Part shown: piece after piece, positions 1-64,000 of the stretch | Layout: each line of letters begins with the position of its first letter | Numbering within the stretch: position 1 is the first letter of the stretch | Assembly: GCF_003856835.1 (NCBI RefSeq) | Contig: NZ_CP034145.1 | Span: 1,860,001 to 1,924,000, forward strand | Direction: 5' to 3' | Source of the DNA: Haloplanus aerogenes | Lineage (GTDB): Archaea; Halobacteriota; Halobacteria; Halobacteriales; Haloferacaceae | Length of the DNA stretch: 64,000 bases | The notes under the pieces: generated by a model | Databases searched by the model: none | Seen by the model: only the letters and a program-made list of their open reading frames with translations | Told to the model about the DNA's origin: nothing | Position numbers and translations under genes: made by a program

Positions 1-1570
1 AGGAGGTAGAGATGGCCTCGACGTCCAGATCGTCGAACGCCGCGACGTTCCCCGGGTCGTTCACGCGGGCGACGACCGTCTCGACGCCGTACGCGTTTGC
101 GAGTTGTCCGACGAGGAGGTTCAGATCGTCGTCTCGGGTCGCCGCGACGACGACTTTCGCGTTCTCGATTCCGGCCCGTTCCAGCACGTCCCGTTCCCCG
201 CCGTCGCCGTTGTGGACGGTGAATCCTTGCTCGCGCAGGCGTTCGATCACTTCCGTGTCTTGCTCGACGATGACCACGGATTCGCCGCGCTCTTCGAGTC
301 GCTCCGCGAGTTCCGTCCCGACTCGCCCGCCGCCGACGACGATCACACGTTTCGGAATCACGTCGAGTGCCTGAGCGATGTGACGGGCCAGCCCCCCTTC
401 AAACACGACGGTTACGAGGATGACGAGAAAGACCGTCCCGACGAGCGTCGTCGCCGCCGCCGGATTCCGAGGCTGGAGTTCGAGCGCGAACAGCGTCGCG
501 ACGCTCGCGGGGACGATGCCGCGGGGACCGAGCGCACTGACGAACAGCCGTTCTCGGAGGGTCAGGCGCTCACCGACGGTACAGAGCAGGACGACTGCCG
601 GCCGGACGAGTACCGCGATGGCGACGACGGCGACGAGGCCGCCGACGCCGAGGCCGAGGAGGTCGTCGACCGAGAGCAGGGAGGCGAGCGTGATGAACAC
701 GAACGCGATGACGAGCAGCGACACGTCGCCTTTGAACTGCTCGACGGTGTCGCGGTAGGGGATGTCGGCGTTGCCGAGGACGAACCCGCCCGCCGCGACG
801 GCGGCGATGCCGGCTTCGGACGCCCCGATCCGTGCGCCAAGCACCTCCGCGATGCCGTACATCACGAGCGACGACACGAGCACCATGAGCCGGGCGTTCT
901 GTGGTGCGTTCTCGACCGCCTGCGTGCCGTACCTGAGGATGGCCCACAGGACGGCCGCGACCGCCACCCCGACGGCGACACCGAGGCCGAACCGGAGCGC
1001 GAACTCCCGAACGAGCGTCGGCAGGCCGCGCGACCCGAGGAGGACCGTCTCGAACACGACGATGGCCAGAATCGCCGCCGTCACGTCGTTGACGACGCCT
1101 TCCGTCTCGAGCGTCGAGGCGACGCGCTCGCGGACGGGCACGACGCTCATGATCGGCGTGATCACCGTCGGCCCCGTCGCGACGAGCAGCGACCCGATCA
1201 GGAGGGCGAGATCCCACGGCGCTCCCAGCGCGTAGTGGACGACGACGGCCGTTCCGACGAGCGAGCCGACGGCCCCGACCGTGATCAGCCGGAGCGTCTC
1301 GCGGCGCGCGCTCCGTATCCGCTCGATCCGCAGGTGGAAGGCGCCCTCGAAGACGATGATGGCGACGCTCAGGCCGACGATGGCCCGGAGTGCGCCTCCG
1401 GCGACGTCGAGGGTGACGAGGCCGAGTCCCTCCGGGCCGACGACGAGGCCCGCGAGAACCAGAAACACCACGCTCGGGACTCGTAGACGATCCGCGAAAA
1501 CCTGCGCGGCGACACCCAGCGCCATGATCGTGACGACGGTCCGGATGATATCGACGGCGGCGGCGCTCAC
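1..1570 (-). CDS. Cation/proton antiporter with C-terminal TrkA-N domain (partial)
   Basis: Membrane antiporter of the CPA1/CPA2 (NhaP/KefB) kind, expected to exchange Na+ or K+ for H+. Reading leftwards from the GTG at 1570 gives an uninterrupted frame to the window edge (about 523 codons); the C-terminus is outside. Residues 1 to about 395 are a series of hydrophobic segments. From about residue 407 a Rossmann nucleotide-binding fold begins with VIVVGGGRVGTELAERL, the TrkA-N/RCK signature that lets NAD(H) gate the channel. The start is uncertain: GTG 1570 gives the longest form, and an ATG at 1525 would shorten it by 15 residues. It faces away from ribH, so the two share a short divergent upstream region. 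Confidence 0.85.
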   Translation of the reverse strand, partial: MSAAAVDIIRTVVTIMALGVAAQVFADRLRVPSVVFLVLAGLVVGPEGLGLVTLDVAGGALRAIVGLSVAIIVFEGAFHLRIERIRSARRETLRLITVGAVGSLVGTAVVVHYALGAPWDLALLIGSLLVATGPTVITPIMSVVPVRERVASTLETEGVVNDVTAAILAIVVFETVLLGSRGLPTLVREFALRFGLGVAVGVAVAAVLWAILRYGTQAVENAPQNARLMVLVSSLVMYGIAEVLGARIGASEAGIAAVAAGGFVLGNADIPYRDTVEQFKGDVSLLVIAFVFITLASLLSVDDLLGLGVGGLVAVVAIAVLVRPAVVLLCTVGERLTLRERLFVSALGPRGIVPASVATLFALELQPRNPAAATTLVGTVFLVILVTVVFEGGLARHIAQALDVIPKRVIVVGGGRVGTELAERLEERGESVVIVEQDTEVIERLREQGFTVHNGDGGERDVLERAGIENAKVVVAATRDDDLNLLVGQLANAYGVETVVARVNDPGNVAAFDDLDVEAISTS

Positions 1571-1699
1571 GCGACGACCACGCCCCACTGACGGTCCGTA
1601 TCCATCGTCTGCGAGAACGTGTGGGAGGGGACTACAAAGTGACTTCCCAATCCTACCCGGACAGTAAGGTCTTTGCCACCCCGCGCCGACCCGCCGGAT

Positions 1700-2104
1700 A
1701 TGGTTACACTGGGGCTGGTGGTGGCGCAGTTCAACGCGTCGGTCACCGAGCCGATGGCGGAGGAAGCGCGGGCGGCGGCCGCGGAGGCGGACGCCGACAT
1801 CGCCGAGACGGTCGAGGTGCCGGGGTCGTACGACGCGCCGCTGGCGGCGGATCGACTCGCCCGCCGGGACGACATCGACGCCGTGGCGGTCGTCGGCGCC
1901 ATCGTCACCGGCGACACGGCACACGACCGGGTGATCGGCGACGCGACGGCGCAGGCGCTGACGCAGGTGAGCCTCGACCGCGACACGCCGGTCACGTTCG
2001 GCGTCTCCGGCCCGGGCATGAGCGGGGCGGAAGCGCGGGAGCGCGTCGAGAAAGGAGCGGAAGCGGTAAACGCGGCGGTCGAGATGGTACGCACGTTACC
2101 ATGA
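1700..2104 (+). CDS. ribH: 6,7-dimethyl-8-ribityllumazine synthase
   Basis: Catalyses the penultimate step of riboflavin synthesis, condensing the ribitylamino-uracil with dihydroxybutanone phosphate. The 134-residue product starts MVTLGLVVAQFN, has the family's GSYDAP stretch and the GAIVTGDTAHDRV segment that holds the catalytic His and phosphate-binding residues. An upstream TTG at 1673 would add nine residues that do not resemble the family, so ATG 1700 is preferred. The stop overlaps the ATG of the following aminotransferase (ATGA), implying co-translation, although that enzyme has no obvious riboflavin role. Confidence 0.92.
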   Translation: MVTLGLVVAQFNASVTEPMAEEARAAAAEADADIAETVEVPGSYDAPLAADRLARRDDIDAVAVVGAIVTGDTAHDRVIGDATAQALTQVSLDRDTPVTFGVSGPGMSGAEARERVEKGAEAVNAAVEMVRTLP

Positions 2105-3252
2105 CGGACTTCGACTTCGCGGCGCGTGTCGAACGGGTCGAACCGAGTGCGACCCTCGCGATCAGCAACCTCGCCAACGAACTGGAGGCCGAGGGGATCG
2201 ACGTGGTCGACCTCTCGGTCGGTGAACCCGACTTCGACACGCCGGCGAACATCAAGGAGGCCGCCAAGGCCTCGCTCGACGCCGGCGACACCAGCTACAC
2301 TTCCTCCAACGGCGTCCCCGAACTCCGCGAGGCCATCGCGGCAAAACTGCAGGCCGACGGCATCGACTGCACGGCGGACAACGTGATCGTCACGCCCGGC
2401 GGCAAGCAGGCGCTCTACGAAATCTTTCACACCCTGATCGATCAGGGCGACGAGGTGGCCCTCCTCGACCCGGCGTGGGTATCCTACGAGGCGCAGGCGA
2501 AGATGGCCGGCGCCGACCTCGCTCGCGTCGACCTCTCGCCCTACGGCTTCCAGCTCGAACCGGCGCTCGACGACCTCGCGGAGACCGTCTCCGACGACAC
2601 CGAACTCCTCGTCGTCAACTCGCCGTCGAACCCCACCGGCGCCGTCTACTCCGACGCCGCCCTCGAAGGAGTCCGTGACCTCGCCGTCGACCACGATATC
2701 ACCGTCATCTCCGACGAGATGTACCAGGACATCACGTACGGCGTCGAGCCGACGAGCCTCGCCACGTTCGAGGGCATGGAAGACCGCACGATCACGGTCA
2801 ACGGCTTCTCGAAGGCCTACGCGATGACCGGGTGGCGGCTGGGCTACTTCTGTGCGCCCGAGGACTTCGTCTCGCAGGCGGGCAAGATCCAGTCCCACTC
2901 CGTCTCCTGTGCGGTCAACTTCGTCCAGCACGCCGGCATCGAGGCGATTCGCAACACCGACGACGCGGTCGTCGAAATGCGCGACGCTTTCCGCGAGCGA
3001 CGCGACATGCTCGCCGACCTCTTCGCCGACCACGGCGTCGACGTGCCCGTCGGCGACGGCGCGTTCTACATGATGCTGCCTGTCGACGACGACGATCAGG
3101 CGTGGTGTGAGGGCGCCATCGAGGACGCCCACGTCGCCACGGTTCCGGGCAGCGCGTTCGGCACGCCCGGCTACGCCCGCATCTCCTACGCGGCGAGTCA
3201 GGAGCGACTGCGGGAGGGCGTCGAGCGACTGGCCGACCACGACTACATCTGA
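2101..3252 (+). CDS. PLP-dependent class I/II aminotransferase (aspartate aminotransferase-like)
   Basis: Cytosolic fold-type I transaminase of 383 residues. Visible hallmarks are the DLSVGEPDFDTP segment near the N-terminus, the substrate/cofactor motif SPSNPTGAVY, and the Schiff-base lysine K238 in NGFSKAYAMTGWRLGY. These place it in the AspC/AraT-like subgroup common in archaea; the actual amino acid substrate cannot be read from sequence. ATG 2101 overlaps the ribH stop by 4 bases, so the two genes form an operon. Confidence 0.92.
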   Translation: MTDFDFAARVERVEPSATLAISNLANELEAEGIDVVDLSVGEPDFDTPANIKEAAKASLDAGDTSYTSSNGVPELREAIAAKLQADGIDCTADNVIVTPGGKQALYEIFHTLIDQGDEVALLDPAWVSYEAQAKMAGADLARVDLSPYGFQLEPALDDLAETVSDDTELLVVNSPSNPTGAVYSDAALEGVRDLAVDHDITVISDEMYQDITYGVEPTSLATFEGMEDRTITVNGFSKAYAMTGWRLGYFCAPEDFVSQAGKIQSHSVSCAVNFVQHAGIEAIRNTDDAVVEMRDAFRERRDMLADLFADHGVDVPVGDGAFYMMLPVDDDDQAWCEGAIEDAHVATVPGSAFGTPGYARISYAASQERLREGVERLADHDYI

Positions 3253-3297
3253 ATTCGGACCGCACGTTTAGGTACGAAGCCGCCCCACGACTACTCG

Positions 3298-5190
3298 ATG
3301 CGCGTCCGGGACCTCCCGCTGTCGAGGACGACGATCGATCATTTCGAGTCGCGGGGGATCGACGAACTGTATCCGCCACAGGCCGCGGCGGTCGAGGCCG
3401 GCGTGACCGAAGGTCGCCGCCTCGTCGCCGCGGTCCCCACCGCCAGCGGCAAGACGTTCGTCGCCACGCTGGCGATGCTGACCGCCGACGGGCCGGGACT
3501 GTACATCGTCCCGCTCCGGGCGCTCGCCCGTGAGAAGTACGAGACCTTTTCCGAGGTTCCGGACGTGAGCGTCGGCATCTCGACCGGCGACTTCGACTCC
3601 TCGGCGGCCGAACTGGGCGACAACGACATCGTGGTGGCGACGAGCGAGAAGGTGGATTCGGCCATCCGCAACGGCGCCGACTGGATTTCCGACCTCGCCT
3701 GTGTCGTCGTCGACGAGGTACATCTGGTGGGGAGCGAGGGGCGCGGGCCGACGCTGGAGGTGACGCTCGCCACCCTCCAGCGCCGGGCGCCGGGCGTCCA
3801 GATCGTCGCGCTCTCGGCGACGGTCGCCAACCCCGACGAACTCGCCGATTGGCTGGACGCCGGCCTCGTCCAGTCGACGTGGCGGCCGGTCGACCTCCGA
3901 ACGGGCGTCTACGCCGGCGGCGCCGTCGGTTTTGACGACGACACCCAGCGACAGGTGTCGGTCGCCGGCGACCCCGACGACGCCACGGACGCGACCGAGG
4001 CGCTCGTCGCCGAAACGGTCGACGACGGGGGGCAGGCGCTGGCGTTCGTCCGCTCCCGCCGCGAGGCGGAGACGCTGGCGGAGCGGTTGGCGGGAGTGGG
4101 CTCGTCGCCGGAGGTGGCCGAGGAGATTCGCGACCTCGACGGCACCGAGACCGGCCGTCGTCTCGCGGACTGCGTCGAGGGCGGCGTCGCCTTCCACCAC
4201 GCGGGCCTGCGGAGCGCTCACCGGATCGCCGTCGAGCGCGCCTTCCGCGACCGTCGCCTCCGCGCCATCTGCGCGACACCGACGCTCGCGGCGGGCGTGA
4301 ACGTTCCCGCGCGCCGGGTCGTGATCCGTGACCAGAAACGGTACACGGGGTCGGGGATGGAGTGGCTACCGACGCTCGAAGTCCACCAGATGTGTGGCCG
4401 TGCGGGCCGGCCCCATCTCGATCCGTACGGCGAGGCGGTGCTGGTGGGCGATCCGACCATCCGCGACGAACTGTGGGAGCGCTACGTCGAGGCGGAACCG
4501 GAGCGCGTCGACTCCAAACTGGCCGATCCGAACGCGCTCCGAACGCACGTCCTCTCTATCGTTGCCTCGGACTTCGCGGCGTCGCGCGAGGGCGTCCTCG
4601 ACGTACTCGATGCCACCTTCTTCGCCCACGGGACGCCGACGGACGAACTGAGCGGCGTCCTCGACACGGCCATCGCGGACCTCGTCGAGATGGAGATGAT
4701 CGTGGACGAGAACGGATTGGCGGCGACGGACCTCGGCACGCAGGTGTCCCGGCAGTACGTCACGCCCGCGACGGGCGCCCGCATCGTCGACGGCCTGCGG
4801 ACTGCGGCGGGAATGACCGAGGTGACGGGGCTGACCGCCCTCGAAATCGTCTGTGACACGCCGGACATGCAGGACACGTACCTTGGCAACCGCGAGCGCG
4901 CCGATATGTACCGCTTCGCGCAGGCTCACGCCGACGAGTTCACGACCCGCATGGGTGAGACGGACGACTTCGAGGGGTGGCTGACGGCGGTGAAGACGGC
5001 GCGCATCCTCCACGAGTGGACGGAAGGCGCGAGCGCGGAGGATCTGGTCGAGCAGTTCCGCATCGGGCCGGGGGATCTGGAGTCGCGGATCGAACGCGCC
5101 GAGTGGTTGCTCGGCGCGGCCGACGCCATCGCCGGCATCGTCGACGTGGCGGCCGACGTGCCCTTCCGCGACCGGCGGGCGCGACTCTAG
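3298..5190 (+). CDS. Hel308-type superfamily 2 DNA helicase, short form
   Basis: ATP-dependent 3'-5' helicase expected to act on stalled replication forks. The 630-residue protein shows Walker A PTASGKT (K52), motif Ia PLRALAREKY, DEVH at about residues 139-142, the SAT motif III, and motif VI QMCGRAGRP. A winged helix and the helical ratchet domain follow (the FEGWLTAVKTARILHEW region). It ends soon after LLGAADAIAGIVDVA, so the C-terminal helix-hairpin-helix domain with its RxRRR autoinhibitory motif, present in full Hel308 proteins of about 700-830 residues, seems absent. The stop shares a CTAG with the stop of the convergent beta-propeller gene. It could be a Hel308 paralogue rather than the main enzyme. 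Confidence 0.85.
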   Translation: MRVRDLPLSRTTIDHFESRGIDELYPPQAAAVEAGVTEGRRLVAAVPTASGKTFVATLAMLTADGPGLYIVPLRALAREKYETFSEVPDVSVGISTGDFDSSAAELGDNDIVVATSEKVDSAIRNGADWISDLACVVVDEVHLVGSEGRGPTLEVTLATLQRRAPGVQIVALSATVANPDELADWLDAGLVQSTWRPVDLRTGVYAGGAVGFDDDTQRQVSVAGDPDDATDATEALVAETVDDGGQALAFVRSRREAETLAERLAGVGSSPEVAEEIRDLDGTETGRRLADCVEGGVAFHHAGLRSAHRIAVERAFRDRRLRAICATPTLAAGVNVPARRVVIRDQKRYTGSGMEWLPTLEVHQMCGRAGRPHLDPYGEAVLVGDPTIRDELWERYVEAEPERVDSKLADPNALRTHVLSIVASDFAASREGVLDVLDATFFAHGTPTDELSGVLDTAIADLVEMEMIVDENGLAATDLGTQVSRQYVTPATGARIVDGLRTAAGMTEVTGLTALEIVCDTPDMQDTYLGNRERADMYRFAQAHADEFTTRMGETDDFEGWLTAVKTARILHEWTEGASAEDLVEQFRIGPGDLESRIERAEWLLGAADAIAGIVDVAADVPFRDRRARL

Positions 5191-6392
5191 AACGAGAGTT
5201 CGTACAGCGTCGCTCCGACCGTGACGAGCACGCGGTCCTCGACGAGGGCCAGTCCGCCCGCCCCACCCGTTCCCGCCTCGAACGCGTGCGTCCACAGCAC
5301 GTCGCCGCCGGCGTCGTAGGCGCGGACCGTGGCCGTCCCGTCCGCACGCTCCCCGGCGACGACGAGCGTCTCGCCGGCGACGACGGGCGTGGTGGCGGCC
5401 CACTCGACGTCGTCACGCCAGCGCGTCTCGCCGGTCGTGAGGTCGAGGGCGACGACGGCGCCGCTCCCGTCGGCCGTCTCGACCGCCGTGTAGCCGCGGT
5501 CCCCGACGATGGCGGGGGTCGCCACGTCCCGGCCGAGCGGTCGCGGCTCCCAGAGCCGGTCGCCCGAGTCGGTGTCGAGGGCGACGACCACGCCGCCACC
5601 CTCCGCGTAGGTGCCGAGGACGAGGCGACCCTCGGCGACCGCGGGAGGGTGGGGGAAGCCGTCCGTTGGCCCGGCGCTCCAGACTCGCTCGGGGCCGACG
5701 TCGAGACGGCGGTCGAGACCCGTCCGCGGCGCGTACGCGACGGTCCCGTCGAGTGGCGCGTCCGCGGCGTACAGCCGTCCGTCAGCGAGAGCGGGCATCG
5801 CGCCGTCGACGCGCCAGCGCCGACCGCTGTCGGGGTCGAGGGATCGAACCGCGCCGCTCTCACAGCCGACGTACACCTCGCGGGTGCTGACGGTCAGCCC
5901 CTGCGGATTGTCGTCGCGGAGGGGGGTGCGATAGGCCTCGCGCAGATCGGTGTCGTAGCCGACGACGGTCGCCGGCCGATCCGCGTCGACCGTATGGAGG
6001 TGACCGTCCGGCCCGAAGCCGGCGAGCGGGATCGAAGTGTCGCGTTCCAGCGCCAGTTGCTCGCCGCCGCGCGGGACGGCCACCAGACCCGACCCGTGCG
6101 TGACGAGGTGGTCGGCACCGACGAGCGGGGCGAATCGGGGCTGTCTGGCGGTCGTCGCGGCCGACACGACGGTGCGATCCGGCGGCGACTCGCGAGGTGG
6201 GGTCGCGTTCGGGTTGTGTGCGGTGTTCGCGGGGTCGTACCGACGGAGCGGCCACGTGCCGGGGGTGGGCGTCCACGGGGCGAACGTCGCGTCCGTCGCG
6301 CCGCGATGGAGGCGGTAGGCGCCGTAGGTGCCGGCGGCTAGGGTGGCGACGACACCGCTGCCGAGGAGGCGGCGGCGGGTGATGGAGGGCAT
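5187..6392 (-). CDS. Tat-exported PQQ-like beta-propeller repeat protein
   Basis: A 401-residue exported protein of unknown biochemical role. The N-terminus MPSITRRRLLGSGVVATLAAG is a twin-arginine signal peptide, so it should be folded inside and exported by Tat. The rest is a chain of repeats with the alternating pattern G-x-V-x-A-L-D and W-x-x (for example VVALDTDSGDRLWEP and VVALDLTTGETRWRDD), the hallmark of PQQ-type eight-bladed propellers (PF13360 family). Catalytic PQQ ligands are not evident, so a scaffold or binding role is as likely as enzymatic. The start at 6392 is chosen because it begins exactly at the signal peptide; the reading frame is open for another 171 codons upstream without homology. 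Confidence 0.85.
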   Translation of the reverse strand: MPSITRRRLLGSGVVATLAAGTYGAYRLHRGATDATFAPWTPTPGTWPLRRYDPANTAHNPNATPPRESPPDRTVVSAATTARQPRFAPLVGADHLVTHGSGLVAVPRGGEQLALERDTSIPLAGFGPDGHLHTVDADRPATVVGYDTDLREAYRTPLRDDNPQGLTVSTREVYVGCESGAVRSLDPDSGRRWRVDGAMPALADGRLYAADAPLDGTVAYAPRTGLDRRLDVGPERVWSAGPTDGFPHPPAVAEGRLVLGTYAEGGGVVVALDTDSGDRLWEPRPLGRDVATPAIVGDRGYTAVETADGSGAVVALDLTTGETRWRDDVEWAATTPVVAGETLVVAGERADGTATVRAYDAGGDVLWTHAFEAGTGGAGGLALVEDRVLVTVGATLYELSF

Positions 6393-6439
6393 CACCCGGA
6401 GATTCGCACGTCCCGTAAAAAGTGTGGTGACCGCGATGA

Positions 6440-6859
6440 CTACTGGGCCGCGCCGGGCGCGTGCTGTTCGATCAGACCAGCCAGCCGCTCTTTGTCCTGG
6501 ACGCCGACGATGCGCTCGACGGGTTCGCCGTCGGCAAACAGCACGAGTGTCGGCACGCCGCGAACACCGTACTTCGAGGCGAGCCCTTGGTTCGCGTCGA
6601 CGTCGACTTTCGCGATGGCCGCCGGCGTTTCCGCCGCCAGCGACGCCACGATGGGTTCGAGCATCTGACAGGGTCCACACCAGTCGGCGTAGAAGTCTAC
6701 GAGCACTACGTCGTACTCGCTCGTCAGGTCGTCGAGATGGGCGGCGTCCTCGACGTGGACGGGGTCGTCGGGGGCCGCGCCCCCGCTCGTCTGCTGTTCG
6801 AGCTGTTCGCGCTTCTGTTCCCGGATCCGTTCGATGTCGTCGGTGTCGCTCATCAGCAT
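6440..6859 (-). CDS. trxA: Thioredoxin
   Basis: Disulfide reductase of the cytosol. The 139-residue product has a charged N-terminal extension of about 35 residues followed by a standard thioredoxin fold with the active site W60-C-G-P-C64 and the cis-proline segment GVPTLVLF. A TATA-like TTAAA near 6883 (minus strand) lies about 25 bases before the ATG at 6859, suggesting a leaderless message; a second in-frame ATG at 6853 is an alternative start. Confidence 0.95.
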   Translation of the reverse strand: MLMSDTDDIERIREQKREQLEQQTSGGAAPDDPVHVEDAAHLDDLTSEYDVVLVDFYADWCGPCQMLEPIVASLAAETPAAIAKVDVDANQGLASKYGVRGVPTLVLFADGEPVERIVGVQDKERLAGLIEQHAPGAAQ

Positions 6860-6971
6860 CGTGTTCGTGCCGGACCGATTTAACAGTTTTGTAGGTTTTG
6901 TCCAATACTATTTCGGCGAAACGACGTGCAAGGCGTCCAAGGAAGGTTCTATATTGCCCGATTTCCTCACT

Positions 6972-8264
6972 TCACTCCCGGTCGTACGCCCCGGACTTGC
7001 GGAGTTTCCCCACTTCGTCGAGCACTGCCGGCGTCCGGCAGACGCCGGGGGCGCCAGTCACCTGCGGCACCGCGCAGTTGTTACAGGAGGCACAGACGGC
7101 GCTCGCCTCGCCGTCGGCGAGCAAGCGCGCGGGGAGTTCGGGTTCGGCGTAGAACGGCCGGGCCATGCCCACGGCGTCGCAGGCATCGTTGAGGAGGCGG
7201 TCGATACGCGGGCGTTCGCGGATGCCGCCCTCGCAGAGGACGGGCACCGACACCGCGTCGCGGACGGTCCGGCAGAGGTCGGCGTTCCACGCCGGTTCGA
7301 AGTCGTACCAGTGGGACTGGATGCGATTGGCGAGGGCGACCAGTCCGGCGCGGAGACGGCCGCCGAACGCCTCGGCGTAGCCCTCGCGGAAGCCTTCGTC
7401 GCGCCACGCTCGCGCCGGGAACTGGCCGCGGACGATGCTCATATCCCAGAAGACGGAGCCGGAGACGGGAACGAGGGCGTCGTAGCCGATCCGGTCGAGG
7501 CGACGGCAGATGTCCACGGCGTCGGCGCGGGTGAGGCGGCGCCGGATCACGGGCGGTGCCGCCGTCTCCGCCGGCACCTTCGTCATCAGGGGCACGTCGC
7601 CGGCGTGGTCGCGGACGGCGTCGTGGACGGCTTCCAGAAAACGCACGCCGTCCCCGAACTCGTCGTCGCGGCGGTTGTAGAAGGGGGAGAGAAACTGGTG
7701 GACGATGCCCATGTTGGCACCGGCGAGGTGGACGATGTCGTAGTCGGCATCGACGGCGCGGCCCGCGGCACGGCCGAAGTCGTCCGCGAGGTCGTACACC
7801 TCCGCGGTGGTGAGGACGTGCGAATCGTAGTGGAGGAAGCCGAGGCGGTCGAGGGTTCGAAGGAGGGCTGGCGGGCGGGAGACGGCGAGTTGCTGGAGGT
7901 CGGGGTGGTCGTCACGGTAGCCAGCGTGCCACGTCTCCATGCTCCGCAGGCCGCCGTGTTCGAGTTGGATGGCGACGGCGGCGTCGTACTCGTGGAGGCG
8001 GTCGGTCAGGCGGCCGAGTCGGGCGACGAAGTCGGGGTCGTGGACGCGCGTCATGCCGGGGGCGGCACAGCCACCCTCGCCGCGGACGATGGTCGCCCCC
8101 TGACACACCAGCCCTGCGCCCGCGGCCGCAGCGGGTTCGAGGTGGTCGATCAGACGGTCGACCGCGTCCTCGCCGTTGCCCGCACACTCGAGGAGGGGCG
8201 CGCGGTAGAGCCGATTGGGAAGCGTCACGTCACCGATCCGGAGGGGATCGGAGAGTCGGGCCAT
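6972..8264 (-). CDS. Old-yellow-enzyme family NADH:flavin oxidoreductase
   Basis: FMN-dependent TIM-barrel oxidoreductase of 430 residues. It opens with LSDPLRIGDVTLPNRLYRAPL, the FMN-barrel entry typical of OYE/2,4-dienoyl-CoA reductase relatives, and contains IQLEHGG in the usual place. The C-terminus carries CASCNNC followed by a further Cys (GVCRTP), the four-cysteine pattern that binds a 4Fe-4S cluster in the dienoyl-CoA reductase/trimethylamine dehydrogenase branch, yet the FAD/NADPH domain that follows in those large enzymes is missing. Substrate is unknown; reduction of an alpha,beta-unsaturated carbonyl is the expected chemistry. The thioredoxin gene follows after about 110 bases. 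Confidence 0.85.
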   Translation of the reverse strand: MARLSDPLRIGDVTLPNRLYRAPLLECAGNGEDAVDRLIDHLEPAAAAGAGLVCQGATIVRGEGGCAAPGMTRVHDPDFVARLGRLTDRLHEYDAAVAIQLEHGGLRSMETWHAGYRDDHPDLQQLAVSRPPALLRTLDRLGFLHYDSHVLTTAEVYDLADDFGRAAGRAVDADYDIVHLAGANMGIVHQFLSPFYNRRDDEFGDGVRFLEAVHDAVRDHAGDVPLMTKVPAETAAPPVIRRRLTRADAVDICRRLDRIGYDALVPVSGSVFWDMSIVRGQFPARAWRDEGFREGYAEAFGGRLRAGLVALANRIQSHWYDFEPAWNADLCRTVRDAVSVPVLCEGGIRERPRIDRLLNDACDAVGMARPFYAEPELPARLLADGEASAVCASCNNCAVPQVTGAPGVCRTPAVLDEVGKLRKSGAYDRE

Positions 8265-8294
8265 GGGCGGGGTAGGGCCGCTCGACGCAAAACC

Positions 8295-9239
8295 CTAGGT
8301 CTCGTCGTCGGTGCTGTCGCCGCCACCGTCGCCACCGAGAATCCGACCCCGGTAGCGGTAGAGGAGGCCGCCAGCGATGGCGAAGGGGGTGAGGAAGACG
8401 ACGAGGTAGGGGGCGGCGTAGGCGGCGGCGACGACCGTCGCCCGGAGGACGACGCCGACGCCGTGGACGGAGTCGAGGAAGGCCGCGAGGACGGGCGTGT
8501 CGTACCACTGGTCGGGCGCGGGGCGGTCGGGTCGCGGTTCGGTCATCTCGACGGTGATGGTCGAGTAGGCGACCCGGCGCTGGAGGCTCTGGAGGCGCGC
8601 CTCCGTGCGTTCGATTTCGGTCTGGACCTCCGAGAGCCGGCGCTCCACCGCGAGGACGTCTTCGGTGTCGTTGGCGCGCTGGTAGAGTTCCCGAAGTCGG
8701 TCGCGCTCGGCGCGGAGGTTCTCCAGTCGCGCCTGCAGGTCGACCACCTGATCCGTCACGTCCTGAGTCGACGTGCTCGATTCGAGGACGCGGCCTTCAC
8801 CCTCGACGTCGGCCATCATCCCCGAGAAGTCCTCGGCGGGTACTCGGAGGACGACTCGGCCCGAGGTCCACGACTCCTCCCCTCGGTCGTGGACCTGCTG
8901 GGAAGAGTCGCTGACGTAGCCGCCACGGGCCTCGACGGCGGCGGTCAGGTTCCTTCGCGCCGCCTCGTAGTCGTCGACCCGGAGGCGAACCTCGCCAGTT
9001 CGGATGATCGACCGGCCGGTTGCGACCGTCTGGGCCGCGCTGCCGTCACCGCCCCCGTTTCCGCCGCCATCGCCGGCTTCGGCGTCGCGTTCGACAGCCT
9101 GCGAGGCGGTCTGCTCGGCGAGATCCGCCGAGTCGGCGCCACCACCGCCGCTCACTTCCGCGCCGCCGGCCGACCCGCCACACCCGGCGAGCAACACCAC
9201 CACCACGAGTACTGCGCTGATCGTTCGTCCTCGGTTCAT
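8295..9239 (-). CDS. DUF4349 lipoprotein
   Basis: A 314-residue surface lipoprotein. Residues 1-20 are a hydrophobic signal ending in LLAGC, a lipobox with C20 as the lipidated residue. A Gly/Ser/Asp-rich linker follows, then the DUF4349 core with a long coiled-coil (ARLENLRAERDRLRELY onward) and the sequence RRVAYSTITVEM. A single transmembrane helix (VVFLTPFAIAGGLLYRY) and a short Asp-rich tail close the protein. This order, lipid anchor to coiled coil to C-terminal helix, matches DUF4349 proteins, whose function is unknown. It is transcribed away from an AT-rich spacer at 9240-9517. Confidence 0.85.
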   Translation of the reverse strand: MNRGRTISAVLVVVVLLAGCGGSAGGAEVSGGGGADSADLAEQTASQAVERDAEAGDGGGNGGGDGSAAQTVATGRSIIRTGEVRLRVDDYEAARRNLTAAVEARGGYVSDSSQQVHDRGEESWTSGRVVLRVPAEDFSGMMADVEGEGRVLESSTSTQDVTDQVVDLQARLENLRAERDRLRELYQRANDTEDVLAVERRLSEVQTEIERTEARLQSLQRRVAYSTITVEMTEPRPDRPAPDQWYDTPVLAAFLDSVHGVGVVLRATVVAAAYAAPYLVVFLTPFAIAGGLLYRYRGRILGGDGGGDSTDDET

Positions 9240-9517
9240 ACGGTCGCCTACTCGACGCCGCCCCTAAACCCCTCTCAAGGCACAAAGGACCGTTTGACCG
9301 ACCTTCCCACGAGTCTATTGCTCACAGCAACGACCCGAGCAAATCATATATTATATACGTTATTTTTATTTTTGACACAACGAATGGGTCGTGATATGAC
9401 ACTCGATCACGCGGGCCGTGAGTCCCGTTCGTGTACTCTCGGGGTACCGGGACGGATCGCGGCCGGTACGCGGACGGCGTGCGTGGAGCGACGCGGCCCA
9501 GCGAGTAGTGTGGCCGG
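9240..9517. promoter_or_regulatory. AT-rich divergent spacer
   Basis: No gene is visible. Around 9341-9376 there is a run of A and T (ATCATATATTATATACG and then TTATTTTTATTTTTG), which stands out in DNA that is otherwise very GC-rich. It lies between the divergent DUF4349 gene and the DUF7260-like gene, but is over 100 bases from both starts, so it may promote an untranslated RNA or a longer leader rather than either gene directly. Confidence 0.35.
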
Positions 9518-10261
9518 ATGACGGCACGGATCGACGACGCACTCGGTGCGGTCGCCGAGGAACGGGTGTCCGTGCAGGCCGAGTACGACGCGCTGGAAAC
9601 GTTCGACCGCCGGGTCGCCGAACTCTCGACGGTCACCGTTTCGCCGGGATCGCCACTCGTGGCCGATCCGCAACCCTCCGGACAGTCGCTGGAGCGCGCC
9701 CGGACGGCGTACGCGGAGACGATGATGAGCGTTCCTCACTACGAGGCTGAGTACGGCGACACCGTCGCGGAGAGTCTGGCCGCCGAGTTCGGCGACGATC
9801 TCGCGGCCGCGTTGCTCGGCGGGACGGCGCTGACGCCGGAACTTCGCGACGCCGTTCGCGCGGCGGCGACGGCGGCCCGACACGAACGCGAGGAGTTTCT
9901 CGATGTCCTGGATCGCGAGGCCGACTCGCTCGCGACGGCGGAAGACGATGTCGCCACCCTGCGAGCCGATCTCGACGCCCTCGACGACCGCCCACTCTCG
10001 GGCCGGAGCTTCGACGACCTGCACGACCTGTGGTCGACGTTTCGGGAGTTCCAGAGCCGTGTCGACGGCATCGCGCTCCATCGGCAGGAGACGATTCGGG
10101 GCCACCGGAGCGACCTGCCGGGCGTGCCCACCGATCTGTGTGAGTACCTCTACGCCGACCTGTCGGTCTCGTATCCCGTCCTCGCCACGCTGGCGGACCT
10201 CGGCGACGACCTAGAGCGTGCCCGCGGGCGGGTCGCTCGCGCCCTCGCCTCGACCGCCTAG
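9518..10261 (+). CDS. DUF7260-like haloarchaeal protein
   Basis: A 247-residue soluble protein of unknown function that is almost entirely helical and acidic, with predicted coiled-coil stretches (for example READSLATAEDDVATLRADL). The features I recognise from a haloarchaea-restricted family annotated as DUF7260 are YAETMMSVPHYEAEYG near residue 70, the HRQETIRGHR segment, and the terminal DLCEYLYADLSVSYPVLATL. No signal peptide or membrane span is visible. The gene stands alone; the next gene starts 37 bases downstream and could be co-transcribed. Confidence 0.7.
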   Translation: MTARIDDALGAVAEERVSVQAEYDALETFDRRVAELSTVTVSPGSPLVADPQPSGQSLERARTAYAETMMSVPHYEAEYGDTVAESLAAEFGDDLAAALLGGTALTPELRDAVRAAATAARHEREEFLDVLDREADSLATAEDDVATLRADLDALDDRPLSGRSFDDLHDLWSTFREFQSRVDGIALHRQETIRGHRSDLPGVPTDLCEYLYADLSVSYPVLATLADLGDDLERARGRVARALASTA

Positions 10262-10297
10262 GAAACGTTCAGGTGGCCGCCGACCGCACGGTGGGGC

Positions 10298-11404
10298 ATG
10301 GAACCCGAGGACCTCCGGGCGTCGATTCCCGTCTGTGAGCGCGGTATCTACTTCAACACCGGCGCGTCGGGGCCTGCACCCCGGCACGTGATCGAGGCGA
10401 CGACCGATTTCCTCGAACACCACGAGTCCGTCGCGCCGGTCGAGGAAGGGGCCTACCCCGCTGCCTACGAGACGTTCGACGAGACGCGCAACGTCGTCGC
10501 CGACTTCGTCGGTGCCGACTCGCGGGAAATCGCGCTGACGAACAGCACGGCCGACGGCATCGCCCGCGTCGCCGCCGCGGTCGACTGGTCGTCCGGCGAC
10601 ACCGTCGTCCGGACCGACCTCGAACACTCCGCGGGCGTGATCCCGTGGTGGAACCTCCGTGAACGAGGTGTGGACGTGCGAGTGCTGGAGACTGACGCCG
10701 GCCGGGTCGACCTCGATGCCCTCACCGACGCCGTCGCAGATCCCGACACCCGTTTGCTCTGTCTCAACTCGATCACCTGGAACTACGGGACGCGACTGCC
10801 GATCGCCGAGATCGTGGAGATCGCCCACGACCACGACACGCTCGTTCTCGTCGACGCCGTCCAGTCGCCGGGGCAGGTCCCCGTCGACGTACGCGAGTGG
10901 GGCGCCGACTTCGTCGCCGCCGCGGGGCACAAGTGGTTGCTCGGGCCGTGGGGCGCCGGCTTCCTCTACGTCGACCGCGAGGTGGCCGACGGGCTGACCC
11001 CCGGCGTCGCGGGCTACCGGAGCGTCGTCGATCCCGGTGCCGAGGAACTGGAACTCGCCGCCGGCGCGCCCCGCCTCGAAGTGGGGACGACCTCGCCGGC
11101 CCCCTACCGCGGGCTGATCGCCGCCATCGACACCGTCGAAGCCCTCGGCTACGACACCATCACCGCCCACATCGAGCGCCTGACCGACCGCCTGAAAGTC
11201 GGACTCGGTGACCGTCTTCTGAGTCCCCACGCGTACGAGTCGGGGCTGGTGACGTTCACCGCCGACGACCCGGAGGGACTGGTCGACCGCCTCGCCGACG
11301 AGGGAATCCACATCCGGTCGCTCCCGTACCCCGACGCGGTCCGGGCGTCGGTTCACGTCTTCAACACTGCCGGCGACGTGGACGCGCTGTTGGACGCGCT
11401 GTGA
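10298..11404 (+). CDS. Class V aminotransferase / cysteine desulfurase-like protein
   Basis: Fold-type I PLP enzyme of 368 residues. It begins like the SufS/CsdA and isopenicillin-N-epimerase group (CERGIYFNTGASGPAP), contains the cofactor-binding LVDAVQSPGQVPVDV and the Schiff-base lysine in AAGHKWLLGPWGAGFLYV. The catalytic Cys loop expected for a SufS-type desulfurase near residue 330 is not obvious; that region reads EGIHIRSLPYPDAVRASVHVFN. A desulfurase assignment is therefore uncertain and another class V reaction is possible. No Suf genes are adjacent. Confidence 0.82.
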   Translation: MEPEDLRASIPVCERGIYFNTGASGPAPRHVIEATTDFLEHHESVAPVEEGAYPAAYETFDETRNVVADFVGADSREIALTNSTADGIARVAAAVDWSSGDTVVRTDLEHSAGVIPWWNLRERGVDVRVLETDAGRVDLDALTDAVADPDTRLLCLNSITWNYGTRLPIAEIVEIAHDHDTLVLVDAVQSPGQVPVDVREWGADFVAAAGHKWLLGPWGAGFLYVDREVADGLTPGVAGYRSVVDPGAEELELAAGAPRLEVGTTSPAPYRGLIAAIDTVEALGYDTITAHIERLTDRLKVGLGDRLLSPHAYESGLVTFTADDPEGLVDRLADEGIHIRSLPYPDAVRASVHVFNTAGDVDALLDAL

Positions 11405-11477
11405 TCCCGCCCAGCACCTATTTGGGCCGCCGACGGGAAGCCGTTAGCATGGTCGCCTCTCGCGGCTGGTGGTCTCG

Positions 11478-11939
11478 ATGAACCGACTCCACCCGCGTAT
11501 TCGCGTCGTCTGGGCTGGACAAGCGGCCGTCACGGCCGTCGTCCTCACTGTCGTCGTCATCGTTGTGGACCAACTCGCTGTCGACCTGCCCATCTGGGTG
11601 CCGCCGCTCGTCTTCCTCCTCTTTCTCGTCGGCGGCGTCGGCCTCGCGCTGGCGCGCTATCGCGTCTGGCGCTACGAAGTTCGGGACGACGCGCTGTATC
11701 TCGAACGCGGCGTCTTCACCCGCGTCCGTACGGTCGTCCCCTTCGTCCGTATCCAGCACGTCGACTCCTCGCGCGGCCCGCTGGAGCGGTTGATCGGCCT
11801 CGCCAACACCGTCGTCTACACCGCCGGCTCCCGCGGGGCCGACGTGACGGTTCCGGGGCTGACGCCCGGCGGCGCCGACGACCTGCGCGAGCGGCTGAAA
11901 CGACTCGCCATCCGCGCCGAGGGCGAGGACGCCGTATGA
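11478..11939 (+). CDS. bPH2 (YdbS-like) membrane protein
   Basis: A 153-residue protein with two N-terminal transmembrane helices (VVLTVVVIVVDQLAV and PLVFLLFLVGGVGLAL) followed by a bacterial pleckstrin-homology (bPH2, formerly DUF304) domain: YEVRDDALYLERGVFTRVRTVVPF, then the conserved RIQHVDSSRGPLERL. ATG 11478 is preferred to the GTG at 11469. It precedes a larger bPH2 protein by 70 bases, reproducing the ydbS-ydbT pairing seen in many bacteria and archaea. Function is not known for certain; a role at the membrane in lipid or stress homeostasis is inferred for the pair. Confidence 0.85.
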   Translation: MNRLHPRIRVVWAGQAAVTAVVLTVVVIVVDQLAVDLPIWVPPLVFLLFLVGGVGLALARYRVWRYEVRDDALYLERGVFTRVRTVVPFVRIQHVDSSRGPLERLIGLANTVVYTAGSRGADVTVPGLTPGGADDLRERLKRLAIRAEGEDAV

Positions 11940-12009
11940 GTGGAACAGTCGTCAGTCAGTATCGGCGGGGGAGTCCACGATCCACCGAGACACCGTTACG
12001 ACGATCCGT

Positions 12010-13575
12010 ATGAATCGGACACTCTCTCCGCTCTCCGTTCCCTACCGCGTCGTCGAACGCGGCGGGAGCATCGTCTTCACCGCGATCATCCTCTTCTCCG
12101 GCGCGTCGGCGGCGTTCGGGCCGACCGGCGGTCTCGTCGGCATCGTCCTCGTGGGCTTCGTCCTCCTCGCGCTGGTCGCCTACGAGGTGGCCTACTACCG
12201 CCGCTTCGAGTACGACCTCGATGCCGACACCCTCGACATCCGCTCGGGCGTGATCTCGCGACGCAACCGCGAAATCCCCATCCGCCGGGTCCAGAACGTC
12301 GACATCAGTCGGAACGTCGTGCAGCGGCTTCTCGGTATCGCGGCCGTCGACTTCGAGACGGCGGGCGGGAGCGAGACGGAGGCCTCGCTCCGCTTCGTCG
12401 AGTTCGAGGAAGCCAAACGGCTCCAGCGCGAGATCGGTCGGCTGAAACGCGAAGGCGGCGAGGCGGAGGGGGACGACGAGACGGAGACCGGCGAGTACGA
12501 ACAGCCGACCGCCGACGAACTCTTCACGCTCTCGTCCCGCGAACTCGCACTCGTCGGGGCTCTGTCCTTCGACGTGCGGATTCCGGGCCTCCTGTTCGTC
12601 CTCCTCTCCGGGAGCGTGCCCGCGATGTCGTCGGTCGTTCCCCCGGGTGCAGGGCCGATCCTCGTCGCCGTCGGCTTGCTGACCGCCGCCCTTGGCATCC
12701 TCCTCGTCTCGTGGCTCGGCGGCGCCGCCGTGGCCGTCCTCAACTACTACGACTTCCGACTGACGCAGGTTGAGGACGAACTCCAGTACGAGCGCGGACT
12801 GTTGCGCCGGTACGACGGGTCGATCCCGCTCGACAAGGTGCAGACGCTGACGGTCGTCGACGACCCGCTGAAACGCTACTTCGGCTACGCGTCACTCCAC
12901 ATCGAGACGGCGGGGTACGCCCCGGGCGACAGCGGCTCCGAGGCGGCCGTCCCGCTCGCGGACCGGGAACGGGTGTTCGCCCTCGCCAACCGGATCGACC
13001 CCGTCGGCTCGCCGTCGTTCTCACGCCCGCCGAAGCGAGTGCGCCGCCGCTACGCCATCCGCTACCTCCTCGCGCTCGGCGGCGTCGTCGCACTACTCTA
13101 CGGCGCCGACTGGGTCACCGGGGGCGCGCTCCCCTGGCCGCCCTACGCGCCAGTTCCGCTCGCCCTCCTCGCGCCGGTCGCCGCCCACTACAAGTGGCGC
13201 CACCGCGGCTACTGGCTCGGTTCGAATCACGCCGTCACCCGCAACGGCTTCCTCCGTCGGCAGATCAAGATCGTCCCGTACTACCGGATTCAGACGGTCA
13301 TCGACTCGCGGACGGTCTTCCAGCGACGGTGGGACGTGGCGACTGTGACCGCCGATACCGCGGGGTCGCGCTCGCTCGTCGGTAACGACGCCGCCGCGGT
13401 CGACGTGGACGAGTCGGTCGCGGACGACCTGCGGGCCATCCTCCCGACGCGGCTCAGGGAGTCGTTGGCGACGCGCCGGGGCTGGGTCGACGAGGCGGGC
13501 GACGCGCGAGACGACGTGCCCACGGACGAACGCGACGACCCGCCGAGCGGCTCCGACAGCGCGCCGTCGACGTGA
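12010..13575 (+). CDS. Multi-bPH2 (YdbT-like) membrane protein
   Basis: A 521-residue partner of the preceding gene. It contains three bPH2 units, each introduced by a pair of membrane helices: residues about 15-135, 180-320 and 345-490. Each unit has the family's R-x-Q-x-V/I signature (RRVQNVDISRNVVQRL; LDKVQTLTVVDDPLKR; YRIQTVIDSRTVFQRR). A charged linker (about residues 145-165) and an acidic C-terminal tail of about 35 residues face the cytosol. The order small YdbS-like gene then large YdbT-like gene is conserved, which supports a two-component membrane complex. Confidence 0.87.
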   Translation: MNRTLSPLSVPYRVVERGGSIVFTAIILFSGASAAFGPTGGLVGIVLVGFVLLALVAYEVAYYRRFEYDLDADTLDIRSGVISRRNREIPIRRVQNVDISRNVVQRLLGIAAVDFETAGGSETEASLRFVEFEEAKRLQREIGRLKREGGEAEGDDETETGEYEQPTADELFTLSSRELALVGALSFDVRIPGLLFVLLSGSVPAMSSVVPPGAGPILVAVGLLTAALGILLVSWLGGAAVAVLNYYDFRLTQVEDELQYERGLLRRYDGSIPLDKVQTLTVVDDPLKRYFGYASLHIETAGYAPGDSGSEAAVPLADRERVFALANRIDPVGSPSFSRPPKRVRRRYAIRYLLALGGVVALLYGADWVTGGALPWPPYAPVPLALLAPVAAHYKWRHRGYWLGSNHAVTRNGFLRRQIKIVPYYRIQTVIDSRTVFQRRWDVATVTADTAGSRSLVGNDAAAVDVDESVADDLRAILPTRLRESLATRRGWVDEAGDARDDVPTDERDDPPSGSDSAPST

Positions 13576-13579
13576 CTCC

Positions 13580-14332
13580 TCACTCCGTCTTCGGCACGGC
13601 GGCCGCACCGGCGACGAAGAAGCCGAGTGCGACGACCCCGAGGACGAGGAGCGCGACGGTCGGATCCTCGCCCGCGGTGGCAGCCCGGACGCCTCGTGAG
13701 AAGTAGGTCAGCGGCGAGAGCGCCGTCACCGACTGGAACCACGCCGGGAGCATCGACGGCGGGACGAACGTCTCCGAGAGCACCCAGACGGGGAAGGCGA
13801 CGGCGTTGCTGGCGGCGATGACGCCGTCCTGTGAGTCCGCGACGCGACCGATGATCGACCCCAATCCACAGAATAGCGCGACGCCCGCGACGACCAGCGG
13901 TACGAGGACGAGCAGTCCCGGGCCGGCGACCACGCTCGCGCCCGTCACGAGCAGGACGAGGACGAACAGGAGCAGGGCTGCGAGGCCGATGATGGCGACG
14001 TTGACGAGCGTGTGCGCGAGCAGCCACTCCCAGCGGCGGAGCGGTGTCGTCGCCAGTTTCTCGAAGCGATTGCCGTCGCGGTGGCGCGCGATGGTGCTCC
14101 CGACCCGCGACAGCGGCGTGAACACCACCACCACCCCGAGATAGCCGGGGATGTAGTACGCCGGCGGACGGGCGAACAGGCCGCCGCCGGTCGGCTGGGT
14201 CTGCACCAGCGCCCCGAAGATCAGGATGATCAGGATGGGGAAGAAGAAGGTGAAGAAGACGGCCGTCTTCCGGCGGAGGAAGGCGAAGAGGGCGGCGACG
14301 AAGGCGGCCCGGATGCGCCGAGGGCGGCTCAT
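13580..14332 (-). CDS. ABC-2 type transporter permease
   Basis: Membrane subunit of a two-gene ABC exporter, 250 residues. An amphipathic N-terminus (RRIRAAFVAALFAFLRRKTAV) leads into six hydrophobic segments, and the middle carries FEKLATTPLRRWEWLLAH, the coupling region typical of ABC2_membrane (PF01061/PF12698) permeases. It overlaps the upstream ATPase gene by four bases (ATGA). Such pairs export drugs, lipids or peptides; the substrate cannot be told. It is convergent with the bPH2 gene, with only four bases between stops. Confidence 0.88.
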   Translation of the reverse strand: MSRPRRIRAAFVAALFAFLRRKTAVFFTFFFPILIILIFGALVQTQPTGGGLFARPPAYYIPGYLGVVVVFTPLSRVGSTIARHRDGNRFEKLATTPLRRWEWLLAHTLVNVAIIGLAALLLFVLVLLVTGASVVAGPGLLVLVPLVVAGVALFCGLGSIIGRVADSQDGVIAASNAVAFPVWVLSETFVPPSMLPAWFQSVTALSPLTYFSRGVRAATAGEDPTVALLVLGVVALGFFVAGAAAVPKTE

Positions 14333-15261
14333 CGGCGACCCTCCCCAGTCTCCAGCGCCTCACCGGTCAACTGGAGATACACGTCCTCCAGACTTGGCTC
14401 GGCCCACGTGAACGAGTCGAAGTCGACGCCCCCATCCTCCAGGTCGGCGACGACGCGCCCCACGTCCGCGAGGGCGACGTCGTGGACGACGAGTTGGCCG
14501 TCACGTTCGTCAACTTCGGCGTCGAGTGCCGCGGCGACGGCGTCGGCGTCGACGCCCACGCCGTCGAGGAGCAGGTGACTGTCGCCGCCGTGTTCCGCGA
14601 TCAGTTCGTCGGGCGAGCCGACGGCGACCACTTGCCCGTCCCGGAGCAAGCCGACCCGATCCGCGAGGCGTTCGACCTCCGTCATCGAGTGGCTGGTGAG
14701 CAACACGGTCGTCCCGCCGGCCGCCAGGTCGTCGATCAGCGACCACAGCGCCCGCCGGCCCGCCGGATCGATGCCGGTCGTCGGTTCGTCCAGAAAGAGG
14801 ACGTCGGGGTCGTTGACGAGCGCCGTGCCCACGCAGGCGCGTCGTTGCTGCCCGCCCGAGAGGTTCTCGTACCAGGTGTCGGCGTCGTCGGCGAGTCCAA
14901 CGTCGTCGAGGACGGCGCCGACGGCGCGAGCGTCGTCGTAGAGGCCGGCGTAGTAGTCGATCAGTTCGCGCGCGGTGAGGCGATCCGCGGGATGAAAGGA
15001 CTGCGGGAGGAGTCCGATCCGGTGGGGATCAACGGCGTCCGGCGCCGCACCGAGGACGCTCACCGTCCCCTCACACGGCGTCGTCCCCGTGAGCGCGCGG
15101 ACGAGCGTCGTCTTGCCCGCGCCGTTCGGGCCGACGAGCCCGAACACTTCGCCGGCGGGAATCGACAGCGACACGCCGTCGAGCGCCACCGTGTCGCCGT
15201 AGCGTTTGCGGACGTCGTCGGCGACGAGCACCGCGTCGGCCCGCGTTTCGGCCTCGGCCAT
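14329..15261 (-). CDS. ABC transporter ATP-binding protein (DrrA/CcmA-like)
   Basis: ATPase subunit of the adjacent exporter, 310 residues. Walker A is GPNGAGKTTL, the ABC signature is LSGGQQRRA, Walker B is DVLFLDEPTTGIDP and the switch His is in LLTSHSM. A C-terminal extension of about 90 residues follows the nucleotide-binding domain (EAEVDERDGQLVVHDV-like and ending WAEPSLEDVYLQLTGEAL), the regulatory tail found in DrrA-type exporters. Its start lies 124 bases from the Rdx gene and transcription runs into the permease. Confidence 0.92.
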   Translation of the reverse strand: MAEAETRADAVLVADDVRKRYGDTVALDGVSLSIPAGEVFGLVGPNGAGKTTLVRALTGTTPCEGTVSVLGAAPDAVDPHRIGLLPQSFHPADRLTARELIDYYAGLYDDARAVGAVLDDVGLADDADTWYENLSGGQQRRACVGTALVNDPDVLFLDEPTTGIDPAGRRALWSLIDDLAAGGTTVLLTSHSMTEVERLADRVGLLRDGQVVAVGSPDELIAEHGGDSHLLLDGVGVDADAVAAALDAEVDERDGQLVVHDVALADVGRVVADLEDGGVDFDSFTWAEPSLEDVYLQLTGEALETGEGRR

Positions 15262-15384
15262 ACCCGACGCTGGCGCCGGTGTGACAGTAAGGGTTCTGTT
15301 TTCTCATACGGCTCGTCGTAACTGTTTCCCGACGGTCGCCACCCGTGGTCGGCGACTGCCGAGACTGACGTGCAACGGTCCGTC

Positions 15385-15630
15385 TCAGGCGGTCGCGCCG
15401 ATCCGATCCCGAACCGTCGCCACGAGGTCGTCGACGTCGTAGTCGCCGTCCTCGTCCTTGTCGTAGATGGTCTCGCCGTCGACGTGGACCCGGAAGACGC
15501 CTTTGTCGCCGGTCACGAGCGCCACCGAGTCCAGATCCTCGCCGAGCGTGGTGAGCAAGGCGTGCTGTACGGTTTCCGCGCGGTCGAGGAAGCCACACGG
15601 GACGCAGTATTCGATTTCAACATCCATCAT
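15385..15630 (-). CDS. Rdx family (SelT/SelW/SelH-like) protein
   Basis: An 81-residue thioredoxin-fold protein. It starts MMDVEIEYCVPCGF, with C9-x-x-C12 in the position of the Cys-x-x-Sec redox site of selenoprotein W, and has the family's later strand GVFRVHVDGETIYDK. A thiol-redox role is expected from the family; physiological partners are unknown. Stand-alone gene between the ABC exporter and tRNA-Arg. Confidence 0.85.
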   Translation of the reverse strand: MMDVEIEYCVPCGFLDRAETVQHALLTTLGEDLDSVALVTGDKGVFRVHVDGETIYDKDEDGDYDVDDLVATVRDRIGATA

Positions 15631-15725
15631 GATCGTTCGTTGGGGAAGCGGCGAGTTAAATCCCCGGCCCGGACTCGCTCGAATCGGTTAATTTATCCCC
15701 CGGCGGCGTTCGAATACGGGTGACA

Positions 15726-15800
15726 GGGCGCTTAGCTCAGCCTGGACAGAGTGTCTGGCTTCGGACCAGATTGTCGCGGGTTCAAATCCTGCAGCGCCCA
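15726..15800 (+). tRNA. tRNA-Arg (anticodon TCG)
   Basis: A 75-base cloverleaf: acceptor GGGCGCT paired with AGCGCCC and discriminator A15800; D stem GCTC/GAGT; anticodon stem TCTGG/CCAGA around loop CTTCGGA, giving anticodon TCG; T arm GCGGG-TTCAAAT-CCTGC. CCA is not encoded. Its 3' end is duplicated at 34375, so it is the integration site of the island to its right and remained whole after integration. Confidence 0.95.
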
Positions 15801-15849
15801 TCGCCGATTTCTCGTTCGTAATCGCACGACAGCGTCGGGGTGATCGTCG
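15788..15849 (+). repeat. attL: tRNA-Arg 3' end and flank, left direct repeat of island
   Basis: This 62-base segment begins at the T-stem 3' strand of tRNA-Arg (CCTGCAGCGCCC) and runs past the gene. It recurs in the same orientation at 34375-34436 with five mismatches; the first 20 bases are identical. A direct repeat that includes a tRNA 3' end, with an integrase relic next to the far copy, is the standard footprint of site-specific integration. Confidence 0.9.
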
Positions 15850-16588
15850 ATATCATCGTCTCTGAGTGCACTGTCGTTGATTTCGTTCGGTCACTGAACG
15901 ATTCCGATTGACGGCGGTTTCGTCCTCTGGTTCGCTGCCTCTACGGCGTGACGCATGGCTGCTAATCATTGGGTCGTTGAACGTCACTCGGGCACGAGCA
16001 ACTGAGCCTAACAATATCGAGAGCTGGGAGTGGTTACGAGACCTCGTACTGTGACTGAGTGGGAGTTCCGACGTAGCGTATCCGAGATATCTCGGATAGT
16101 ACCTGAAACCGAAGTACCAATGTCGTGATTCGATCGTCGGGTCTACTGGTAGTTGTTAATTACGGACGTTCCACATCGAGAACCTACTAGTAGACACCCG
16201 TCTGCGGTAGATTAGTAATCAGAGCCGAGTCTTCGGATAGAATCCCTCGATGTCTGAGATGATTTTGGAGGGCTGCTGAATACAGAGCGCTTATTCAGAG
16301 CTCGATCCCACTGAATTTGGGGATCACGCAGGCGCTGGTTCTTCGCACGACTCGCCGCCAACGAGGTCAACATCCAACAGTACTGCGTAACGACTCCCGA
16401 ACGATCATTCGAAGCCGAGACTGTATTCAGAGCCTCCCTTGGTTGCTGTTCACTCCGTCAACACCGTATAGAGCAACTTCCGAAGTGATCATACCCACTG
16501 TCCACAAACCTAGTTAGAACATTTGCCGGCAGGGAGTCGTTTCAACGACTGGGAAATGTTTATACAATCGTATAGACTATGTTGCAGT
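15850..16588. other. Non-coding left arm of the island
   Basis: About 740 bases without a convincing gene. It contains a perfect 20-base palindrome at 16079-16098 (TATCCGAGATATCTCGGATA), the short palindrome CTACTAGTAG near 16184, and the promoter of the toxin-antitoxin pair at its right end. The short open frames here have no recognisable content. Confidence 0.6.
16561..16574 (+). promoter_or_regulatory. Promoter/operator of the CopG-PIN module
   Basis: TATACAATCGTATA is an inverted repeat (arms TATAC and GTATA, 4-base centre) that overlaps a TATA-like TTTATACA and lies 15-28 bases before the antitoxin ATG. This is where autoregulating ribbon-helix-helix antitoxins usually bind; binding here is inferred. 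Confidence 0.55.
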
Positions 16589-16813
16589 ATGAGCAGTGAC
16601 CGACATTCTGTTCCGGTCTCTCTCCCACCGGAACTCGTTAACCGTCTCGACAGGCTCGTTGAGGATGGTGTCTTCGGGTCACGGTCGGAGGCGCTCCGAT
16701 ATGGCGCTCGGCTCGTCGTTCGCGAAGAGCATCTAGAACGCCTCCACGAACAGGCCGACAGCAAAGCGCGGGACGATGTCGAAGAGCGACTGGATCGAAA
16801 ACGTGTATCTTGA
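16589..16813 (+). CDS. CopG-type ribbon-helix-helix antitoxin
   Basis: A 74-residue DNA-binding antitoxin. The sequence VPVSLPPELVNRLDRLVEDGVFGSRSEAL-type pattern (strand, then two helices) is the ribbon-helix-helix fold; the C-terminus is charged and helical, as in toxin-wrapping tails. ATG 16589 is chosen because the RHH strand follows immediately and a TATA-like/operator sequence lies just upstream. It overlaps the PIN-domain gene by 38 bases, the classic order antitoxin then toxin. Confidence 0.85.
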   Translation: MSSDRHSVPVSLPPELVNRLDRLVEDGVFGSRSEALRYGARLVVREEHLERLHEQADSKARDDVEERLDRKRVS

Positions 16814-17189
16814 TCTCGACGTCATCCTCGCGGAGTTGAAAGCCGATGACTGGCTCGCGAGTGACATCGATATCGGTTCTCTCGATGAACCGAAGACGTC
16901 AGTCGCGACGGGTATCGAACTCCAGTACGTGATGGAAGACGAGTGGGATCGAGGTCGCGTCATCCGGGCGCATCAAGAGATCGCGAGTCAAAATATCGAG
17001 CTGGTACCACTGACCAGCGATGCATTGGATGCCGCTGCCGACCTCCGATCACAGTACGAAGCCCTGAACGTATTCGATGGGGTGCATCTTGGCAGTGCGG
17101 CTGTCCTCGACGAGCCGATCGTCTCAACGGATACGCTGTTCCCCGAGATCCCCGAAGTCGAGCACATCGATCCGCGCGATCTCGAATAG
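16776..17189 (+). CDS. PIN-domain toxin
   Basis: A 137-residue PIN-fold ribonuclease, the expected toxin partner of the CopG protein. Acidic residues in the usual places are visible: D13/D15 in VYLDLDVILAEL, E48 region (GIELQYVMEDE), D in NVFDGVHLGSAA, and D in VSTDTLFP. The family cleaves RNA; the target is unknown. Translation should be coupled to the antitoxin because the genes overlap. Located in the left arm of the island, it may stabilise the element. Confidence 0.82.
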   Translation: MSKSDWIENVYLDLDVILAELKADDWLASDIDIGSLDEPKTSVATGIELQYVMEDEWDRGRVIRAHQEIASQNIELVPLTSDALDAAADLRSQYEALNVFDGVHLGSAAVLDEPIVSTDTLFPEIPEVEHIDPRDLE

Positions 17190-17497
17190 TGGTCGAGTAG
17201 GTCCCCTCGGCACGTGGGCACGGGATCAACGTCTGAGTCGCGCTTGGTTGGATTGGTTGAGCGCAGAGGACGCGATAGAGGCTTTCCAAGGATGAATTTA
17301 ATTCTCTTTACGATTCCCAGTGTCGCTTCCGGGACTCGAGAGACCACGCAAGTGCGACCCGCGTCACCCTTACCTGCCACGCTTCTCCAGCGCCAACTCT
17401 ACTCGGTAAACAACCTGCTTCCCAAAAGCGATTCAGTAACAGTTTGAGAGTTAATTCCGAACTCCGTGTGGTTCCATTCTTCCCATAACTTACCTGT
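17190..17497. other. Intergenic stretch without a gene
   Basis: About 310 bases between the PIN toxin and the zinc-finger gene. I see no gene, tRNA or strong repeat; only a weakly AT-rich patch near 17290-17320. Confidence 0.5.
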
Positions 17498-17950
17498 ATG
17501 GCGACTCAACCGTTCCGTATACCTCTCAGTATGCCTCCAGTAGATGCTACTCGGCCGGCTCCCAATGACGTCCAAGGCCATCCACCCATCCAGTGTGAGG
17601 ACTGTGAGTCTGCTCTCCACAGCCGCGACGACAGTGTTTCATTCCTGCTTCTGGATCAGCTTACCATCCCTATCATCGGTTGCGGCAACCACGTCGACCA
17701 GTTCGTTTCGATCTGCGAACTCACCACTACTGGTAGAGTAGACGTCATAGAGCATCGACCGGCTGGAGGTATCCGCTGTCCCAGCTGTCAGCTCGCACAT
17801 TACAATCTCCATCAGCCAGTAATCCCGATCCAAACCGGAGCAGTCGCCCTCATGGCCTGCTCACAGCACCAAACAGAAGTCCTCAACCGCTTCCAATCAG
17901 GGCTGGAAACACAGCAACAGCTGACATCCTCCATCGACACATCACTATAG
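17498..17950 (+). CDS. Small zinc-finger protein, uncharacterised
   Basis: A 150-residue protein with several Cys/His pairs spaced as zinc ligands: CEDC near residue 33, CGNH near 62, CPSC near 94 and CSQH near 121. Pairing of CxxC motifs with CxxH suggests two zinc-ribbon-like knuckles. I do not recognise a named domain. Codon use is less GC-rich than the core genes, in keeping with its place in the island. Confidence 0.6.
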   Translation: MATQPFRIPLSMPPVDATRPAPNDVQGHPPIQCEDCESALHSRDDSVSFLLLDQLTIPIIGCGNHVDQFVSICELTTTGRVDVIEHRPAGGIRCPSCQLAHYNLHQPVIPIQTGAVALMACSQHQTEVLNRFQSGLETQQQLTSSIDTSL

Positions 17951-18091
17951 GCTGAGAAACTCAATCGCCCAGTATAATTTGAGTTTATTGGTGCGATTGT
18001 GATGGTTTGTCCTGTCAAACGCGCGTGTCGTAAAGAACATTTTATACTCGAATGCGAAAGGCCAAACGTCGCTCTCCCGTACTATCAGTTA

Positions 18092-18330
18092 ATGAGTGAG
18101 TCAGAAGACACTGCCACTCAGGCGGAACGGATTCGACGTGTGAACTAATCCACTATCGATCGGCTGTCGTGTCTGACCAAGGCTTCCTCACGGAGTTCTC
18201 ATATCAGGTTGTGCTTGAGAATGGCGATGAGGTGATCATCGGTACGCAGTCGGGCGAAATCACAGACCTCGGATCCACTGATGTGCGCGAACCGAGGTGG
18301 CTTGTTGATGCCCGTGCCGCCACGAACTAA
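18092..18330 (+). pseudogene. Short broken gene (frameshift)
   Basis: ATG 18092 starts MSESEDTATQAERIRRVN and stops after 18 residues. In the next frame an open stretch continues through LIHYRSAVVSDQGFLTEFSY and on to a stop at 18328-18330, without an ATG of its own (only GTG 18169). The two halves read like one protein of about 78 residues broken near 18140. A TATA-like TTTATAC lies about 45 bases before the ATG. Alternatively, the second half is a real 53-residue gene starting at GTG 18169. Confidence 0.45.
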
Positions 18331-18400
18331 CAGCTAATCTCTCTTCGATATCTGCTTTCTCGGGAGCACTACTTGTGGCTCTTGCAGTGCAGTCCAGGCC

Positions 18401-18724
18401 TCACACTTCGGTGTTGGCCTCGCTCTTCCCTGTCTGCTCTGCCTCGTCATCGTCGACTGCCACCTCAAAGTCATCAATCGTGTGGTCCCGCCGACTGAGC
18501 CGTTCGGCGATCAGAAATTTCCGGAGGCGGTCAAGTTGCTCCCAGTGGAGATGTGGAGGTGGATCCGCATCCAACTCATTGAACCGCTCGATAACCACAG
18601 TATTGACGAACCGATCGAACTCTCCGCAAACGCCGCACGTGCGGGAAAGATGTGAAACGTCGAATTCACGCGTGACGGTCTCGTCCATACAGGTGATACA
18701 GCGGTACTTCGAGGAGTGGCTCAC
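18401..18724 (-). CDS. Small CxxC zinc-finger protein, uncharacterised
   Basis: A 107-residue protein from GTG 18724. Two knuckles, CITC (residues 9-12) and CGVC (about 30-33), make a likely zinc ribbon; the rest is helical and ends in a very acidic tail (DDDEAEQTGKSEANTEV). Several small haloarchaeal proteins of this build occur on plasmids and islands. No function can be assigned. Confidence 0.6.
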   Translation of the reverse strand: MSHSSKYRCITCMDETVTREFDVSHLSRTCGVCGEFDRFVNTVVIERFNELDADPPPHLHWEQLDRLRKFLIAERLSRRDHTIDDFEVAVDDDEAEQTGKSEANTEV

Positions 18725-19240
18725 ATCTATTCTTTGAGGAGAGTCGCCTTGTATTCACGGATCGAACCCGGTGCGATGGAAACGGATCCTCGATCTGCGA
18801 TATGCGAGTCGTCTCTCGGAGTGTCAGCGACCGAGACCAACATATCCTTCTCAACGGTGTATTCAGCACCCCGATTTCGACCGGTTCAGGCCCAACAAGG
18901 GACGTCGTTCACCGAGCGACCGAGCGCCTGCAGCGCCCATCATTCTGCGTGACGGGCAACATTTGGCAGACTGCGGTACGGCGTTTATAAAGGAACCCCT
19001 CTTCGGCCGTTTTGATTTCATCACGTTTCGGAACGGGGGTCGCCAGTGTCATGCGATTTGCTTGCATTTGAATGACAGTGTGGGTACATAATACTAGGGA
19101 ATCATGAGGCGACTAGGAGCGCGAACTAGGGGGAATCCACCTCTAGGTGGCGCCGTTAGGTTAGAGAATCTTTGGAGAGCGACTCTCCGAAGAGATAATG
19201 ATGTTAGGATGGCAATTACGGTGTATGACTGACGGGGGGA
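18725..19240. other. Intergenic region carrying a dispersed repeat
   Basis: About 515 bases with no convincing gene. It holds the repeat at 18898-19043 described separately. The rest (19044-19240) shows nothing I recognise. Confidence 0.5.
18898..19043 (+). repeat. Dispersed non-coding repeat, copy 1
   Basis: About 145 bases that match 44525-44673 at roughly 80% by eye. The best conserved parts are GGCAGACTGCGGTACGGCG and GATTTCATCACGTTTCGGAA. It includes GCCTGCAGCGCCCATC at 18926-18941, identical to the core of the right attachment site at 34374-34389. On the minus strand it has a TATA-like TTTATAAA near 18985. Confidence 0.75.
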
Positions 19241-19642
19241 TCAAGTCATGGACTGACGGGCTCTCCCCGAGAACGCCGCAGCTTCGAGTTCGTGGGCTGG
19301 CGGCCACCGCGGATCTTGGACGTCGGGGTGATACTGATTGACTGCTTCCGGGCTTGCCTCAACGGCGACGACGTCCGGCTTGTATCGAGTGATCGCTCCG
19401 ACAACTCGGGCGATAGCGATCGGATGGCTGTGCAGAACGCCCAAGACGTGAATTCCGTCGATTCGGCCCGCGGCGTCGCATTTGCTGATCCCTGTGGGCT
19501 GGATTTCTCTCTCATGATCACCGGGGTGTGGTGGATCCCCAGCGGCTATAATTGCGATATCTTGGTCAGTCGGCGTAGGGTCGTTTGTACTTGCGCTCCA
19601 CTGTTCCTGCCCTCTCTCAGACGATGAATCGTACTTATCCAT
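19241..19642 (-). pseudogene. TraB-family protein, N-terminal remnant
   Basis: A 133-residue frame. After a polar N-terminus it reads VLGVLHSHPIAIARVVGAI and KPDVVAVEASPEAVNQYHP, which match the start of the TraB/PrgY-type domain (a G-x-x-H motif followed by P-D-V-V-x-V-E). Full TraB proteins are at least twice as long and contain a second set of conserved acidic and His residues; here the frame ends shortly after ELEAAAFSGRAR. I read it as a truncated gene. Confidence 0.6.
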
Positions 19643-20047
19643 GACTAAACAGGCCTCATGAATCAGTCGCTTAAAAAGGTCTGCCCGCGAACGGGCCCCA
19701 CACGACTGTCTCCCGTATGGAATTTCGGTGGCTGCTACTTAGCTCCTAATCGCCGCTTCCCTGCTAGGCCGACGATTTCTCGGTTAGGACAGATACTTCA
19801 ATGATTCCCTCGGTGTGGAGTCTTGACTAACAGCACGGGGAGGTAACTAGCTGCACGACCATATCGTCGATAGCGGACATAGTTCGGATTGCCCCCGCGA
19901 TCGTCATTGATGGTTGTTTAGGGACGGACCTTTGGGATGCTGTACTATCCAGAACTGACCAAATCGCCCCATTCGATAATTTGACGGATCATACTGGGGC
20001 GCGGCGACACACGTATCGAAGATTCGTCCGCGATCAGCTACCACTCT
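19643..20047. other. Intergenic stretch without a gene
   Basis: About 400 bases with scattered stops in all frames and no recognisable protein or RNA. It lies between the TraB remnant and the 3' end of the DUF234 ATPase gene. Confidence 0.5.
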
Positions 20048-21439
20048 TCAGGACGGTGTGAGGAGATCATCTATTTCTGTAAGGCTACACAGCGACCAGT
20101 GTTCGTCAAGTTGGTCTTCGAGTCCGTCGACGAACCCACTTTTCGAGAACAGCGCGAAGTACTCCTCCCGGTCATCTGGTCCCCATCTAACGTTCCCTGC
20201 TTTTGTTCGTAGATTCTCGGCGAGCGACGTACCGACTGGTTCCGACGTCCACTTGCACTCGGCGAACAGGATCCGATCGTCGTTCGGTGCGAGCCCGACA
20301 ATGTCGATCTCGTCTTCCCTGTACCACCAGCGGCCGACTTCCGAGTACGGCTCGAAGTCACCGCGCCGAACTGCTTCCCAGACGGCCTCCTGACATACCT
20401 CCTCGAACGTGGTTGCGACGTGCGTCGGGAGGTCAGGCGCGATCGTTCCGTCGTACACGATGTCCGGTGCTTCTTCGATACTGGAGCGGTTCGGCTCGAC
20501 GTACCGGAACCAGAACCGAAGGAACTCATCGGCTACCCGGTACCGCGACCGCTTTGATTTCTTCCCCGTGGCCGTAACTGGTACGTCCCGTTGGATGAGC
20601 CTGAGTCGGCGAAGTGTCTGGAGGTACTTCGAGAGTGGTCCCGAGTCGATCCCCGTTGCGCCGGAGATCTCGTTCGGTGTCGTATGGCCCAGCGCGACCG
20701 CTTCGAGGATGCTCATATACCGGGCCGGGTTTCGGAGCTCGGTTCGCAGGAGGAACTCTGGTTCGTTATACAGCACCGCAGACGGTGACAGCATGTGCGA
20801 CCGAATATTCGCCGCAAGCGACTGCGTGTAGTCGAACAGCGTGAGGTACATCGGGGTACCGCCCGTGACGGCATACGAGCGAATCGCATCCTGGATGTCG
20901 TACGAGATGACTTCTCGGGCCTGTCGAAACGAAAACGGCGTCACGTCGAGTTGTGCCGTTCGTCGCCCGTATAGTGGGCTCTCGTGTCCTAGGATCTCTG
21001 ACTCCATCGTACTCACGCTCGACCCACAGAGTACGAGCATCGAATCCGTCCCATCGAGTTCCTGGTCGACGAACCCTTGCACGTACGACGGGAGCGAGTC
21101 GTTCTCTGCGACGAGATGCGGGAACTCGTCGATGACGACGACGAGATCCTCACGCTGGAGTTGCTCCCCGAGGTACTCGAACACCCCGTCCCAACTGTCG
21201 ATTCGCGGGACGCGCTCGTCGAAGTGGTCCGCGATCTGGTCGAGGAACTTCTCTCGCTGTCTATGCTCGGCCTCCTGCGCGGCGAGGAAGTAAATATGGG
21301 GACGGTTGGCACAGAATTCTTTGAGGAGCTCTGTCTTCCCGACTCGACGTCGCCCGTAAACAACGATGAAGTCCGAACCAGGGGACTCCACCGCGGCGGT
21401 GAGGGTATCGAGTTCCGCCTCCCGGTCGTAGAAGGTCAT
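20048..21439 (-). CDS. Archaeal AAA ATPase with DUF234 domain
   Basis: A 463-residue P-loop protein of the archaeal ATPase_2 / DUF234 family, common on mobile elements. Walker A is GRRRVGKTELL (K35), Walker B is LVVVIDEFPHL, and a sensor-like LVLCGSSVSTME follows. A winged-helix stretch comes next (LGHTTPNEISGATGIDSGPLSKYL). The C-terminal DUF234 part contains ILFAECKWTSEPVG, which resembles the ExK half of a PD-(D/E)XK nuclease core, preceded by a DEIDIVGL segment, so it may be a nuclease-linked NTPase. A 171-base gap separates it from the upstream helicase-nuclease gene, so operon membership is uncertain. Confidence 0.85.
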   Translation of the reverse strand: MTFYDREAELDTLTAAVESPGSDFIVVYGRRRVGKTELLKEFCANRPHIYFLAAQEAEHRQREKFLDQIADHFDERVPRIDSWDGVFEYLGEQLQREDLVVVIDEFPHLVAENDSLPSYVQGFVDQELDGTDSMLVLCGSSVSTMESEILGHESPLYGRRTAQLDVTPFSFRQAREVISYDIQDAIRSYAVTGGTPMYLTLFDYTQSLAANIRSHMLSPSAVLYNEPEFLLRTELRNPARYMSILEAVALGHTTPNEISGATGIDSGPLSKYLQTLRRLRLIQRDVPVTATGKKSKRSRYRVADEFLRFWFRYVEPNRSSIEEAPDIVYDGTIAPDLPTHVATTFEEVCQEAVWEAVRRGDFEPYSEVGRWWYREDEIDIVGLAPNDDRILFAECKWTSEPVGTSLAENLRTKAGNVRWGPDDREEYFALFSKSGFVDGLEDQLDEHWSLCSLTEIDDLLTPS

Positions 21440-21610
21440 ACTCTAGATAATGATTACTGTGATAATGACTTAAGCATTCGGTCAACCAGACCTACCCGGG
21501 AGATGCTCAGGCTGCGAGCAGAGTACCGAACCAAGCCCGGCGAAAGATTCAGGCGAAACAGGGCTGGAGAGACGGGTATACCGTCCGTCCAATAACGCGG
21601 GTTCGACTGG

Positions 21611-24600
21611 TCACTCCTCGAATCCTGGACCGACGGTGAATGAGTCCGGTGCGCAGGTCAGTTGGTTGTGTTGGCACCACTGGCAGTGCTCGCCAGCAGT
21701 ATACCGGCTGAACGAGAACTCAGCAATGCGGTTCATTGACTCTGTCACGTCGTCCCTGACTCCTTCTAGGTCGCCATTGCTGAACGTTCGGGATTCGACC
21801 TTCGGCCCTATCTCCCCGACATAGGCGTATCCCGCACGTGCTACAGGCTCATCGTACAGGTCACGACACGCTAACAGGTAGATCGGGAGTTGCTTATCGT
21901 CCTCCAAGTCGCGGTGACGTTCGGTGGCCTTGTAGTCGATGACGAGGAGCTCATCGTCCGGGGTCCGGTAGACGGCGTCGATGTAGCCGACGAGTTCGTG
22001 CCCGGCGATGTCCAGTGCGAACTCCCGCTCCGCGTCGATGATCTCGTAACTGGGAAGATCTAACTCGAAGTGTCGGTCAATACACTGCTTTGCCGCCGGG
22101 AGCGCGTCCTCGGAACGGCGCTGGCTGGCGAGCCGGTCACAAATCTCGTACCAGCTCTCACGGTCGCTCACACCTTGATTCGCGGCTTGCTCTGCAGTGT
22201 CGTGGAACAGCAACCCGATTTCACGCTGAGACACGCCATCCCCGGACCCGTTCGTGGCCGCTATCTCCTGATAATCGGGGAACGCGTTGACCACGTAGTC
22301 CAGGTAGTGACTCCGCGGGCACTCCTCGTAGGTCGCCAGCGACGTGTAGCTGTGCGACAGCGACGGCGACGGTGTCGACGGGCCGGTTAGCGACGTAACT
22401 TGGAGTGTCTCCCGCTCGACTCTCGGAGAGAGATCTCCGTTGAGAGTGGCTGTTGCGAGGTCTATCACGCGGTCACGCGCTGCCTCAACCGCGAGTTCTT
22501 CTCCATCGTGATTGACAGTACCACCAACGTGCCCGACAGTCTCGCTTGCCAGCGTGTTAGTCCAGTCTACCGCGTCATCCGGGAGACACTCCTGCACGTC
22601 GGTCCAGAGCGGGAGCTGCCCTCGCTCAGGCTGCCACGGGGTTCGGGATGGGAGAATCTCGTCAACAATCTCTGAAACCGGGTGCACGTCCGCAGCATCG
22701 TCGTCCTCGCTGCCGCCCTGAAGCACGAGGACGTCTTCGGCGCGCGTGATGCCGACGTGGAACACGCGGCGAGTCTCACGGGCGTCACGCTCGACGAAGT
22801 CCTCGGCAAACGCAGCCTCTGGGCCATCCGAGAGGCCGGTTTCGAGCGCGTCGTAGGTGCGTGAACTCGGTACCCACTCGTCGGCCGTGACTTGCGGGAT
22901 GAGGACGACCGGGAAGTCTAGGCCCTTGCTTTTGTGGATGGTCATCACGTTGACCGCGTCGTCGGCGATGTCCGGCTGACTCGTCGGGGAAGAGCCGCTC
23001 TCATCGAACAGGGAGTCATAGTGTTCGAGCGAGTCGATGAACTCCGGCGTGAGCGGTGGTTGGACAGCACTATCCCCGTACTGTTCGATGACATCCTCCA
23101 GCTGGGCGAGGTCCCGGCGCTCCTGCTCGCTGAGATACCACTCGATATTCGTGAGGTCTGTAAGTTCGCGGTACATGTGGCTGAGCGACGCCGAATTTCG
23201 GAGGTTGAGGAGTTCAGTGACGTGCTCGCGGGCCTCTGCGACGCGGTCGGGTTCCTCGAACTCGTCGAGCGGCGTTTCGCGCAGTGTGTCTACGAGCGGG
23301 TCGTCGCCTGCATTGAGCGTGCGGAGGTCTGCGTCGCACAGACGGTACCGCATCAGGAGGACGCGGTTCCAGCTCACCTCGTCGTCCGGCCGCGCGAGTG
23401 CCTTCAGGTAGGCAGTCACGGTGCCGACGCCGACTGATTCCGTGGCCAGATCGCCAGCAACTTGGTACGGGATGCCGGCGTCTTCGAATTCCTCGATGAC
23501 AGGTGTCGCGTGGTCGTTTTTCCGGACAAGTAACGCGATGTCGCCCGGATCGTACGCCTCATCGAGGCTCGCTGCTGCACCGCTCAATAAATTCTGCACG
23601 ACGGTTCGAAGTTGGATAGCGCCGTCCGCATCGTCCTCGTCCGGCAGTTCGACGGTAGCGACAGTGTCCCCGTCGTACGCAGGTTCGTCGACTCGTTTCA
23701 GTGTCTTGTGTCGTTCGCGGTGATCGAGCTTCTGTATCGCCTCGTTTGCCAGGTCGAGAATCGGCTGTCGGGAGCGGAAGTTCTCCTCCAACGGCTCATC
23801 TTCGAGCGCGGCGAACGCGCGGTCGAGTTCGTCGGTGATGTTGGCGACGTGTGCGCCACGCCACTCGTAGATCGCCTGATCGTCGTCACCGACGACGAAC
23901 AGGTTGTCGTCGGTGACGAGTGACGTGACGAGGTCGAACTGGAGGCGGTCGGTATCCTGGAACTCGTCGCAGAACACGTAGTCCCACCGGTCAGCGATTT
24001 CCTCGCCAACCGGCGACTCCATCAGTGCAGCCGTCTCAACGACGAGACCGTCGAAGTCGATGAGATTCCGCTCGTCGAGCTCACGCTCGTACGCGGCGTA
24101 CCCCGCAGTCAGGTCACGGGCAGTGAGACAGTCCGAGAGGAACGAGTCGAGATGGTCCGTGAGTTCGAGGTCGAGATTATCCGGAATCCCTTTCGGCGCA
24201 CCGCTCGCGTACCCACCGAACAGGTACTTCGGGAGCTTGTACGCGTTGTCCGGTAACTCTTGGTCGCCTACCTCATGGGCTTCGAACGCTGCTTCCAGCG
24301 CATCGCAAAGATCCACAAGTCGGTCGAGGAAGTCGCGTACGCTGGCCTCCATTCCGTCCGTCCCGAGCGCGTCGCGTTCAGCGACGAGGTCCGCACGCGC
24401 GTTTGGGAGCGAGTTCAGTACGCTCGACACGGACCGGCCGCCCAGATGGTCGCTGGCAATAGCCTCGACGCGCTCCGAGAGGTCAGCGAGTTCGTAGACT
24501 CGGTCAGCAGGGCCGAGGAAGGCGTCGATGTCGCCGGGCGTGATGCCGCTGCGCTTCATCGACCCGATGAAGTTGAGCAGCTTCGACGCGGCCCCCGACG

Positions 24601-25066
24601 CGTACCCGTCGCTCCCGTACACGTTGGGTTTCACAGACCGGTACTCGATATCGTCCAGAACGTCCAGCACGATGGCGTACTTCTCGGCATCCGTGGCGAC
24701 TTCGAAGTCCGGATCGATTCCGGCTTCGTAGGCGTAGTCGGTGAGGATCTCGTTACAGATCGAGTGGTACGTGTATGCGTCGATGTCGTACCCGGCTGTG
24801 CCGAGTTTCGCGTTGAGTTTCTCCCGCATCGAGTCCGCAGCGTTGTTCGTGAACGTCAACGCGAGAATCCGGTCCGGGGACACGTCCTCCTCGTCGATGA
24901 GGTGCTCGATCTTCCGCACCATCGTGAACGTCTTCCCGGTCCCAGCCCCGGCGAGCACACGCATCGGGTACGCGTCGGAGTCGATAATCGCCCGCTGCTG
25001 GGGTTCCGGGGACACATCTTCTTCCGGGACCGGGAACCACGACGGATACTCAGGCTCTTCGCTCAT
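21611..25066 (-). CDS. AddA-like UvrD helicase fused to PD-(D/E)XK nuclease
   Basis: A 1151-residue superfamily 1A helicase-nuclease. Helicase motifs are complete: Q-like PEPQQRAI, Walker A AGAGTGKTFTM (K45), motif Ia ALTFTNNAA, DEFQDTDRLQ, GDDDQAIYEWRGA, TIHKSKGLDFPVV and VGITRAEDVLVL. The last 250 residues form a RecB-family nuclease: YEECPRSHYLDYV, LVGYIDAV, LLVIDYKATE, then CQWCQHNQLTC, four Cys that could hold a 4Fe-4S cluster as in AddB and Cas4. By family knowledge it should unwind and cut DNA from ends. ATG 25066 overlaps the upstream nuclease gene by four bases. Haloarchaea normally resect ends with Mre11-Rad50 and HerA-NurA, so this is an acquired machine. Confidence 0.9.
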   Translation of the reverse strand: MSEEPEYPSWFPVPEEDVSPEPQQRAIIDSDAYPMRVLAGAGTGKTFTMVRKIEHLIDEEDVSPDRILALTFTNNAADSMREKLNAKLGTAGYDIDAYTYHSICNEILTDYAYEAGIDPDFEVATDAEKYAIVLDVLDDIEYRSVKPNVYGSDGYASGAASKLLNFIGSMKRSGITPGDIDAFLGPADRVYELADLSERVEAIASDHLGGRSVSSVLNSLPNARADLVAERDALGTDGMEASVRDFLDRLVDLCDALEAAFEAHEVGDQELPDNAYKLPKYLFGGYASGAPKGIPDNLDLELTDHLDSFLSDCLTARDLTAGYAAYERELDERNLIDFDGLVVETAALMESPVGEEIADRWDYVFCDEFQDTDRLQFDLVTSLVTDDNLFVVGDDDQAIYEWRGAHVANITDELDRAFAALEDEPLEENFRSRQPILDLANEAIQKLDHRERHKTLKRVDEPAYDGDTVATVELPDEDDADGAIQLRTVVQNLLSGAAASLDEAYDPGDIALLVRKNDHATPVIEEFEDAGIPYQVAGDLATESVGVGTVTAYLKALARPDDEVSWNRVLLMRYRLCDADLRTLNAGDDPLVDTLRETPLDEFEEPDRVAEAREHVTELLNLRNSASLSHMYRELTDLTNIEWYLSEQERRDLAQLEDVIEQYGDSAVQPPLTPEFIDSLEHYDSLFDESGSSPTSQPDIADDAVNVMTIHKSKGLDFPVVLIPQVTADEWVPSSRTYDALETGLSDGPEAAFAEDFVERDARETRRVFHVGITRAEDVLVLQGGSEDDDAADVHPVSEIVDEILPSRTPWQPERGQLPLWTDVQECLPDDAVDWTNTLASETVGHVGGTVNHDGEELAVEAARDRVIDLATATLNGDLSPRVERETLQVTSLTGPSTPSPSLSHSYTSLATYEECPRSHYLDYVVNAFPDYQEIAATNGSGDGVSQREIGLLFHDTAEQAANQGVSDRESWYEICDRLASQRRSEDALPAAKQCIDRHFELDLPSYEIIDAEREFALDIAGHELVGYIDAVYRTPDDELLVIDYKATERHRDLEDDKQLPIYLLACRDLYDEPVARAGYAYVGEIGPKVESRTFSNGDLEGVRDDVTESMNRIAEFSFSRYTAGEHCQWCQHNQLTCAPDSFTVGPGFEE

Positions 25067-25968
25067 CGCCGCACCTCCATCGACAGTCGGTCAGCACACA
25101 TCCCTCGATAGTCACAATCCGGGCACGCCTCCTCGTTGAGGAGATCGAACGGTTCTGGCTCGTGAGTTCCGTTCGTGATGCCGTCGTGTGCGGCGCGAAT
25201 GAGCCCCCAAATTGTCTCGTAGTGGTCTTCGTAGATCTCCGTAGTTTCCCGTGGCCACCCGCGCGCAGACACGTTGTATCCAGTGGGAGTGCTCTCGAAC
25301 GACGTTTTGTTGAGGAGGCCGTAGAAACTGAACCGGACCTCCATTCCGTCCTCGTAGAACGGTTCGTTCTTCACGCCCTCGATGTACGTCGCCGTCTGGA
25401 ACGCGTTCCGCACACGCTTCGGCTCGTGGGCCTCCCCGTCGAGGTGGTCGCCGAGGTACTCGGCTGTCCCGTCGGAGAGCATCCCGTGTGTTTTCCGCTT
25501 GTAGTCGAAGATGTGGAGCCCGTCGTCCGTCCGGATGACGTTGTCTGCTTTCCCGTGGAGCCCTCGCCCATCTACTTCGCATTCTACCCAGCATTCGGTT
25601 GTGATGGAGCGGCGTGCGTGTTCGATGCCGACGCCGCCGTCAGGATCGAAGAACGACTCGATGGCAGCCCGGTTCTCAGCACGCTGGTACTCTTGATGCG
25701 CAGCAGATTCGTAATCATCCGAGGTGCTGTGTTCGTCCCACTTCGCATCGAAAATCCGCAGCGCCCGGTCGTGAATCACCTCTGGTGGATCGTCGCGGCC
25801 GGTCGCCTCACACACGTCCTCGATAGTCTCGTGGTAAATCGTTCCTTGGTTGAGATACAGTTCTGTACGGTCCGGCGCGTTCACGTCCTGTACGTATCGA
25901 TAATCGTACAGCCGCGGGCACGTCGCATAGTTCGCCAGCCGCGACGGTGAGAGCGACTCCTGGCTCAT
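25063..25968 (-). CDS. RecB/AddB-type Fe-S PD-(D/E)XK nuclease
   Basis: A 301-residue stand-alone nuclease. It starts LSPSRLANYATCPRLYDYRY, the QTSLSxYxxCPxxFxxxY-like opening of AddB/Cas4 nucleases with the first cluster Cys (C18). The nuclease core is visible as GKADNVIRTDDGLHIFDYKRK (catalytic D and K), and the C-terminus has CPDCDYRGMC, the remaining cluster Cys. In bacterial AddB this domain is fused to the C-terminus of the helicase-like half; here it is a separate gene. It overlaps by four bases with both neighbours, so stoichiometric co-translation is likely. Confidence 0.87.
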   Translation of the reverse strand: MSQESLSPSRLANYATCPRLYDYRYVQDVNAPDRTELYLNQGTIYHETIEDVCEATGRDDPPEVIHDRALRIFDAKWDEHSTSDDYESAAHQEYQRAENRAAIESFFDPDGGVGIEHARRSITTECWVECEVDGRGLHGKADNVIRTDDGLHIFDYKRKTHGMLSDGTAEYLGDHLDGEAHEPKRVRNAFQTATYIEGVKNEPFYEDGMEVRFSFYGLLNKTSFESTPTGYNVSARGWPRETTEIYEDHYETIWGLIRAAHDGITNGTHEPEPFDLLNEEACPDCDYRGMCADRLSMEVRR

Positions 25969-28025
25969 CGTCGCACCTCCCCGTTAGCGAACTCGACACG
26001 CGCACGCAACGCCTTCCGGAGTTCCTCGCCACGCGCCCCGCTCTTATCGAGCAGGTCCTGAATCTCGCCGAGTTCCACTTCCACCTCGTCGAGCGACACC
26101 GTCACGTCCTGACTGTTCGCGCGACGAACCGCGGCGAGCGCGTCGTCAACCCGCGACAACAGGAAGTCCTCCGCCGCTTGCTCGCTCGTGATGTGTGGCT
26201 CGTCGGCTTCGGTGACCCACGGCAGGCGGTCGTACGCGTCTGTGAGAAACCGCGACGCCTGCGCACGCTCTTCCAACGCGGTGTCCTCGAACTCGTACAG
26301 ACAACAGTACAGGTGCTCGTCCGCTGCGCCAGCTCCAATCGCCAGGCGTCGCCGCGCGTGTTCCGTGTGGTACCGCGCGAACGGCCGACTCGACGCCGTA
26401 GACGTCGTCGGGAACGTCGCATCCACGTCCGGCTCGTCGAGGTCCGTAACACCAGGGTAGTCCGGCATCGACGCGACCCGTTCAGTGGGGAACAACCGCG
26501 TCAGGAACGGATCACCCGGGTACTCGCTATCGACGAGGTTCACGAGAAACACCGCGCGGAACGACTCGTTCTTGATCGCCTGCAGGTGGTCCACGCGGAC
26601 ACCGCCGTCAAGATCCGTCGCACTCGTCTGATTCTGTTGCGGTGCGTACTCGTGGGCCCGTTCGAGCATCTCCTCGAAGGACTCCCACGTCGCATCCACG
26701 AACTCGGTCTCTTCGAGGAACTCGGCCATCCGGAACGCCCGCCGGACGTTCCCGAACTGCGCCCGTGCGTCCAGCGGCGTCGCGCGCTCCGCGATCCGCT
26801 CTTTCAACCCTGCGTCTGTCGCCAACCAGCGAATCCCATCTTCGAGGTTGTCAATCTCGCGGACTCGGTCTAAGCGCTCCGTATCGAGGTCTGGGCCGTG
26901 GTCGGGTACCCCGTCCTCGTCGTCGGCAGCAAGATGCCGAACGACAGCGAGGAGTTCCCGAATCGCGGGGTCGTCTCCGAAACCAGTGACTGTTGTCGAT
27001 TCCGTCGGGATTCCAGTGCGCTCGAACGCCTCGATGACGTCCGTAACCGTACTCCCACTTTGCTTCGTGGCGACAGCGATGTCGTCGTAGTTCCAGTCCA
27101 GCTGCGCGACGAGTTCTTCAATCTCGTTGGTGATTTCGGCGAGTTGTTCGTCACTGGAGTCCGTAGCGAGGACGGACACCGACCCTGTTTCCGGGTCTTC
27201 CGGGGCCGTCTCGTCGGCGAAGTACGCTGCAGTTGCAGCCGGGCGTGTCGACGGCGTCTCTGACGCGCCGTGTTGGGACTCGCTGAACGAGACGTAGTCC
27301 GTGACAGGCCCTGTCTCGACCCACGTGCGGCGCACACTCGCGTTCTCTTCGGCGATACAGACGAGGTCACAGTCCCCTACGAGCGCGTCGAGATACGCGC
27401 GGTCGAGCGGAAAGAACTCCTCAAACTCGACCACGAGCACCGCCTCGAAATCGACGACATCGCCGCGGGCATCGCCGGTGAGGACATCGAGCGCTTCCGA
27501 GATGAGTTGCCCACGTTCCATGTGGCCGTGCTCGGCCAGCCACTCGTGGAACGCGTCGAGCGCAGCCGTGAGGTCACGAAGTTCCGGGGTTTCGTCCGGC
27601 GTGACCGTCTGCCAGGATATCGTACTCATTACGGCGTCCACGTCCTCGATGAACGACGGCTGTTCAGACGCCCGTTGAAGATACTCTGTTTCCCACTCGT
27701 AGTCTTCGAGAAATCGGTGGAGGAGTTCTCGCCGCAGCGCGTCGGAGAGAATGACGCGGTCATCGGTCTGGTTGAGGACATCGGTCGCGTGCACCACGAG
27801 CGAGGTCACGTACGGCGTCGCCGCACCCGGCAGTTCCTCACCTAAGGTCTCCCGGAACGTGTCTGCGCTCGTCGGCGCACCCGTGACGACGAGCACATCC
27901 TCAGAATCGTGCTCGTCGAGGAGCGTTCGGTATTCGTTCCGCGCTGTCCTCTCGACGTTTTCGCCCCCGAAGGGTGCCGTGACTAACGTCCCGTTGTAGT
28001 CGCGTCTCACAGTGTGACTACTCAT
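25965..28025 (-). CDS. AddB/RecC-like helicase-fold protein lacking Walker A
   Basis: A 686-residue protein that has the layout of the AddB/RecC inactive-helicase half. The N-terminus MSSHTVRRDYNGTLVTAPFGG occupies the P-loop position but lacks G-K-T/S. Later parts look like UvrD/AddB 2A-2B folds: VLVVEFEEFFPLDRAYL in place of motif II, the pairing IAVATKQSGSTVTDVI-EAFERTGIP, and FLVNLVDSEYPGDPFL, comparable to the AddB G-L-x-D-G-x-F-P turn, then HARRRLAIGAGAADEHLYC in place of motif VI. ATG 28025 is used; 22 more in-frame codons upstream lie within the preceding gene. It overlaps that gene by eight bases. Confidence 0.75.
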   Translation of the reverse strand: MSSHTVRRDYNGTLVTAPFGGENVERTARNEYRTLLDEHDSEDVLVVTGAPTSADTFRETLGEELPGAATPYVTSLVVHATDVLNQTDDRVILSDALRRELLHRFLEDYEWETEYLQRASEQPSFIEDVDAVMSTISWQTVTPDETPELRDLTAALDAFHEWLAEHGHMERGQLISEALDVLTGDARGDVVDFEAVLVVEFEEFFPLDRAYLDALVGDCDLVCIAEENASVRRTWVETGPVTDYVSFSESQHGASETPSTRPAATAAYFADETAPEDPETGSVSVLATDSSDEQLAEITNEIEELVAQLDWNYDDIAVATKQSGSTVTDVIEAFERTGIPTESTTVTGFGDDPAIRELLAVVRHLAADDEDGVPDHGPDLDTERLDRVREIDNLEDGIRWLATDAGLKERIAERATPLDARAQFGNVRRAFRMAEFLEETEFVDATWESFEEMLERAHEYAPQQNQTSATDLDGGVRVDHLQAIKNESFRAVFLVNLVDSEYPGDPFLTRLFPTERVASMPDYPGVTDLDEPDVDATFPTTSTASSRPFARYHTEHARRRLAIGAGAADEHLYCCLYEFEDTALEERAQASRFLTDAYDRLPWVTEADEPHITSEQAAEDFLLSRVDDALAAVRRANSQDVTVSLDEVEVELGEIQDLLDKSGARGEELRKALRARVEFANGEVRR

Positions 28026-31000
28026 CAATGTCTGTCTCCGTTTCGACAGGGATTTCGACAACTGGGTCCGGATCTGCGACGCCGTCCACACCTGCCTTCG
28101 AGAAGGCGTCGATATCGACCTGGATAGATCGTGTAACGCTCACATCGTGCTCGACTTGCGCATCAAGTAGGCGGAAGGGATTTGCAATTGTTCGGATGTA
28201 TGGGTCCGGATTGGTTGTCTTCGAAAGGTGACCAATTACATACAGGTAGTAGAGTGGGGTGTCTCGCTGCTGTACCCATTCATTGCGAGCGGTTGTCCAT
28301 TCATTCCATGACACGGAGGGTTTGCGACGACGACACGTGGCAGCCTTTAATTCAATCAGACGATCTGCCTCACCCGTCTCCGGGTTCACAGTCAATAGAT
28401 CGAAACCCGGGAAATGCTCCGGAATACCGGCGTTCTCCTCCAGTTGCTGTAGCGCCGTCGCAGCATTCCCTTGTCGTGCCTCCTCGACGAGATGCCGCTC
28501 GTCCACTCGGAATACGTACTCCTGTGGATTCGAACAATCGTAGTCTCGTCGTAACCGCGTGGCTTCCCAGGCTTCGGCAAGCGCCACCCCGAGGTCCTCA
28601 ACATCGTACGTAGACTGATCGCGGGTTCGGCTACTGGATGCCGTTTCCGTTAGGACGCGTTCGTCCTTGCCCGACACGACGTCATCTATCTCGTCGAGGT
28701 CACTGGTCTCCTCATCCTCGCTGTCCGTCGTCGGGGTCGGTTCGACCGAGATCGTTTCGTTCCCGACACGGAGTTCGGCCGCGTCGTATAACCGCGTTGT
28801 CGATGACTGCTCTGTGGAAGGCTCCGGATCGTCGTCTCCGGTTGCGTCAGCGGAGGTAGACTCCGTGTCTTCCTCAAGCCCGCCTGCGTCCTCGTTCACC
28901 TCATCACTTGTCGAGTGATTCATTGGGGAGGGAGTTCCAAACTGGCGGCGTTCAGTTTCCTCATCATTGTGTAGACGTTGTCGTTTGTGCGCTAATGCGT
29001 GTGATCCAGCAGGTGCGTTCGCATACTGGAGATATCGGCGACGCTCTTCCGTCGACGACGCCGACAGGAGCGCATCGATTCCTTCGAACTGGGTGACATC
29101 AAGATACGCACATAACGCGCGGGCAACGAGCTGCCATTGTTCGCGTTCGTGCTCCCGATAGGCTATATACGGGTAGCGCTCTTCGACAGAGCCTCGATAT
29201 TGTGATTGCAAATAGAACGGAGTTGTCGTCGTTTCCTCAAGCACTTCGTCTGCGTCAATCGGATTCAGGGTGTACGTCACCTCAATCTCATCTACGACCG
29301 TGACGCGATCCAGGAAGGCTTCCATCCGCGTAAGATCTTGATCGATGAGGCGTTGTGAGGGACGTTCAGCTTCAAGCCGGCAGAGAATTGCCGGAGCACA
29401 CTCGGAAACGTGTTCGACTAACGTCGTCGTCCGCCCGGCACGCTCATCAATAGGCTCACCATCGACCGTAATGACGGCGGTAAAGTCCGTTAACCCGAAG
29501 TATTCGCCGATTCGTGCCGCGCGCTGCTCTTCAAGCACAAAAAACGGTAGCTGATCGAAGGGATAGTCCGCGCGAACACTCGGCGACCGTGCGAAATACA
29601 CAGTTCCAGCAGCCCGGAACTCGAATGAATCACCGACCCGACACAACAGCTCCGTATCCTCTAGTTCCTGCCGGGCGTCTGTCCACGGACTCTCGTCGGG
29701 TACGTCCTCATCAACAGGTGGGGCTAAATCCTGTATCTGCCGGTAAACCGGCTGAATATCTCGTAAGGAGTCTGCGATATCAACATCTCCTGACGTACAC
29801 ACGTCAACGACGCCGTCACAAACAGTTCGCGCGTCCTTCGGAGTGAAGGTCTCCGCCGACAAGTGCTGGCGAATACCGAGTTCTTCTAGGAACGGTTGTG
29901 CCTCGTAGACTGCAGGATCATGATCCCGTCGCAGAATCGGGAGAAGTGATTGACCGCCTAGCTCGAAAGGGTTCGCTTGTGCACCCGGTGGATCCCAGGC
30001 ATTAGCCGGCGTCACGGTACCCCGCGTACTCGGGCACCAGCGACTCGTCTGAAGCTGCCAGAGCCACAGATTCGTGCCAACCTCACGGAATTCACCATCG
30101 GATTGCGAGCTTGAATTCCGCCCGCCGAAGCCACTTACACTATGCGTGGCCAGCGTGGCTTCCCGATATTCGTTAAATATCGGGTCCCACCACTCGATCA
30201 AATGATTCAACACTGCCTCACCGACCGGCGTCTGCGTCGTCTCGTCTCGTGCCGCCTGCCGAAGTTCCGGCCAGTACTCGAAACCGTTCACTGCGTATAT
30301 CGAATCGTACTTTTGCCGGCCAGCGTCCATCTCGTCAAGCGCGGCTTCGAGATGCGTTTGATAGCGATCCCACTCATCCTCATCAAGCTCTCCGAGTACT
30401 GACGCGCCATTCTGTGGTCGAGCAACGCCGCCTTCCGCGACTGTCTCCGAGAACTGACGCTGTTCGTCTGGCGCGAAAAACGATTGTAACCGCAAATGCG
30501 GCGACACGCCGAGCCACTGGAGGAACTCTTTCCACGCGTCCGAGTTCAGGCCCTCGTCCCACTCAAACCCCGCCGCAGCTAACCGGTTTTCTAACTCGTC
30601 CGGACCAACGAGCAACGGTGCATCGATATCCGCGGCCTCGAAGACCCCTTGTACGCTGCTGGATTCTAATTCCGCGGCCCATTCCTTGCCAAAGTACACG
30701 CGATACGCGGGACACAATCCGTAGTTCTGTGTTGGGACACGAACCTGGCAGAGCCGATAGAGCGGCTGACTCTCATATCGATCCTGAAGCGGCAGCGGCG
30801 CATCAGGCGTTGCTGTTTCCCGGCCTAACTCCTCAAGTACACCCAACAACCGAATCTCCAGTTCGGCGTTCCGCTCTGTAGGTTCAGTTTCGGTTACACG
30901 TGGTGTGACCGTCGTACGGACTAACTCCTCGAACTGGAAGGAATCCGGTCGCCACACCTGCTTGATTACATTCTGTCGTTGCTGTACTGCCTGCGGCAAC

Positions 31001-32898
31001 GCCTGATTGCCGAGCCGACCACGCGGCCGATACACGTACTCCAACACGAACTCCACGCTCGGGATCTCCACTGGAAGCTCACTGTCCTCCGGTGGGATGT
31101 ATAGCTCAGTTTCAGCCGCACAGACCCGTGTTACCGTTCCGCCATCCGTTGAGACTGAAACCGGAACGAGTGGATGGTTTCGCGCGTTCACTCTGAACCG
31201 CTCTTGTTCGTCGTCATCAAGCTGCAGCCAAACCGCTGTAAGTAACTCGACGACTGGATCCGTCGCCGTTCGTTGCGGGCCTGGTGGGTACCGGTCGATA
31301 TCTCTCCACGTCTCCGGTAACTGTGGAATTAACTCTGGAAGGTGAACGACCGATAATTCAGTCGCACCAAGCGTATGCAGCACCGCCGGCACGTGATTGT
31401 GCTCCTTGCTTAATAACGAGGCTGCCGGGAAATACCCGTATACATCTCCGTCAGCGACATCCACCGGTGAGCCATCCCAGTGCGCAACGAAATCTACGAG
31501 CGCCTCACGCGCCTGCGCAAGGTGCGACGGAAGTAGAATATCCTCTGGAGCCACATACACTGATTCACTGTCTCTTCCTGCTAAGGGAACACACGATACC
31601 TCGGCAAACTCCGCTTGAATCGCACGAATAAGCTCATCTCGGAAGGTATGCTCCTCCCGCGTTGCAGGATCAGCCCATGCTGTGAAATCAATACATGATA
31701 ACAACTCAGACGCCGTCGTCGCTGTATTACGCGCCACGGCCGCAGCATCCGACGCAAGGATATTCGCAGCTTCACGAATCAAGAACCGGTTATAGTCCAT
31801 CTCCCGATTCGTCAGCTCAATCGCCGTCCGCGACAAGTTCGAATCGAATGCCCCGTTGATCAACACTGGTACGGGCGAGCGTTCCTCCGTCGGTAAGAAC
31901 ACATGCGCATACGGGTCTCCTGCAACTGGCCGCAGGTGTAACCCGTCCTCACGTCGCTCTGCGCGCAACGCAACACTCACCTGTGTCTCTGTGACCTCCC
32001 CCCACGTATTGTTCGAAATCCCCGCTGTATGCTCCCCCAGCGGTAACTCATTCCGTGCGAACCGAAGATACGTCCGGTTATCTGTCTGTTCAGCCGTCCG
32101 TTGGATCTTCACCAGATCAACAGTCGAATTCACTGCGTCAATCGCTGTTTCATGCCGGGCCACATCCCACGCCGTCGCCGACCCATCGATAGCGATCTCT
32201 AACCGCCCGAGGTTCTGCAAGAACAGCACTGTTTGGGCATCTAGATCTTCGAGTGACTGTCGAACACTCGTGACAGCGTCCGTCCGTAGCGGGAAATAAA
32301 ACACAGTTTCATACTCACCTGTCAGCAGGGTCTCCACACGCTCCGGGTACTGATCCGGTGCGAACGGCAACCGCATCAGCGGAATCCCTGGAAGATCATC
32401 CATCGACCACTCGTCTACCTCCGCGATTACCTCACTGATGCACTCACGTGACCGTTCCCGGTCGAACATAAACGAAACATCTGTCGAGAACACGTACGGC
32501 TGCTCCGTAATCTCAAGTACTGCACTGAATCCTCGACCCTTATGCCCGATAGTTGCTTTCCGCTCGGCGTCACGCTTTGTCGTATCCCCAATCGCAGTCA
32601 ATGCCCGCGTATCGTCCGCATCAACCGGCATCCCAGAATTCGCAACAATCAGATACGGGTCATCCCCAGTCTGTAACTCGAACCGAGCTGTGCGTGGATT
32701 CTCCCCGTCTACCTTGCCTACCGCATCGTCAGCGTTCTGAATCAGCTCATACGCGAACCGGCCATAGTAATTCTCCTCGTTCTCACCCTCATCAGTATAA
32801 TGGGATAAAATATCGTTCGGCATCTCACGATAGGTATTTAGTCGAGACTCACGCAAATCCCGCACACAGGTCGCTTCCGATTCCCCGGAAACCTTCAT
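28018..32898 (-). CDS. Giant sacsin-type GHKL ATPase with NO VEIN (DUF3883)-like C-terminus
   Basis: A 1626-residue protein. Residues about 20-230 are a sacsin/Hsp90-like ATPase: N box ELIQNADDA (51-59), G1 DPYLIVANSGMP (80-91), G2 TIGHKGRGFSAV (116-127). A long middle region of about 1000 residues has no domain I recognise. An acidic linker (about 1270-1460) precedes a C-terminal DUF3883-like domain with GFDLLTVNPETGEADRLIELKA, a PD-(D/E)XK-like core, then NEWTTARNEW and YYLYVIG. Start ATG 32898 was preferred to an upstream TTG; a TATA-like CTTTTATTT sits about 25 bases before it. It heads an operon with the AddAB-like genes. Confidence 0.82.
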   Translation of the reverse strand: MKVSGESEATCVRDLRESRLNTYREMPNDILSHYTDEGENEENYYGRFAYELIQNADDAVGKVDGENPRTARFELQTGDDPYLIVANSGMPVDADDTRALTAIGDTTKRDAERKATIGHKGRGFSAVLEITEQPYVFSTDVSFMFDRERSRECISEVIAEVDEWSMDDLPGIPLMRLPFAPDQYPERVETLLTGEYETVFYFPLRTDAVTSVRQSLEDLDAQTVLFLQNLGRLEIAIDGSATAWDVARHETAIDAVNSTVDLVKIQRTAEQTDNRTYLRFARNELPLGEHTAGISNNTWGEVTETQVSVALRAERREDGLHLRPVAGDPYAHVFLPTEERSPVPVLINGAFDSNLSRTAIELTNREMDYNRFLIREAANILASDAAAVARNTATTASELLSCIDFTAWADPATREEHTFRDELIRAIQAEFAEVSCVPLAGRDSESVYVAPEDILLPSHLAQAREALVDFVAHWDGSPVDVADGDVYGYFPAASLLSKEHNHVPAVLHTLGATELSVVHLPELIPQLPETWRDIDRYPPGPQRTATDPVVELLTAVWLQLDDDEQERFRVNARNHPLVPVSVSTDGGTVTRVCAAETELYIPPEDSELPVEIPSVEFVLEYVYRPRGRLGNQALPQAVQQRQNVIKQVWRPDSFQFEELVRTTVTPRVTETEPTERNAELEIRLLGVLEELGRETATPDAPLPLQDRYESQPLYRLCQVRVPTQNYGLCPAYRVYFGKEWAAELESSSVQGVFEAADIDAPLLVGPDELENRLAAAGFEWDEGLNSDAWKEFLQWLGVSPHLRLQSFFAPDEQRQFSETVAEGGVARPQNGASVLGELDEDEWDRYQTHLEAALDEMDAGRQKYDSIYAVNGFEYWPELRQAARDETTQTPVGEAVLNHLIEWWDPIFNEYREATLATHSVSGFGGRNSSSQSDGEFREVGTNLWLWQLQTSRWCPSTRGTVTPANAWDPPGAQANPFELGGQSLLPILRRDHDPAVYEAQPFLEELGIRQHLSAETFTPKDARTVCDGVVDVCTSGDVDIADSLRDIQPVYRQIQDLAPPVDEDVPDESPWTDARQELEDTELLCRVGDSFEFRAAGTVYFARSPSVRADYPFDQLPFFVLEEQRAARIGEYFGLTDFTAVITVDGEPIDERAGRTTTLVEHVSECAPAILCRLEAERPSQRLIDQDLTRMEAFLDRVTVVDEIEVTYTLNPIDADEVLEETTTTPFYLQSQYRGSVEERYPYIAYREHEREQWQLVARALCAYLDVTQFEGIDALLSASSTEERRRYLQYANAPAGSHALAHKRQRLHNDEETERRQFGTPSPMNHSTSDEVNEDAGGLEEDTESTSADATGDDDPEPSTEQSSTTRLYDAAELRVGNETISVEPTPTTDSEDEETSDLDEIDDVVSGKDERVLTETASSSRTRDQSTYDVEDLGVALAEAWEATRLRRDYDCSNPQEYVFRVDERHLVEEARQGNAATALQQLEENAGIPEHFPGFDLLTVNPETGEADRLIELKAATCRRRKPSVSWNEWTTARNEWVQQRDTPLYYLYVIGHLSKTTNPDPYIRTIANPFRLLDAQVEHDVSVTRSIQVDIDAFSKAGVDGVADPDPVVEIPVETETDIDE

Positions 32899-33003
32899 AC
32901 GGCTCTCCTGACATCCGGCCAAATAAAAGCTAGCCCGTACGACTCCTCGTCCGGTTCACGGGGAGATCAGTTTAATGAACATTGGTTGATAACGTCCCTA
33001 GTA
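32899..33003. promoter_or_regulatory. Divergent promoter pair
   Basis: A 105-base spacer between the giant ATPase gene (minus) and the PD-(D/E)XK-like gene (plus). The minus strand has CTTTTATTTGG about 25 bases before ATG 32898; the plus strand has GTTTAATG about 30 bases before ATG 33004. Both predict leaderless transcripts and allow joint control of the two units. Confidence 0.55.
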
Positions 33004-34179
33004 ATGGCAGCTACACTTACTGAACCTGCCGTTCTCGCTGCCGCAAAAGATACCCCCTACCCTGACCTCAACACGAGCCCCGACCACTACGCTGTCACGG
33101 AAACTCAGTTCACGAAATCCTCTTGGGGTGGATGGGACATTCCTGATGAACTGCGCCGACGCCTCGCGCCGTACAACACCATTCGACTCACGGACGGGGA
33201 ACCTGATCTCCTCGGCATCGGGATGCCTGCTCTCGAAGTCCTGAATGCCGACGCCGCAAGAACGCCGGTCACGGTAATCGAAGCGAAAGGCCACAACAGC
33301 GACCCGAGTGCCGCCGATGTCCGAACTGGAATCAACCAGGCGCACGGCCACTTGTCCGAAGTCAACATCGGGTACGTCGTCGCCCCCATCCAAAGCATCA
33401 CCGACCAGGCACGTGCACTGGCCAGAGAACTCAACATCGACGTCATCGGCGTCAAAAGCCCGCACGACGCAACGCTCATCGAACCTGCTCGCGTCACCGG
33501 CGTCGGCGACTTCTCCACCACTATCGACGCAATCCGGTTCCAAGCCACGACGCACCGACTCACCGAAGGCAGTTTCCCAGTCAATCATCCGAAGAACTAC
33601 CTCGGCTACGCACTCGCCCTCGCCGCAGATGGCGACACCCCTGACGTTTATTCCGAGCACGTAATCAACAGCGTATCCGGTGGCCGCCGCGGCGCAATCC
33701 TCCTCGGTCTCGTCGACAATCGACCGGACGGGAAGACACTCACGCACCTCGGTGCAGAAGTCGTCCGCTTTGCCCGCACCCAACACGGAACGGTCGATGC
33801 TGCACTCGACGAATTCGCCTCGTGGAAAGGCCGATCCACACCGTTCACCGACCTCGCCCCCCGCTGGGCGCAACTCGCCCGCTCAGTCGCCATCCAGTAC
33901 GACCCAACGCAACTCATCATCGAAGCACTCGAACGCCTCCACCAACGCGGCAGCAAACCCGCAACCATCGACGCCGTCGACGGCTTCCAGCCACCGAACG
34001 AACACTCGCAGGGTGTCCATCTGCGTCTTCTCGCTGACCTTGTTCAGGTCGCCGTCTTCACGCCGCCAGAGTCGGTACTCGTGGAGTTGCCGGCCCGTGA
34101 GGGTGTTGAGGTTCTCGATGTCCTTCTCGTGACACCAGCGTACGAAGTGCTGGAGCCGGTAGTTCTTCCCTTTGAGTGA
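33004..34179 (+). CDS. PD-(D/E)XK-like protein, C-terminus replaced by antisense integrase
   Basis: A 391-codon frame. Residues 60-100 contain EPDLLGIGMPAL and VTVIEAKGHN, a D...ExK pattern of the restriction-endonuclease-like fold, followed by INQAHGHLSEVNIGYVVAP, consistent with that fold's helix and strand. The natural protein seems to end or continue elsewhere after about residue 322 (near 33970): the remaining 70 codons are the complement of a tyrosine-integrase gene and have no independent sense. TTG 32986 is an alternative start, but ATG 33004 fits the promoter. Divergent from the defence-like operon. Confidence 0.65.
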   Translation: MAATLTEPAVLAAAKDTPYPDLNTSPDHYAVTETQFTKSSWGGWDIPDELRRRLAPYNTIRLTDGEPDLLGIGMPALEVLNADAARTPVTVIEAKGHNSDPSAADVRTGINQAHGHLSEVNIGYVVAPIQSITDQARALARELNIDVIGVKSPHDATLIEPARVTGVGDFSTTIDAIRFQATTHRLTEGSFPVNHPKNYLGYALALAADGDTPDVYSEHVINSVSGGRRGAILLGLVDNRPDGKTLTHLGAEVVRFARTQHGTVDAALDEFASWKGRSTPFTDLAPRWAQLARSVAIQYDPTQLIIEALERLHQRGSKPATIDAVDGFQPPNEHSQGVHLRLLADLVQVAVFTPPESVLVELPAREGVEVLDVLLVTPAYEVLEPVVLPFE

Positions 34180-34257
34180 GGCCTCGGCCAGTTCGTTCTG
34201 CTTGTCTTTGAGGTACAATTCGAGCGCGGTCTCGGGATCGATCGGTTCGAGATCCAT
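33883..34257 (-). pseudogene. Tyrosine integrase, N-terminal remnant
   Basis: From ATG 34257 the frame reads MDLEPIDPETALELYL, then LQHFVRWCHEKDIENLNTL, RQLHEYRLWRREDGDL and EKTQMDTLRVFVRWLEAV, the SAM-like core-binding domain of haloarchaeal XerC/D-type integrases. After about residue 96 (near 33970) it runs into the complement of the neighbouring gene and stops at 33883. The catalytic domain (R...HxxR...Y) is missing. It sits about 120 bases inside attR, the usual place for the island's own integrase. Confidence 0.85.
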
Positions 34258-34374
34258 AGTTGGTCGTTTCGAGTCAAGCGAATCCCACGAACACCGGTTA
34301 CCCACTATCCCGAACCAACTTCTACAGCGCCTGAGGCGGCCAAAATGAAGGGTAGTCACGTCCAATGACCAGGG

Positions 34375-34436
34375 CCTGCAGCGCCCATCGCCGAATTTTC
34401 GTTCGTAATCGCACGACAACGTCGGGATAATCGTCG
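34375..34436 (+). repeat. attR: right direct repeat of the island
   Basis: Matches 15788-15849 at 57 of 62 positions, in direct orientation, beginning CCTGCAGCGCCCATCGCCGA (20 of 20). The tRNA-Arg body is not present upstream of it, so only the 3' end was duplicated, as expected for the distal junction. Confidence 0.9.
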
Positions 34437-34439
34437 TGA

Positions 34440-34622
34440 TCAGTCCGGTCGTTCGGCGTCGTCCCTTGCGACGTTGCCCCGGTACTCCTCTGCCTGTAGC
34501 ACACTCTCGACGGCGCGCGTGTACGCCGCTTCTCGCCACGTTCGCGTCGCCTCCGACGCCGTCTTGATCGCCCGAAAATCGGCGACTGCTTCCCGGAGCT
34601 GTGTCGCCAATTTCTCACGCAC
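34440..34622 (-). CDS. Short helical protein or 3' end of a broken gene
   Basis: A 60-codon frame from GTG 34622, all predicted helix (KLATQLREAVADFRAIKTAS onward). The same frame is open upstream of a TAA at 34644-34646, where it reads a coiled-coil, SELKEQAEKIRKQKQQIARQ, then a Gln-rich run. The two halves may be one gene broken by that stop (CAA to TAA is a one-base change), or a small independent gene. No family recognised. It abuts attR. Confidence 0.4.
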   Translation of the reverse strand: MREKLATQLREAVADFRAIKTASEATRTWREAAYTRAVESVLQAEEYRGNVARDDAERPD

Positions 34623-34840
34623 CCGTTCCTCCGCCCGGGTCGATTACTGGAACATCGTTCGGGTCTGGGTCGATTCGCCCCCCTGCTGTTGTTGCATCTG
34701 TTGGAGTTGCCGAGCTATCTGTTGTTTTTGCTTCCGGATCTTCTCGGCCTGTTCTTTGAGTTCGCTCGTGTCGACGTCGAACGATGAAATTACTGATCGG
34801 GGGACGGGTCCTGTGAGAACCCGCTGCGACGGGGGACGGA

Positions 34841-35269
34841 TTACTCGTCCGGCTCGAATTCACGGGACTGGCTCTCGATCACGGCAGCGACATCGTCCAG
34901 CATTTCGCCGGCAGTCGCGACGACATCGTCGAGCGTGGCGATTCCGACGAGCCTGCCATCGTCGTCGACGACTGGAATCCGCCGAACCCGACCTTCGGCC
35001 ATCGTCGCAGGGAGGTCGACTGCCGTGGCATCTTCGTGAATTGTCACCGGATCCGGCGTCATGATATCCTCGGCAGTCAGCTCGGATAGGTCATCGTATC
35101 GGGCCACGGCGAGGGCGATGTCGCGGTCGGTGACGATACCGACCGGCTTGTCGTCCTCGGCGATCACGAGGTCGCCGAGTTCCTCGTCCAGCATCGTCCG
35201 AGCGAGGTCTTTGACTGACGCGTCCGTACTGGCCGTTACGACATCGACCGCGAGATTCTTGATTGGCAT
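34841..35269 (-). CDS. Two-CBS-domain protein
   Basis: A 142-residue stand-alone CBS pair, a module that binds adenosyl nucleotides and senses energy state. The two repeats are recognisable: VVTASTDASVKDLARTML...GIVTDRDIAL and IMTPDPVTIHEDATAVDL...VGIATLDDVV. Such proteins in haloarchaea usually bind a separate target; the divergent APC permease is the nearest candidate. Confidence 0.9.
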   Translation of the reverse strand: MPIKNLAVDVVTASTDASVKDLARTMLDEELGDLVIAEDDKPVGIVTDRDIALAVARYDDLSELTAEDIMTPDPVTIHEDATAVDLPATMAEGRVRRIPVVDDDGRLVGIATLDDVVATAGEMLDDVAAVIESQSREFEPDE

Positions 35270-35379
35270 AGTACACGCAGAAAGTTATTTTTCAGTTACA
35301 AATAGCCAGTCTGCTTCTATCAGTAGATGGGAATCTTGAGTCATGAAGAAGCCGAACCGAACAACGATTGTGACGTGAT

Positions 35380-36726
35380 ATGAATTCGCTTCGATCGCTC
35401 CTAACGCGGAGTCGACCGGGGAAACTCGGGTTACTGGAGGTCATCGCGATGGGCGTCGGTGGGATGGTCTCGGGCGGAATCTACGCCGTGCTCGGCGTCG
35501 CGATGGCACAGGCCGGGAACGCCGTCCCGATATCGTATCTCATCGCGGGCATCATCACGCTGCTGACCGCCTACTCCTATCTCAAACTCACTCTCCACTT
35601 TGGCGAGCACGGTGGCGTCTTCTCCTTCGTCGAGCACGTCGTCAACAGTCCGACGGTGGCTGCGTACGTCGGGTGGGTACTTGTTGTCGGCTACGTCGGC
35701 GTGATGGCGATGTACGCGTTTGCGTTCGGTGCATACACTCTCACGGCCGCCCGGGCAGTCTTCGGAATCGCGCTCCCACAGTATCTTCGTCCGATTATGT
35801 CTATCCTGATCGTCGCTGGCTTCGTCGGGCTCAACCTGAAGGGCGTCCGCGAAACGGGTCTCTTCGAGGACATCGCGGTGTACATCAAGATCGCGATTTT
35901 GCTCTCCCTCGCAGTCCTAGGGATCGTCTTCTACGACGGGAGCGTGACGGCTATCGACTTCTTCAGCGAGGGGGTCGTCACCCCGATCACCGGGTTTGCG
36001 ATCATCTTCGTCTCCTACGAGGGGTTTCAGCTGCTGGTGTATGACTACGAGGACATCGAGAACGTAGAGCGAGTGTTACCGGTCGGGATGTACGTCGCCA
36101 TCGCCATCGCGATCCTGATCTACGTCTCGGTCTCGTTCATGGCGATGCTTCACCTGACGCCCGAGCAGCTCGTGGCTCACGAGGAAGTGGCACTCGCCGA
36201 AGCGGTCTCTCATATCCCGGTTCTGGGTGCCGCCGGGTTCGTCCTCGTTATTCTCTCGGCGATGAAGAGCACCTCCTCGGGGATCAACGCAACCCTCTTC
36301 GGAACGGCGCGGCTCGTCCACAAGCTCTCGACGGAGGGGGCACTTCCTCGGGCTTTTTCGTTCCGAAATAGGGAGGGAATTCCCGTGTATGCGCTTCTCG
36401 TCATGGGCGGGCTCACAGCCGCGTTCGCCGCCCTCGGCTCGCTCAAGCAGATTACCGAGTTTGGCTCTGTCGCATTCCTTCTCTCGTTCGCCGTCACGAA
36501 CTACACGAACCTCCGGCTCGGCGACGTGACAGGGTCGAACCGGCTCGTTCCCGCGCTCGGCCTCGTTGGAACGGGCGTCGCGATCCCGATCGTCCTCTAT
36601 CACCTCTATCTCACCGACGTCGGAATCCTACTCTGGATCCTCGGCATTTTCGTCTCGATCTTTCTGCTCGAATTCCTCTATCTGGAGCGGAGTCCTTTCG
36701 ACCCCGATGTCGAAAGCGATGGCTGA
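35380..36726 (+). CDS. APC-family amino acid/polyamine permease
   Basis: A 448-residue integral membrane transporter with about 12 hydrophobic segments. It opens with LGLLEVIAMGVGGMVSGGIYAVLG, the TM1 glycine-rich break typical of the amino acid-polyamine-organocation superfamily, and has AYSYLKL, TM6-like GFAIIFVSYEGFQLLVYDYEDIEN and STSSGINATLFGTARL in TM8. Substrate unknown. Upstream and divergent is a CBS pair that might regulate it. Confidence 0.88.
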   Translation: MNSLRSLLTRSRPGKLGLLEVIAMGVGGMVSGGIYAVLGVAMAQAGNAVPISYLIAGIITLLTAYSYLKLTLHFGEHGGVFSFVEHVVNSPTVAAYVGWVLVVGYVGVMAMYAFAFGAYTLTAARAVFGIALPQYLRPIMSILIVAGFVGLNLKGVRETGLFEDIAVYIKIAILLSLAVLGIVFYDGSVTAIDFFSEGVVTPITGFAIIFVSYEGFQLLVYDYEDIENVERVLPVGMYVAIAIAILIYVSVSFMAMLHLTPEQLVAHEEVALAEAVSHIPVLGAAGFVLVILSAMKSTSSGINATLFGTARLVHKLSTEGALPRAFSFRNREGIPVYALLVMGGLTAAFAALGSLKQITEFGSVAFLLSFAVTNYTNLRLGDVTGSNRLVPALGLVGTGVAIPIVLYHLYLTDVGILLWILGIFVSIFLLEFLYLERSPFDPDVESDG

Positions 36727-36735
36727 TCGGTCTAG

Positions 36736-36921
36736 AGCCGACTCGTCGACCGATCTGGGAGCCCAGAACGTCTCGATCGAGTCGAAGGAACCGATGACCT
36801 CTACTACGACACGGTCGTTCTGACCGAGGAGATCGGCCCCAGAAACGTCGATGACGAGGGGTACGTCCGCCAGGAACCGGAGCTCGTTCGTCGGATGGTG
36901 TCCGAGATGGAGATCTACTGA
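36736..36921 (+). pseudogene. C-terminal coding remnant
   Basis: A 62-codon open frame without a plausible start. It reads SPERLDRVEGTDDLYYDT and ends with EPELVRRMVSEMEIY before a TGA at 36919-36921. The acidic, well-formed C-terminus suggests the tail of a degraded gene or of an extension once attached to the permease. No family identified. Confidence 0.4.
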
Positions 36922-36933
36922 GTCATACTGTTT

Positions 36934-37015
36934 ATTGTAAGTCATTACCGGTGGTTCGCCGGACTGTTTCGGCGAACCACCGGTACACAGTTACAATAAT
37001 CCGTATCAGTCGATG
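36934..37015. repeat. Long palindromic hairpin (possible MITE or bidirectional terminator)
   Basis: Nested inverted repeats. The inner stem is ACCGGTGGTTCGCCG against CGGCGAACCACCGGT (15 perfect pairs) around loop GACTGTTT. The outer arms are TTATTGTAA and TTACAATAA, extended imperfectly by ACTCATACTG-like and CCGTATCAGT-like ends. It lies between a coding remnant and the end of a convergent gene. The long, layered arms look more like a miniature inverted-repeat element than a simple terminator. Confidence 0.75.
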
Positions 37016-37051
37016 GGACTGTAGTCCGACGGTGGCGGACGAATCCGCGGA

Positions 37052-37696
37052 TCAGGACGGCGATTCGAGATACGCCATCGCCTCTTCGTCGGAGACCTGA
37101 TCGAATCGCTCGTAGAACTGTCCGACCCCCATGAAGTTGCTCGGCGTCTCGAGACAGATCACCTCGTCGGCCAACTCCCGTAACTCGCGAACGGTGTCGG
37201 GCGGTCCAACGGGGACTGCCAGCACGATGCGATCGGCGTCGGTCTGCCGGAGCATCTCGAGGCACGCTCTGACGGTCGAGCCCGTGGCCACGCCGTCGTC
37301 GACGACGGCGACGGTCTTGCCGTCCAGGTCGGGCTCGGAGCGTTCGCCCCGGTAGCGCTCGGCTTTCTGACGCGCGTTCTCGGCTTCCTTCTCCCGCTCC
37401 TGTTCGAAGTATTCCTCATCGGATCCCGTCCCACGAAACGCCCTTTCATTGCGCCAGACGCTCCCGTCGCTGGCGACGGCACCGATGGCATACTCCGGGT
37501 TGCCTGGCGCGCCGATCTTCGACGCGACGACGATATCGAGCGGAACGTCGAGCATGTCGGCAACGGCTCGTCCGAGCGGAAGGCCACCTCGCGGGATCGC
37601 GAGCACGATATCCACGTCGATCTCTCGCTCGCGGAGTACTTTTCCGAGTTGCTCGCCAGCCTCAGTCCGGTCCGTGAATCGGGACGCGTTTGGCAT
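37052..37696 (-). CDS. Phosphoribosyltransferase-family protein (copy 1)
   Basis: A 214-residue type I PRTase-fold protein. It has the LAIPRGGLPLGRAVAD entry, ASKIGAPGNPEYAIGAV, and the PRPP-binding loop TVAVVDDGVATGSTV. It closely resembles the gene at 62733-63371. This group is often fused or adjacent to alpha/beta hydrolases and erythromycin esterases; here a hydrolase gene is divergent next door and an esterase homologue lies 5 kb away. The base or other acceptor is unknown. Confidence 0.88.
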   Translation of the reverse strand: MPNASRFTDRTEAGEQLGKVLREREIDVDIVLAIPRGGLPLGRAVADMLDVPLDIVVASKIGAPGNPEYAIGAVASDGSVWRNERAFRGTGSDEEYFEQEREKEAENARQKAERYRGERSEPDLDGKTVAVVDDGVATGSTVRACLEMLRQTDADRIVLAVPVGPPDTVRELRELADEVICLETPSNFMGVGQFYERFDQVSDEEAMAYLESPS

Positions 37697-37802
37697 GCGT
37701 TCTCGATAAAACGAGATGCCACAGCCGCCTGTAACATGTGATTATTCTCACAAAATCGGAATGCCCGTGGAAATAATACCCACGGCAGGTGTCGGGCTCA
37801 CT

Positions 37803-38444
37803 ATGTCCCAGCCGACCGAGAATCTCGCACGTATTCCGGTCGAAGATGTCGAACTCGAGGGAATGCTCGATATTCCGGACGGGGCGGAGGGACTGGTGGT
37901 CTTCGCCCACGGGAGCGGATCGAGTCGGAAGAGCCCGCGCAACAACTTCGTGGCGGCGGTCATCCGCGAACGCGGGCTCGGAACCCTCCTGTTCGACCTC
38001 CTGACCGAAGAAGAGGACCAGATCCGAGAGAATCGGTTCGACATCCCGTTGCTGACGGATCGGCTCGTTGCCGTCACCGAGTGGCTGAATACGCGTGATG
38101 CTACTCGTGATCTGAACGTGGGCTATTTCGGATCTAGCACGGGTGCGGCGTCCGCCCTCCGAGCAACGGCTCGGCTGGAAGACGAGATCGATGCAGTCGT
38201 CTCGCGTGGAGGACGCGTCGATATGGCATCGGAGGTTCTCGACGAAATCACAGTGCCGACGCTGTTTATCGTCGGCGGCGCGGACACGCAGGTGCTCGAA
38301 CTCAACCGCGAGGCCTACGACCAGCTCGCCTGCGAGAAGGAATTACACGTCGTCGAGGGCGCTGGGCATCTCTTCGAGGGCGAGGGTGAGCTCGAAGAAG
38401 TCGCGGACGTAGCGGCCGACTGGTTCGCCGAGTCGCTACGGTGA
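37803..38444 (+). CDS. Alpha/beta hydrolase (dienelactone-hydrolase-like)
   Basis: A 213-residue cytosolic hydrolase. It shows the oxyanion segment FAHGSGSSRKSPRN, the nucleophile elbow GYFGSSTGAASAL (G-x-S-x-G with Ser), the acidic residue in LFIVGGADTQVLEL and the His in VVEGAGHLFEG. ATG 37803 is chosen over upstream alternatives because homologues start close to the EDVELEGMLDIP strand. Divergent from the phosphoribosyltransferase gene, with which such hydrolases are often fused in other genomes. Confidence 0.87.
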   Translation: MSQPTENLARIPVEDVELEGMLDIPDGAEGLVVFAHGSGSSRKSPRNNFVAAVIRERGLGTLLFDLLTEEEDQIRENRFDIPLLTDRLVAVTEWLNTRDATRDLNVGYFGSSTGAASALRATARLEDEIDAVVSRGGRVDMASEVLDEITVPTLFIVGGADTQVLELNREAYDQLACEKELHVVEGAGHLFEGEGELEEVADVAADWFAESLR

Positions 38445-38600
38445 ACGCGAACCGCCTCGGAGGTAAACTCCGGGGCGTGCGACTCGGCTGCCCGTCGTCG
38501 TATGCTCAGAGTGTCCACCCAGTGGATCAGACACACCGACATTCCAAGGTATTGGGAAAAATATACCATATCAAGAGCACTGCGGGATCCAGAGGCACAC

Positions 38601-38813
38601 ATGGACAAGAACGTGGGCGGAATCGATCGAACTGGCCGCATCGTCGTGGGCATCGTGATAGCGATAGCGGGTATAGCCGCACTTACCGGCTACTGGACTG
38701 CTGGAGCGGTGATCGGAGGGGTCGCTCTCGTTATCGGAGCGATCCTCCTCGTGACCGGAACGACACAAAAGTGTCCCATCAACGAGGCCGCAGGCATCGA
38801 CACGACCGAGTGA
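38601..38813 (+). CDS. YgaP-like (DUF2892) small membrane protein
   Basis: A 70-residue protein with the family start MDKNVGGIDRTGR, two transmembrane helices (IVVGIVIAIAGIAAL and VIGGVALVIGAILLVTG) and the conserved end CPINEAAGIDT. ATG 38601 fits this start; TATA-like ATATACCATATC lies about 30 bases upstream. Function unknown, frequently near rhodanese or stress genes. Confidence 0.87.
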   Translation: MDKNVGGIDRTGRIVVGIVIAIAGIAALTGYWTAGAVIGGVALVIGAILLVTGTTQKCPINEAAGIDTTE

Positions 38814-38945
38814 TCGACGCTCAGTAGCCAGAACCCGACGCGCCGCACCGATCGGAAAGAATCGGGCCACTCGGAGGAAAGAGCCGTCCCGACCGAGCCG
38901 CTGGTCAGCCGCCAGCGGGGACGTTCGGGACGCCGTCCTGCTCCG

Positions 38946-39884
38946 TCACGCCGACAGCGCCTCGTCCAGTCGCGTCTCGAGGTTCAGAAGTTCCTCGCGC
39001 AGTTCCGCGGCCGTCTCGTCGTCCTCCAGCTCCTCGATTCGTTCCGCGAGCCCTTGCAGTCTGGCGTACTTCTCGTCCTCTTCGACCTCGGTTTTCTGGA
39101 CGTAGACCTGTTCCTCGACGTCGTACACCTCGTCTTCCTCGAGATCGGTCGCGGTCAAGACGATGTCGAGTTTGTCGGGATCGATCCCGAGCACCCATTC
39201 ACGGGGAATGTCGTGCTCGTTCAGAGCGTCGAAAATCGTCTCGTCGCCCTTCGGTCGTCGGCGTTCGCGTGTCGTCCGGCGGACCGTACCGAACCGGCCG
39301 TGTAACTCCTGATCCGGACCGAGGCGGCTCAGAAGCGCCTCTCGAGCCGTCTGTCGGAGGCGATCGGCCTCGTGTTGCACGTCCGAGAGAAGGACGTACA
39401 GATCGGTTAGTGTGTCCGTCTCGAGTGTCTCGGGAGCGACGGGGTCCGACGTATCGAGCAAGTCTGCCAGTAGGAGCGCATCATCGTGGAGGCGCTCCGG
39501 CCGAGTGCGTGCTTCCGCCGGCGAACGGAGATACGGACTTCCCCCGCCCGTCTCGGGATCGGGGACGTAGGCGATTGCGTCGTCCTCGACGCCGAAGTCG
39601 GCCAGCAGCGTCAAGACCGTCGTGTACGGTTCGACACCGGGTGGGAGTTCGGACACTGCGAGTCGACGTTCCTCTAAGCGATCGGCAAGAACCGCGAACT
39701 GCTCGCGCCAGAGAAAACGCTTCTCGCCGCTATCGTCGAAGCGAATCTGGAGGTGGTTGGCCGTGATCTCCCTGACTCGAAACGGTCGGTTCGAGAGCGG
39801 CGTCACCAGTTCGGTTCCTGGCTCTAGGGCTGCACACCGTTCTTGGACGGCGTTCCAAAGTTCTTCGTGTTCGGTGATCTCCAT
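38946..39884 (-). CDS. Uncharacterised haloarchaeal protein, coiled-coil C-terminus
   Basis: A 312-residue soluble acidic protein. The N-terminal 60 residues form a beta-rich unit (PLSNRPFRVREITANHLQI RF pattern), the middle is helical, and the last 60 residues are a coiled coil (KYARLQGLAERIEELEDDE). No catalytic motif or membrane segment is visible and I cannot name the family. ATG 39884 is preferred because the frame upstream adds an unrelated hydrophobic stretch. Confidence 0.7.
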   Translation of the reverse strand: MEITEHEELWNAVQERCAALEPGTELVTPLSNRPFRVREITANHLQIRFDDSGEKRFLWREQFAVLADRLEERRLAVSELPPGVEPYTTVLTLLADFGVEDDAIAYVPDPETGGGSPYLRSPAEARTRPERLHDDALLLADLLDTSDPVAPETLETDTLTDLYVLLSDVQHEADRLRQTAREALLSRLGPDQELHGRFGTVRRTTRERRRPKGDETIFDALNEHDIPREWVLGIDPDKLDIVLTATDLEEDEVYDVEEQVYVQKTEVEEDEKYARLQGLAERIEELEDDETAAELREELLNLETRLDEALSA

Positions 39885-40065
39885 ACTAGATGTGCGGTTT
39901 TGAGGTAAAAAAACGTGTACCTGAAGTGGGAAGCGCTGTTTTTCCACTGTCCAGATCGATTCGGTCGCTCATCACGAGTGGCGTCGTCGAACCGTCGTCC
40001 CCTTTTTCGTACAATGGGAAAGGGTACGTCGATTCATATTGGCACTCGACCAACAGGTCGGTCGT

Positions 40066-40575
40066 ATGAACTTCGACGAATTCACCGGCACGGTACAACA
40101 TCGACTCGAATTACCCGGTACCGGCGAGACTCTCCGGGCGATCCGGGCAACACTGATGACACTCGGTCAGCGTCTTCCCGAGGGCAACGCCGAAGATCTC
40201 GCCGCGTCGCTCCCCTTAGAGATCAAGTGGTATCTGACCGGCGCGGTCCACGAACACGGCCAGCGCTTCGACTGGCAGGAATTCGTCTCGCGTGTCAGTG
40301 AAATCGAACAGGCCGACCCGGCCGACGCGGCCTACCACGCTCGCGTCATCGTCGACATCGTACAGACGCTGGTCCCGGGGTCGGATTTCCAGCAACTGCG
40401 CGATTTGCTCCCCGAAAGCGAGGACGACGAAAACTGGCGCAAGCTTTTCGAAATCGTCGATGCCGGCGGATGGAGCGAAGCCGCAGAGGCCCAGACAGGT
40501 GGCGGTCCTCAACCCGACGCGACGAGTCGAGACGAACTCGAAGATGCGGATCGTGGCTCCGACCCACCAGAGTAA
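40066..40575 (+). CDS. DUF2267 protein
   Basis: A 169-residue protein whose first 130 residues match DUF2267: MNFDEFTGTVQHRLEL, ETLRAIRATLMTLGQRLPEGNAEDLAASLP, and EFVSRVSEIEQ. The region may hold two copies of the helical unit. The tail is acidic and low-complexity. Family members are associated with stress and phosphate-related loci, but function is unknown. Confidence 0.87.
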   Translation: MNFDEFTGTVQHRLELPGTGETLRAIRATLMTLGQRLPEGNAEDLAASLPLEIKWYLTGAVHEHGQRFDWQEFVSRVSEIEQADPADAAYHARVIVDIVQTLVPGSDFQQLRDLLPESEDDENWRKLFEIVDAGGWSEAAEAQTGGGPQPDATSRDELEDADRGSDPPE

Positions 40576-40665
40576 GCCGTAACTCCGATCATCACTGGCG
40601 AAAATCCATATTTCGAGCGATTGGCAATGGTCCCTTACGCGCTCGGCCCAACGAATATCGTGAGT

Positions 40666-40749
40666 GGTGGGATGACGGAGTGGACTATCGTGCCTGCTTG
40701 GAAAGCAGGTGGCCGAGAGGCCTCGTGGGTTCGAATCCCACTCCCACCG
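40666..40749 (+). tRNA. tRNA-Ser (anticodon GGA)
   Basis: An 84-base class II tRNA: acceptor GGTGGGA/TCCCACC with discriminator G; D stem ACG/CGT; anticodon stem CCTGC/GCAGG around TTGGAAA, giving GGA; long variable arm with GGCC-GAGA-GGCC; T arm GTGGG-TTCGAAT-CCCAC. I see no second copy of its 3' end in the window. Confidence 0.93.
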
Positions 40750-40957
40750 TATCGGGCGCTGGCCAGTGTTTCTGACAGCATCTATCCGTGCGCAATTATC
40801 CATACCTCCCAAATTTCGCCTCACCGCCGACAGCGGCGAAGGATGTTCGGACCGACAGAAACGTGAACGGTAGCGAGCGCGAGCGGAATATCGCAGAGAT
40901 GTGGATACTTCGTTCGGAGAGATAGACGACGGGCGATTAGACACGGAGACGCGTTCG

Positions 40958-41206
40958 TTAGCGCATTTCGTCGAGTGGGACGAACGATCCATCCGTAGCG
41001 GCAATCCACTCGGTCTCCAGCATCCGCTCGCTCCTCGGCAGCGGCGATATCGAGCACCTCTCCACGTCGTCAGCTTGTTCTGTGATGTTCGCCACGAACG
41101 CTTCGTCGTGTGCTGGCTGGAATGGCTCCCAGTCGTCTGATTCAGTCGGGACGGAACTCATCGTTATCACCTCGTGTTCGATAGCGTCGATTTCGCAGAG
41201 GGACAT
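40958..41206 (-). CDS. DUF7511-like small haloarchaeal protein
   Basis: An 82-residue acidic protein. The end, ETEWIAATDGSFVPLDEMR, resembles the T-x-W-I/L-T-A-x-x-x-S-F-V-x-L-x-E-x-R signature I associate with a haloarchaeal family (DUF7511). A TATA-like CGATATTTTT near 41229 is about 25 bases before ATG 41206, which decides this start over the internal ATG at 41161. Function unknown. Confidence 0.6.
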   Translation of the reverse strand: MSLCEIDAIEHEVITMSSVPTESDDWEPFQPAHDEAFVANITEQADDVERCSISPLPRSERMLETEWIAATDGSFVPLDEMR

Positions 41207-41347
41207 TGGACCTAGCCTCACAAAAATATCGTATCCGATTACAACTCGCTGGGACTCCCCCGGCGTGTTCCGTACCTGTACAGCACTGTCGCAGTGAAAT
41301 TAGGGGAGAGTACCGATCTTCAGCGGTGCGACAGGAGCCACGGGTCG

Positions 41348-42559
41348 TCATTCGAGCATCCAGCCGAAGCGTTTCTCCCAGAACTCCTCGGTCGGGGGCT
41401 TCTTACTTTCGCCGTACGTCTTGCGATCACGAATCTGTCGTTCGAGCACGTCGCGTGCCTCGTTGAGTGCGTGACTCGCCCCGTAGCCTTCACCGGAGGC
41501 GATGTACAGTCCTCGATCGGTGTGCAGGCGGATGCGGGCAAGCAGAAGAGGCGTCCCTCGAAGTTTCTCGTCGTGTTCGTGAAGGTGGATCTTCGCGTCT
41601 AGAACGGACATCCCGTGGTCACGGTCGTCGAACTTCTCGATCATCGCCACGACGTCCTCGTATTGCACGTCGTCCAGCAAATCGGTGCCATAGACTTGGA
41701 CGGCTCGATTGCCGCCAGCCTCCCACGTGAGCGAATCGAGGATGTCGGTCTTCGTGACGATACCGAAGGGCCGGCCGTCTTCCGTGACGACGAGCGACGA
41801 TCCGCCGATGGCGAACATCTCCTCGACGGCCGTCTCGAGTGTCGCGTCCGGGTGAATCGTGCGTACCGGCGAGACCATGACGTCTCTGACCGGGAGATCC
41901 AAGATGCGGGCGAGTTCCCCCTCCCGGGCACCGAAACCGCCGTGAGCCCGACCGGTACTGGCCGAAATGTCTCCACCGAACGAGTCCGTGCCACCTGCAT
42001 CGCCGCCTTGGCTCTGTTTCGCGGAACGAACCGTTAGATCGGTCACGTCGTAGAGACTCAGGATGCCAATTGCAGTGTCGTCCTCGACGACCGGGAGATG
42101 CGTGATCCGCTTCTTCCGGAACACGTGGAGTGCTTCACCGAAGGTCGACTCCGGATCGAGCGTGACGAGGTCGGCGGTGGAGGCCTCGGCGACGGTCGCC
42201 GCGTCGAGAAACGGCTGGACTTTCTCCAGAATCGCATCGACGGTGACGACGCCCGCTAGTTCGCCCCCGTCGAAGACCGGGAGGAGCTGTGCGTCGCTGT
42301 CGATCATGAGCTGGGCAACCTTGCGGATGTCCTCGTCGGGGGCGAGTCTGGGGACGTGCCAGACGAGCGAACCGACCTTTTCGTCGGGTTGGTGGTGCGA
42401 GGTGGCGAGCTGTCTCCTCGTGACGATTCCCTCGAATTCATCGCCGTGTACGACGACCCCCTTGACGGTCGGATCGTCGAACGCACCGACGAGCTTCGAC
42501 ACGGGCGTGTCCGGTGAGAGCGCTACGTACTCTTCCGAGACGATATCGGCAATTTCCAT
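41348..42559 (-). CDS. Four-CBS-domain protein with HPF-like C-terminus
   Basis: A 403-residue protein. Four CBS repeats are visible (starting near VSEEYVALSPDTPVSKL, VPRLAPDEDIRKVAQL, ADLVTLDPESTFGEAL and MVSPVRTIHPDATLET). A Gly-rich linker separates repeats three and four. The last 110 residues, with SVLDAKIHLHEHDEKLRG and SHALNEARDVLERQI, resemble the ribosome hibernation factor (HPF/YfiA, sigma-54 modulation) fold. This suggests energy-state sensing coupled to ribosome silencing. ATG 42559 begins directly at the first CBS repeat; a GTG at 42631 would add 24 residues. Confidence 0.82.
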   Translation of the reverse strand: MEIADIVSEEYVALSPDTPVSKLVGAFDDPTVKGVVVHGDEFEGIVTRRQLATSHHQPDEKVGSLVWHVPRLAPDEDIRKVAQLMIDSDAQLLPVFDGGELAGVVTVDAILEKVQPFLDAATVAEASTADLVTLDPESTFGEALHVFRKKRITHLPVVEDDTAIGILSLYDVTDLTVRSAKQSQGGDAGGTDSFGGDISASTGRAHGGFGAREGELARILDLPVRDVMVSPVRTIHPDATLETAVEEMFAIGGSSLVVTEDGRPFGIVTKTDILDSLTWEAGGNRAVQVYGTDLLDDVQYEDVVAMIEKFDDRDHGMSVLDAKIHLHEHDEKLRGTPLLLARIRLHTDRGLYIASGEGYGASHALNEARDVLERQIRDRKTYGESKKPPTEEFWEKRFGWMLE

Positions 42560-42869
42560 GGCTGTGAGTGGTGTCCGCTTCGGCTGATTGTCGGTCGCGT
42601 CGGCCGTAATCGTGGTGCTGACAAGTACCACTTCGCCAGAGATTCACAAGTATTCGCCGGAGGTTCCCGATATCTGAAAAGCGACGTACAGGGGTCGTCG
42701 CGGGACGAATTGCCCCGGCGACTACTCCTAGCACCCATCCATGCTGGCCGACACGTGCGACGGTGTATCGTCGCCCGAGAGGGCACCTGCGTTAGCAGGA
42801 GAAATTTGAAGACGGCCCGAAGACGCCCAGTACGAGTGCTCCAGTGAGCGCCCGACGGGAGAACCCCGG
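42560..42869. other. Intergenic stretch without a gene
   Basis: About 310 bases upstream of the CBS-HPF gene and beyond the end of the erythromycin-esterase gene. The first 72 bases could be coding if the GTG start is used. Nothing else recognised. Confidence 0.4.
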
Positions 42870-44204
42870 TTAGAATCCCCACGGGTACAGATCCGGGATC
42901 GCCTCGACGTCGGCGTGGACATCGAGCGGATGGAGGGCGCTCGTCTCGTCGAAATACATGAATGCATCATATCGTTCGGGAAGAACCGTCGGCACGTAGT
43001 TCCCCGCCTCGTGAGCCGGGTGATACACGACACCGATGGCGCGATGACCCCGAGGTCGGGTGAGCGGTGAGTCGTCGGGAAGCTCCCCGGTTACGAGGAA
43101 ACAGTCGCCTCCACCCGCCTGCTCGAAGACGTGTTCGTAACTTCCCTCCTGTGCGGGTGGGACTGTCATCTCCTCCAACCGTGCGCCCCACGAATCCGCG
43201 GCGATCACCGTGCCCTGGTGTGAACCCATACCAATCAATGCCACGTCGGCCCTGCCTTCGTGCTCGCGAACGAGTTGGCCGACATTGAGCCGTCCCCGCG
43301 CCTCCATGTCAGTCGCTCTGGCGTCGCCGATGTGGGTGTTGTGCGCCCAGACGATGCCCTTGCTGTCCGATCCGTGATGCTTCTGCAAACGCTCCAGCGT
43401 TTCGACCATGTGTCGGTCCCGGATGTTCCAGGAGTCGACCTCGCCACGAACCATCTCTCGGTAGTACTGTTCGGCGTTTTTTGCGACCAAGGCGTTCTGT
43501 TCGGCGTTGAAGTAGTCATCGCGGCTGTGATCGTACGCTGCGACCTGCTCGCGGAGCCGCGTCAACATTTCTACCACCTCGTCCTCGCAGGTCTCGGGAA
43601 CCATCCGGAGCGCCCGCGCGTACTCCTGTGCGTCTTCACCGTACGGTTCGAAACACCGGTAGGCGGCCCTGGCCTCGGCTGCTGCATCCGGGTCTACGTC
43701 CTCGAGATAATCAACGACTGCGTCCATCGACTCGAACAGGCTGTACACGTCGAGGCCGTAGAACCCGATTCGGTCGTCTTCGGGGAGTCGCTGGTTGTGA
43801 AGCTCCAGCCAATCGAGGAACTCGAGGGCCTCCCAGTTCGCCCACATCCATGTCGGCCACCGTTCGAACGCCTCGAGAGCGTCGCGGATCGTCTCGGGAG
43901 ACACCGAGAGACCCTTGACGTACCGATTGACCTCGTAACAGTTCGTCCAGTCACCTTCCACAGCGACGAACGAGAAATCTTTCTCTTGGACGAGTCGGGC
44001 CGTCAGTCGGGCGCGCCAGCGGTAGTACTCCGAGGTACCGTGCGAAGCCTCGCCCAGCAACACGTACGTTCGATCTCCGAATTGCTCGACGAGACGATCC
44101 AGATCGGAGGGCTGTTCTAGTCCGTGTGTCGTCGAGCGGACGTCGGCGACGGCCGCGTCGATGTCGCCCGGTTCGGTCCACGACGTGCGATCCTGGAGCC
44201 TCAT
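42870..44204 (-). CDS. Erythromycin esterase family protein
   Basis: A 444-residue hydrolase-like protein of the EreA/PF05139 family. Conserved parts are LLGEASHGTSEYYRWR (the metal/catalytic His), FVAVEGDWTNCYEVN, MWANWEALEFLDWL and VWAHNTHIGDARA. In bacteria EreA opens macrolides, but most family members have unknown substrates. In some actinobacteria the family is fused to the phosphoribosyltransferase type found twice in this window. The small antitoxin-like gene lies nine bases upstream and may be co-transcribed. Confidence 0.88.
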   Translation of the reverse strand: MRLQDRTSWTEPGDIDAAVADVRSTTHGLEQPSDLDRLVEQFGDRTYVLLGEASHGTSEYYRWRARLTARLVQEKDFSFVAVEGDWTNCYEVNRYVKGLSVSPETIRDALEAFERWPTWMWANWEALEFLDWLELHNQRLPEDDRIGFYGLDVYSLFESMDAVVDYLEDVDPDAAAEARAAYRCFEPYGEDAQEYARALRMVPETCEDEVVEMLTRLREQVAAYDHSRDDYFNAEQNALVAKNAEQYYREMVRGEVDSWNIRDRHMVETLERLQKHHGSDSKGIVWAHNTHIGDARATDMEARGRLNVGQLVREHEGRADVALIGMGSHQGTVIAADSWGARLEEMTVPPAQEGSYEHVFEQAGGGDCFLVTGELPDDSPLTRPRGHRAIGVVYHPAHEAGNYVPTVLPERYDAFMYFDETSALHPLDVHADVEAIPDLYPWGF

Positions 44205-44213
44205 ACGTCCCCT

Positions 44214-44444
44214 CTACACCGACCCCTCGTCGACGCGCTTGCGTCCCCGCTCGTTTATGCTGTCGGCGAGTTCCTGTACGTCGCTCTCGGTGAGTTCGCT
44301 CTCGCCCGTGAGTTCGTCCATCACTTCGAGCGCCTCGATTTTCTCTTGGATGACCTGCCGCGTCACCTCACTCCAGTTGATTTCGGGGTGGTTCTCCATG
44401 CGCTCTTTGCGGTTGCCGTCCACGTTGACCGTGATCGTGGGCAT
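44214..44444 (-). CDS. Orphan VapB-like antitoxin
   Basis: A 76-residue protein starting MPTITVNVDGNRKERMENH and continuing INWSEVTRQVIQEKIEALEV, the strand-helix-helix pattern of the haloarchaeal VapB family, with an acidic C-terminal tail (ESELTESDVQEL). In intact modules a PIN toxin overlaps the 3' end; here the next gene is the erythromycin esterase nine bases away and no PIN gene is present. ATG 44444 is favoured over 44462 because family members begin MPTI. Confidence 0.8.
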   Translation of the reverse strand: MPTITVNVDGNRKERMENHPEINWSEVTRQVIQEKIEALEVMDELTGESELTESDVQELADSINERGRKRVDEGSV

Positions 44445-44824
44445 ACGGAATCCTATGAACACTCAGAATACTGTGTCTATCGGCGTGTTCCATACCGGTC
44501 GAATTCGGAGGCTTCACGCCGGAAAGGACGATTCGTTCACCCACCGAACGGGCGCCTGCAGCGTCCATCGTTCTACGTGACGGACAGCAGTTGGCAGACT
44601 GCGGTACGGCGCTCATAAACAACCCCTCCTCGATCGTTTTTGATTTCATCACGTTTCGGAACGAGAGTCGCCGCCGACCGAATCAGCCGCCGTTCGGAAC
44701 GGCTTCGAGCGTGCCGAATCGACGGCGAGGACGGCCATATCTTCGCGTTTCGAGCCGTTTCCGGGCTACTAGCGCTGATAATTGGGAACGTGTATTTAAC
44801 CGAAACTACGCCAACCGCTAGGGT
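44445..44824. other. Intergenic region carrying a dispersed repeat
   Basis: 380 bases between the orphan antitoxin and the histidine kinase. It holds repeat copy 2 (44525-44673) and, near 44790, a TATA-like TGTATTTAACC some 27 bases before the kinase ATG. The remaining sequence has no recognisable gene. Confidence 0.5.
44525..44673 (+). repeat. Dispersed non-coding repeat, copy 2
   Basis: Counterpart of 18898-19043, about 80% identical by eye. It has GCCTGCAGCGTCCATC at 44554-44569, one mismatch from the att core. The two copies share no neighbouring gene, so the repeat itself is the conserved unit. Confidence 0.75.
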
Positions 44825-46663
44825 ATGAACGGACGTGACGGCACGCGACGTGTCCTCGTCGTCGACGACGACTCGACGTTAGCGGCGCCGCTCGCGGACG
44901 TGTTCGAGAATCGGGACAGTGACGTCACGGTCGAGACGGCCGCAACCGCGGCCGCGGGATTCGAGTGGCTCGACGACGACGAACTCGACTGTATCGTCTC
45001 GGCGCACGCCCTTCCCGATCGAACCGGGATCGAGTTCCTCGACGCCGTTCGAGACACACATCCGGAACTGCCGTTCGTTCTCGTCACCGACGAGGAGGTC
45101 GCGAGCGAAGCCATCAGCGCGGGGGTGACCGACTATCTCCGGAAAGACGAGGCGATCCGACAGCCCGACGTCCTGGCGACTCGGATCGAGGACGCGGTGG
45201 AAACACACCGGTCCCGGCGGGAGTTGCGGACCCGACACGAGGAGTTGCACCTCTACGAACAGGCCTTCCAACAGATGCAGGAGGGGGCGTGTCTGTACGA
45301 TACGGACGGGCGGTTCGACATCGTCAACGACTATCTGACCGACTTCTACGGAACGACGCGGGAAGCACTCGAAGGACAGCCGAGTCAACTCGTCGAGACG
45401 ATCCGCGCAGAGGGTGACGGCGATCCGTTTCAAGCGTTGCTCGACGGTGAACGAGCGGTCGTCCGCGGCGAGACGACCTTCGACCACCCGGACCGCGGCG
45501 AGGTGTTCCTGAACTACCGCCTCGTCCCACTACGGATCGGGGACGACATCGAGGGTGTCGTCGGCGTGGCGCGGGACGTGACGGAACAGCGAATGCGGGA
45601 GCGCCAACTGGTGCAGGCCCGGGAGGAGTCTCAGGAGTTGATCAACGGAATGAACGACACCGCCTGGGTCATCGGCACCGACGAGCAGTTTCTCGCGGTG
45701 AACGATGCGGCCGTGGAGCAGATGGGGTATTCGCGGTCGGAACTCCTCTCGATGGCCCCACACGACATCGACGCGGGGCTGTCGGACGGTGAGATCACGT
45801 CACTTATCGAGAACATGCCGGAGGACGGAATGCAGGTGTTCGAGACGGCCCATCGGACCAAAGACGGTGAGGTGATCCCCGTCGAGATCAGTTCCAGTTT
45901 GGTCACCTACCAGGGTGAGACGGCGATTCTGAGCGTCGCGCGGGACATCACCGACCGCAAGGAGTACGAGGGACGACTGCGCGAACAGAATCAGCTCCTG
46001 GAACAGCAACGCGACGAACTGGAGGTGTTGAATCAGGTGTTGCGCCACGACATCCGCAACGACCTCCAGCTGGTGACCGCCTACGCAGACATCCTGCACG
46101 ACCACGTCGACGACGAGGGTCTGGAACATCTCGCGACGGTTCAGGACCGCGCTACCCACGCGGTCGAACTCACACAGACGGCGCGGGATACGGCCACGAT
46201 GATGCTGACGCGCGACTCGGAGAACGAACCCATCGACGTTCGGTCCGTGCTCGAAGACGAAATCGAAGACCTGCGGAAGCGCTACCCGGACGCCGACGTG
46301 GTCGTGGCATCGGAGATACCGTCCGCGGTCGTCGAGGCCAATGAGATGATCGCGTCGGTCTTCCGGAATCTCCTCACGAACGCGGTGCAACACAACGACG
46401 AGGACGTGCCCGAAATCGTCGTCTCCACGACGAGGGAGGGAGACGAACTGGTCGTCCGGATCGCCGACAACGGGCCGGGCATCTCCGACGCACAGAAAGA
46501 TGCCATCTTCGGAAGGGGGGAGAAAGGTCTCGACAGCCGAGGAACGGGACTCGGCCTGTATCTCGTCGAGACGCTCGTCGAGCAGTACGGAGGCGACGTG
46601 CGGGTCGAGGACAACGATCCGGAGGGAGCCGTCTTCGTCGTCGAACTGCCGACAGTCGAGTGA
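44825..46663 (+). CDS. PAS-domain histidine kinase with degenerate receiver
   Basis: A 612-residue soluble sensor kinase. Order: receiver-like domain (1-125), PAS (about 145-255), PAS/PAC (about 270-390), coiled linker, HisKA-like helix with VLRHDIRNDLQLVTAY (the phospho-His), and HATPase with NLLTNAVQHND, IADNGPGIS and GTGLGLYLVETL. In the receiver the acidic pocket (D14-D16) and the Lys of TDYLRKDE are present, but the phospho-acceptor site reads CIVSAHALPDRTG with Ala at residue 60 instead of Asp. It therefore cannot be phosphorylated in the usual way. No dedicated response regulator is adjacent. Probably leaderless from ATG 44825. Confidence 0.9.
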   Translation: MNGRDGTRRVLVVDDDSTLAAPLADVFENRDSDVTVETAATAAAGFEWLDDDELDCIVSAHALPDRTGIEFLDAVRDTHPELPFVLVTDEEVASEAISAGVTDYLRKDEAIRQPDVLATRIEDAVETHRSRRELRTRHEELHLYEQAFQQMQEGACLYDTDGRFDIVNDYLTDFYGTTREALEGQPSQLVETIRAEGDGDPFQALLDGERAVVRGETTFDHPDRGEVFLNYRLVPLRIGDDIEGVVGVARDVTEQRMRERQLVQAREESQELINGMNDTAWVIGTDEQFLAVNDAAVEQMGYSRSELLSMAPHDIDAGLSDGEITSLIENMPEDGMQVFETAHRTKDGEVIPVEISSSLVTYQGETAILSVARDITDRKEYEGRLREQNQLLEQQRDELEVLNQVLRHDIRNDLQLVTAYADILHDHVDDEGLEHLATVQDRATHAVELTQTARDTATMMLTRDSENEPIDVRSVLEDEIEDLRKRYPDADVVVASEIPSAVVEANEMIASVFRNLLTNAVQHNDEDVPEIVVSTTREGDELVVRIADNGPGISDAQKDAIFGRGEKGLDSRGTGLGLYLVETLVEQYGGDVRVEDNDPEGAVFVVELPTVE

Positions 46664-46735
46664 GCGGCGACACTGGATGCGAGGATCGACGGCCGGAGGG
46701 GGAGTTTTAGGCACTGGGCATTCCAACCTCCGGAC

Positions 46736-47596
46736 ATGTCAGACGACGCGTTCGAACTGACGGAACCGACCCTGACCGCCGACGACCTCCTCGTCCTCGA
46801 CGATCCCCGCTTCGGCCCGGAGACGGCGAGCATCGTCACGGGCGCCGCGTCGGGGATCGGTCGCGCGACGGCACTCGCCCTCGCGGCCAATGGTCTCACT
46901 GTCGTCGCGGCCGACATCGACGCTGACGGGCTCGACGAGACGGTCGCCAAAGGTGTGGACATCGGCGTCGACGGCGACATCGTGCCCGTCGAGGCGGACC
47001 TCACCGACGACGCCGAGGTCGAGGCCATCGTCGAGACGGCGGTCGAGCAGGGCGACCTCCGCTACGTCGCCAACATCGCCGGCATGCAACACATCGCCTC
47101 CATCCCCAACTTCCCGATGGAGATGTACGACCGTCTGCTCGATATCATGCTCCGCGCGCCGTTCCTGCTCTCGAAACTGGCAATGCCGCACATCCGCGAG
47201 GCGGAGGGCTACGGCGCCATCGGCAACATGTCCTCCGCCCACGGCCACTACGCCACCAAGGACAAGGCGGCGTACATCACCGCGAAACACGGGCTGAACG
47301 GGTTGACGAAGTGTATCGCCGCCGAGGGCGAGGGGACGCTGCGGGGCTTCTCGGTCAGCGTCGGTTACGTGCTGACGCCGCTGATGGTGAACCAGATCGA
47401 GGACACGGCCGAAGAACGAGGCATCTCCGAACAGGAAGTCGTCGAGGACGTGATGCTCGGGCAGGCGCGTACGAAGGAGATGATGACGCCCGCCGAAGTC
47501 GCGAACCTCTTCGTCTTCGGCTTCTCACAGCACGGCAAACACCTCAACGGCGGCGACATGCTCTGGGACGGCGGCTACACGACGACCTACGAGTAA
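46736..47596 (+). CDS. Short-chain dehydrogenase/reductase
   Basis: A 286-residue NAD(P)-dependent oxidoreductase. It has GAASGIGRATALAL (cofactor loop), NIAG, the catalytic Ser in IGNMSSAHGHY and Y-x-x-x-K in AAYITAKHG. Acidic D in AADIDADG after the second strand suggests NAD+ preference. The sequence resembles 3-hydroxybutyrate dehydrogenases, but the extra 30 N-terminal residues are unusual. It is convergent with, and touches, an enolase-superfamily gene, suggesting sugar-acid or hydroxyacid catabolism. Confidence 0.87.
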   Translation: MSDDAFELTEPTLTADDLLVLDDPRFGPETASIVTGAASGIGRATALALAANGLTVVAADIDADGLDETVAKGVDIGVDGDIVPVEADLTDDAEVEAIVETAVEQGDLRYVANIAGMQHIASIPNFPMEMYDRLLDIMLRAPFLLSKLAMPHIREAEGYGAIGNMSSAHGHYATKDKAAYITAKHGLNGLTKCIAAEGEGTLRGFSVSVGYVLTPLMVNQIEDTAEERGISEQEVVEDVMLGQARTKEMMTPAEVANLFVFGFSQHGKHLNGGDMLWDGGYTTTYE

Positions 47597-48745
47597 CTAC
47601 TCGATGACGGTGTGACCCGTCCGCCGTCGGTCGACGAACTCCCAGTCGATGTCGACGCCGAGGCCGGGACCGTCGGGGACGGCCATCCGACCGTCGTCGT
47701 CGATGGACTCCGGCCGCCCCTCGAACCCCTGATTCAGGATCCAGTCGCTCTCGGGGTTGAGCAAGCCGTGTTCGAAGTAACTGGAGTTTCGGAGCGCGCT
47801 CATGAGGTGCATGTGCGCCGGGCCGCCGAGCAGGAGTTCCACGTCGACGCCGAACGCCTCGGCGGCCTCGGCGGTCTTGAGCGCGCCCGTGATGCCACCG
47901 TCCATGTGCGCGCTGGCGCGGACGAGGTCGGTCGACTCGCTCGCGAGGCTGTCGACGGCGCCGTACGGACCGGTGCGGACGTGTTCGAGGCCGAGCATCG
48001 GCGTGTCGAGCGCGGCGACGAGTTTCTTCGTCGTCCGCTCGCTCACGCCGCCGTCGTGCATCGGGTCCTCGTACCAGAAGAAGTCGAGGTCGTCGAGCGC
48101 CTGTCCGACTTTCAGGGCGTCGGCGTAGGTGCGATAGAGGCTGGAGCTGTCGATCATGAGGTCCATCTCCGAACCGACGCGGTCCGCGAGCGCCTCGCAG
48201 ATGGCGATATCCACCTCGGGTCGTACCTCGGGGTGGCCGTGGAACTTGAAGCCGTCGTAGCCGCGGTCGAGACACCGTTCGGCGTAGTCGGCGAACGCCT
48301 CCGGCCCGTCCAGTCCCCCGTTGTCGTCGACGAACATCGTCGACGCGTAGGTGGGCAGGGTGTCACGGTAGCCGCCGAGGAGGGTGGAGACGCTGGCGTC
48401 GTGATGGTTTCCGGCGAGATCCCAGAGCGCCACGTCGATGGCGCCGAGACCGAAGTGATCGGTGTGTCTGAGGGCGCGCCAGCAGTCCTGCCAGATACCG
48501 CGTCTCGCGAGCGGATCGCGGCCGAGCAGATGCTCCTCGGCGACCATCTGCACCTGCGCGATGCTCGGGGGCGTGAACGCGAAGCCGCGGTAGTGGCCCT
48601 CGGTGCCGTCGGCGGTGCGGATGGTCAGAACGAATCCCGGCGGTTCGAGCGTCGAGTCGGGGTCGTACACCCAGTTGCCGCCGACGGTCCCTGTTCGTTC
48701 CACCTCGTAGTCGAACTCGTGAATCTCGACATCGGAGATGCGCAT
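47597..48745 (-). CDS. Enolase-superfamily (mandelate racemase-like) enzyme
   Basis: A 382-residue capping-domain plus barrel enzyme. The barrel carries YDGFKFHGHPEV (K-x-H at the end of strand two), the metal ligands D in LMIDSSSLY, E in FWYEDPM and E in LGLEHVRTG. The K-F-H arrangement is that of acid-sugar dehydratases such as D-gluconate or L-rhamnonate type enzymes. Exact substrate unknown. Stops of this and the SDR gene are adjacent. Confidence 0.85.
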   Translation of the reverse strand: MRISDVEIHEFDYEVERTGTVGGNWVYDPDSTLEPPGFVLTIRTADGTEGHYRGFAFTPPSIAQVQMVAEEHLLGRDPLARRGIWQDCWRALRHTDHFGLGAIDVALWDLAGNHHDASVSTLLGGYRDTLPTYASTMFVDDNGGLDGPEAFADYAERCLDRGYDGFKFHGHPEVRPEVDIAICEALADRVGSEMDLMIDSSSLYRTYADALKVGQALDDLDFFWYEDPMHDGGVSERTTKKLVAALDTPMLGLEHVRTGPYGAVDSLASESTDLVRASAHMDGGITGALKTAEAAEAFGVDVELLLGGPAHMHLMSALRNSSYFEHGLLNPESDWILNQGFEGRPESIDDDGRMAVPDGPGLGVDIDWEFVDRRRTGHTVIE

Positions 48746-48804
48746 TCGAGAGGCGTCGGTGGCGAGGATGAAAACGGTTGGGACCGCACGCCTCGTCCGG
48801 CCGT

Positions 48805-48960
48805 CTACTCGGGACGCGGCCGACTGAGGTTCTGCAACGTCCCCTCACAGCCCGGACACGCCGCGAGCGACTCCGAGCTACAGAGACGCTTCCCACACTC
48901 CAGACACTCGTAGAGCTGTTCGTCCTGATTACACGGAGCGGGATCCGGTACTGTTGGCAT
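48805..48960 (-). CDS. Rubrerythrin-like zinc-ribbon microprotein
   Basis: A 51-residue protein, MPTVPDPAPCNQDEQLYECLECG onward, with CLEC and CPGC knuckles separated by 17 residues. This is the rubredoxin-like ribbon annotated in haloarchaea as rubrerythrin-like domain protein. It is too short for a diiron domain. ATG 48960 is the only start close to the ribbon. Role unknown. Confidence 0.75.
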   Translation of the reverse strand: MPTVPDPAPCNQDEQLYECLECGKRLCSSESLAACPGCEGTLQNLSRPRPE

Positions 48961-49119
48961 ATCGTCAGGATATTGCCGGTGGAGGGTGTTAACTCTTGTC
49001 AGTGTCGTCGCCGACGGTCGGCGTTCGTGGACTCGACCGTCGAACGGCTGGACGGTGACGGGTCGGTGTCTCCGTGATCGTGGCCCCATTTTTTATCTCG
49101 CCGTCACGATTGGTGTCGT

Positions 49120-50004
49120 ATGTTCGACAAACTCCTCTTTCCCACCGACGGGAGCGACGGCGCGGCCGCCGTCTTCGATCACGTCCTCGACGTGGCCGAG
49201 GCCCACGACGCGACGGTCCACGTCCTCAGCGTCGCGGACACGACCCGCGAGAGCGTCACGCAGTTCCGCGGGCAGGTCGTCGACGCCCTCGAACAGGCCG
49301 GCGTCCGGACCGTACAGGAGGCGGCCGGGCGCGCCAGCGACCGCGGCGTCCCGACCGTCACCGAGGTCATGCAGGGCGAACCGTACCGCACCATCGTCGA
49401 CTACGCCAACACCTACGACATCGACCTCGTGATCATGCCGACCCACGGGCGGCGAGGACTGGACCGCTTCCTCCTCGGGAGCACGACCGAACGAGTCGTC
49501 CGGCGCTCGGACGTACCCGTCCTGACGATCCGTCCGGACGACGACGTGACCGTCCGGTATCCGTACCGGAACGTGTTGGTACCGACGGACGGGAGCGATC
49601 CGGCCGACGCGGCGCTGAACATCGGCATCGACGTGGCGAACACCGCGTCGGCCGCCCTCCACCTCGTCTCGGTCGTGAACGTGACGAGTCTGGGCGTCGA
49701 CGTCCGCACCGATATCCAGACGGCGGCGCTGGAAGAGAACGCCGAAGGGATTCTCGACGCGGCCGCGGGTCGGGCGCGCGAGGCCGGGATCGCCCCCGCC
49801 GCCACCGCCGTCGAGTTCGGCGGGTCCGTCTCGCGAACCGTCCGAACGTACGTCACGGACCACGATATCGACCTCGTGATCCTGGGCACCCACGGCCGGA
49901 CGGGATTCGACCGATACGTCCTCGGCAGCGTCACGGAACAACTCGTTCGAACGGCGCCGGTGCCGGTGCTGACGGTGCGAGGAGCCCCCGACTCACAGTC
50001 CTGA
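49120..50004 (+). CDS. Tandem universal stress protein
   Basis: A 294-residue protein of two UspA domains, 1-145 and 148-294, each starting with the FPTDGSD / VPTDGSD turn and ending with the ATP-binding G-x-x-G-(9x)-G-S/T motif ([34 protein letters not shown]). ATP-binding type by motif. A TTTTTTAT stretch at 49090-49095 serves as TATA-like element about 27 bases before ATG 49120. It precedes the globin transducer. Confidence 0.92.
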
Positions 50005-50111
50005 ACTCTCGCGTCAGTCGCTCGACTCCGCGTTTCCTCCGCTTCCGGCGCCAATTATCAGACGCTGGAGTCAGTGGACACACTTATTTTATGGAATTGA
50101 CGACGGCAGGT

Positions 50112-51701
50112 ATGGACGACTACGGGACCGTATTCGGTCAGGGTGCGCTGAACGCCCAGCTCTCCACCGACGACCTCATGCGCGAGTGCGGACTGGACGA
50201 ACGGGAAATCGAGTGGCGAAAGAATTTCATCAGTTTCGACGAGACCGACGCTCGTCGGCTCTCGGATCTGGAGTCGGTGTTTCGCGATCACTCGGAGCAG
50301 ATCGCCGAGGACTTCTACGACAACCTCACCGCGTACGACCAGACGACCAACGTGATCGGCCGGTCGGAGAAGGGTATCGAGCAGCTAAAACGGACCCAGT
50401 CGGCCTATCTGGTCACGCTGGCCAGCGGCGACTACGGGCAAGACTACTTCCGCAACCGCGCCCGCGTCGGCAAACTCCACGACATGCTGGAGATGCCGAT
50501 GAAACAGTACATCGGGCAGTACGGCGTCTACTACGACCTGCTCGTTCCGCTGTTGTTCGACCGCCTCGAAGACCGACTGGTCGATCGAGTGACCGACGAG
50601 ACGGCGGCGACTGACGAGACGGCCGTCGAGGAGGCCGTGGAGTCGGCGCTCGACGTGAGTCGGGAGGAACTGCTCGCAGTCCTGCGAATCATCAACCTCG
50701 ACATGCAGGTGGTGGCGGACACGTACATCCACTCCTACAGCCAGAAACTGGAGAACGCCCTCGACGAGCGCGAGCGCCTCATGGCCGAGGTCGAGCGTGA
50801 TCTGGCCGAGCCGATGGGCGAGTTGCGCGACTCCGCGGAGGAAGTGGCCGAGCGGACGACCGCTATCGACGACCGGACGGACGAACAGGTCGACGCGATG
50901 TCCGACGTGGCGAGCGAGGTGTCGAACATGAGCGCGACGGTCGAGGAAATCGCGTCGACGGCGGACGAAGTGGCGTCGACCAGCGAGCGAGCGGAGGCGC
51001 TGGCTGCCGACGGTCGGGAGGCGGCGACCGAGTCCATCGAGGTGATGGAGCGGGTGAGCGAGTCCTCGCGCGACGCCGCGACCGATGTCGACGACCTCGA
51101 GGACCGGATCGACGAGATCGACGAGATCGTCGAGGTGATCAACGACATCGCGGATCAGACGAATCTGCTGGCGCTGAACGCGTCCATCGAGGCGGCACGG
51201 GCGGGCGAGGCGGGCGACGGCTTCGCGGTCGTCGCCGACGAGGTGAAAGGGCTCGCCGAGGAATCCCAGCGCCACGCGAGCGACATCGAGACGATGGTCA
51301 CGGATATCAAAGCCGAGACGGCGGCGACGGTTGAGAGCCTCGAACGGACGACCGACGAGATCGATCAGGGAATGGCCCAGATCGAGGCGGCGATGACGAA
51401 GCTCCAAGAGATCGTCGACGCCGTTCGCGACGCCTCACAGGGAATCAGGGAAGTGTCCGAGGCGACGGACGATCAGGCCGCCTCGACCGAAGAGGTCGCC
51501 AGCATGATCGACCAACTCGTCGATCAGACCGAACGCGTGTCGGCGGAGATCGAAGGGGTCGCGGCGGCCAACGAGGAACAGACCGCCCGCATCCGCGACA
51601 TCGACGAGACGATCCGACGGCTCGGCAACGACGAGACGGATCGCCCATCCGAGAGCGACGACGCGGTGAACCCCGGCGCTGCGAGCGTCAATCTTCAATA
51701 G
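50112..51701 (+). CDS. hemAT: Soluble globin-coupled transducer HemAT
   Basis: Aerotaxis receptor of 529 residues without membrane spans. Residues about 15-185 are a sensor globin; the proximal haem ligand is H123 in [10 protein letters not shown]. The rest is a methyl-accepting signalling rod with the hairpin tip [24 protein letters not shown] and further heptads. It should sense O2 and drive CheA. ATG 50112 is chosen because TTATTTTATGG lies about 25 bases upstream; the ATG at 50091 overlaps that TATA-like element. No che genes are next to it, so it must signal to distant partners. Confidence 0.93.
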
Positions 51702-51752
51702 CCCCGGTCGTGAATCGGCGGCCGTAGCCATGATCGACGGGAGTCTGGGGCC

Positions 51753-52580
51753 GTGGTAGTCGACAGCTTCACCCAGTTGTTCGGCACCAATCCGGTGATC
51801 CACGGCCTCGTCGGCGGCGTCGTCATCGCGACACTCAACCTCCTCGGCGCGTCGCTCGTCTTCGTCTGGCGGGATCCCTCGGAACGAGCGCTCGATGGGG
51901 CGCTCGGCTTCGCCGCCGGCGTCATGCTCGCGGCCAGTTTCACGAGCCTCATCATCCCCGGTATCGAGACGTACTCGAACGGAAACCCGCTCCCCGTGCT
52001 GTTCGGCGTGGCGCTCGGCGCGCTCTTTCTGGATCGCTCGGACGTGTTGGTCCCCCACGCCCACTACCTCGTTTCGGGAGGACAGCGCACCGACGCCGCG
52101 GCATCCGCAGAGGGACTCCCCATCGACGACGAACGCCTCGCCGGCGTCGTCCTCTTCGTCCTCGCGATCACCCTGCACAACATACCGGAAGGGCTGGCGG
52201 TGGGCGTCGGGTTCGGGAGCGGCGACCTCAGTACGGCCATCCCGCTGATGCTCGCTATCGGCATCCAGAACGTGCCGGAAGGATTGGCCGTCTCCGTGGC
52301 GGCGATCAACGCCGGCCTGGATCGCCGCGCCTACGCCGTGTTCGCGGGAGTCCGGTCCGGTGTGGTCGAGATTCCGCTGGCGGTGTTCGGGGCGTACGCC
52401 GTCGGTACCGTCTCGACGCTGCTCCCCTACGCGATGGGGTTCGCCGCGGGTGCGATGCTCTTTGTCATCAGCGACGAAATCGTCCCGGAGACGCACACAC
52501 ACGGGAACGAGCGGATCGCGACCCTCGGGACGCTCCTCGGCGTCATCGTAATGCTCTATCTCGATATTTCGCTCGGCTAA
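51753..52580 (+). CDS. ZIP-family metal transporter
   Basis: A 275-residue membrane protein with eight hydrophobic segments, expected to import Zn2+ or related divalent ions. TM4 has ITLHNIPEGLAVGVG, the conserved metal-binding H-N-x-P-E-G; TM5 has IGIQNVPEGLAV, where the usual His is Gln. A loop before TM4 is short and His-poor. The start is GTG 51753; no ATG is available nearby in frame. Confidence 0.88.
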   Translation: MVVDSFTQLFGTNPVIHGLVGGVVIATLNLLGASLVFVWRDPSERALDGALGFAAGVMLAASFTSLIIPGIETYSNGNPLPVLFGVALGALFLDRSDVLVPHAHYLVSGGQRTDAAASAEGLPIDDERLAGVVLFVLAITLHNIPEGLAVGVGFGSGDLSTAIPLMLAIGIQNVPEGLAVSVAAINAGLDRRAYAVFAGVRSGVVEIPLAVFGAYAVGTVSTLLPYAMGFAAGAMLFVISDEIVPETHTHGNERIATLGTLLGVIVMLYLDISLG

Positions 52581-52656
52581 CCTGTTCGGGTGTTGTTCCC
52601 AACTGGCTGGAACAATAGGGGTTCATATATCGGCAGCCATCCTATACCGACCAACG

Positions 52657-52809
52657 ATGAGCGGGGGCGGAGATCTCACCTTCCACTGTCCGGACTGTGG
52701 AGAGGCCATGGCGGTGAACGAGCCGATGCGGGAGGCGTTGCTCGATCACGGCTGTGTCGTCTGTGGAACGTCGGTTTCGAGGAGCGCGTTCTCCGTCGAC
52801 GCCGAATGA
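52657..52809 (+). CDS. Zinc-ribbon microprotein (DUF7560-like)
   Basis: A 50-residue protein with HCPDCGEAM and HGCVVCGTSV, a two-knuckle zinc ribbon of a haloarchaeal family (DUF7560-like). TATA-like TTCATATATC lies about 30 bases before ATG 52657, so the message is probably leaderless. Function unknown, possibly nucleic-acid or protein binding. Confidence 0.75.
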   Translation: MSGGGDLTFHCPDCGEAMAVNEPMREALLDHGCVVCGTSVSRSAFSVDAE

Positions 52810-52888
52810 GTCGTCACCACGCGAGACTGCGCGCGGCAGGTGAACAAATATAAACAATCCCCCCGCTATTCTGCGGCAGAGAGCAGGT

Positions 52889-53338
52889 ATGACCGTCGAG
52901 CAACAGACCGTGATGACGGGCGCCGAAACCGACGCCCTCCTCGAACGCCGTGAAACGGGGGTGCTGGCGCTCGCTCGTACTGACGAGCCGTACGCGGTCC
53001 CAGTTTCGTACGGATACGACGCCGACGTTCGGCGGTTCTGTATGCGACTGGTGTCCACGCCGGATAGTGAGAAGCGCCGGTTTCTCACCGATTCCCCACG
53101 AGTCCGGTTCGTCGTGTACGAAGAGGAGGAAACGACCTATCGGAGCGCCGTCGCGAACGGTCGGCTCGAACGCGTCCCCCGGACCGAACTCACGCCCGAA
53201 CACATCGAGCGGTACGGCGCGGCGAAGCGCCCGCTGTTCGAGATGTGGGGCGAGGAGAAAGTCGACCTCGACATCCAGTTGTACGAACTCGATCCCGACG
53301 AACTGAGTGGGCGGCGGATCGACGTCGACGACGAATAG
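52889..53338 (+). CDS. Pyridoxamine 5'-phosphate oxidase-like flavoprotein
   Basis: A 149-residue split-barrel protein: ALLERRETGVLALARTDEPYAVPVSYGYD is the N-terminal strand set of the PNPOx-like FMN-binding family, followed by the VRFVVYEEEETTYRSAVANGRLERV strand pair. Haloarchaeal members of this length are probably F420- or flavin-binding reductases or haem/flavin scavengers, not vitamin B6 enzymes. Stand-alone. Confidence 0.82.
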   Translation: MTVEQQTVMTGAETDALLERRETGVLALARTDEPYAVPVSYGYDADVRRFCMRLVSTPDSEKRRFLTDSPRVRFVVYEEEETTYRSAVANGRLERVPRTELTPEHIERYGAAKRPLFEMWGEEKVDLDIQLYELDPDELSGRRIDVDDE

Positions 53339-53360
53339 GGGAGCGCGACAGTCGCGGTCG

Positions 53361-54011
53361 CTACTCCGCCAGAATGGCGTCGAGGAGTTTCGTCTGTGCG
53401 GCCGCCAGATGCTCGGTGAACGTCGACCGTGAGATATCGAGGGTCTCGGCCACCTCGCCCGCGTTCGCCCCTTTCGGGCGTTCGAAGTAGCCCATCCGGT
53501 GCGCGGTCGCCAGCACTTCTCGCTGGCGTTCCGTGAGTCGTCCCCGGTCGACGAAGACGAGGTCGTGATTGGATTGATCCCCGTGCGTCCGGAGGAGGCG
53601 ACGGATATCGACGTTCGGGAACGTCTCCTGGAGCGTCGTGATGATGTTCTGTAACGCTTCGATGTCGGCCGCGTGAAAGACCAGATACAGCATGCCGTCG
53701 CGTGTGTGCACGTCGACGACGGGGCAGTCGAACTGCTCGATGCACTCGCACGGACAGCCCCGACCGCGCTCTCGGCTGAACCGGTAGACGGTCTTCGAGC
53801 CGTACGTGAACACGGCGTCGATGTCGTCGGTCGCGTGGGTGGCGGCGTCCGCGCGGTCGAGCATGAACTCCTCAGTCACCGTCCCCGACGACTCGGAGGC
53901 AACACCTCTCGACACGGAGAAGGTGGACGTGCCGGCGTCGGCCGCCGTCGACGCGACGGGACACGTTCCGTCGGCGTCGACCCGCAGTTCCGCGCGGATG
54001 CCGGAACTCAT
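53361..54011 (-). CDS. HTH_10 (Bat-type) regulator with Cys cluster
   Basis: A 216-residue transcription regulator. The C-terminal 55 residues are the bacterio-opsin-activator HTH: RLTERQREVLATAHRMGYFERPK then TLDISRSTFTEHLAAAQ. The middle carries CPCECIEQFDCP (four Cys in 12 residues), a likely metal or redox sensor, within a domain of unknown type. This combination recalls haloarchaeal redox-responsive HTH_10 regulators. ATG 54011. Divergent from the next HTH gene. Confidence 0.82.
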   Translation of the reverse strand: MSSGIRAELRVDADGTCPVASTAADAGTSTFSVSRGVASESSGTVTEEFMLDRADAATHATDDIDAVFTYGSKTVYRFSRERGRGCPCECIEQFDCPVVDVHTRDGMLYLVFHAADIEALQNIITTLQETFPNVDIRRLLRTHGDQSNHDLVFVDRGRLTERQREVLATAHRMGYFERPKGANAGEVAETLDISRSTFTEHLAAAQTKLLDAILAE

Positions 54012-54159
54012 TACCACCCCTGTTCTGGCCGCACACTGGTAAACGCACCGACCACCGGGATGACTCGCACCGCACACGGTCGTCGTTGCTTATAAAGTAC
54101 CCCCGATATCGTGGGTGAAGACTGGTTTGGGGTGGGTACGTCCGTAGGGGTGAACGACG

Positions 54160-54546
54160 ATGGCTATCGCTACCTCCGCCCGCCTCGAACACCCGAACCG
54201 TGAGACGACCGTCGAGGACGACGACGACGTGAACGCAATTTTGCACGCACTGCAGGACGACGACTGCCGTGCAGTGCTGGAAGCGACCGACGAGGAGTCG
54301 CTGTCCGCGAGCGAACTCGCCGAGACCTGTGATCTGCCGCTCTCGACGACCTACCGAAAACTCGACGCGCTCACCGAGGCCGGACTGCTCGCCGAGCGGA
54401 CACGTCTCTGTCCCGACGGCAAACACGCCAGCGAGTACGTGCGCGTGGTCGACGAGGTACTGGTCGACGCCGGCGCCGGATTCGAACTCACCATCACCCG
54501 CCGCGAACTCCCCGAGCGAGACGCCCGGATTCCCCAGACCGCGTGA
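54160..54546 (+). CDS. Winged-helix (ArsR-like) transcription regulator
   Basis: A 128-residue DNA-binding protein: AILHALQDDDCRAVLEAT then SASELAETCDLPLSTTYRKLDALTEAGLL is a winged helix-turn-helix, with a short C-terminal dimer segment. It lies 140 bases before the 2-oxoacid dehydrogenase operon, on the same strand, and is a plausible local regulator. Ligand unknown. Confidence 0.85.
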   Translation: MAIATSARLEHPNRETTVEDDDDVNAILHALQDDDCRAVLEATDEESLSASELAETCDLPLSTTYRKLDALTEAGLLAERTRLCPDGKHASEYVRVVDEVLVDAGAGFELTITRRELPERDARIPQTA

Positions 54547-54686
54547 GCGGGACCACTGGACGGTAGTTTCGGGATGCTGCCGGACAGGTAGCGACACAGG
54601 GACTGCAGGCCCTCTGAGCGGCGTGCGCCGCCCGGATCTCGAAGCACCTGCACAATTATATGTGAAGCTTTCGACAGCTAGAGGGC

Positions 54687-55736
54687 ATGCCATCCGTAGA
54701 ACGACTCCGGGCGCTGTACGCCGATATGGTAACGGCGCGCTACTACGAGGAACGGCTACAGGAAGAGTACCTGGAGGGGAAACAGCCGGCGTTCGACATC
54801 TCGGCCGGTCCCATCCCCGGTGAACTCCATCTGGCGGCGGGGCAGGAGGCGGCCGCGGTCGGCGTCTGTCATCACCTGCGCGACGACGACGTGGTCACCG
54901 CACCGCACCGACCGCACCACGTCGCCATCGCGAAAGGCATCGATCTGAAGCGGATGACCGCGGAGATATTCGGCCGCGACACCGGGCTCTGTTCGGGGAA
55001 GGGCGGCCACATGCATCTGTTCGATCCCGACGTAAACTTCGCGTGTAGCGGTATCATCGCGGAGGGCTGTCCGCCCGCCGTCGGCGCCGGTCTCGCAGCG
55101 AAAAAGCGCAACACCGACAGCGTCGCAGTCGCGTATCTCGGCGAGGGCGCTATCGATCAGGGTGGGTTCTTCGAGTCGCTGAACTTCGCCGCCGTCCACG
55201 ACCTGCCCGTCGTCTTCGTCGTCGAGGACAACGACTGGGCGATCAGCATGCCCCAAGAGCGCGTGACGGACGTCGAGAGCGCCGACACGCGCGCCGACGG
55301 GTTCGAGATGGACGGCATCCGGGTGGATCACGACGACGCCGTCGCCGTCTACGAGGCCGCCGCCGAGGCGGTCGGTCGCGCCCGCGATGGGAACGGCCCG
55401 ACCATCCTCTCCGTGCAGGTCCACCGCCGGATGGGTCACTTCATGGGCGACCCGCAGAGTTACCGGTCCGACGAGGATCAGGAGGCGGCGCTGGACCGCG
55501 ACTCCATCGAGCGCATGGAAGCCCACCTCCGGGACCACGGTCTCGACGACGACGACCTGGGCGCGGTACGGGCGGAGGCGCACCAGCGCGTCGACGACGC
55601 CATCGCGTGGGCGAAAGACCAGCCGAAACCCGACCCGGACGACGCGTACGAACACGTCTTCACCAATCCGCCGTCGGGCGTGACCGACACCGAACCGGAC
55701 TTCGACCTCGCGGAGACGGGGGGTGAGGGAGAATGA
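54687..55736 (+). CDS. 2-oxoacid dehydrogenase E1 alpha subunit
   Basis: Thiamine-diphosphate decarboxylase subunit, 349 residues, of a pyruvate/acetoin/branched-chain type complex. The start resembles acetoin E1 alpha (LRALYADMVTARYYEERL); HLAAGQEAAAVG and GKGGHMHLFDP are present, and the ThDP-Mg motif is GEGAIDQGGFFESLNFAAV. TATA-like AATTATATG lies 30 bases before ATG 54687. It overlaps the E1 beta gene by four bases. A substrate other than pyruvate is likely because haloarchaea oxidise pyruvate with ferredoxin oxidoreductases. Confidence 0.92.
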   Translation: MPSVERLRALYADMVTARYYEERLQEEYLEGKQPAFDISAGPIPGELHLAAGQEAAAVGVCHHLRDDDVVTAPHRPHHVAIAKGIDLKRMTAEIFGRDTGLCSGKGGHMHLFDPDVNFACSGIIAEGCPPAVGAGLAAKKRNTDSVAVAYLGEGAIDQGGFFESLNFAAVHDLPVVFVVEDNDWAISMPQERVTDVESADTRADGFEMDGIRVDHDDAVAVYEAAAEAVGRARDGNGPTILSVQVHRRMGHFMGDPQSYRSDEDQEAALDRDSIERMEAHLRDHGLDDDDLGAVRAEAHQRVDDAIAWAKDQPKPDPDDAYEHVFTNPPSGVTDTEPDFDLAETGGEGE

Positions 55737-56734
55737 TCGACCGCGAACTCACGATGAGTCGTGCCATCGTCGAGGCCATCGGCTCCGAGATGCGCGAGAA
55801 CGAGGAGGTGTTCTACATGGGCGAGGACGTGGCCGACTACGGCGGCATCTTCGACAGCACGCAAGGGTTGCTGGAGGAGTTCGGCTACGACCGCATCATG
55901 GACGTGCCGATCAGCGAGACGGCCTACCTCGGCGCGGCCGTCGGCGCCGCCCAGCAAGGGATGCGCCCCATCGCGGAACTCATGTTCGTCGACTTCTTCG
56001 GCGTCGCGATGGACCAGATCTACAACCAGATGGCGAAGAACACGTACATGAGCGGCGGGTCGGTGAGCGTCCCCATGGTCATGACCACCGCCGTCGGCGG
56101 CACCTACAGCGACGCCGCCCAGCACTCCCAGACCCTCTACGGCACCTTCGCCCACCTGCCGGGGATGAAGGTGGTCGTCCCTTCGACCGCCTACGACGCC
56201 AAGGGGTTGATGCACAACGCCATCCGCGACGACGACCCGGTCGTCTACATGTACCACAAGCGCCTGATGGGCCTCGGATGGCTCCCTGCCCCCGCGGGGC
56301 CGAAGACGCCAGTCCCCGAAGAGGACTACACCATCCCCTTCGGCAAGGCGGACGTGAAACGCGAAGGGTCGGACGTGACGGTGGTGACGCTCGGCCTGCA
56401 CGTCCACCGCGCGCTCGATGCCGCGGAATCGCTGGCCGACGACGGCGTCGACGTGGAGGTGATCGACCTCCGGACGCTCGTCCCCCTCGACCGGAAGACG
56501 GTGGTGGAGAGCGTCGAGAAAACCGGTCGCCTCGTCGTCGTCGACGAGGACTACCGCTCGTTCGGTCTGTCCGGCGAAATCGTCTCGGCCGTCGCCGACG
56601 AAGCACTCGACTCGCTGGAAGCGGTCGAGCGCGTGGCGATGCCCGACGTGCCCATCCCCTACGCTCGCGAACTGGAACACGAGGTGCAGCCGGACGCGAG
56701 TGATATCGAGACGGCCGTCCGTAACGTCCGATGA
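55733..56734 (+). CDS. 2-oxoacid dehydrogenase E1 beta subunit
   Basis: A 333-residue partner of E1 alpha. It begins RELTMSRAIVEAIGSEM, contains MGEDVADYGG, the FDRIMDVPISETAYLGAAVGAAQQGMRPI-type region and ends with the transketolase C-terminal domain (VEVIDLRTLVPLD; VAMPDVPIPYARELE). Four-base overlaps with E1 alpha upstream and the lipoyl-domain gene downstream show tight translational coupling. Confidence 0.93.
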   Translation: MIDRELTMSRAIVEAIGSEMRENEEVFYMGEDVADYGGIFDSTQGLLEEFGYDRIMDVPISETAYLGAAVGAAQQGMRPIAELMFVDFFGVAMDQIYNQMAKNTYMSGGSVSVPMVMTTAVGGTYSDAAQHSQTLYGTFAHLPGMKVVVPSTAYDAKGLMHNAIRDDDPVVYMYHKRLMGLGWLPAPAGPKTPVPEEDYTIPFGKADVKREGSDVTVVTLGLHVHRALDAAESLADDGVDVEVIDLRTLVPLDRKTVVESVEKTGRLVVVDEDYRSFGLSGEIVSAVADEALDSLEAVERVAMPDVPIPYARELEHEVQPDASDIETAVRNVR

Positions 56735-56994
56735 GCGACGACCGTGTACCCGTCGTCGCCGACGGCGCGTGGACCGACGACGTGGACGAGGAGGAGGGCG
56801 TCGTCGTCAACTGGTTCGCGAAGGAAGGCCGACGCGTCACGGCCGGCGAGAGCCTCTGTGAGGTGCAGGTCGAGAAGGTGAGTGTCGACATCGCCGCGCC
56901 GACGGACGGCGAACTCGTCGAAATCGTCCGCGCCGAGAACGCGGAGTTCACCGTCGGCGATACGCTGGCGTGGATCGAACCCGGGGAGGGGTGA
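56731..56994 (+). CDS. Free-standing lipoyl-domain protein
   Basis: An 87-residue lipoyl carrier: the hairpin CEVQVEKVSVDIAAP presents K49 for lipoylation, and EEGVVVNWFAKEGRRVTAGE is the first strand pair. In most complexes this domain is the N-terminus of E2. Here the gene ends before the E2 core, overlapping its GTG start by four bases. It should shuttle acyl groups between E1, the E2 core and a distant E3. Confidence 0.88.
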   Translation: MSDDRVPVVADGAWTDDVDEEEGVVVNWFAKEGRRVTAGESLCEVQVEKVSVDIAAPTDGELVEIVRAENAEFTVGDTLAWIEPGEG

Positions 56995-57704
56995 GCGTGG
57001 CCGACGACGCCGGCACCGACGGCCCAGCCCCACGCACGCTCCGCGAGGAGCGCACGCCGAGTCCGATGCGCAAGACCATCGCGAACCGCCTGCAGGAGAG
57101 CTACCGCGAGGCCGTCCACGTGACGGTGAGTCGCGAGGTAGACGCCGAGGCGCTGGTGGCCGCCGCCGACGACGCGGGCGTCTCGCTCACGGACGTGTTG
57201 CTCCGCGCGCTCTCGGACGCGCTTGCGGCCCATCCGGCGTTCAACGCCACCTTCGAGGACGGTACCCACCGCCTCTACGAGGAGCACAATGTGGGCGTGG
57301 CCGTCGCCATCGAAGACGGCCTCGTCGCCCCCGTCGTCGCGGACGTGGGCGGCCGGTCGCTCGACGGTATCGCGGCCGAGCGCGAGCGACTGACCGAGGC
57401 CGTCCAGAGCGGCGACTACGCGATGGCCGACCTCCGGGGTGGCACCTTCACCGTCTCGAATCTGGGGCCGCTCGACGTCGACGGATTCACCCCGATCATC
57501 AACCCGCCACAGATCGCCATTCTCGGAGTGAACCGCGTGCAGGAGCGCGCTCGCCGAGACGAGGACGACGTGATCTTCCGCCGCACGCTCCCCCTCGACC
57601 TGAGTTTCGATCACCGGGTCGTCGACGGCGCGGACGCCGCGCGCTTCCTCGGGACGCTCGCCGAAGGTATCGAGTCGGCAGGGGAGTACGTCGACGAGGG
57701 GTAA
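56991..57704 (+). CDS. 2-oxoacid dehydrogenase E2 catalytic core
   Basis: A 237-residue acyltransferase core with MRKTIANRLQESYREAVHVTVS, GGTFTVSNLGPLDVDGFTPIINPPQ and the active-site motif FDHRVVDGADAARF (H208, D212). There is neither a lipoyl domain nor a peripheral-subunit-binding domain; only about 25 linker residues precede the core. The GTG at 56991 overlaps the preceding stop (GTGA), consistent with the other overlaps; GTG 56997 is possible. No E3 gene follows. Confidence 0.9.
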   Translation: MSVADDAGTDGPAPRTLREERTPSPMRKTIANRLQESYREAVHVTVSREVDAEALVAAADDAGVSLTDVLLRALSDALAAHPAFNATFEDGTHRLYEEHNVGVAVAIEDGLVAPVVADVGGRSLDGIAAERERLTEAVQSGDYAMADLRGGTFTVSNLGPLDVDGFTPIINPPQIAILGVNRVQERARRDEDDVIFRRTLPLDLSFDHRVVDGADAARFLGTLAEGIESAGEYVDEG

Positions 57705-57764
57705 CTCGCCCCTCCCGAGCCGTCATCGGTGAACGTTTTGTAGGGGGCCGTGTAGCGCCGTCCG

Positions 57765-58790
57765 ATGACCCTCGCGACCGGGGTGTGGTACGCCGCCGTC
57801 GCCGTCGCGTCGACTGCCGTCATCTGGAAAGGGAGTGGCTTTCTCGACGAGGCGAGCAAGCGACTGGCGCGTTACTACGGCGTCCCGCCGATCATCCGAG
57901 GGGCGGTGATTGCGGCTGTCGGGTCGAGCATGCCGGAACTGTCGAGCACCGTCCTCGCGACGCTCGTCCACGGCCAGTTCGACCTCGGTGTCGGCGCCAT
58001 CGTCGGCTCGGCCGTGTTCAACATCCTCGTCATTCCGGCGGTCAGCACGCTCTCACGCCGGCAGGAACTCGAGGCGAGTCGCGAACTCGTCTACAAGGAG
58101 GCGCAGTTCTACATGCTCGCGGTGTCGATCCTCCTCCTGACGTTCGCCTTCGCGGTCATCTACGTGCCGGTCGGCAACGAGCGACTCGTGGGAACGATGA
58201 CCCGGCCGCTCGCGCTCGTCCCCGTCGGTCTCTATGGCCTCTACGTCTTCATCCAGTATCAGGACCTCGCGGACCACGACGGGGAGCCGCTGGAGTCGGT
58301 CGCGGTCGGTCGGCGGTGGCTGGAACTGTTGCTCGGTCTCGCCCTGATCGTCGTCGCCGTCGAGGGACTGGTCCGGGCCGCCATCGGCTTCGGCGACCTG
58401 CTCGGCACGCCGAGTTTCGTCTGGGGCCTCGTCATCGTCGCCGCGGGGACGAGCCTCCCCGACCTGTTCGTGAGCCTTCGCGCCGCCAACGACGGGGCGG
58501 AGGGTGGCGTCACCAGCATCGCCAACGTCCTCGGGAGCAACACGTTCGACCTGCTGGTCGCGGTGCCCGCGGGCATCCTGATCGCCGGCGCCGCCCCCAT
58601 CGACTTCGCCGCCGCCGTCCCGATGATGGCCTGTCTGACTATCGCGACGCTCGTCCTCTTCACCCTGCTTCGGACCGACCTGTCGCTCACCAACGGGGAA
58701 GCCTACACACTGCTCGCGGCGTACGCTGCCTTCGTCGGCTGGATCGTCCTCGAAACCGCCGGCGTGAGCGGCGTGTTGCCGAACGTTTAG
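57765..58790 (+). CDS. Sodium/calcium exchanger family protein
   Basis: A 341-residue membrane antiporter of the CaCA (YrbG-like) family with ten or so hydrophobic helices. The two alpha repeats are IAAVGSSMPELSSTVLA (N-terminal half) and VIVAAGTSLPDLFVSLRAA (C-terminal half), each followed by an N-rich segment (GAIVGSAVFNILV; IANVLGSNTFDLLVA). First repeat has G-S-S where many have G-T-S. Convergent with a small membrane-protein gene, overlapping by four bases. Confidence 0.9.
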   Translation: MTLATGVWYAAVAVASTAVIWKGSGFLDEASKRLARYYGVPPIIRGAVIAAVGSSMPELSSTVLATLVHGQFDLGVGAIVGSAVFNILVIPAVSTLSRRQELEASRELVYKEAQFYMLAVSILLLTFAFAVIYVPVGNERLVGTMTRPLALVPVGLYGLYVFIQYQDLADHDGEPLESVAVGRRWLELLLGLALIVVAVEGLVRAAIGFGDLLGTPSFVWGLVIVAAGTSLPDLFVSLRAANDGAEGGVTSIANVLGSNTFDLLVAVPAGILIAGAAPIDFAAAVPMMACLTIATLVLFTLLRTDLSLTNGEAYTLLAAYAAFVGWIVLETAGVSGVLPNV

Positions 58791-58984
58791 TCGTCCCCCG
58801 AGCGCGACCGACGCAGGGCCCAGAGGACGAGGAAGACGCCCTCGATTCGGGCCGCCGTGTACACCCACGGCCGGAGCGACACGTCGTCCCCTTCGGTCGC
58901 GAGATTCATCCAGAAGTCGACGATGCCACGGGGCCGGAGCAGTTCGAGCACACCGAGGGCGAGTGCGGCGATGCGGAGGAGCAT
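58787..58984 (-). CDS. Small membrane protein, uncharacterised
   Basis: A 65-residue protein with two hydrophobic helices, MLLRIAALALGVLELLRP and RIEGVFLVLWALRR, separated by IVDFWMNLATEGDDVSLRPWVY. Proteins with this layout are common in haloarchaea; function unknown. ATG 58984 is chosen because it begins the first helix. Confidence 0.7.
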   Translation of the reverse strand: MLLRIAALALGVLELLRPRGIVDFWMNLATEGDDVSLRPWVYTAARIEGVFLVLWALRRSRSGDD

Positions 58985-59161
58985 AGGGGAACTGACGCCG
59001 GCGACGCTAATAACTGTTGTTGGATTGTCTATACGAACGGCGACTGACCGCCTCGGTCGGACGGTTCCCGCCATCCGGGAACCGGGGAGTCATTAAACCG
59101 CGATCCGCGCCGAGGTTCACACGGTACCGGTCACGAACGGCCTCGTCGCCGGGAGCAACCC

Positions 59162-59815
59162 ATGTCACACACGAAGCGTATCATCGTCGCGGGCGGCGGA
59201 CGCGTCGGCCTCCGGACGGCGCGCGAACTCGCCGACCGCGGCCACGAGATTGTGCTGATCGAGAAGGAGTCGGCGCAGTCGGATCGGGTGGCCGACGAAC
59301 GCGTCGCCATGGTCATCGAGGGCGACGCCACGTCGCCTGCGATCCTCGAACAGGCCGACCCGGAGCGAGCCGACGCTATCGCCGCGCTGACGGACGAAGC
59401 CGGGACGAATCTGGCCATCTGTCTCGCGGCCCGACAGGTCGCCCCCAACATCCGAACGCTGGCCCGCACCGACGCCGGCACCGAAGACGCCTACGACGAA
59501 ATCGCCGACGCCACGATCCTCCCGCAGGAGTTGAGCGCCGCGACGGCCGCCGACATCCTCTCCGGGGAGGAGGTGCGGACCATCATCGGCGACCACCACG
59601 ACCTCGAAATCCTGGAGATCGAAGTCGGTGAGGGCGCGCCGGTCGCGGGGCACACGCTCGACGAGATCAGCCTCCCGAGCGGCAGCCTCGTCATCTCGGA
59701 TCGGGACCGCACCCGTATCGCCCGGGCCGACACCGAACTGCAGGCCGGCGAGCGGTACATCGTCGGCGTGGAGTCGGGCGTCGTCGAGGAAGTGCTGTCC
59801 CTCTTCCGCGGGTAG
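59162..59815 (+). CDS. TrkA-type RCK protein (K+ transport regulator)
   Basis: A 217-residue cytosolic regulator: N-terminal Rossmann RCK_N (IIVAGGGRVGLRTARELADRG, then GDATSPAILEQADPERADAI) and C-terminal RCK_C (LEILEIEVGEGAPVAGHTL and SRIARADTELQAGERYIV-like strands). It should bind NAD(H)/ATP and gate a K+ channel or Trk/Ktr transporter encoded elsewhere. Confidence 0.9.
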   Translation: MSHTKRIIVAGGGRVGLRTARELADRGHEIVLIEKESAQSDRVADERVAMVIEGDATSPAILEQADPERADAIAALTDEAGTNLAICLAARQVAPNIRTLARTDAGTEDAYDEIADATILPQELSAATAADILSGEEVRTIIGDHHDLEILEIEVGEGAPVAGHTLDEISLPSGSLVISDRDRTRIARADTELQAGERYIVGVESGVVEEVLSLFRG

Positions 59816-59951
59816 ATGATCGGCGACCGGCACCGGCGCACTGGCGTCGACGGCTCCCCGCATCGCCCGAACCGACTACCACTGCGGCACTCGAATCGGG
59901 CCGGCGCACGAAGGAGTGCGCCAGCCACCCAGACCTCCCACATCCCGACCC

Positions 59952-61385
59952 ATGGTTGATCCAGTCATCGCCAGCCGACTCCAGTTCGCACTCACGACCA
60001 TCGTCCACATCGTCTTCCCCGTCGTCAGCATGGGGCTCGCCCCGTTTCTCGTCTACTTCACGTGGAAGGACATCCGGACGGGCCAGCCGGTGTACGAGCA
60101 GTTACGCCGGTTCTGGACCCGCATCTTCGCCGTCAGTTTCGTCGTCGGGACGGTGACGGGAATCGTTCTGGAGTTCGAGTTCGGGACCAACTTCGCCGCC
60201 TTCGCGACGACTGCCGGCCCGCTCTTTGGCGGCCCACTCGCCGTCGAGGGAATGATGGCATTCATGCTCGAGGCCACCTTCCTCGGCGTCTTCGTCTTCG
60301 GCCGGGAACGCGTCGGTGACGCGCTCTACATGGTGTCTGCCGTCGCCGTCGGCCTCGGTACGTGGCTCTCCGCCGTCTGGATCCTGATCGCCAACTCGTG
60401 GATGCAGACGCCGCGGGGCTACGAGATGGTCACCCAGAACGGCCAGCAGGTCGTCCACCTCGTCGACCCCGTCGCCGCCTACCTCAACCCGCGCTTTTTC
60501 TGGATGTTCGTCCACATGCAGAACGCGGCCGTCGAATCCGTGTCGCTGGCGATGGCGGGGGTGGCCGCCTACTTCGTCTTCAGACACCACGTCTGGGACC
60601 GTCCAGTCGATCACGTTAGCTTCTGGGAGACGACGCTCAAAATCGCCCTCGTCGGTCTGCTCATCACGGCGCCGCTCCAGGTGATCCACGGCGACATGTA
60701 CGCTCGCCACGTCTACGAGACCCAGCCCCAGAAGTTCGCGGCGATGGAGGCCGTCTGGGAGACGGACAGCTACGTCCCCGAGTACCTCATCGCCTTCCCG
60801 ACCTCCGTGCAGGACGTCCTCGACCCGCGGGCGAAGGACATCTTCGGCATCGGCATCCCCGGCGGCGCGTCGTGGCTGGCGAGCGGCGGCGACCCACAGG
60901 CGACGATCAGGGGGCTGGAGGAGTTCGAGGGCCCACAACCCCCCGTCGCCATCGTCTTCTGGTCGTTCCGTATGATGGTCGCGCTGGGCTTCTGGTTCGT
61001 CACGCTGGCGTTCTGGGGTGGCTACCGCTGGTTCCGGGGCGAACTGTTCGAGGACGACCTGCTCCACAAGGCGTTGATGGGATCGGCACCGCTCGGCGTT
61101 TTCGCCGTCGAACTCGGCTGGGTTGTCACCGAAGTCGGCCGTCAACCGTGGATCATCCAGGGGGAGATGAAGACGATGCAGGGCGTCTCGCCCGGGCTCA
61201 CGGGAGCGGAGGCGACGGCGACGCTCGCCGGGTTCGCCGTCGTCTACCTCGGCTTGCTCGTGCTGTACGGCTACGTCGTCACTCGTATCGTTCGCGCCGG
61301 GCCGCCGACGGGGAGCGAGCTAGCCAGCGTCGGCGCCGAGGCAGACGCCGACGCGACGCCCTCGGAGGTGGGCGCCGATGACTAG
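59952..61385 (+). CDS. cydA: Cytochrome bd ubiquinol oxidase subunit I
   Basis: A 477-residue haem-bearing subunit. Hallmarks: SRLQFALTTIVHIVFPVV with the haem b595/d region His, the LEFEFGTNFAAF motif, the short Q loop (GPQPPVAIVFWSFRMM), and GWVVTEVGRQPWIIQGEM, the conserved GRQPW signature. ATG 59952 follows the usual MVDPVIASR start. Short-Q-loop type. The high-affinity enzyme reduces O2 at low oxygen. CydB overlaps by eight bases. Confidence 0.94.
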   Translation: MVDPVIASRLQFALTTIVHIVFPVVSMGLAPFLVYFTWKDIRTGQPVYEQLRRFWTRIFAVSFVVGTVTGIVLEFEFGTNFAAFATTAGPLFGGPLAVEGMMAFMLEATFLGVFVFGRERVGDALYMVSAVAVGLGTWLSAVWILIANSWMQTPRGYEMVTQNGQQVVHLVDPVAAYLNPRFFWMFVHMQNAAVESVSLAMAGVAAYFVFRHHVWDRPVDHVSFWETTLKIALVGLLITAPLQVIHGDMYARHVYETQPQKFAAMEAVWETDSYVPEYLIAFPTSVQDVLDPRAKDIFGIGIPGGASWLASGGDPQATIRGLEEFEGPQPPVAIVFWSFRMMVALGFWFVTLAFWGGYRWFRGELFEDDLLHKALMGSAPLGVFAVELGWVVTEVGRQPWIIQGEMKTMQGVSPGLTGAEATATLAGFAVVYLGLLVLYGYVVTRIVRAGPPTGSELASVGAEADADATPSEVGADD

Positions 61386-62379
61386 CGTCGAAACGCTGTC
61401 GAACGGCCCGCTCTTTGGTCTGCCGCTCCCGGATCTCTGGTTCGGCCTCCTCTTTTTCATCTTCGGCACCTTCCTCTTTCTCGACGGCTTCGACTTCGGC
61501 GTCGGCGCGCTCTTCGCCACCCGCGACGACGACGCGGAACGCGAACAGTTGCTCGCTGCCATCGGCCCCTTCTGGGACGGCAACGAGGTGTGGTTGGTCG
61601 TCTTCGGCGGCGCGCTCTTCGCCGCCTTCCCGTCCGTCTACGCCAACCTCTTCAGCCGCCACTACCTGCTCATGTTCGCCATCCTCGGCGCGCTCATTCT
61701 GCGGGGCCTCGCCCCCGAGATGTACGAACAGCGCCACGACGAGCGGTGGCAGCGCTGGTGGGGGCGGGCGTTCGTCGCCGGCAGTCTCGCCACGCCCTTC
61801 TTCCTCGGCATGTTCACCGCGAACTGGCTCCTCGGATCGACGACGCTGGTGACGCTGCCGGGCGTCCTCGTCGGTCTGACCGTCGTCGCGCTGACCGTCG
61901 TCGACGGCGTGGCCTTCCTCCGCCTGAAGACCCGCGGCGACCTGCGTGCCGACCTCCAGTCGGACGGCTACCGGGCGCTCGCGGCCTATCTCGTCCTCGT
62001 CGTCCTGACGCTCGCCGGCCTCTACGCTCTGGCGCCCGGCCTCCAGCCGGTGATGCGCTCGCCGCTCGTCCTCGGCCTCGTCGGTCTGACGCTCGTTTTC
62101 GCCGCTGGCTACGCGCTGGCGACGCACGCCGACCGGTACTACGCCGCCTTCGCTGCGGTCGCCGGCCTCGTCTTCGCCCTCGTCGGCGTCGTCGCCCGTC
62201 TGCTCTACCCCGCTATCGACCCCGCGACGGGACTGACCGTCGAGACGGCCGTCGTGCCCACGCTCTCGCTCAACCTCATGTCCATCGGCGCCGCGCTCCT
62301 GCTTCCCCTCGTGTTCGTCTACTTTATCGTCCTCTACTCGGCGTTCAGCGGGCCAATCGAGGCGGGGGAGGCGTACTGA
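61378..62379 (+). CDS. cydB: Cytochrome bd ubiquinol oxidase subunit II
   Basis: A 333-residue membrane subunit: LPDLWFGLLFFIFGTFLFLDGFDFGVGAL at the start, then GPFWDGNEVWLVVFGGALFAAFP and MLRGLAPEMY-like sequences typical of CydB, and eight or nine helices. It overlaps cydA by eight bases and shares its TGA with the next small gene (TGATG). Confidence 0.94.
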   Translation: MTSVETLSNGPLFGLPLPDLWFGLLFFIFGTFLFLDGFDFGVGALFATRDDDAEREQLLAAIGPFWDGNEVWLVVFGGALFAAFPSVYANLFSRHYLLMFAILGALILRGLAPEMYEQRHDERWQRWWGRAFVAGSLATPFFLGMFTANWLLGSTTLVTLPGVLVGLTVVALTVVDGVAFLRLKTRGDLRADLQSDGYRALAAYLVLVVLTLAGLYALAPGLQPVMRSPLVLGLVGLTLVFAAGYALATHADRYYAAFAAVAGLVFALVGVVARLLYPAIDPATGLTVETAVVPTLSLNLMSIGAALLLPLVFVYFIVLYSAFSGPIEAGEAY

Positions 62380-62666
62380 TGGGTGACGCGGACGCCGGCG
62401 AGGATGTGGACTCGGGGGTACCGGATGGCGACGACACTGCGGACGCCGGTGCCGGCGGCGACGACCCGAGCCCTCGGCTCGGTTCCCGTATCCTGGTGAC
62501 GTGGATCGAACTCACGGTCGTCGGCATCACCGGCGGCCTCGTCGGGGGCACGCTCGGCGGTCCGCCCGGGTTCGTCGTCTACCTCTTCACGACGCTGCTC
62601 ACCGTCGCCATCCTCTTTTACAACGTGAACGACCTGATCGCGTGGTGGGTGCAGGCGGCGGCGTGA
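62379..62666 (+). CDS. Small membrane protein linked to bd oxidase
   Basis: A 95-residue protein: a 32-residue Asp/Gly-rich cytosolic start, then two helices, ILVTWIELTVVGITGGLVGGTLG and GFVVYLFTTLLTVAILFYNVNDLIAWWV. It overlaps the cydB stop by one base, so it is almost certainly co-translated with the oxidase. It could be an accessory subunit comparable in role to bacterial CydX/CydY, but it shares no sequence with them. Confidence 0.8.
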   Translation: MGDADAGEDVDSGVPDGDDTADAGAGGDDPSPRLGSRILVTWIELTVVGITGGLVGGTLGGPPGFVVYLFTTLLTVAILFYNVNDLIAWWVQAAA

Positions 62667-62732
62667 GCGGGGAGTTCCCGCGAGACGGAAACGTACTCCG
62701 GATATTTGAGTCTCGTCGGCGTAGGAACAAGT

Positions 62733-63371
62733 ATGTCTGACAGATTCGCGGATCGGACCGACGCGGGCGAACAGCTCGCCGGCGAACTCCTCGACCGCGG
62801 GGTCGACGCCGACTTCGTGCTGGCGATTCCGCGCGGCGGACTCCCGCTGGGTCGGGCTGTTGCCGACGCTCTCGATGCCCCGCTCGACATCGTCGTCGCC
62901 TCCAAAATCGGGGCGCCCGGCAACCCGGAGTACGCCATCGGCGCCGTCGCCAGCGACGGGAGCGTGTGGCTCGACGACGAGGCAATCGGCCGTCTGGGCG
63001 TGAGCGACGCGTACGTCGAGCGAGAACGAGCGGCCGAAATCGAGGCGGCCCGGGAGAAGGCGTCGCGCTACCGGGGCGACCGGACGGCACCCGACCTGAC
63101 CGGGAAGACGGTCGTCGTCGTCGACGACGGTGTCGCCACGGGATCGACTGCCCTCGCCGCCCTCCGTCTCGTCCGCGAGGGCGGCGCCGAGCGGGTCGTC
63201 CTCGCGATACCCGTCGGACCGCCGGATACCGTCGCGGAACTGGAAACGGTCGCGGACGCGGTGGTCGTGCTCCAGACGCCGGCGACGTTCGGCGCCGTCG
63301 GGGCGTTCTACGACCGGTTCGATCAGGTGAGCGACGAGGAGGCGATGGCGTATCTGGACGACGCGGACTGA
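62733..63371 (+). CDS. Phosphoribosyltransferase-family protein (copy 2)
   Basis: A 212-residue paralogue of 37052-37696: LAIPRGGLPLGRAVADALD, ASKIGAPGNPEYAIGAVASDGSVW, and VVVVDDGVATGSTALAA (PRPP loop) are almost the same. It starts 67 bases after the bd oxidase operon, with TATA-like GATATTTGAG about 27 bases before ATG 62733. The Hsp20 gene follows. Confidence 0.9.
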   Translation: MSDRFADRTDAGEQLAGELLDRGVDADFVLAIPRGGLPLGRAVADALDAPLDIVVASKIGAPGNPEYAIGAVASDGSVWLDDEAIGRLGVSDAYVERERAAEIEAAREKASRYRGDRTAPDLTGKTVVVVDDGVATGSTALAALRLVREGGAERVVLAIPVGPPDTVAELETVADAVVVLQTPATFGAVGAFYDRFDQVSDEEAMAYLDDAD

Positions 63372-63466
63372 CGGGGGACACCCCTGCATGAACGACCAGT
63401 ATATTTCTCAGCTATCAGGAACGACTGGGAGTATTTTCAGGGAGGAACACCCTACATCTAGCTGTC

Positions 63467-63910
63467 ATGTCCAAGCGAAACCCGTTCGACGAACTGGACG
63501 AGTTGTTCGACCGGATGCAGGCGAACATGGAGAAGGCGGCCCGGATGTGGGATCCCGAGTCGCTGGGAAGCGAGTTGCCGGGCGCCTCCGCGATGAGCAT
63601 CGACCTCGAAGATCGGGGTGACGAACTCGTGTTGACGGGTGATCTCCCCGGCTTCGAAACCGAGGATATCGACGTGCGGGTGAAAGAGCGGACGCTCCAC
63701 ATCGCGGCCGAACGCGACGAGACGGCGGAAGAGGAGTCGGGAGAGTACGTCCGCCGCGAGCGCCGTCGGACCTCGGTGTCGCGGTCGATCCCGCTCCCGA
63801 GCGCCATCGACACCGACGGGATCGCCGCCACGTACAACAACGGCGTCCTGACGGTGCGGATGCCGAAAACCGAGCCGAGTTCCGAAGGCACGCGCATCGA
63901 CGTGAACTAA
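63467..63910 (+). CDS. Hsp20/alpha-crystallin small heat-shock protein
   Basis: A 147-residue chaperone. The alpha-crystallin domain spans about 42-135 (LVLTGDLPGFETEDIDVRV; YVRRERRRTSVSRSIPLPSAI), closing with NNGVLTVRMPK, the conserved NGVL-x-V/I. The N-terminal arm starts SKRNPFDELDELFDRM. TATA-like AGTATTTTCAG lies about 30 bases upstream of ATG 63467. The C-terminal I-x-I/V tail is weak (TRIDVN). Confidence 0.92.
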   Translation: MSKRNPFDELDELFDRMQANMEKAARMWDPESLGSELPGASAMSIDLEDRGDELVLTGDLPGFETEDIDVRVKERTLHIAAERDETAEEESGEYVRRERRRTSVSRSIPLPSAIDTDGIAATYNNGVLTVRMPKTEPSSEGTRIDVN

Positions 63911-63917
63911 CGCTCCC

Positions 63918-64000
63918 ATGACGACTGTCCCTCGACCGTTCACGCCGGACCTTCCCCCGGGCTACGCCATTCGGCGCGCCCACGAGGGGGACGCCCCGGC
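63918..64000 (+). CDS. Probable GNAT acetyltransferase, N-terminal fragment
   Basis: Starts ATG 63918, seven bases after the Hsp20 stop, and runs off the right edge after 27 codons. It reads MTTVPRPFTPDLPPGYAIRR AHEGDAP in pattern, and the I-R-R-A-x-x-x-D-A turn is the usual first strand of GNAT N-acetyltransferases. Too short to be sure. Confidence 0.45.
   Translation, partial: MTTVPRPFTPDLPPGYAIRRAHEGDAP

Follow-up and report, generated by a model that had tools for sequence, protein, structure and literature searches.

A stress island in the haloarchaeon Haloplanus aerogenes holds, with a probability of roughly 0.6, a widespread PRPP-linked stress module of three enzymes that would serve a single pathway: a phosphoribosyltransferase (PRT), a serine alpha/beta hydrolase (HYD) and an erythromycin-esterase-superfamily hydrolase (ERE). 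The window, by which we mean the whole stretch of 64,000 nucleotides that was analysed, comes from a contig of 3.46 Mb. Both PRT genes of the genome lie in it; HYD is present in the genome in two copies and ERE in one. A sequence-only reading of this DNA had reported a PRT, an alpha/beta hydrolase, an Ere homologue and CBS proteins within 7 kb, and all of these lie exactly where it had placed them (Table 1). Under the definition of the module adopted here, which is based on adjacency and fusion, PRT1, HYD and ERE of the window are members of it.

Table 1. Positions of the island genes and of the related features elsewhere in the window
Feature	Position	Strand	Evidence
CBS-domain pair protein, island left end	34841-35269	-	PF00571 90 bits; XH8 plasmid collinear, 84% DNA identity
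Amino-acid permease of island	35380-36726	+	PF13520 121 bits; XH8 plasmid collinear, 76% DNA identity
PRT1, type I phosphoribosyltransferase, 1wd5/TT1426 family	37052-37696	-	PF00156 73 bits; 1wd5 142 bits
HYD, serine alpha/beta hydrolase, 2o2g subfamily	37803-38444	+	2o2g 207 bits
YgaP-like membrane protein (ORF opens 38502)	38595-38813	+	PF11127 60 bits; XH8 plasmid collinear, 89% protein identity
U333, conserved haloarchaeal protein, 312 aa	38946-39884	-	81-84% identity to copies in XH8 and Salinigranum islands
DUF2267 protein (conserved part from about 40054)	40039-40575	+	PF10025 114 bits; in XH8, Salinigranum and L062 islands
tRNA-Ser(gga), kept inside island	40665-40750	+	ARAGORN; XH8 plasmid: same tRNA adjoins DUF2267 gene
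CBS4, four-CBS-domain protein	41348-42631	-	PF00571 128 bits
ERE, erythromycin-esterase-superfamily hydrolase	42870-44204	-	PF05139 414 bits
Double universal stress protein (Usp), outside island proper	49120-50004	+	PF00582 215 bits
Protoglobin transducer	50.1-51.7 kb		
Cytochrome bd oxidase	59916-62379	+	Adjoins PRT2
PRT2, PRT1 paralogue	62706-63371	+	PF00156
Hsp20	63467-63910	+	PF00011 74 bits; 95 bp downstream of PRT2

All three proteins look active, judging by the residues that they conserve. PRT1 is assigned by its sequence to the type I phosphoribosyltransferase fold: its PRPP loop VDDGVATGS and PPi loop PRGG are intact, and both loops are nearly invariant among 152 members of the family, with Arg36, Asp133, Asp134, Thr138 and Gly139 each present in at least 99%. 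It falls below every NCBIfam cut-off for Apt, Hpt, PyrE, Upp and GfcR (best scores of 19–38 bits versus 107–300). HYD, whose open reading frame opens at 37716 with the ATG at 37803 as the likely start, is divergent from PRT1 across a gap of 106 bp. It matches its closest solved relative, 2o2g, over the full length and is predicted to be an alpha/beta hydrolase of that type, with a catalytic triad of Ser112 (41/42 sequences), Asp161 (42/42) and His189 (42/42). ERE retains Glu52, His55, Glu83, His288 and His291. In a tree of haloarchaeal PRTs, from which mistranslated rows from short loci were left out, PRT1 belongs to a clade of its own (support 100/99). PRT2, which had been taken for a near-copy of PRT1, turns out to be a paralogue with 68% identity on a separate branch, shared only with the gene of one congener (G135).

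In eight bacterial phyla as well as in haloarchaea, the three families show non-random clustering and fusion. Scanning genome contigs with a PRT alignment yielded 80 PRT loci from many phyla; within 2.6 kb of PRT, HYD was present at 29 of the 80, ERE at 27, both at 12 and either at 44. Going by record titles, the phyla concerned are Actinomycetota, Pseudomonadota, Planctomycetota, Cyanobacteriota, Acidobacteriota, Verrucomicrobiota, Gemmatimonadota and Deinococcota, the last of these on plasmids, and the gene order varies among PRT-HYD-ERE, PRT-ERE-HYD, HYD-PRT-ERE and ERE-HYD-PRT. Among 50 bacterial genomes chosen for PRT, a sample that tests location and not presence, HYD lay at most 4 kb from PRT in 23 of 30 cases and ERE in 18 of 26, with fewer than 0.1 expected. 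Direct fusions occur in differing combinations: actinobacteria and Bradyrhizobium have PRT-ERE, Rhodococcus and Nocardia have PRT-HYD, and one Rhizobium protein unites all three domains as PRT-HYD-ERE. An ERE-PCMT fusion in Sinorhizobium points to other partner chemistry for ERE. Our literature search found no description of the PRT-HYD-ERE trio.

A further sample comprised 145 haloarchaeal genomes drawn without regard to PRT. PRT was present in 95 of them, and every one of the 40 genomes with HYD also had PRT (p 1e-9, kinship ignored). PRT-HYD pairs within 10 kb were seen in 10 genomes versus 0.28 expected, and there were 6 PRT-ERE pairs versus 0.07, both in excess of chance. Adjacency of HYD or ERE to PRT changes 10 times on the haloarchaeal PRT tree and thus recurs, having been gained or lost repeatedly. 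At the thresholds used, 53 of the 95 PRT-bearing genomes have PRT without HYD and without a close ERE orthologue, and PRT must therefore also work alone.

The sequence-only reading had likened the module to the DosR dormancy regulon of Mycobacterium tuberculosis, and its premise that a PRT-Ere fusion, Rv2030c, belongs to that regulon agrees with the published record (PMC7387457, PMC4410610). The operon Rv2028c–Rv2031c is part of the regulon (PMC4410610), as is a further PRT, Rv0571c, described as uncharacterised (PMC5309233). At mycobacterial loci such as L099, genes for Usp, Hsp20, a PRT-ERE fusion, PfkB, a second Usp and a GAF-GAF-HisKA_3 kinase of the DosS/T type follow one another in the same direction. 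We take the order Rv2031c–Rv2027c of M. tuberculosis to match these loci, and Rv0571c presumably carries a HYD domain. Given these mycobacterial loci, the resemblance to DosR is real at the family level, but it is partial. Haloarchaeal loci of the PRT1 clade carry Usp, CBS, nitroreductase, M50-CBS protease and Hsp20 in varying subsets, exceeding random regions in their set of DosR-type families (p 0.02; n=8, picked loci), and single loci such as L092 have most of these families. By contrast, 40 unselected haloarchaeal PRT loci were not enriched in stress families over 39 random regions (p 0.91; Usp 8 versus 6, Hsp20 0 versus 1, CBS 3 versus 9); counts of M50 proteases were disregarded, the model also matching CBS domains. 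The recurring stress combination that had been proposed is seen at mycobacterial loci and, in part, at PRT1-clade loci, and is not general to haloarchaeal PRTs. Only the PRT1 clade and actinobacteria are enriched, while other bacteria show a weaker signal (p 0.012).

These data bear on a rival account, the one that builds on the sequence-only reading. In it the module is a low-oxygen or dormancy pathway, a homologue of the DosR set, and PRT1-ERE-CBS and PRT2-Hsp20-bd oxidase both belong to a single hypoxia response. Besides the mycobacterial loci, it can draw on a PRT-HYD fusion of Rhodococcus opacus near Hsp20, CBS and a GAF-GAF-HisKA_3 kinase, on a Natrinema plasmid locus with Hsp20, PRT, CBS, Usp, nitroreductase and an M50-CBS protease, and, within the window, on the bd oxidase beside PRT2 and on the protoglobin transducer. 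Against it stands, beyond the lack of enrichment at unselected loci, the rarity of bd oxidase subunits, which were found near only 1 of 64 other haloarchaeal PRT or ERE loci. The arrangement of PRT2 and Hsp20 next to the oxidase, as originally reported, is present, but its Hsp20 component is not conserved: no Hsp20 gene was found within 10 kb of the PRT2 orthologue in the congener (L072), although Hsp20 lies at most 1 kb from PRT or ERE at three other haloarchaeal loci. Kinases of the DosS/T type occur at 6 of 14 mycobacterial loci and at no haloarchaeal locus, and the kinase beside ERE in the window has the architecture REC-PAS-PAS-HATPase. An alignment of the PRT1–HYD intergenic regions of seven loci revealed no conserved palindrome as a shared operator, with the caveat that archaeal operators may be weak. 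We regard this hypoxia account as rather unlikely.

Genes of PRPP metabolism among the neighbours raise a different possibility, namely energy salvage in non-growing cells, in which PRT would act as a pyrophosphorylase that frees PRPP from nucleotides and a reversed PRPP synthetase would convert PRPP and AMP to ribose-5-phosphate and ATP; PfkB and enzymes of the thymidine-phosphorylase type would supply this route. True PRPP synthetase genes, counted only if they encode at least 150 aa and do not overlap PRT, lie at most 2.5 kb from PRT at 6 of 80 bacterial loci, in several phyla, and at none of the controls; a count of 21 of 80 was rejected as inflated by cross-matches to PRT's own PRPP loop. 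Sphingobium, Rhodococcus and Salinirubellus have such a gene adjacent or close to PRT or HYD. In Sphingobium, PfkB and a thymidine phosphorylase family gene also adjoin ERE-HYD-PRT, and PfkB adjoins PRT-ERE in mycobacteria. Yet the thymidine-phosphorylase gene is present at just 1 of 80 bacterial loci, the direction of the reaction is not readable from sequence, and salvage of this kind gives HYD and ERE no role. We consider it improbable.

The setting of the module in the window is an island found in related genera. The closest relative of PRT1 (88% identical protein) comes from Haloferacaceae archaeon XH8, where a 337-kb plasmid encodes it, and positions 34820–42708 of the window are collinear with that plasmid at 76–85% DNA identity, tRNA-Ser included. 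The shared gene order is CBS pair, permease, PRT1, HYD, YgaP-type gene, 312-aa protein, DUF2267, tRNA-Ser(gga) and CBS4. The XH8 plasmid has, in addition, Usp genes and a nitroreductase-like gene, and ERE was not seen in its island, whereas the window has it. A Salinigranum plasmid carries DUF5828-ERE-CBS4-antiporter-Usp-DUF2267 together with the 312-aa protein, and a Salinirubellus plasmid combines PRT with CBS, Usp, nitroreductase, HYD and PRPP synthetase. CBS4 homologues with 75–92% identity lie near PRT1 or ERE at five loci (L058, L062, L083, L086 and L293). From the collinear XH8 island and its plasmid relatives it follows that the interval first singled out is the core of a recurrent haloarchaeal stress island, common to megaplasmids of related genera and wider than had been stated. 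ERE lies 5.2 kb from PRT1, and a tRNA gene separates it from PRT1 and HYD, so the three do not form a single operon.

Several features of this region had escaped the sequence-only reading: in the island, the CBS pair, the permease, the YgaP-type protein, the 312-aa protein, DUF2267 and tRNA-Ser; nearby, the double Usp and the protoglobin transducer at 49–51.7 kb. The 312-aa protein U333 had no match in Pfam, and its fold prediction (pLDDT 44) gave no usable fold. The DUF5828 gene present in other ERE islands was sought in the window and is absent from it. We rejected the idea that tRNA-Ser marks an attachment site, since the window has no second copy of it and the XH8 island contains the same tRNA.

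Patchy distribution, carriage of several islands on megaplasmids and a gene content that is mosaic among them would all suit a general accessory stress island, whose genes are neighbours through joint selection and plasmid carriage and share no metabolic pathway. Such an island would not lead one to expect that direct fusions arise repeatedly in differing pair combinations, that every haloarchaeal genome with HYD has PRT, or that the genes cluster across eight bacterial phyla, and we give this explanation little credence. Detoxification of antibiotics or xenobiotics, with ERE and HYD hydrolysing macrolide-like or other lactones or esters and PRT inactivating by phosphoribosylation, would fit the erythromycin-esterase superfamily membership of ERE and a weak match of HYD to an N-acyl-homoserine lactonase model (38 bits versus a cut-off of 400), but is very improbable given that ERE scores 31.9 bits versus 750 for the macrolide esterase EreB and 32.1 versus 800 for EreD (NCBIfam cut-offs, about 24-fold short) and that the module's neighbours at the loci read are Usp, Hsp20, CBS and PRPP synthetase, not other resistance genes.

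The explanation that we favour is a module in which PRT, HYD and ERE would share a pathway and act on the same small molecule. It draws on the clustering and fusions, the conserved catalytic residues, the PRPP synthetase genes near PRT, the collinear XH8 island and the stress genes at mycobacterial PRT-ERE loci; weighing against it are the genomes that have PRT alone, the distance of ERE from PRT1 in the window, the XH8 island in which no ERE was seen, and the ERE-PCMT fusion. PRT would exchange a 5-phosphoribosyl group between PRPP and an acceptor, and HYD and ERE would open ester- or lactone-type bonds of PRT's compound, most likely so that cells which are not growing can salvage or repair nucleotide-like metabolites. 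CBS and Usp are adenylate- and ATP-binding families; CBS4 and Usp could plausibly report the energy state, and Hsp20 may be part of the same quiescence programme. A low-oxygen trigger would be a feature carried over by analogy from mycobacteria. More tentatively, and at slightly less than even odds, the three enzymes may constitute one new PRPP-dependent pathway, common to haloarchaea and many bacterial phyla, by which a nucleotide-like metabolite needed for survival without growth is made, recycled or repaired.

If so, Rv2030c and Rv0571c would be fused forms of the PRT-HYD-ERE pathway, and these two proteins, so far without explanation in the dormancy regulon of M. tuberculosis, would have known partners: an alpha/beta hydrolase, a hydrolase of the Ere type and, in some cases, a PRPP synthetase, in a set conserved far outside mycobacteria. 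A list of induced genes would become a testable three-enzyme pathway, open to study in harmless haloarchaea or soil bacteria. 'Erythromycin esterase' is in any case a misleading name for the members of the ERE group considered here.

Among known systems, the DosR regulon shares with the haloarchaeal loci the PRT and ERE families and, in the richer islands, Hsp20, Usp, CBS, nitroreductase and the M50-CBS protease. It differs in that no counterpart of DosR or DosS was found at the haloarchaeal loci, nor a DosR-type operator in the seven intergenic regions aligned, and in that many haloarchaeal PRT copies have no stress neighbours. Compared with Rv2028c–Rv2031c, haloarchaeal PRT and ERE are separate, unfused proteins, and the hydrolase is a third partner. 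The Burkholderia cenocepacia lxa locus (BCAM0275–0323), a large island induced at low oxygen, resembles the haloarchaeal islands as a collection of Usp and heat-shock genes (PMC6127331). At the level of folds, PRT belongs with TT1426 (1wd5), HYD with 2o2g and ERE with the Bacillus cereus Ere-type proteins 2qgm, 2rad and 3b55. Rv0571c is of the PRT family, and PRT-HYD fusions like those of Rhodococcus and Nocardia join in one protein what the window encodes as the separate, divergent genes PRT1 and HYD.

A predicted integrative element is marked by a tRNA-Arg(tcg) gene, a repeat of its 3' part and an integrase-like gene in the same region as that repeat. Within the island, the intergenic stretch between the amino-acid permease and the phosphoribosyltransferase (PRT) gene PRT1 carries a palindromic repeat that looks like a MITE or a similar dispersed element, as dozens of genomic sequences match it with 74-98% identity. 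The island's tRNA-Ser(gga) occupies the identical place on a haloarchaeal plasmid and on the window's chromosome. Outside the island, a double universal stress protein (Usp) gene is immediately followed by that of a methyl-accepting transducer with a protoglobin domain, a probable oxygen sensor.

Features and their coordinates (window positions unless a locus from another genome is named)
Feature	Position	Strand	Remark
Predicted integrative element	15726-34442
tRNA-Arg(tcg)	15726-15800
Integrase-like gene	33883-34539	-
Repeat of tRNA-Arg(tcg) 3' part	34375-34442		68 bp, 90% identical
Palindromic repeat	36915-37016		about 90 bp
Antitoxin-like ORF	44214-44444	-	76 aa; stops 9 bases before ERE
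Double Usp gene and transducer	49120-51701
tRNA-Ser(gga)	L294 19573-19658		plasmid
ERE-PCMT fusion	L088 7353-9329		Sinorhizobium
ERE-PCMT fusion	L087 7251-9245		Rhizobium

The antitoxin-like ORF beside the erythromycin-esterase-superfamily hydrolase gene (ERE) had no Pfam match over the cut-off and no toxin partner was seen for it; in other ERE islands its position is held by DUF5828. Protein-L-isoaspartate methyltransferase (PCMT), confirmed by Pfam in Sinorhizobium and given by the annotation in Rhizobium, is a different fusion partner for the ERE hydrolase domain. Near PRT in seven bacterial loci (L084, L097, L102, L106, L140, L144 and L158) lies a family typified by L144 8840-9865, which had no match in a Pfam search, and by a Sphingobium gene annotated as an AAA ATPase; this family may resemble Rv2004c, a member of the mycobacterial DosR dormancy regulon.
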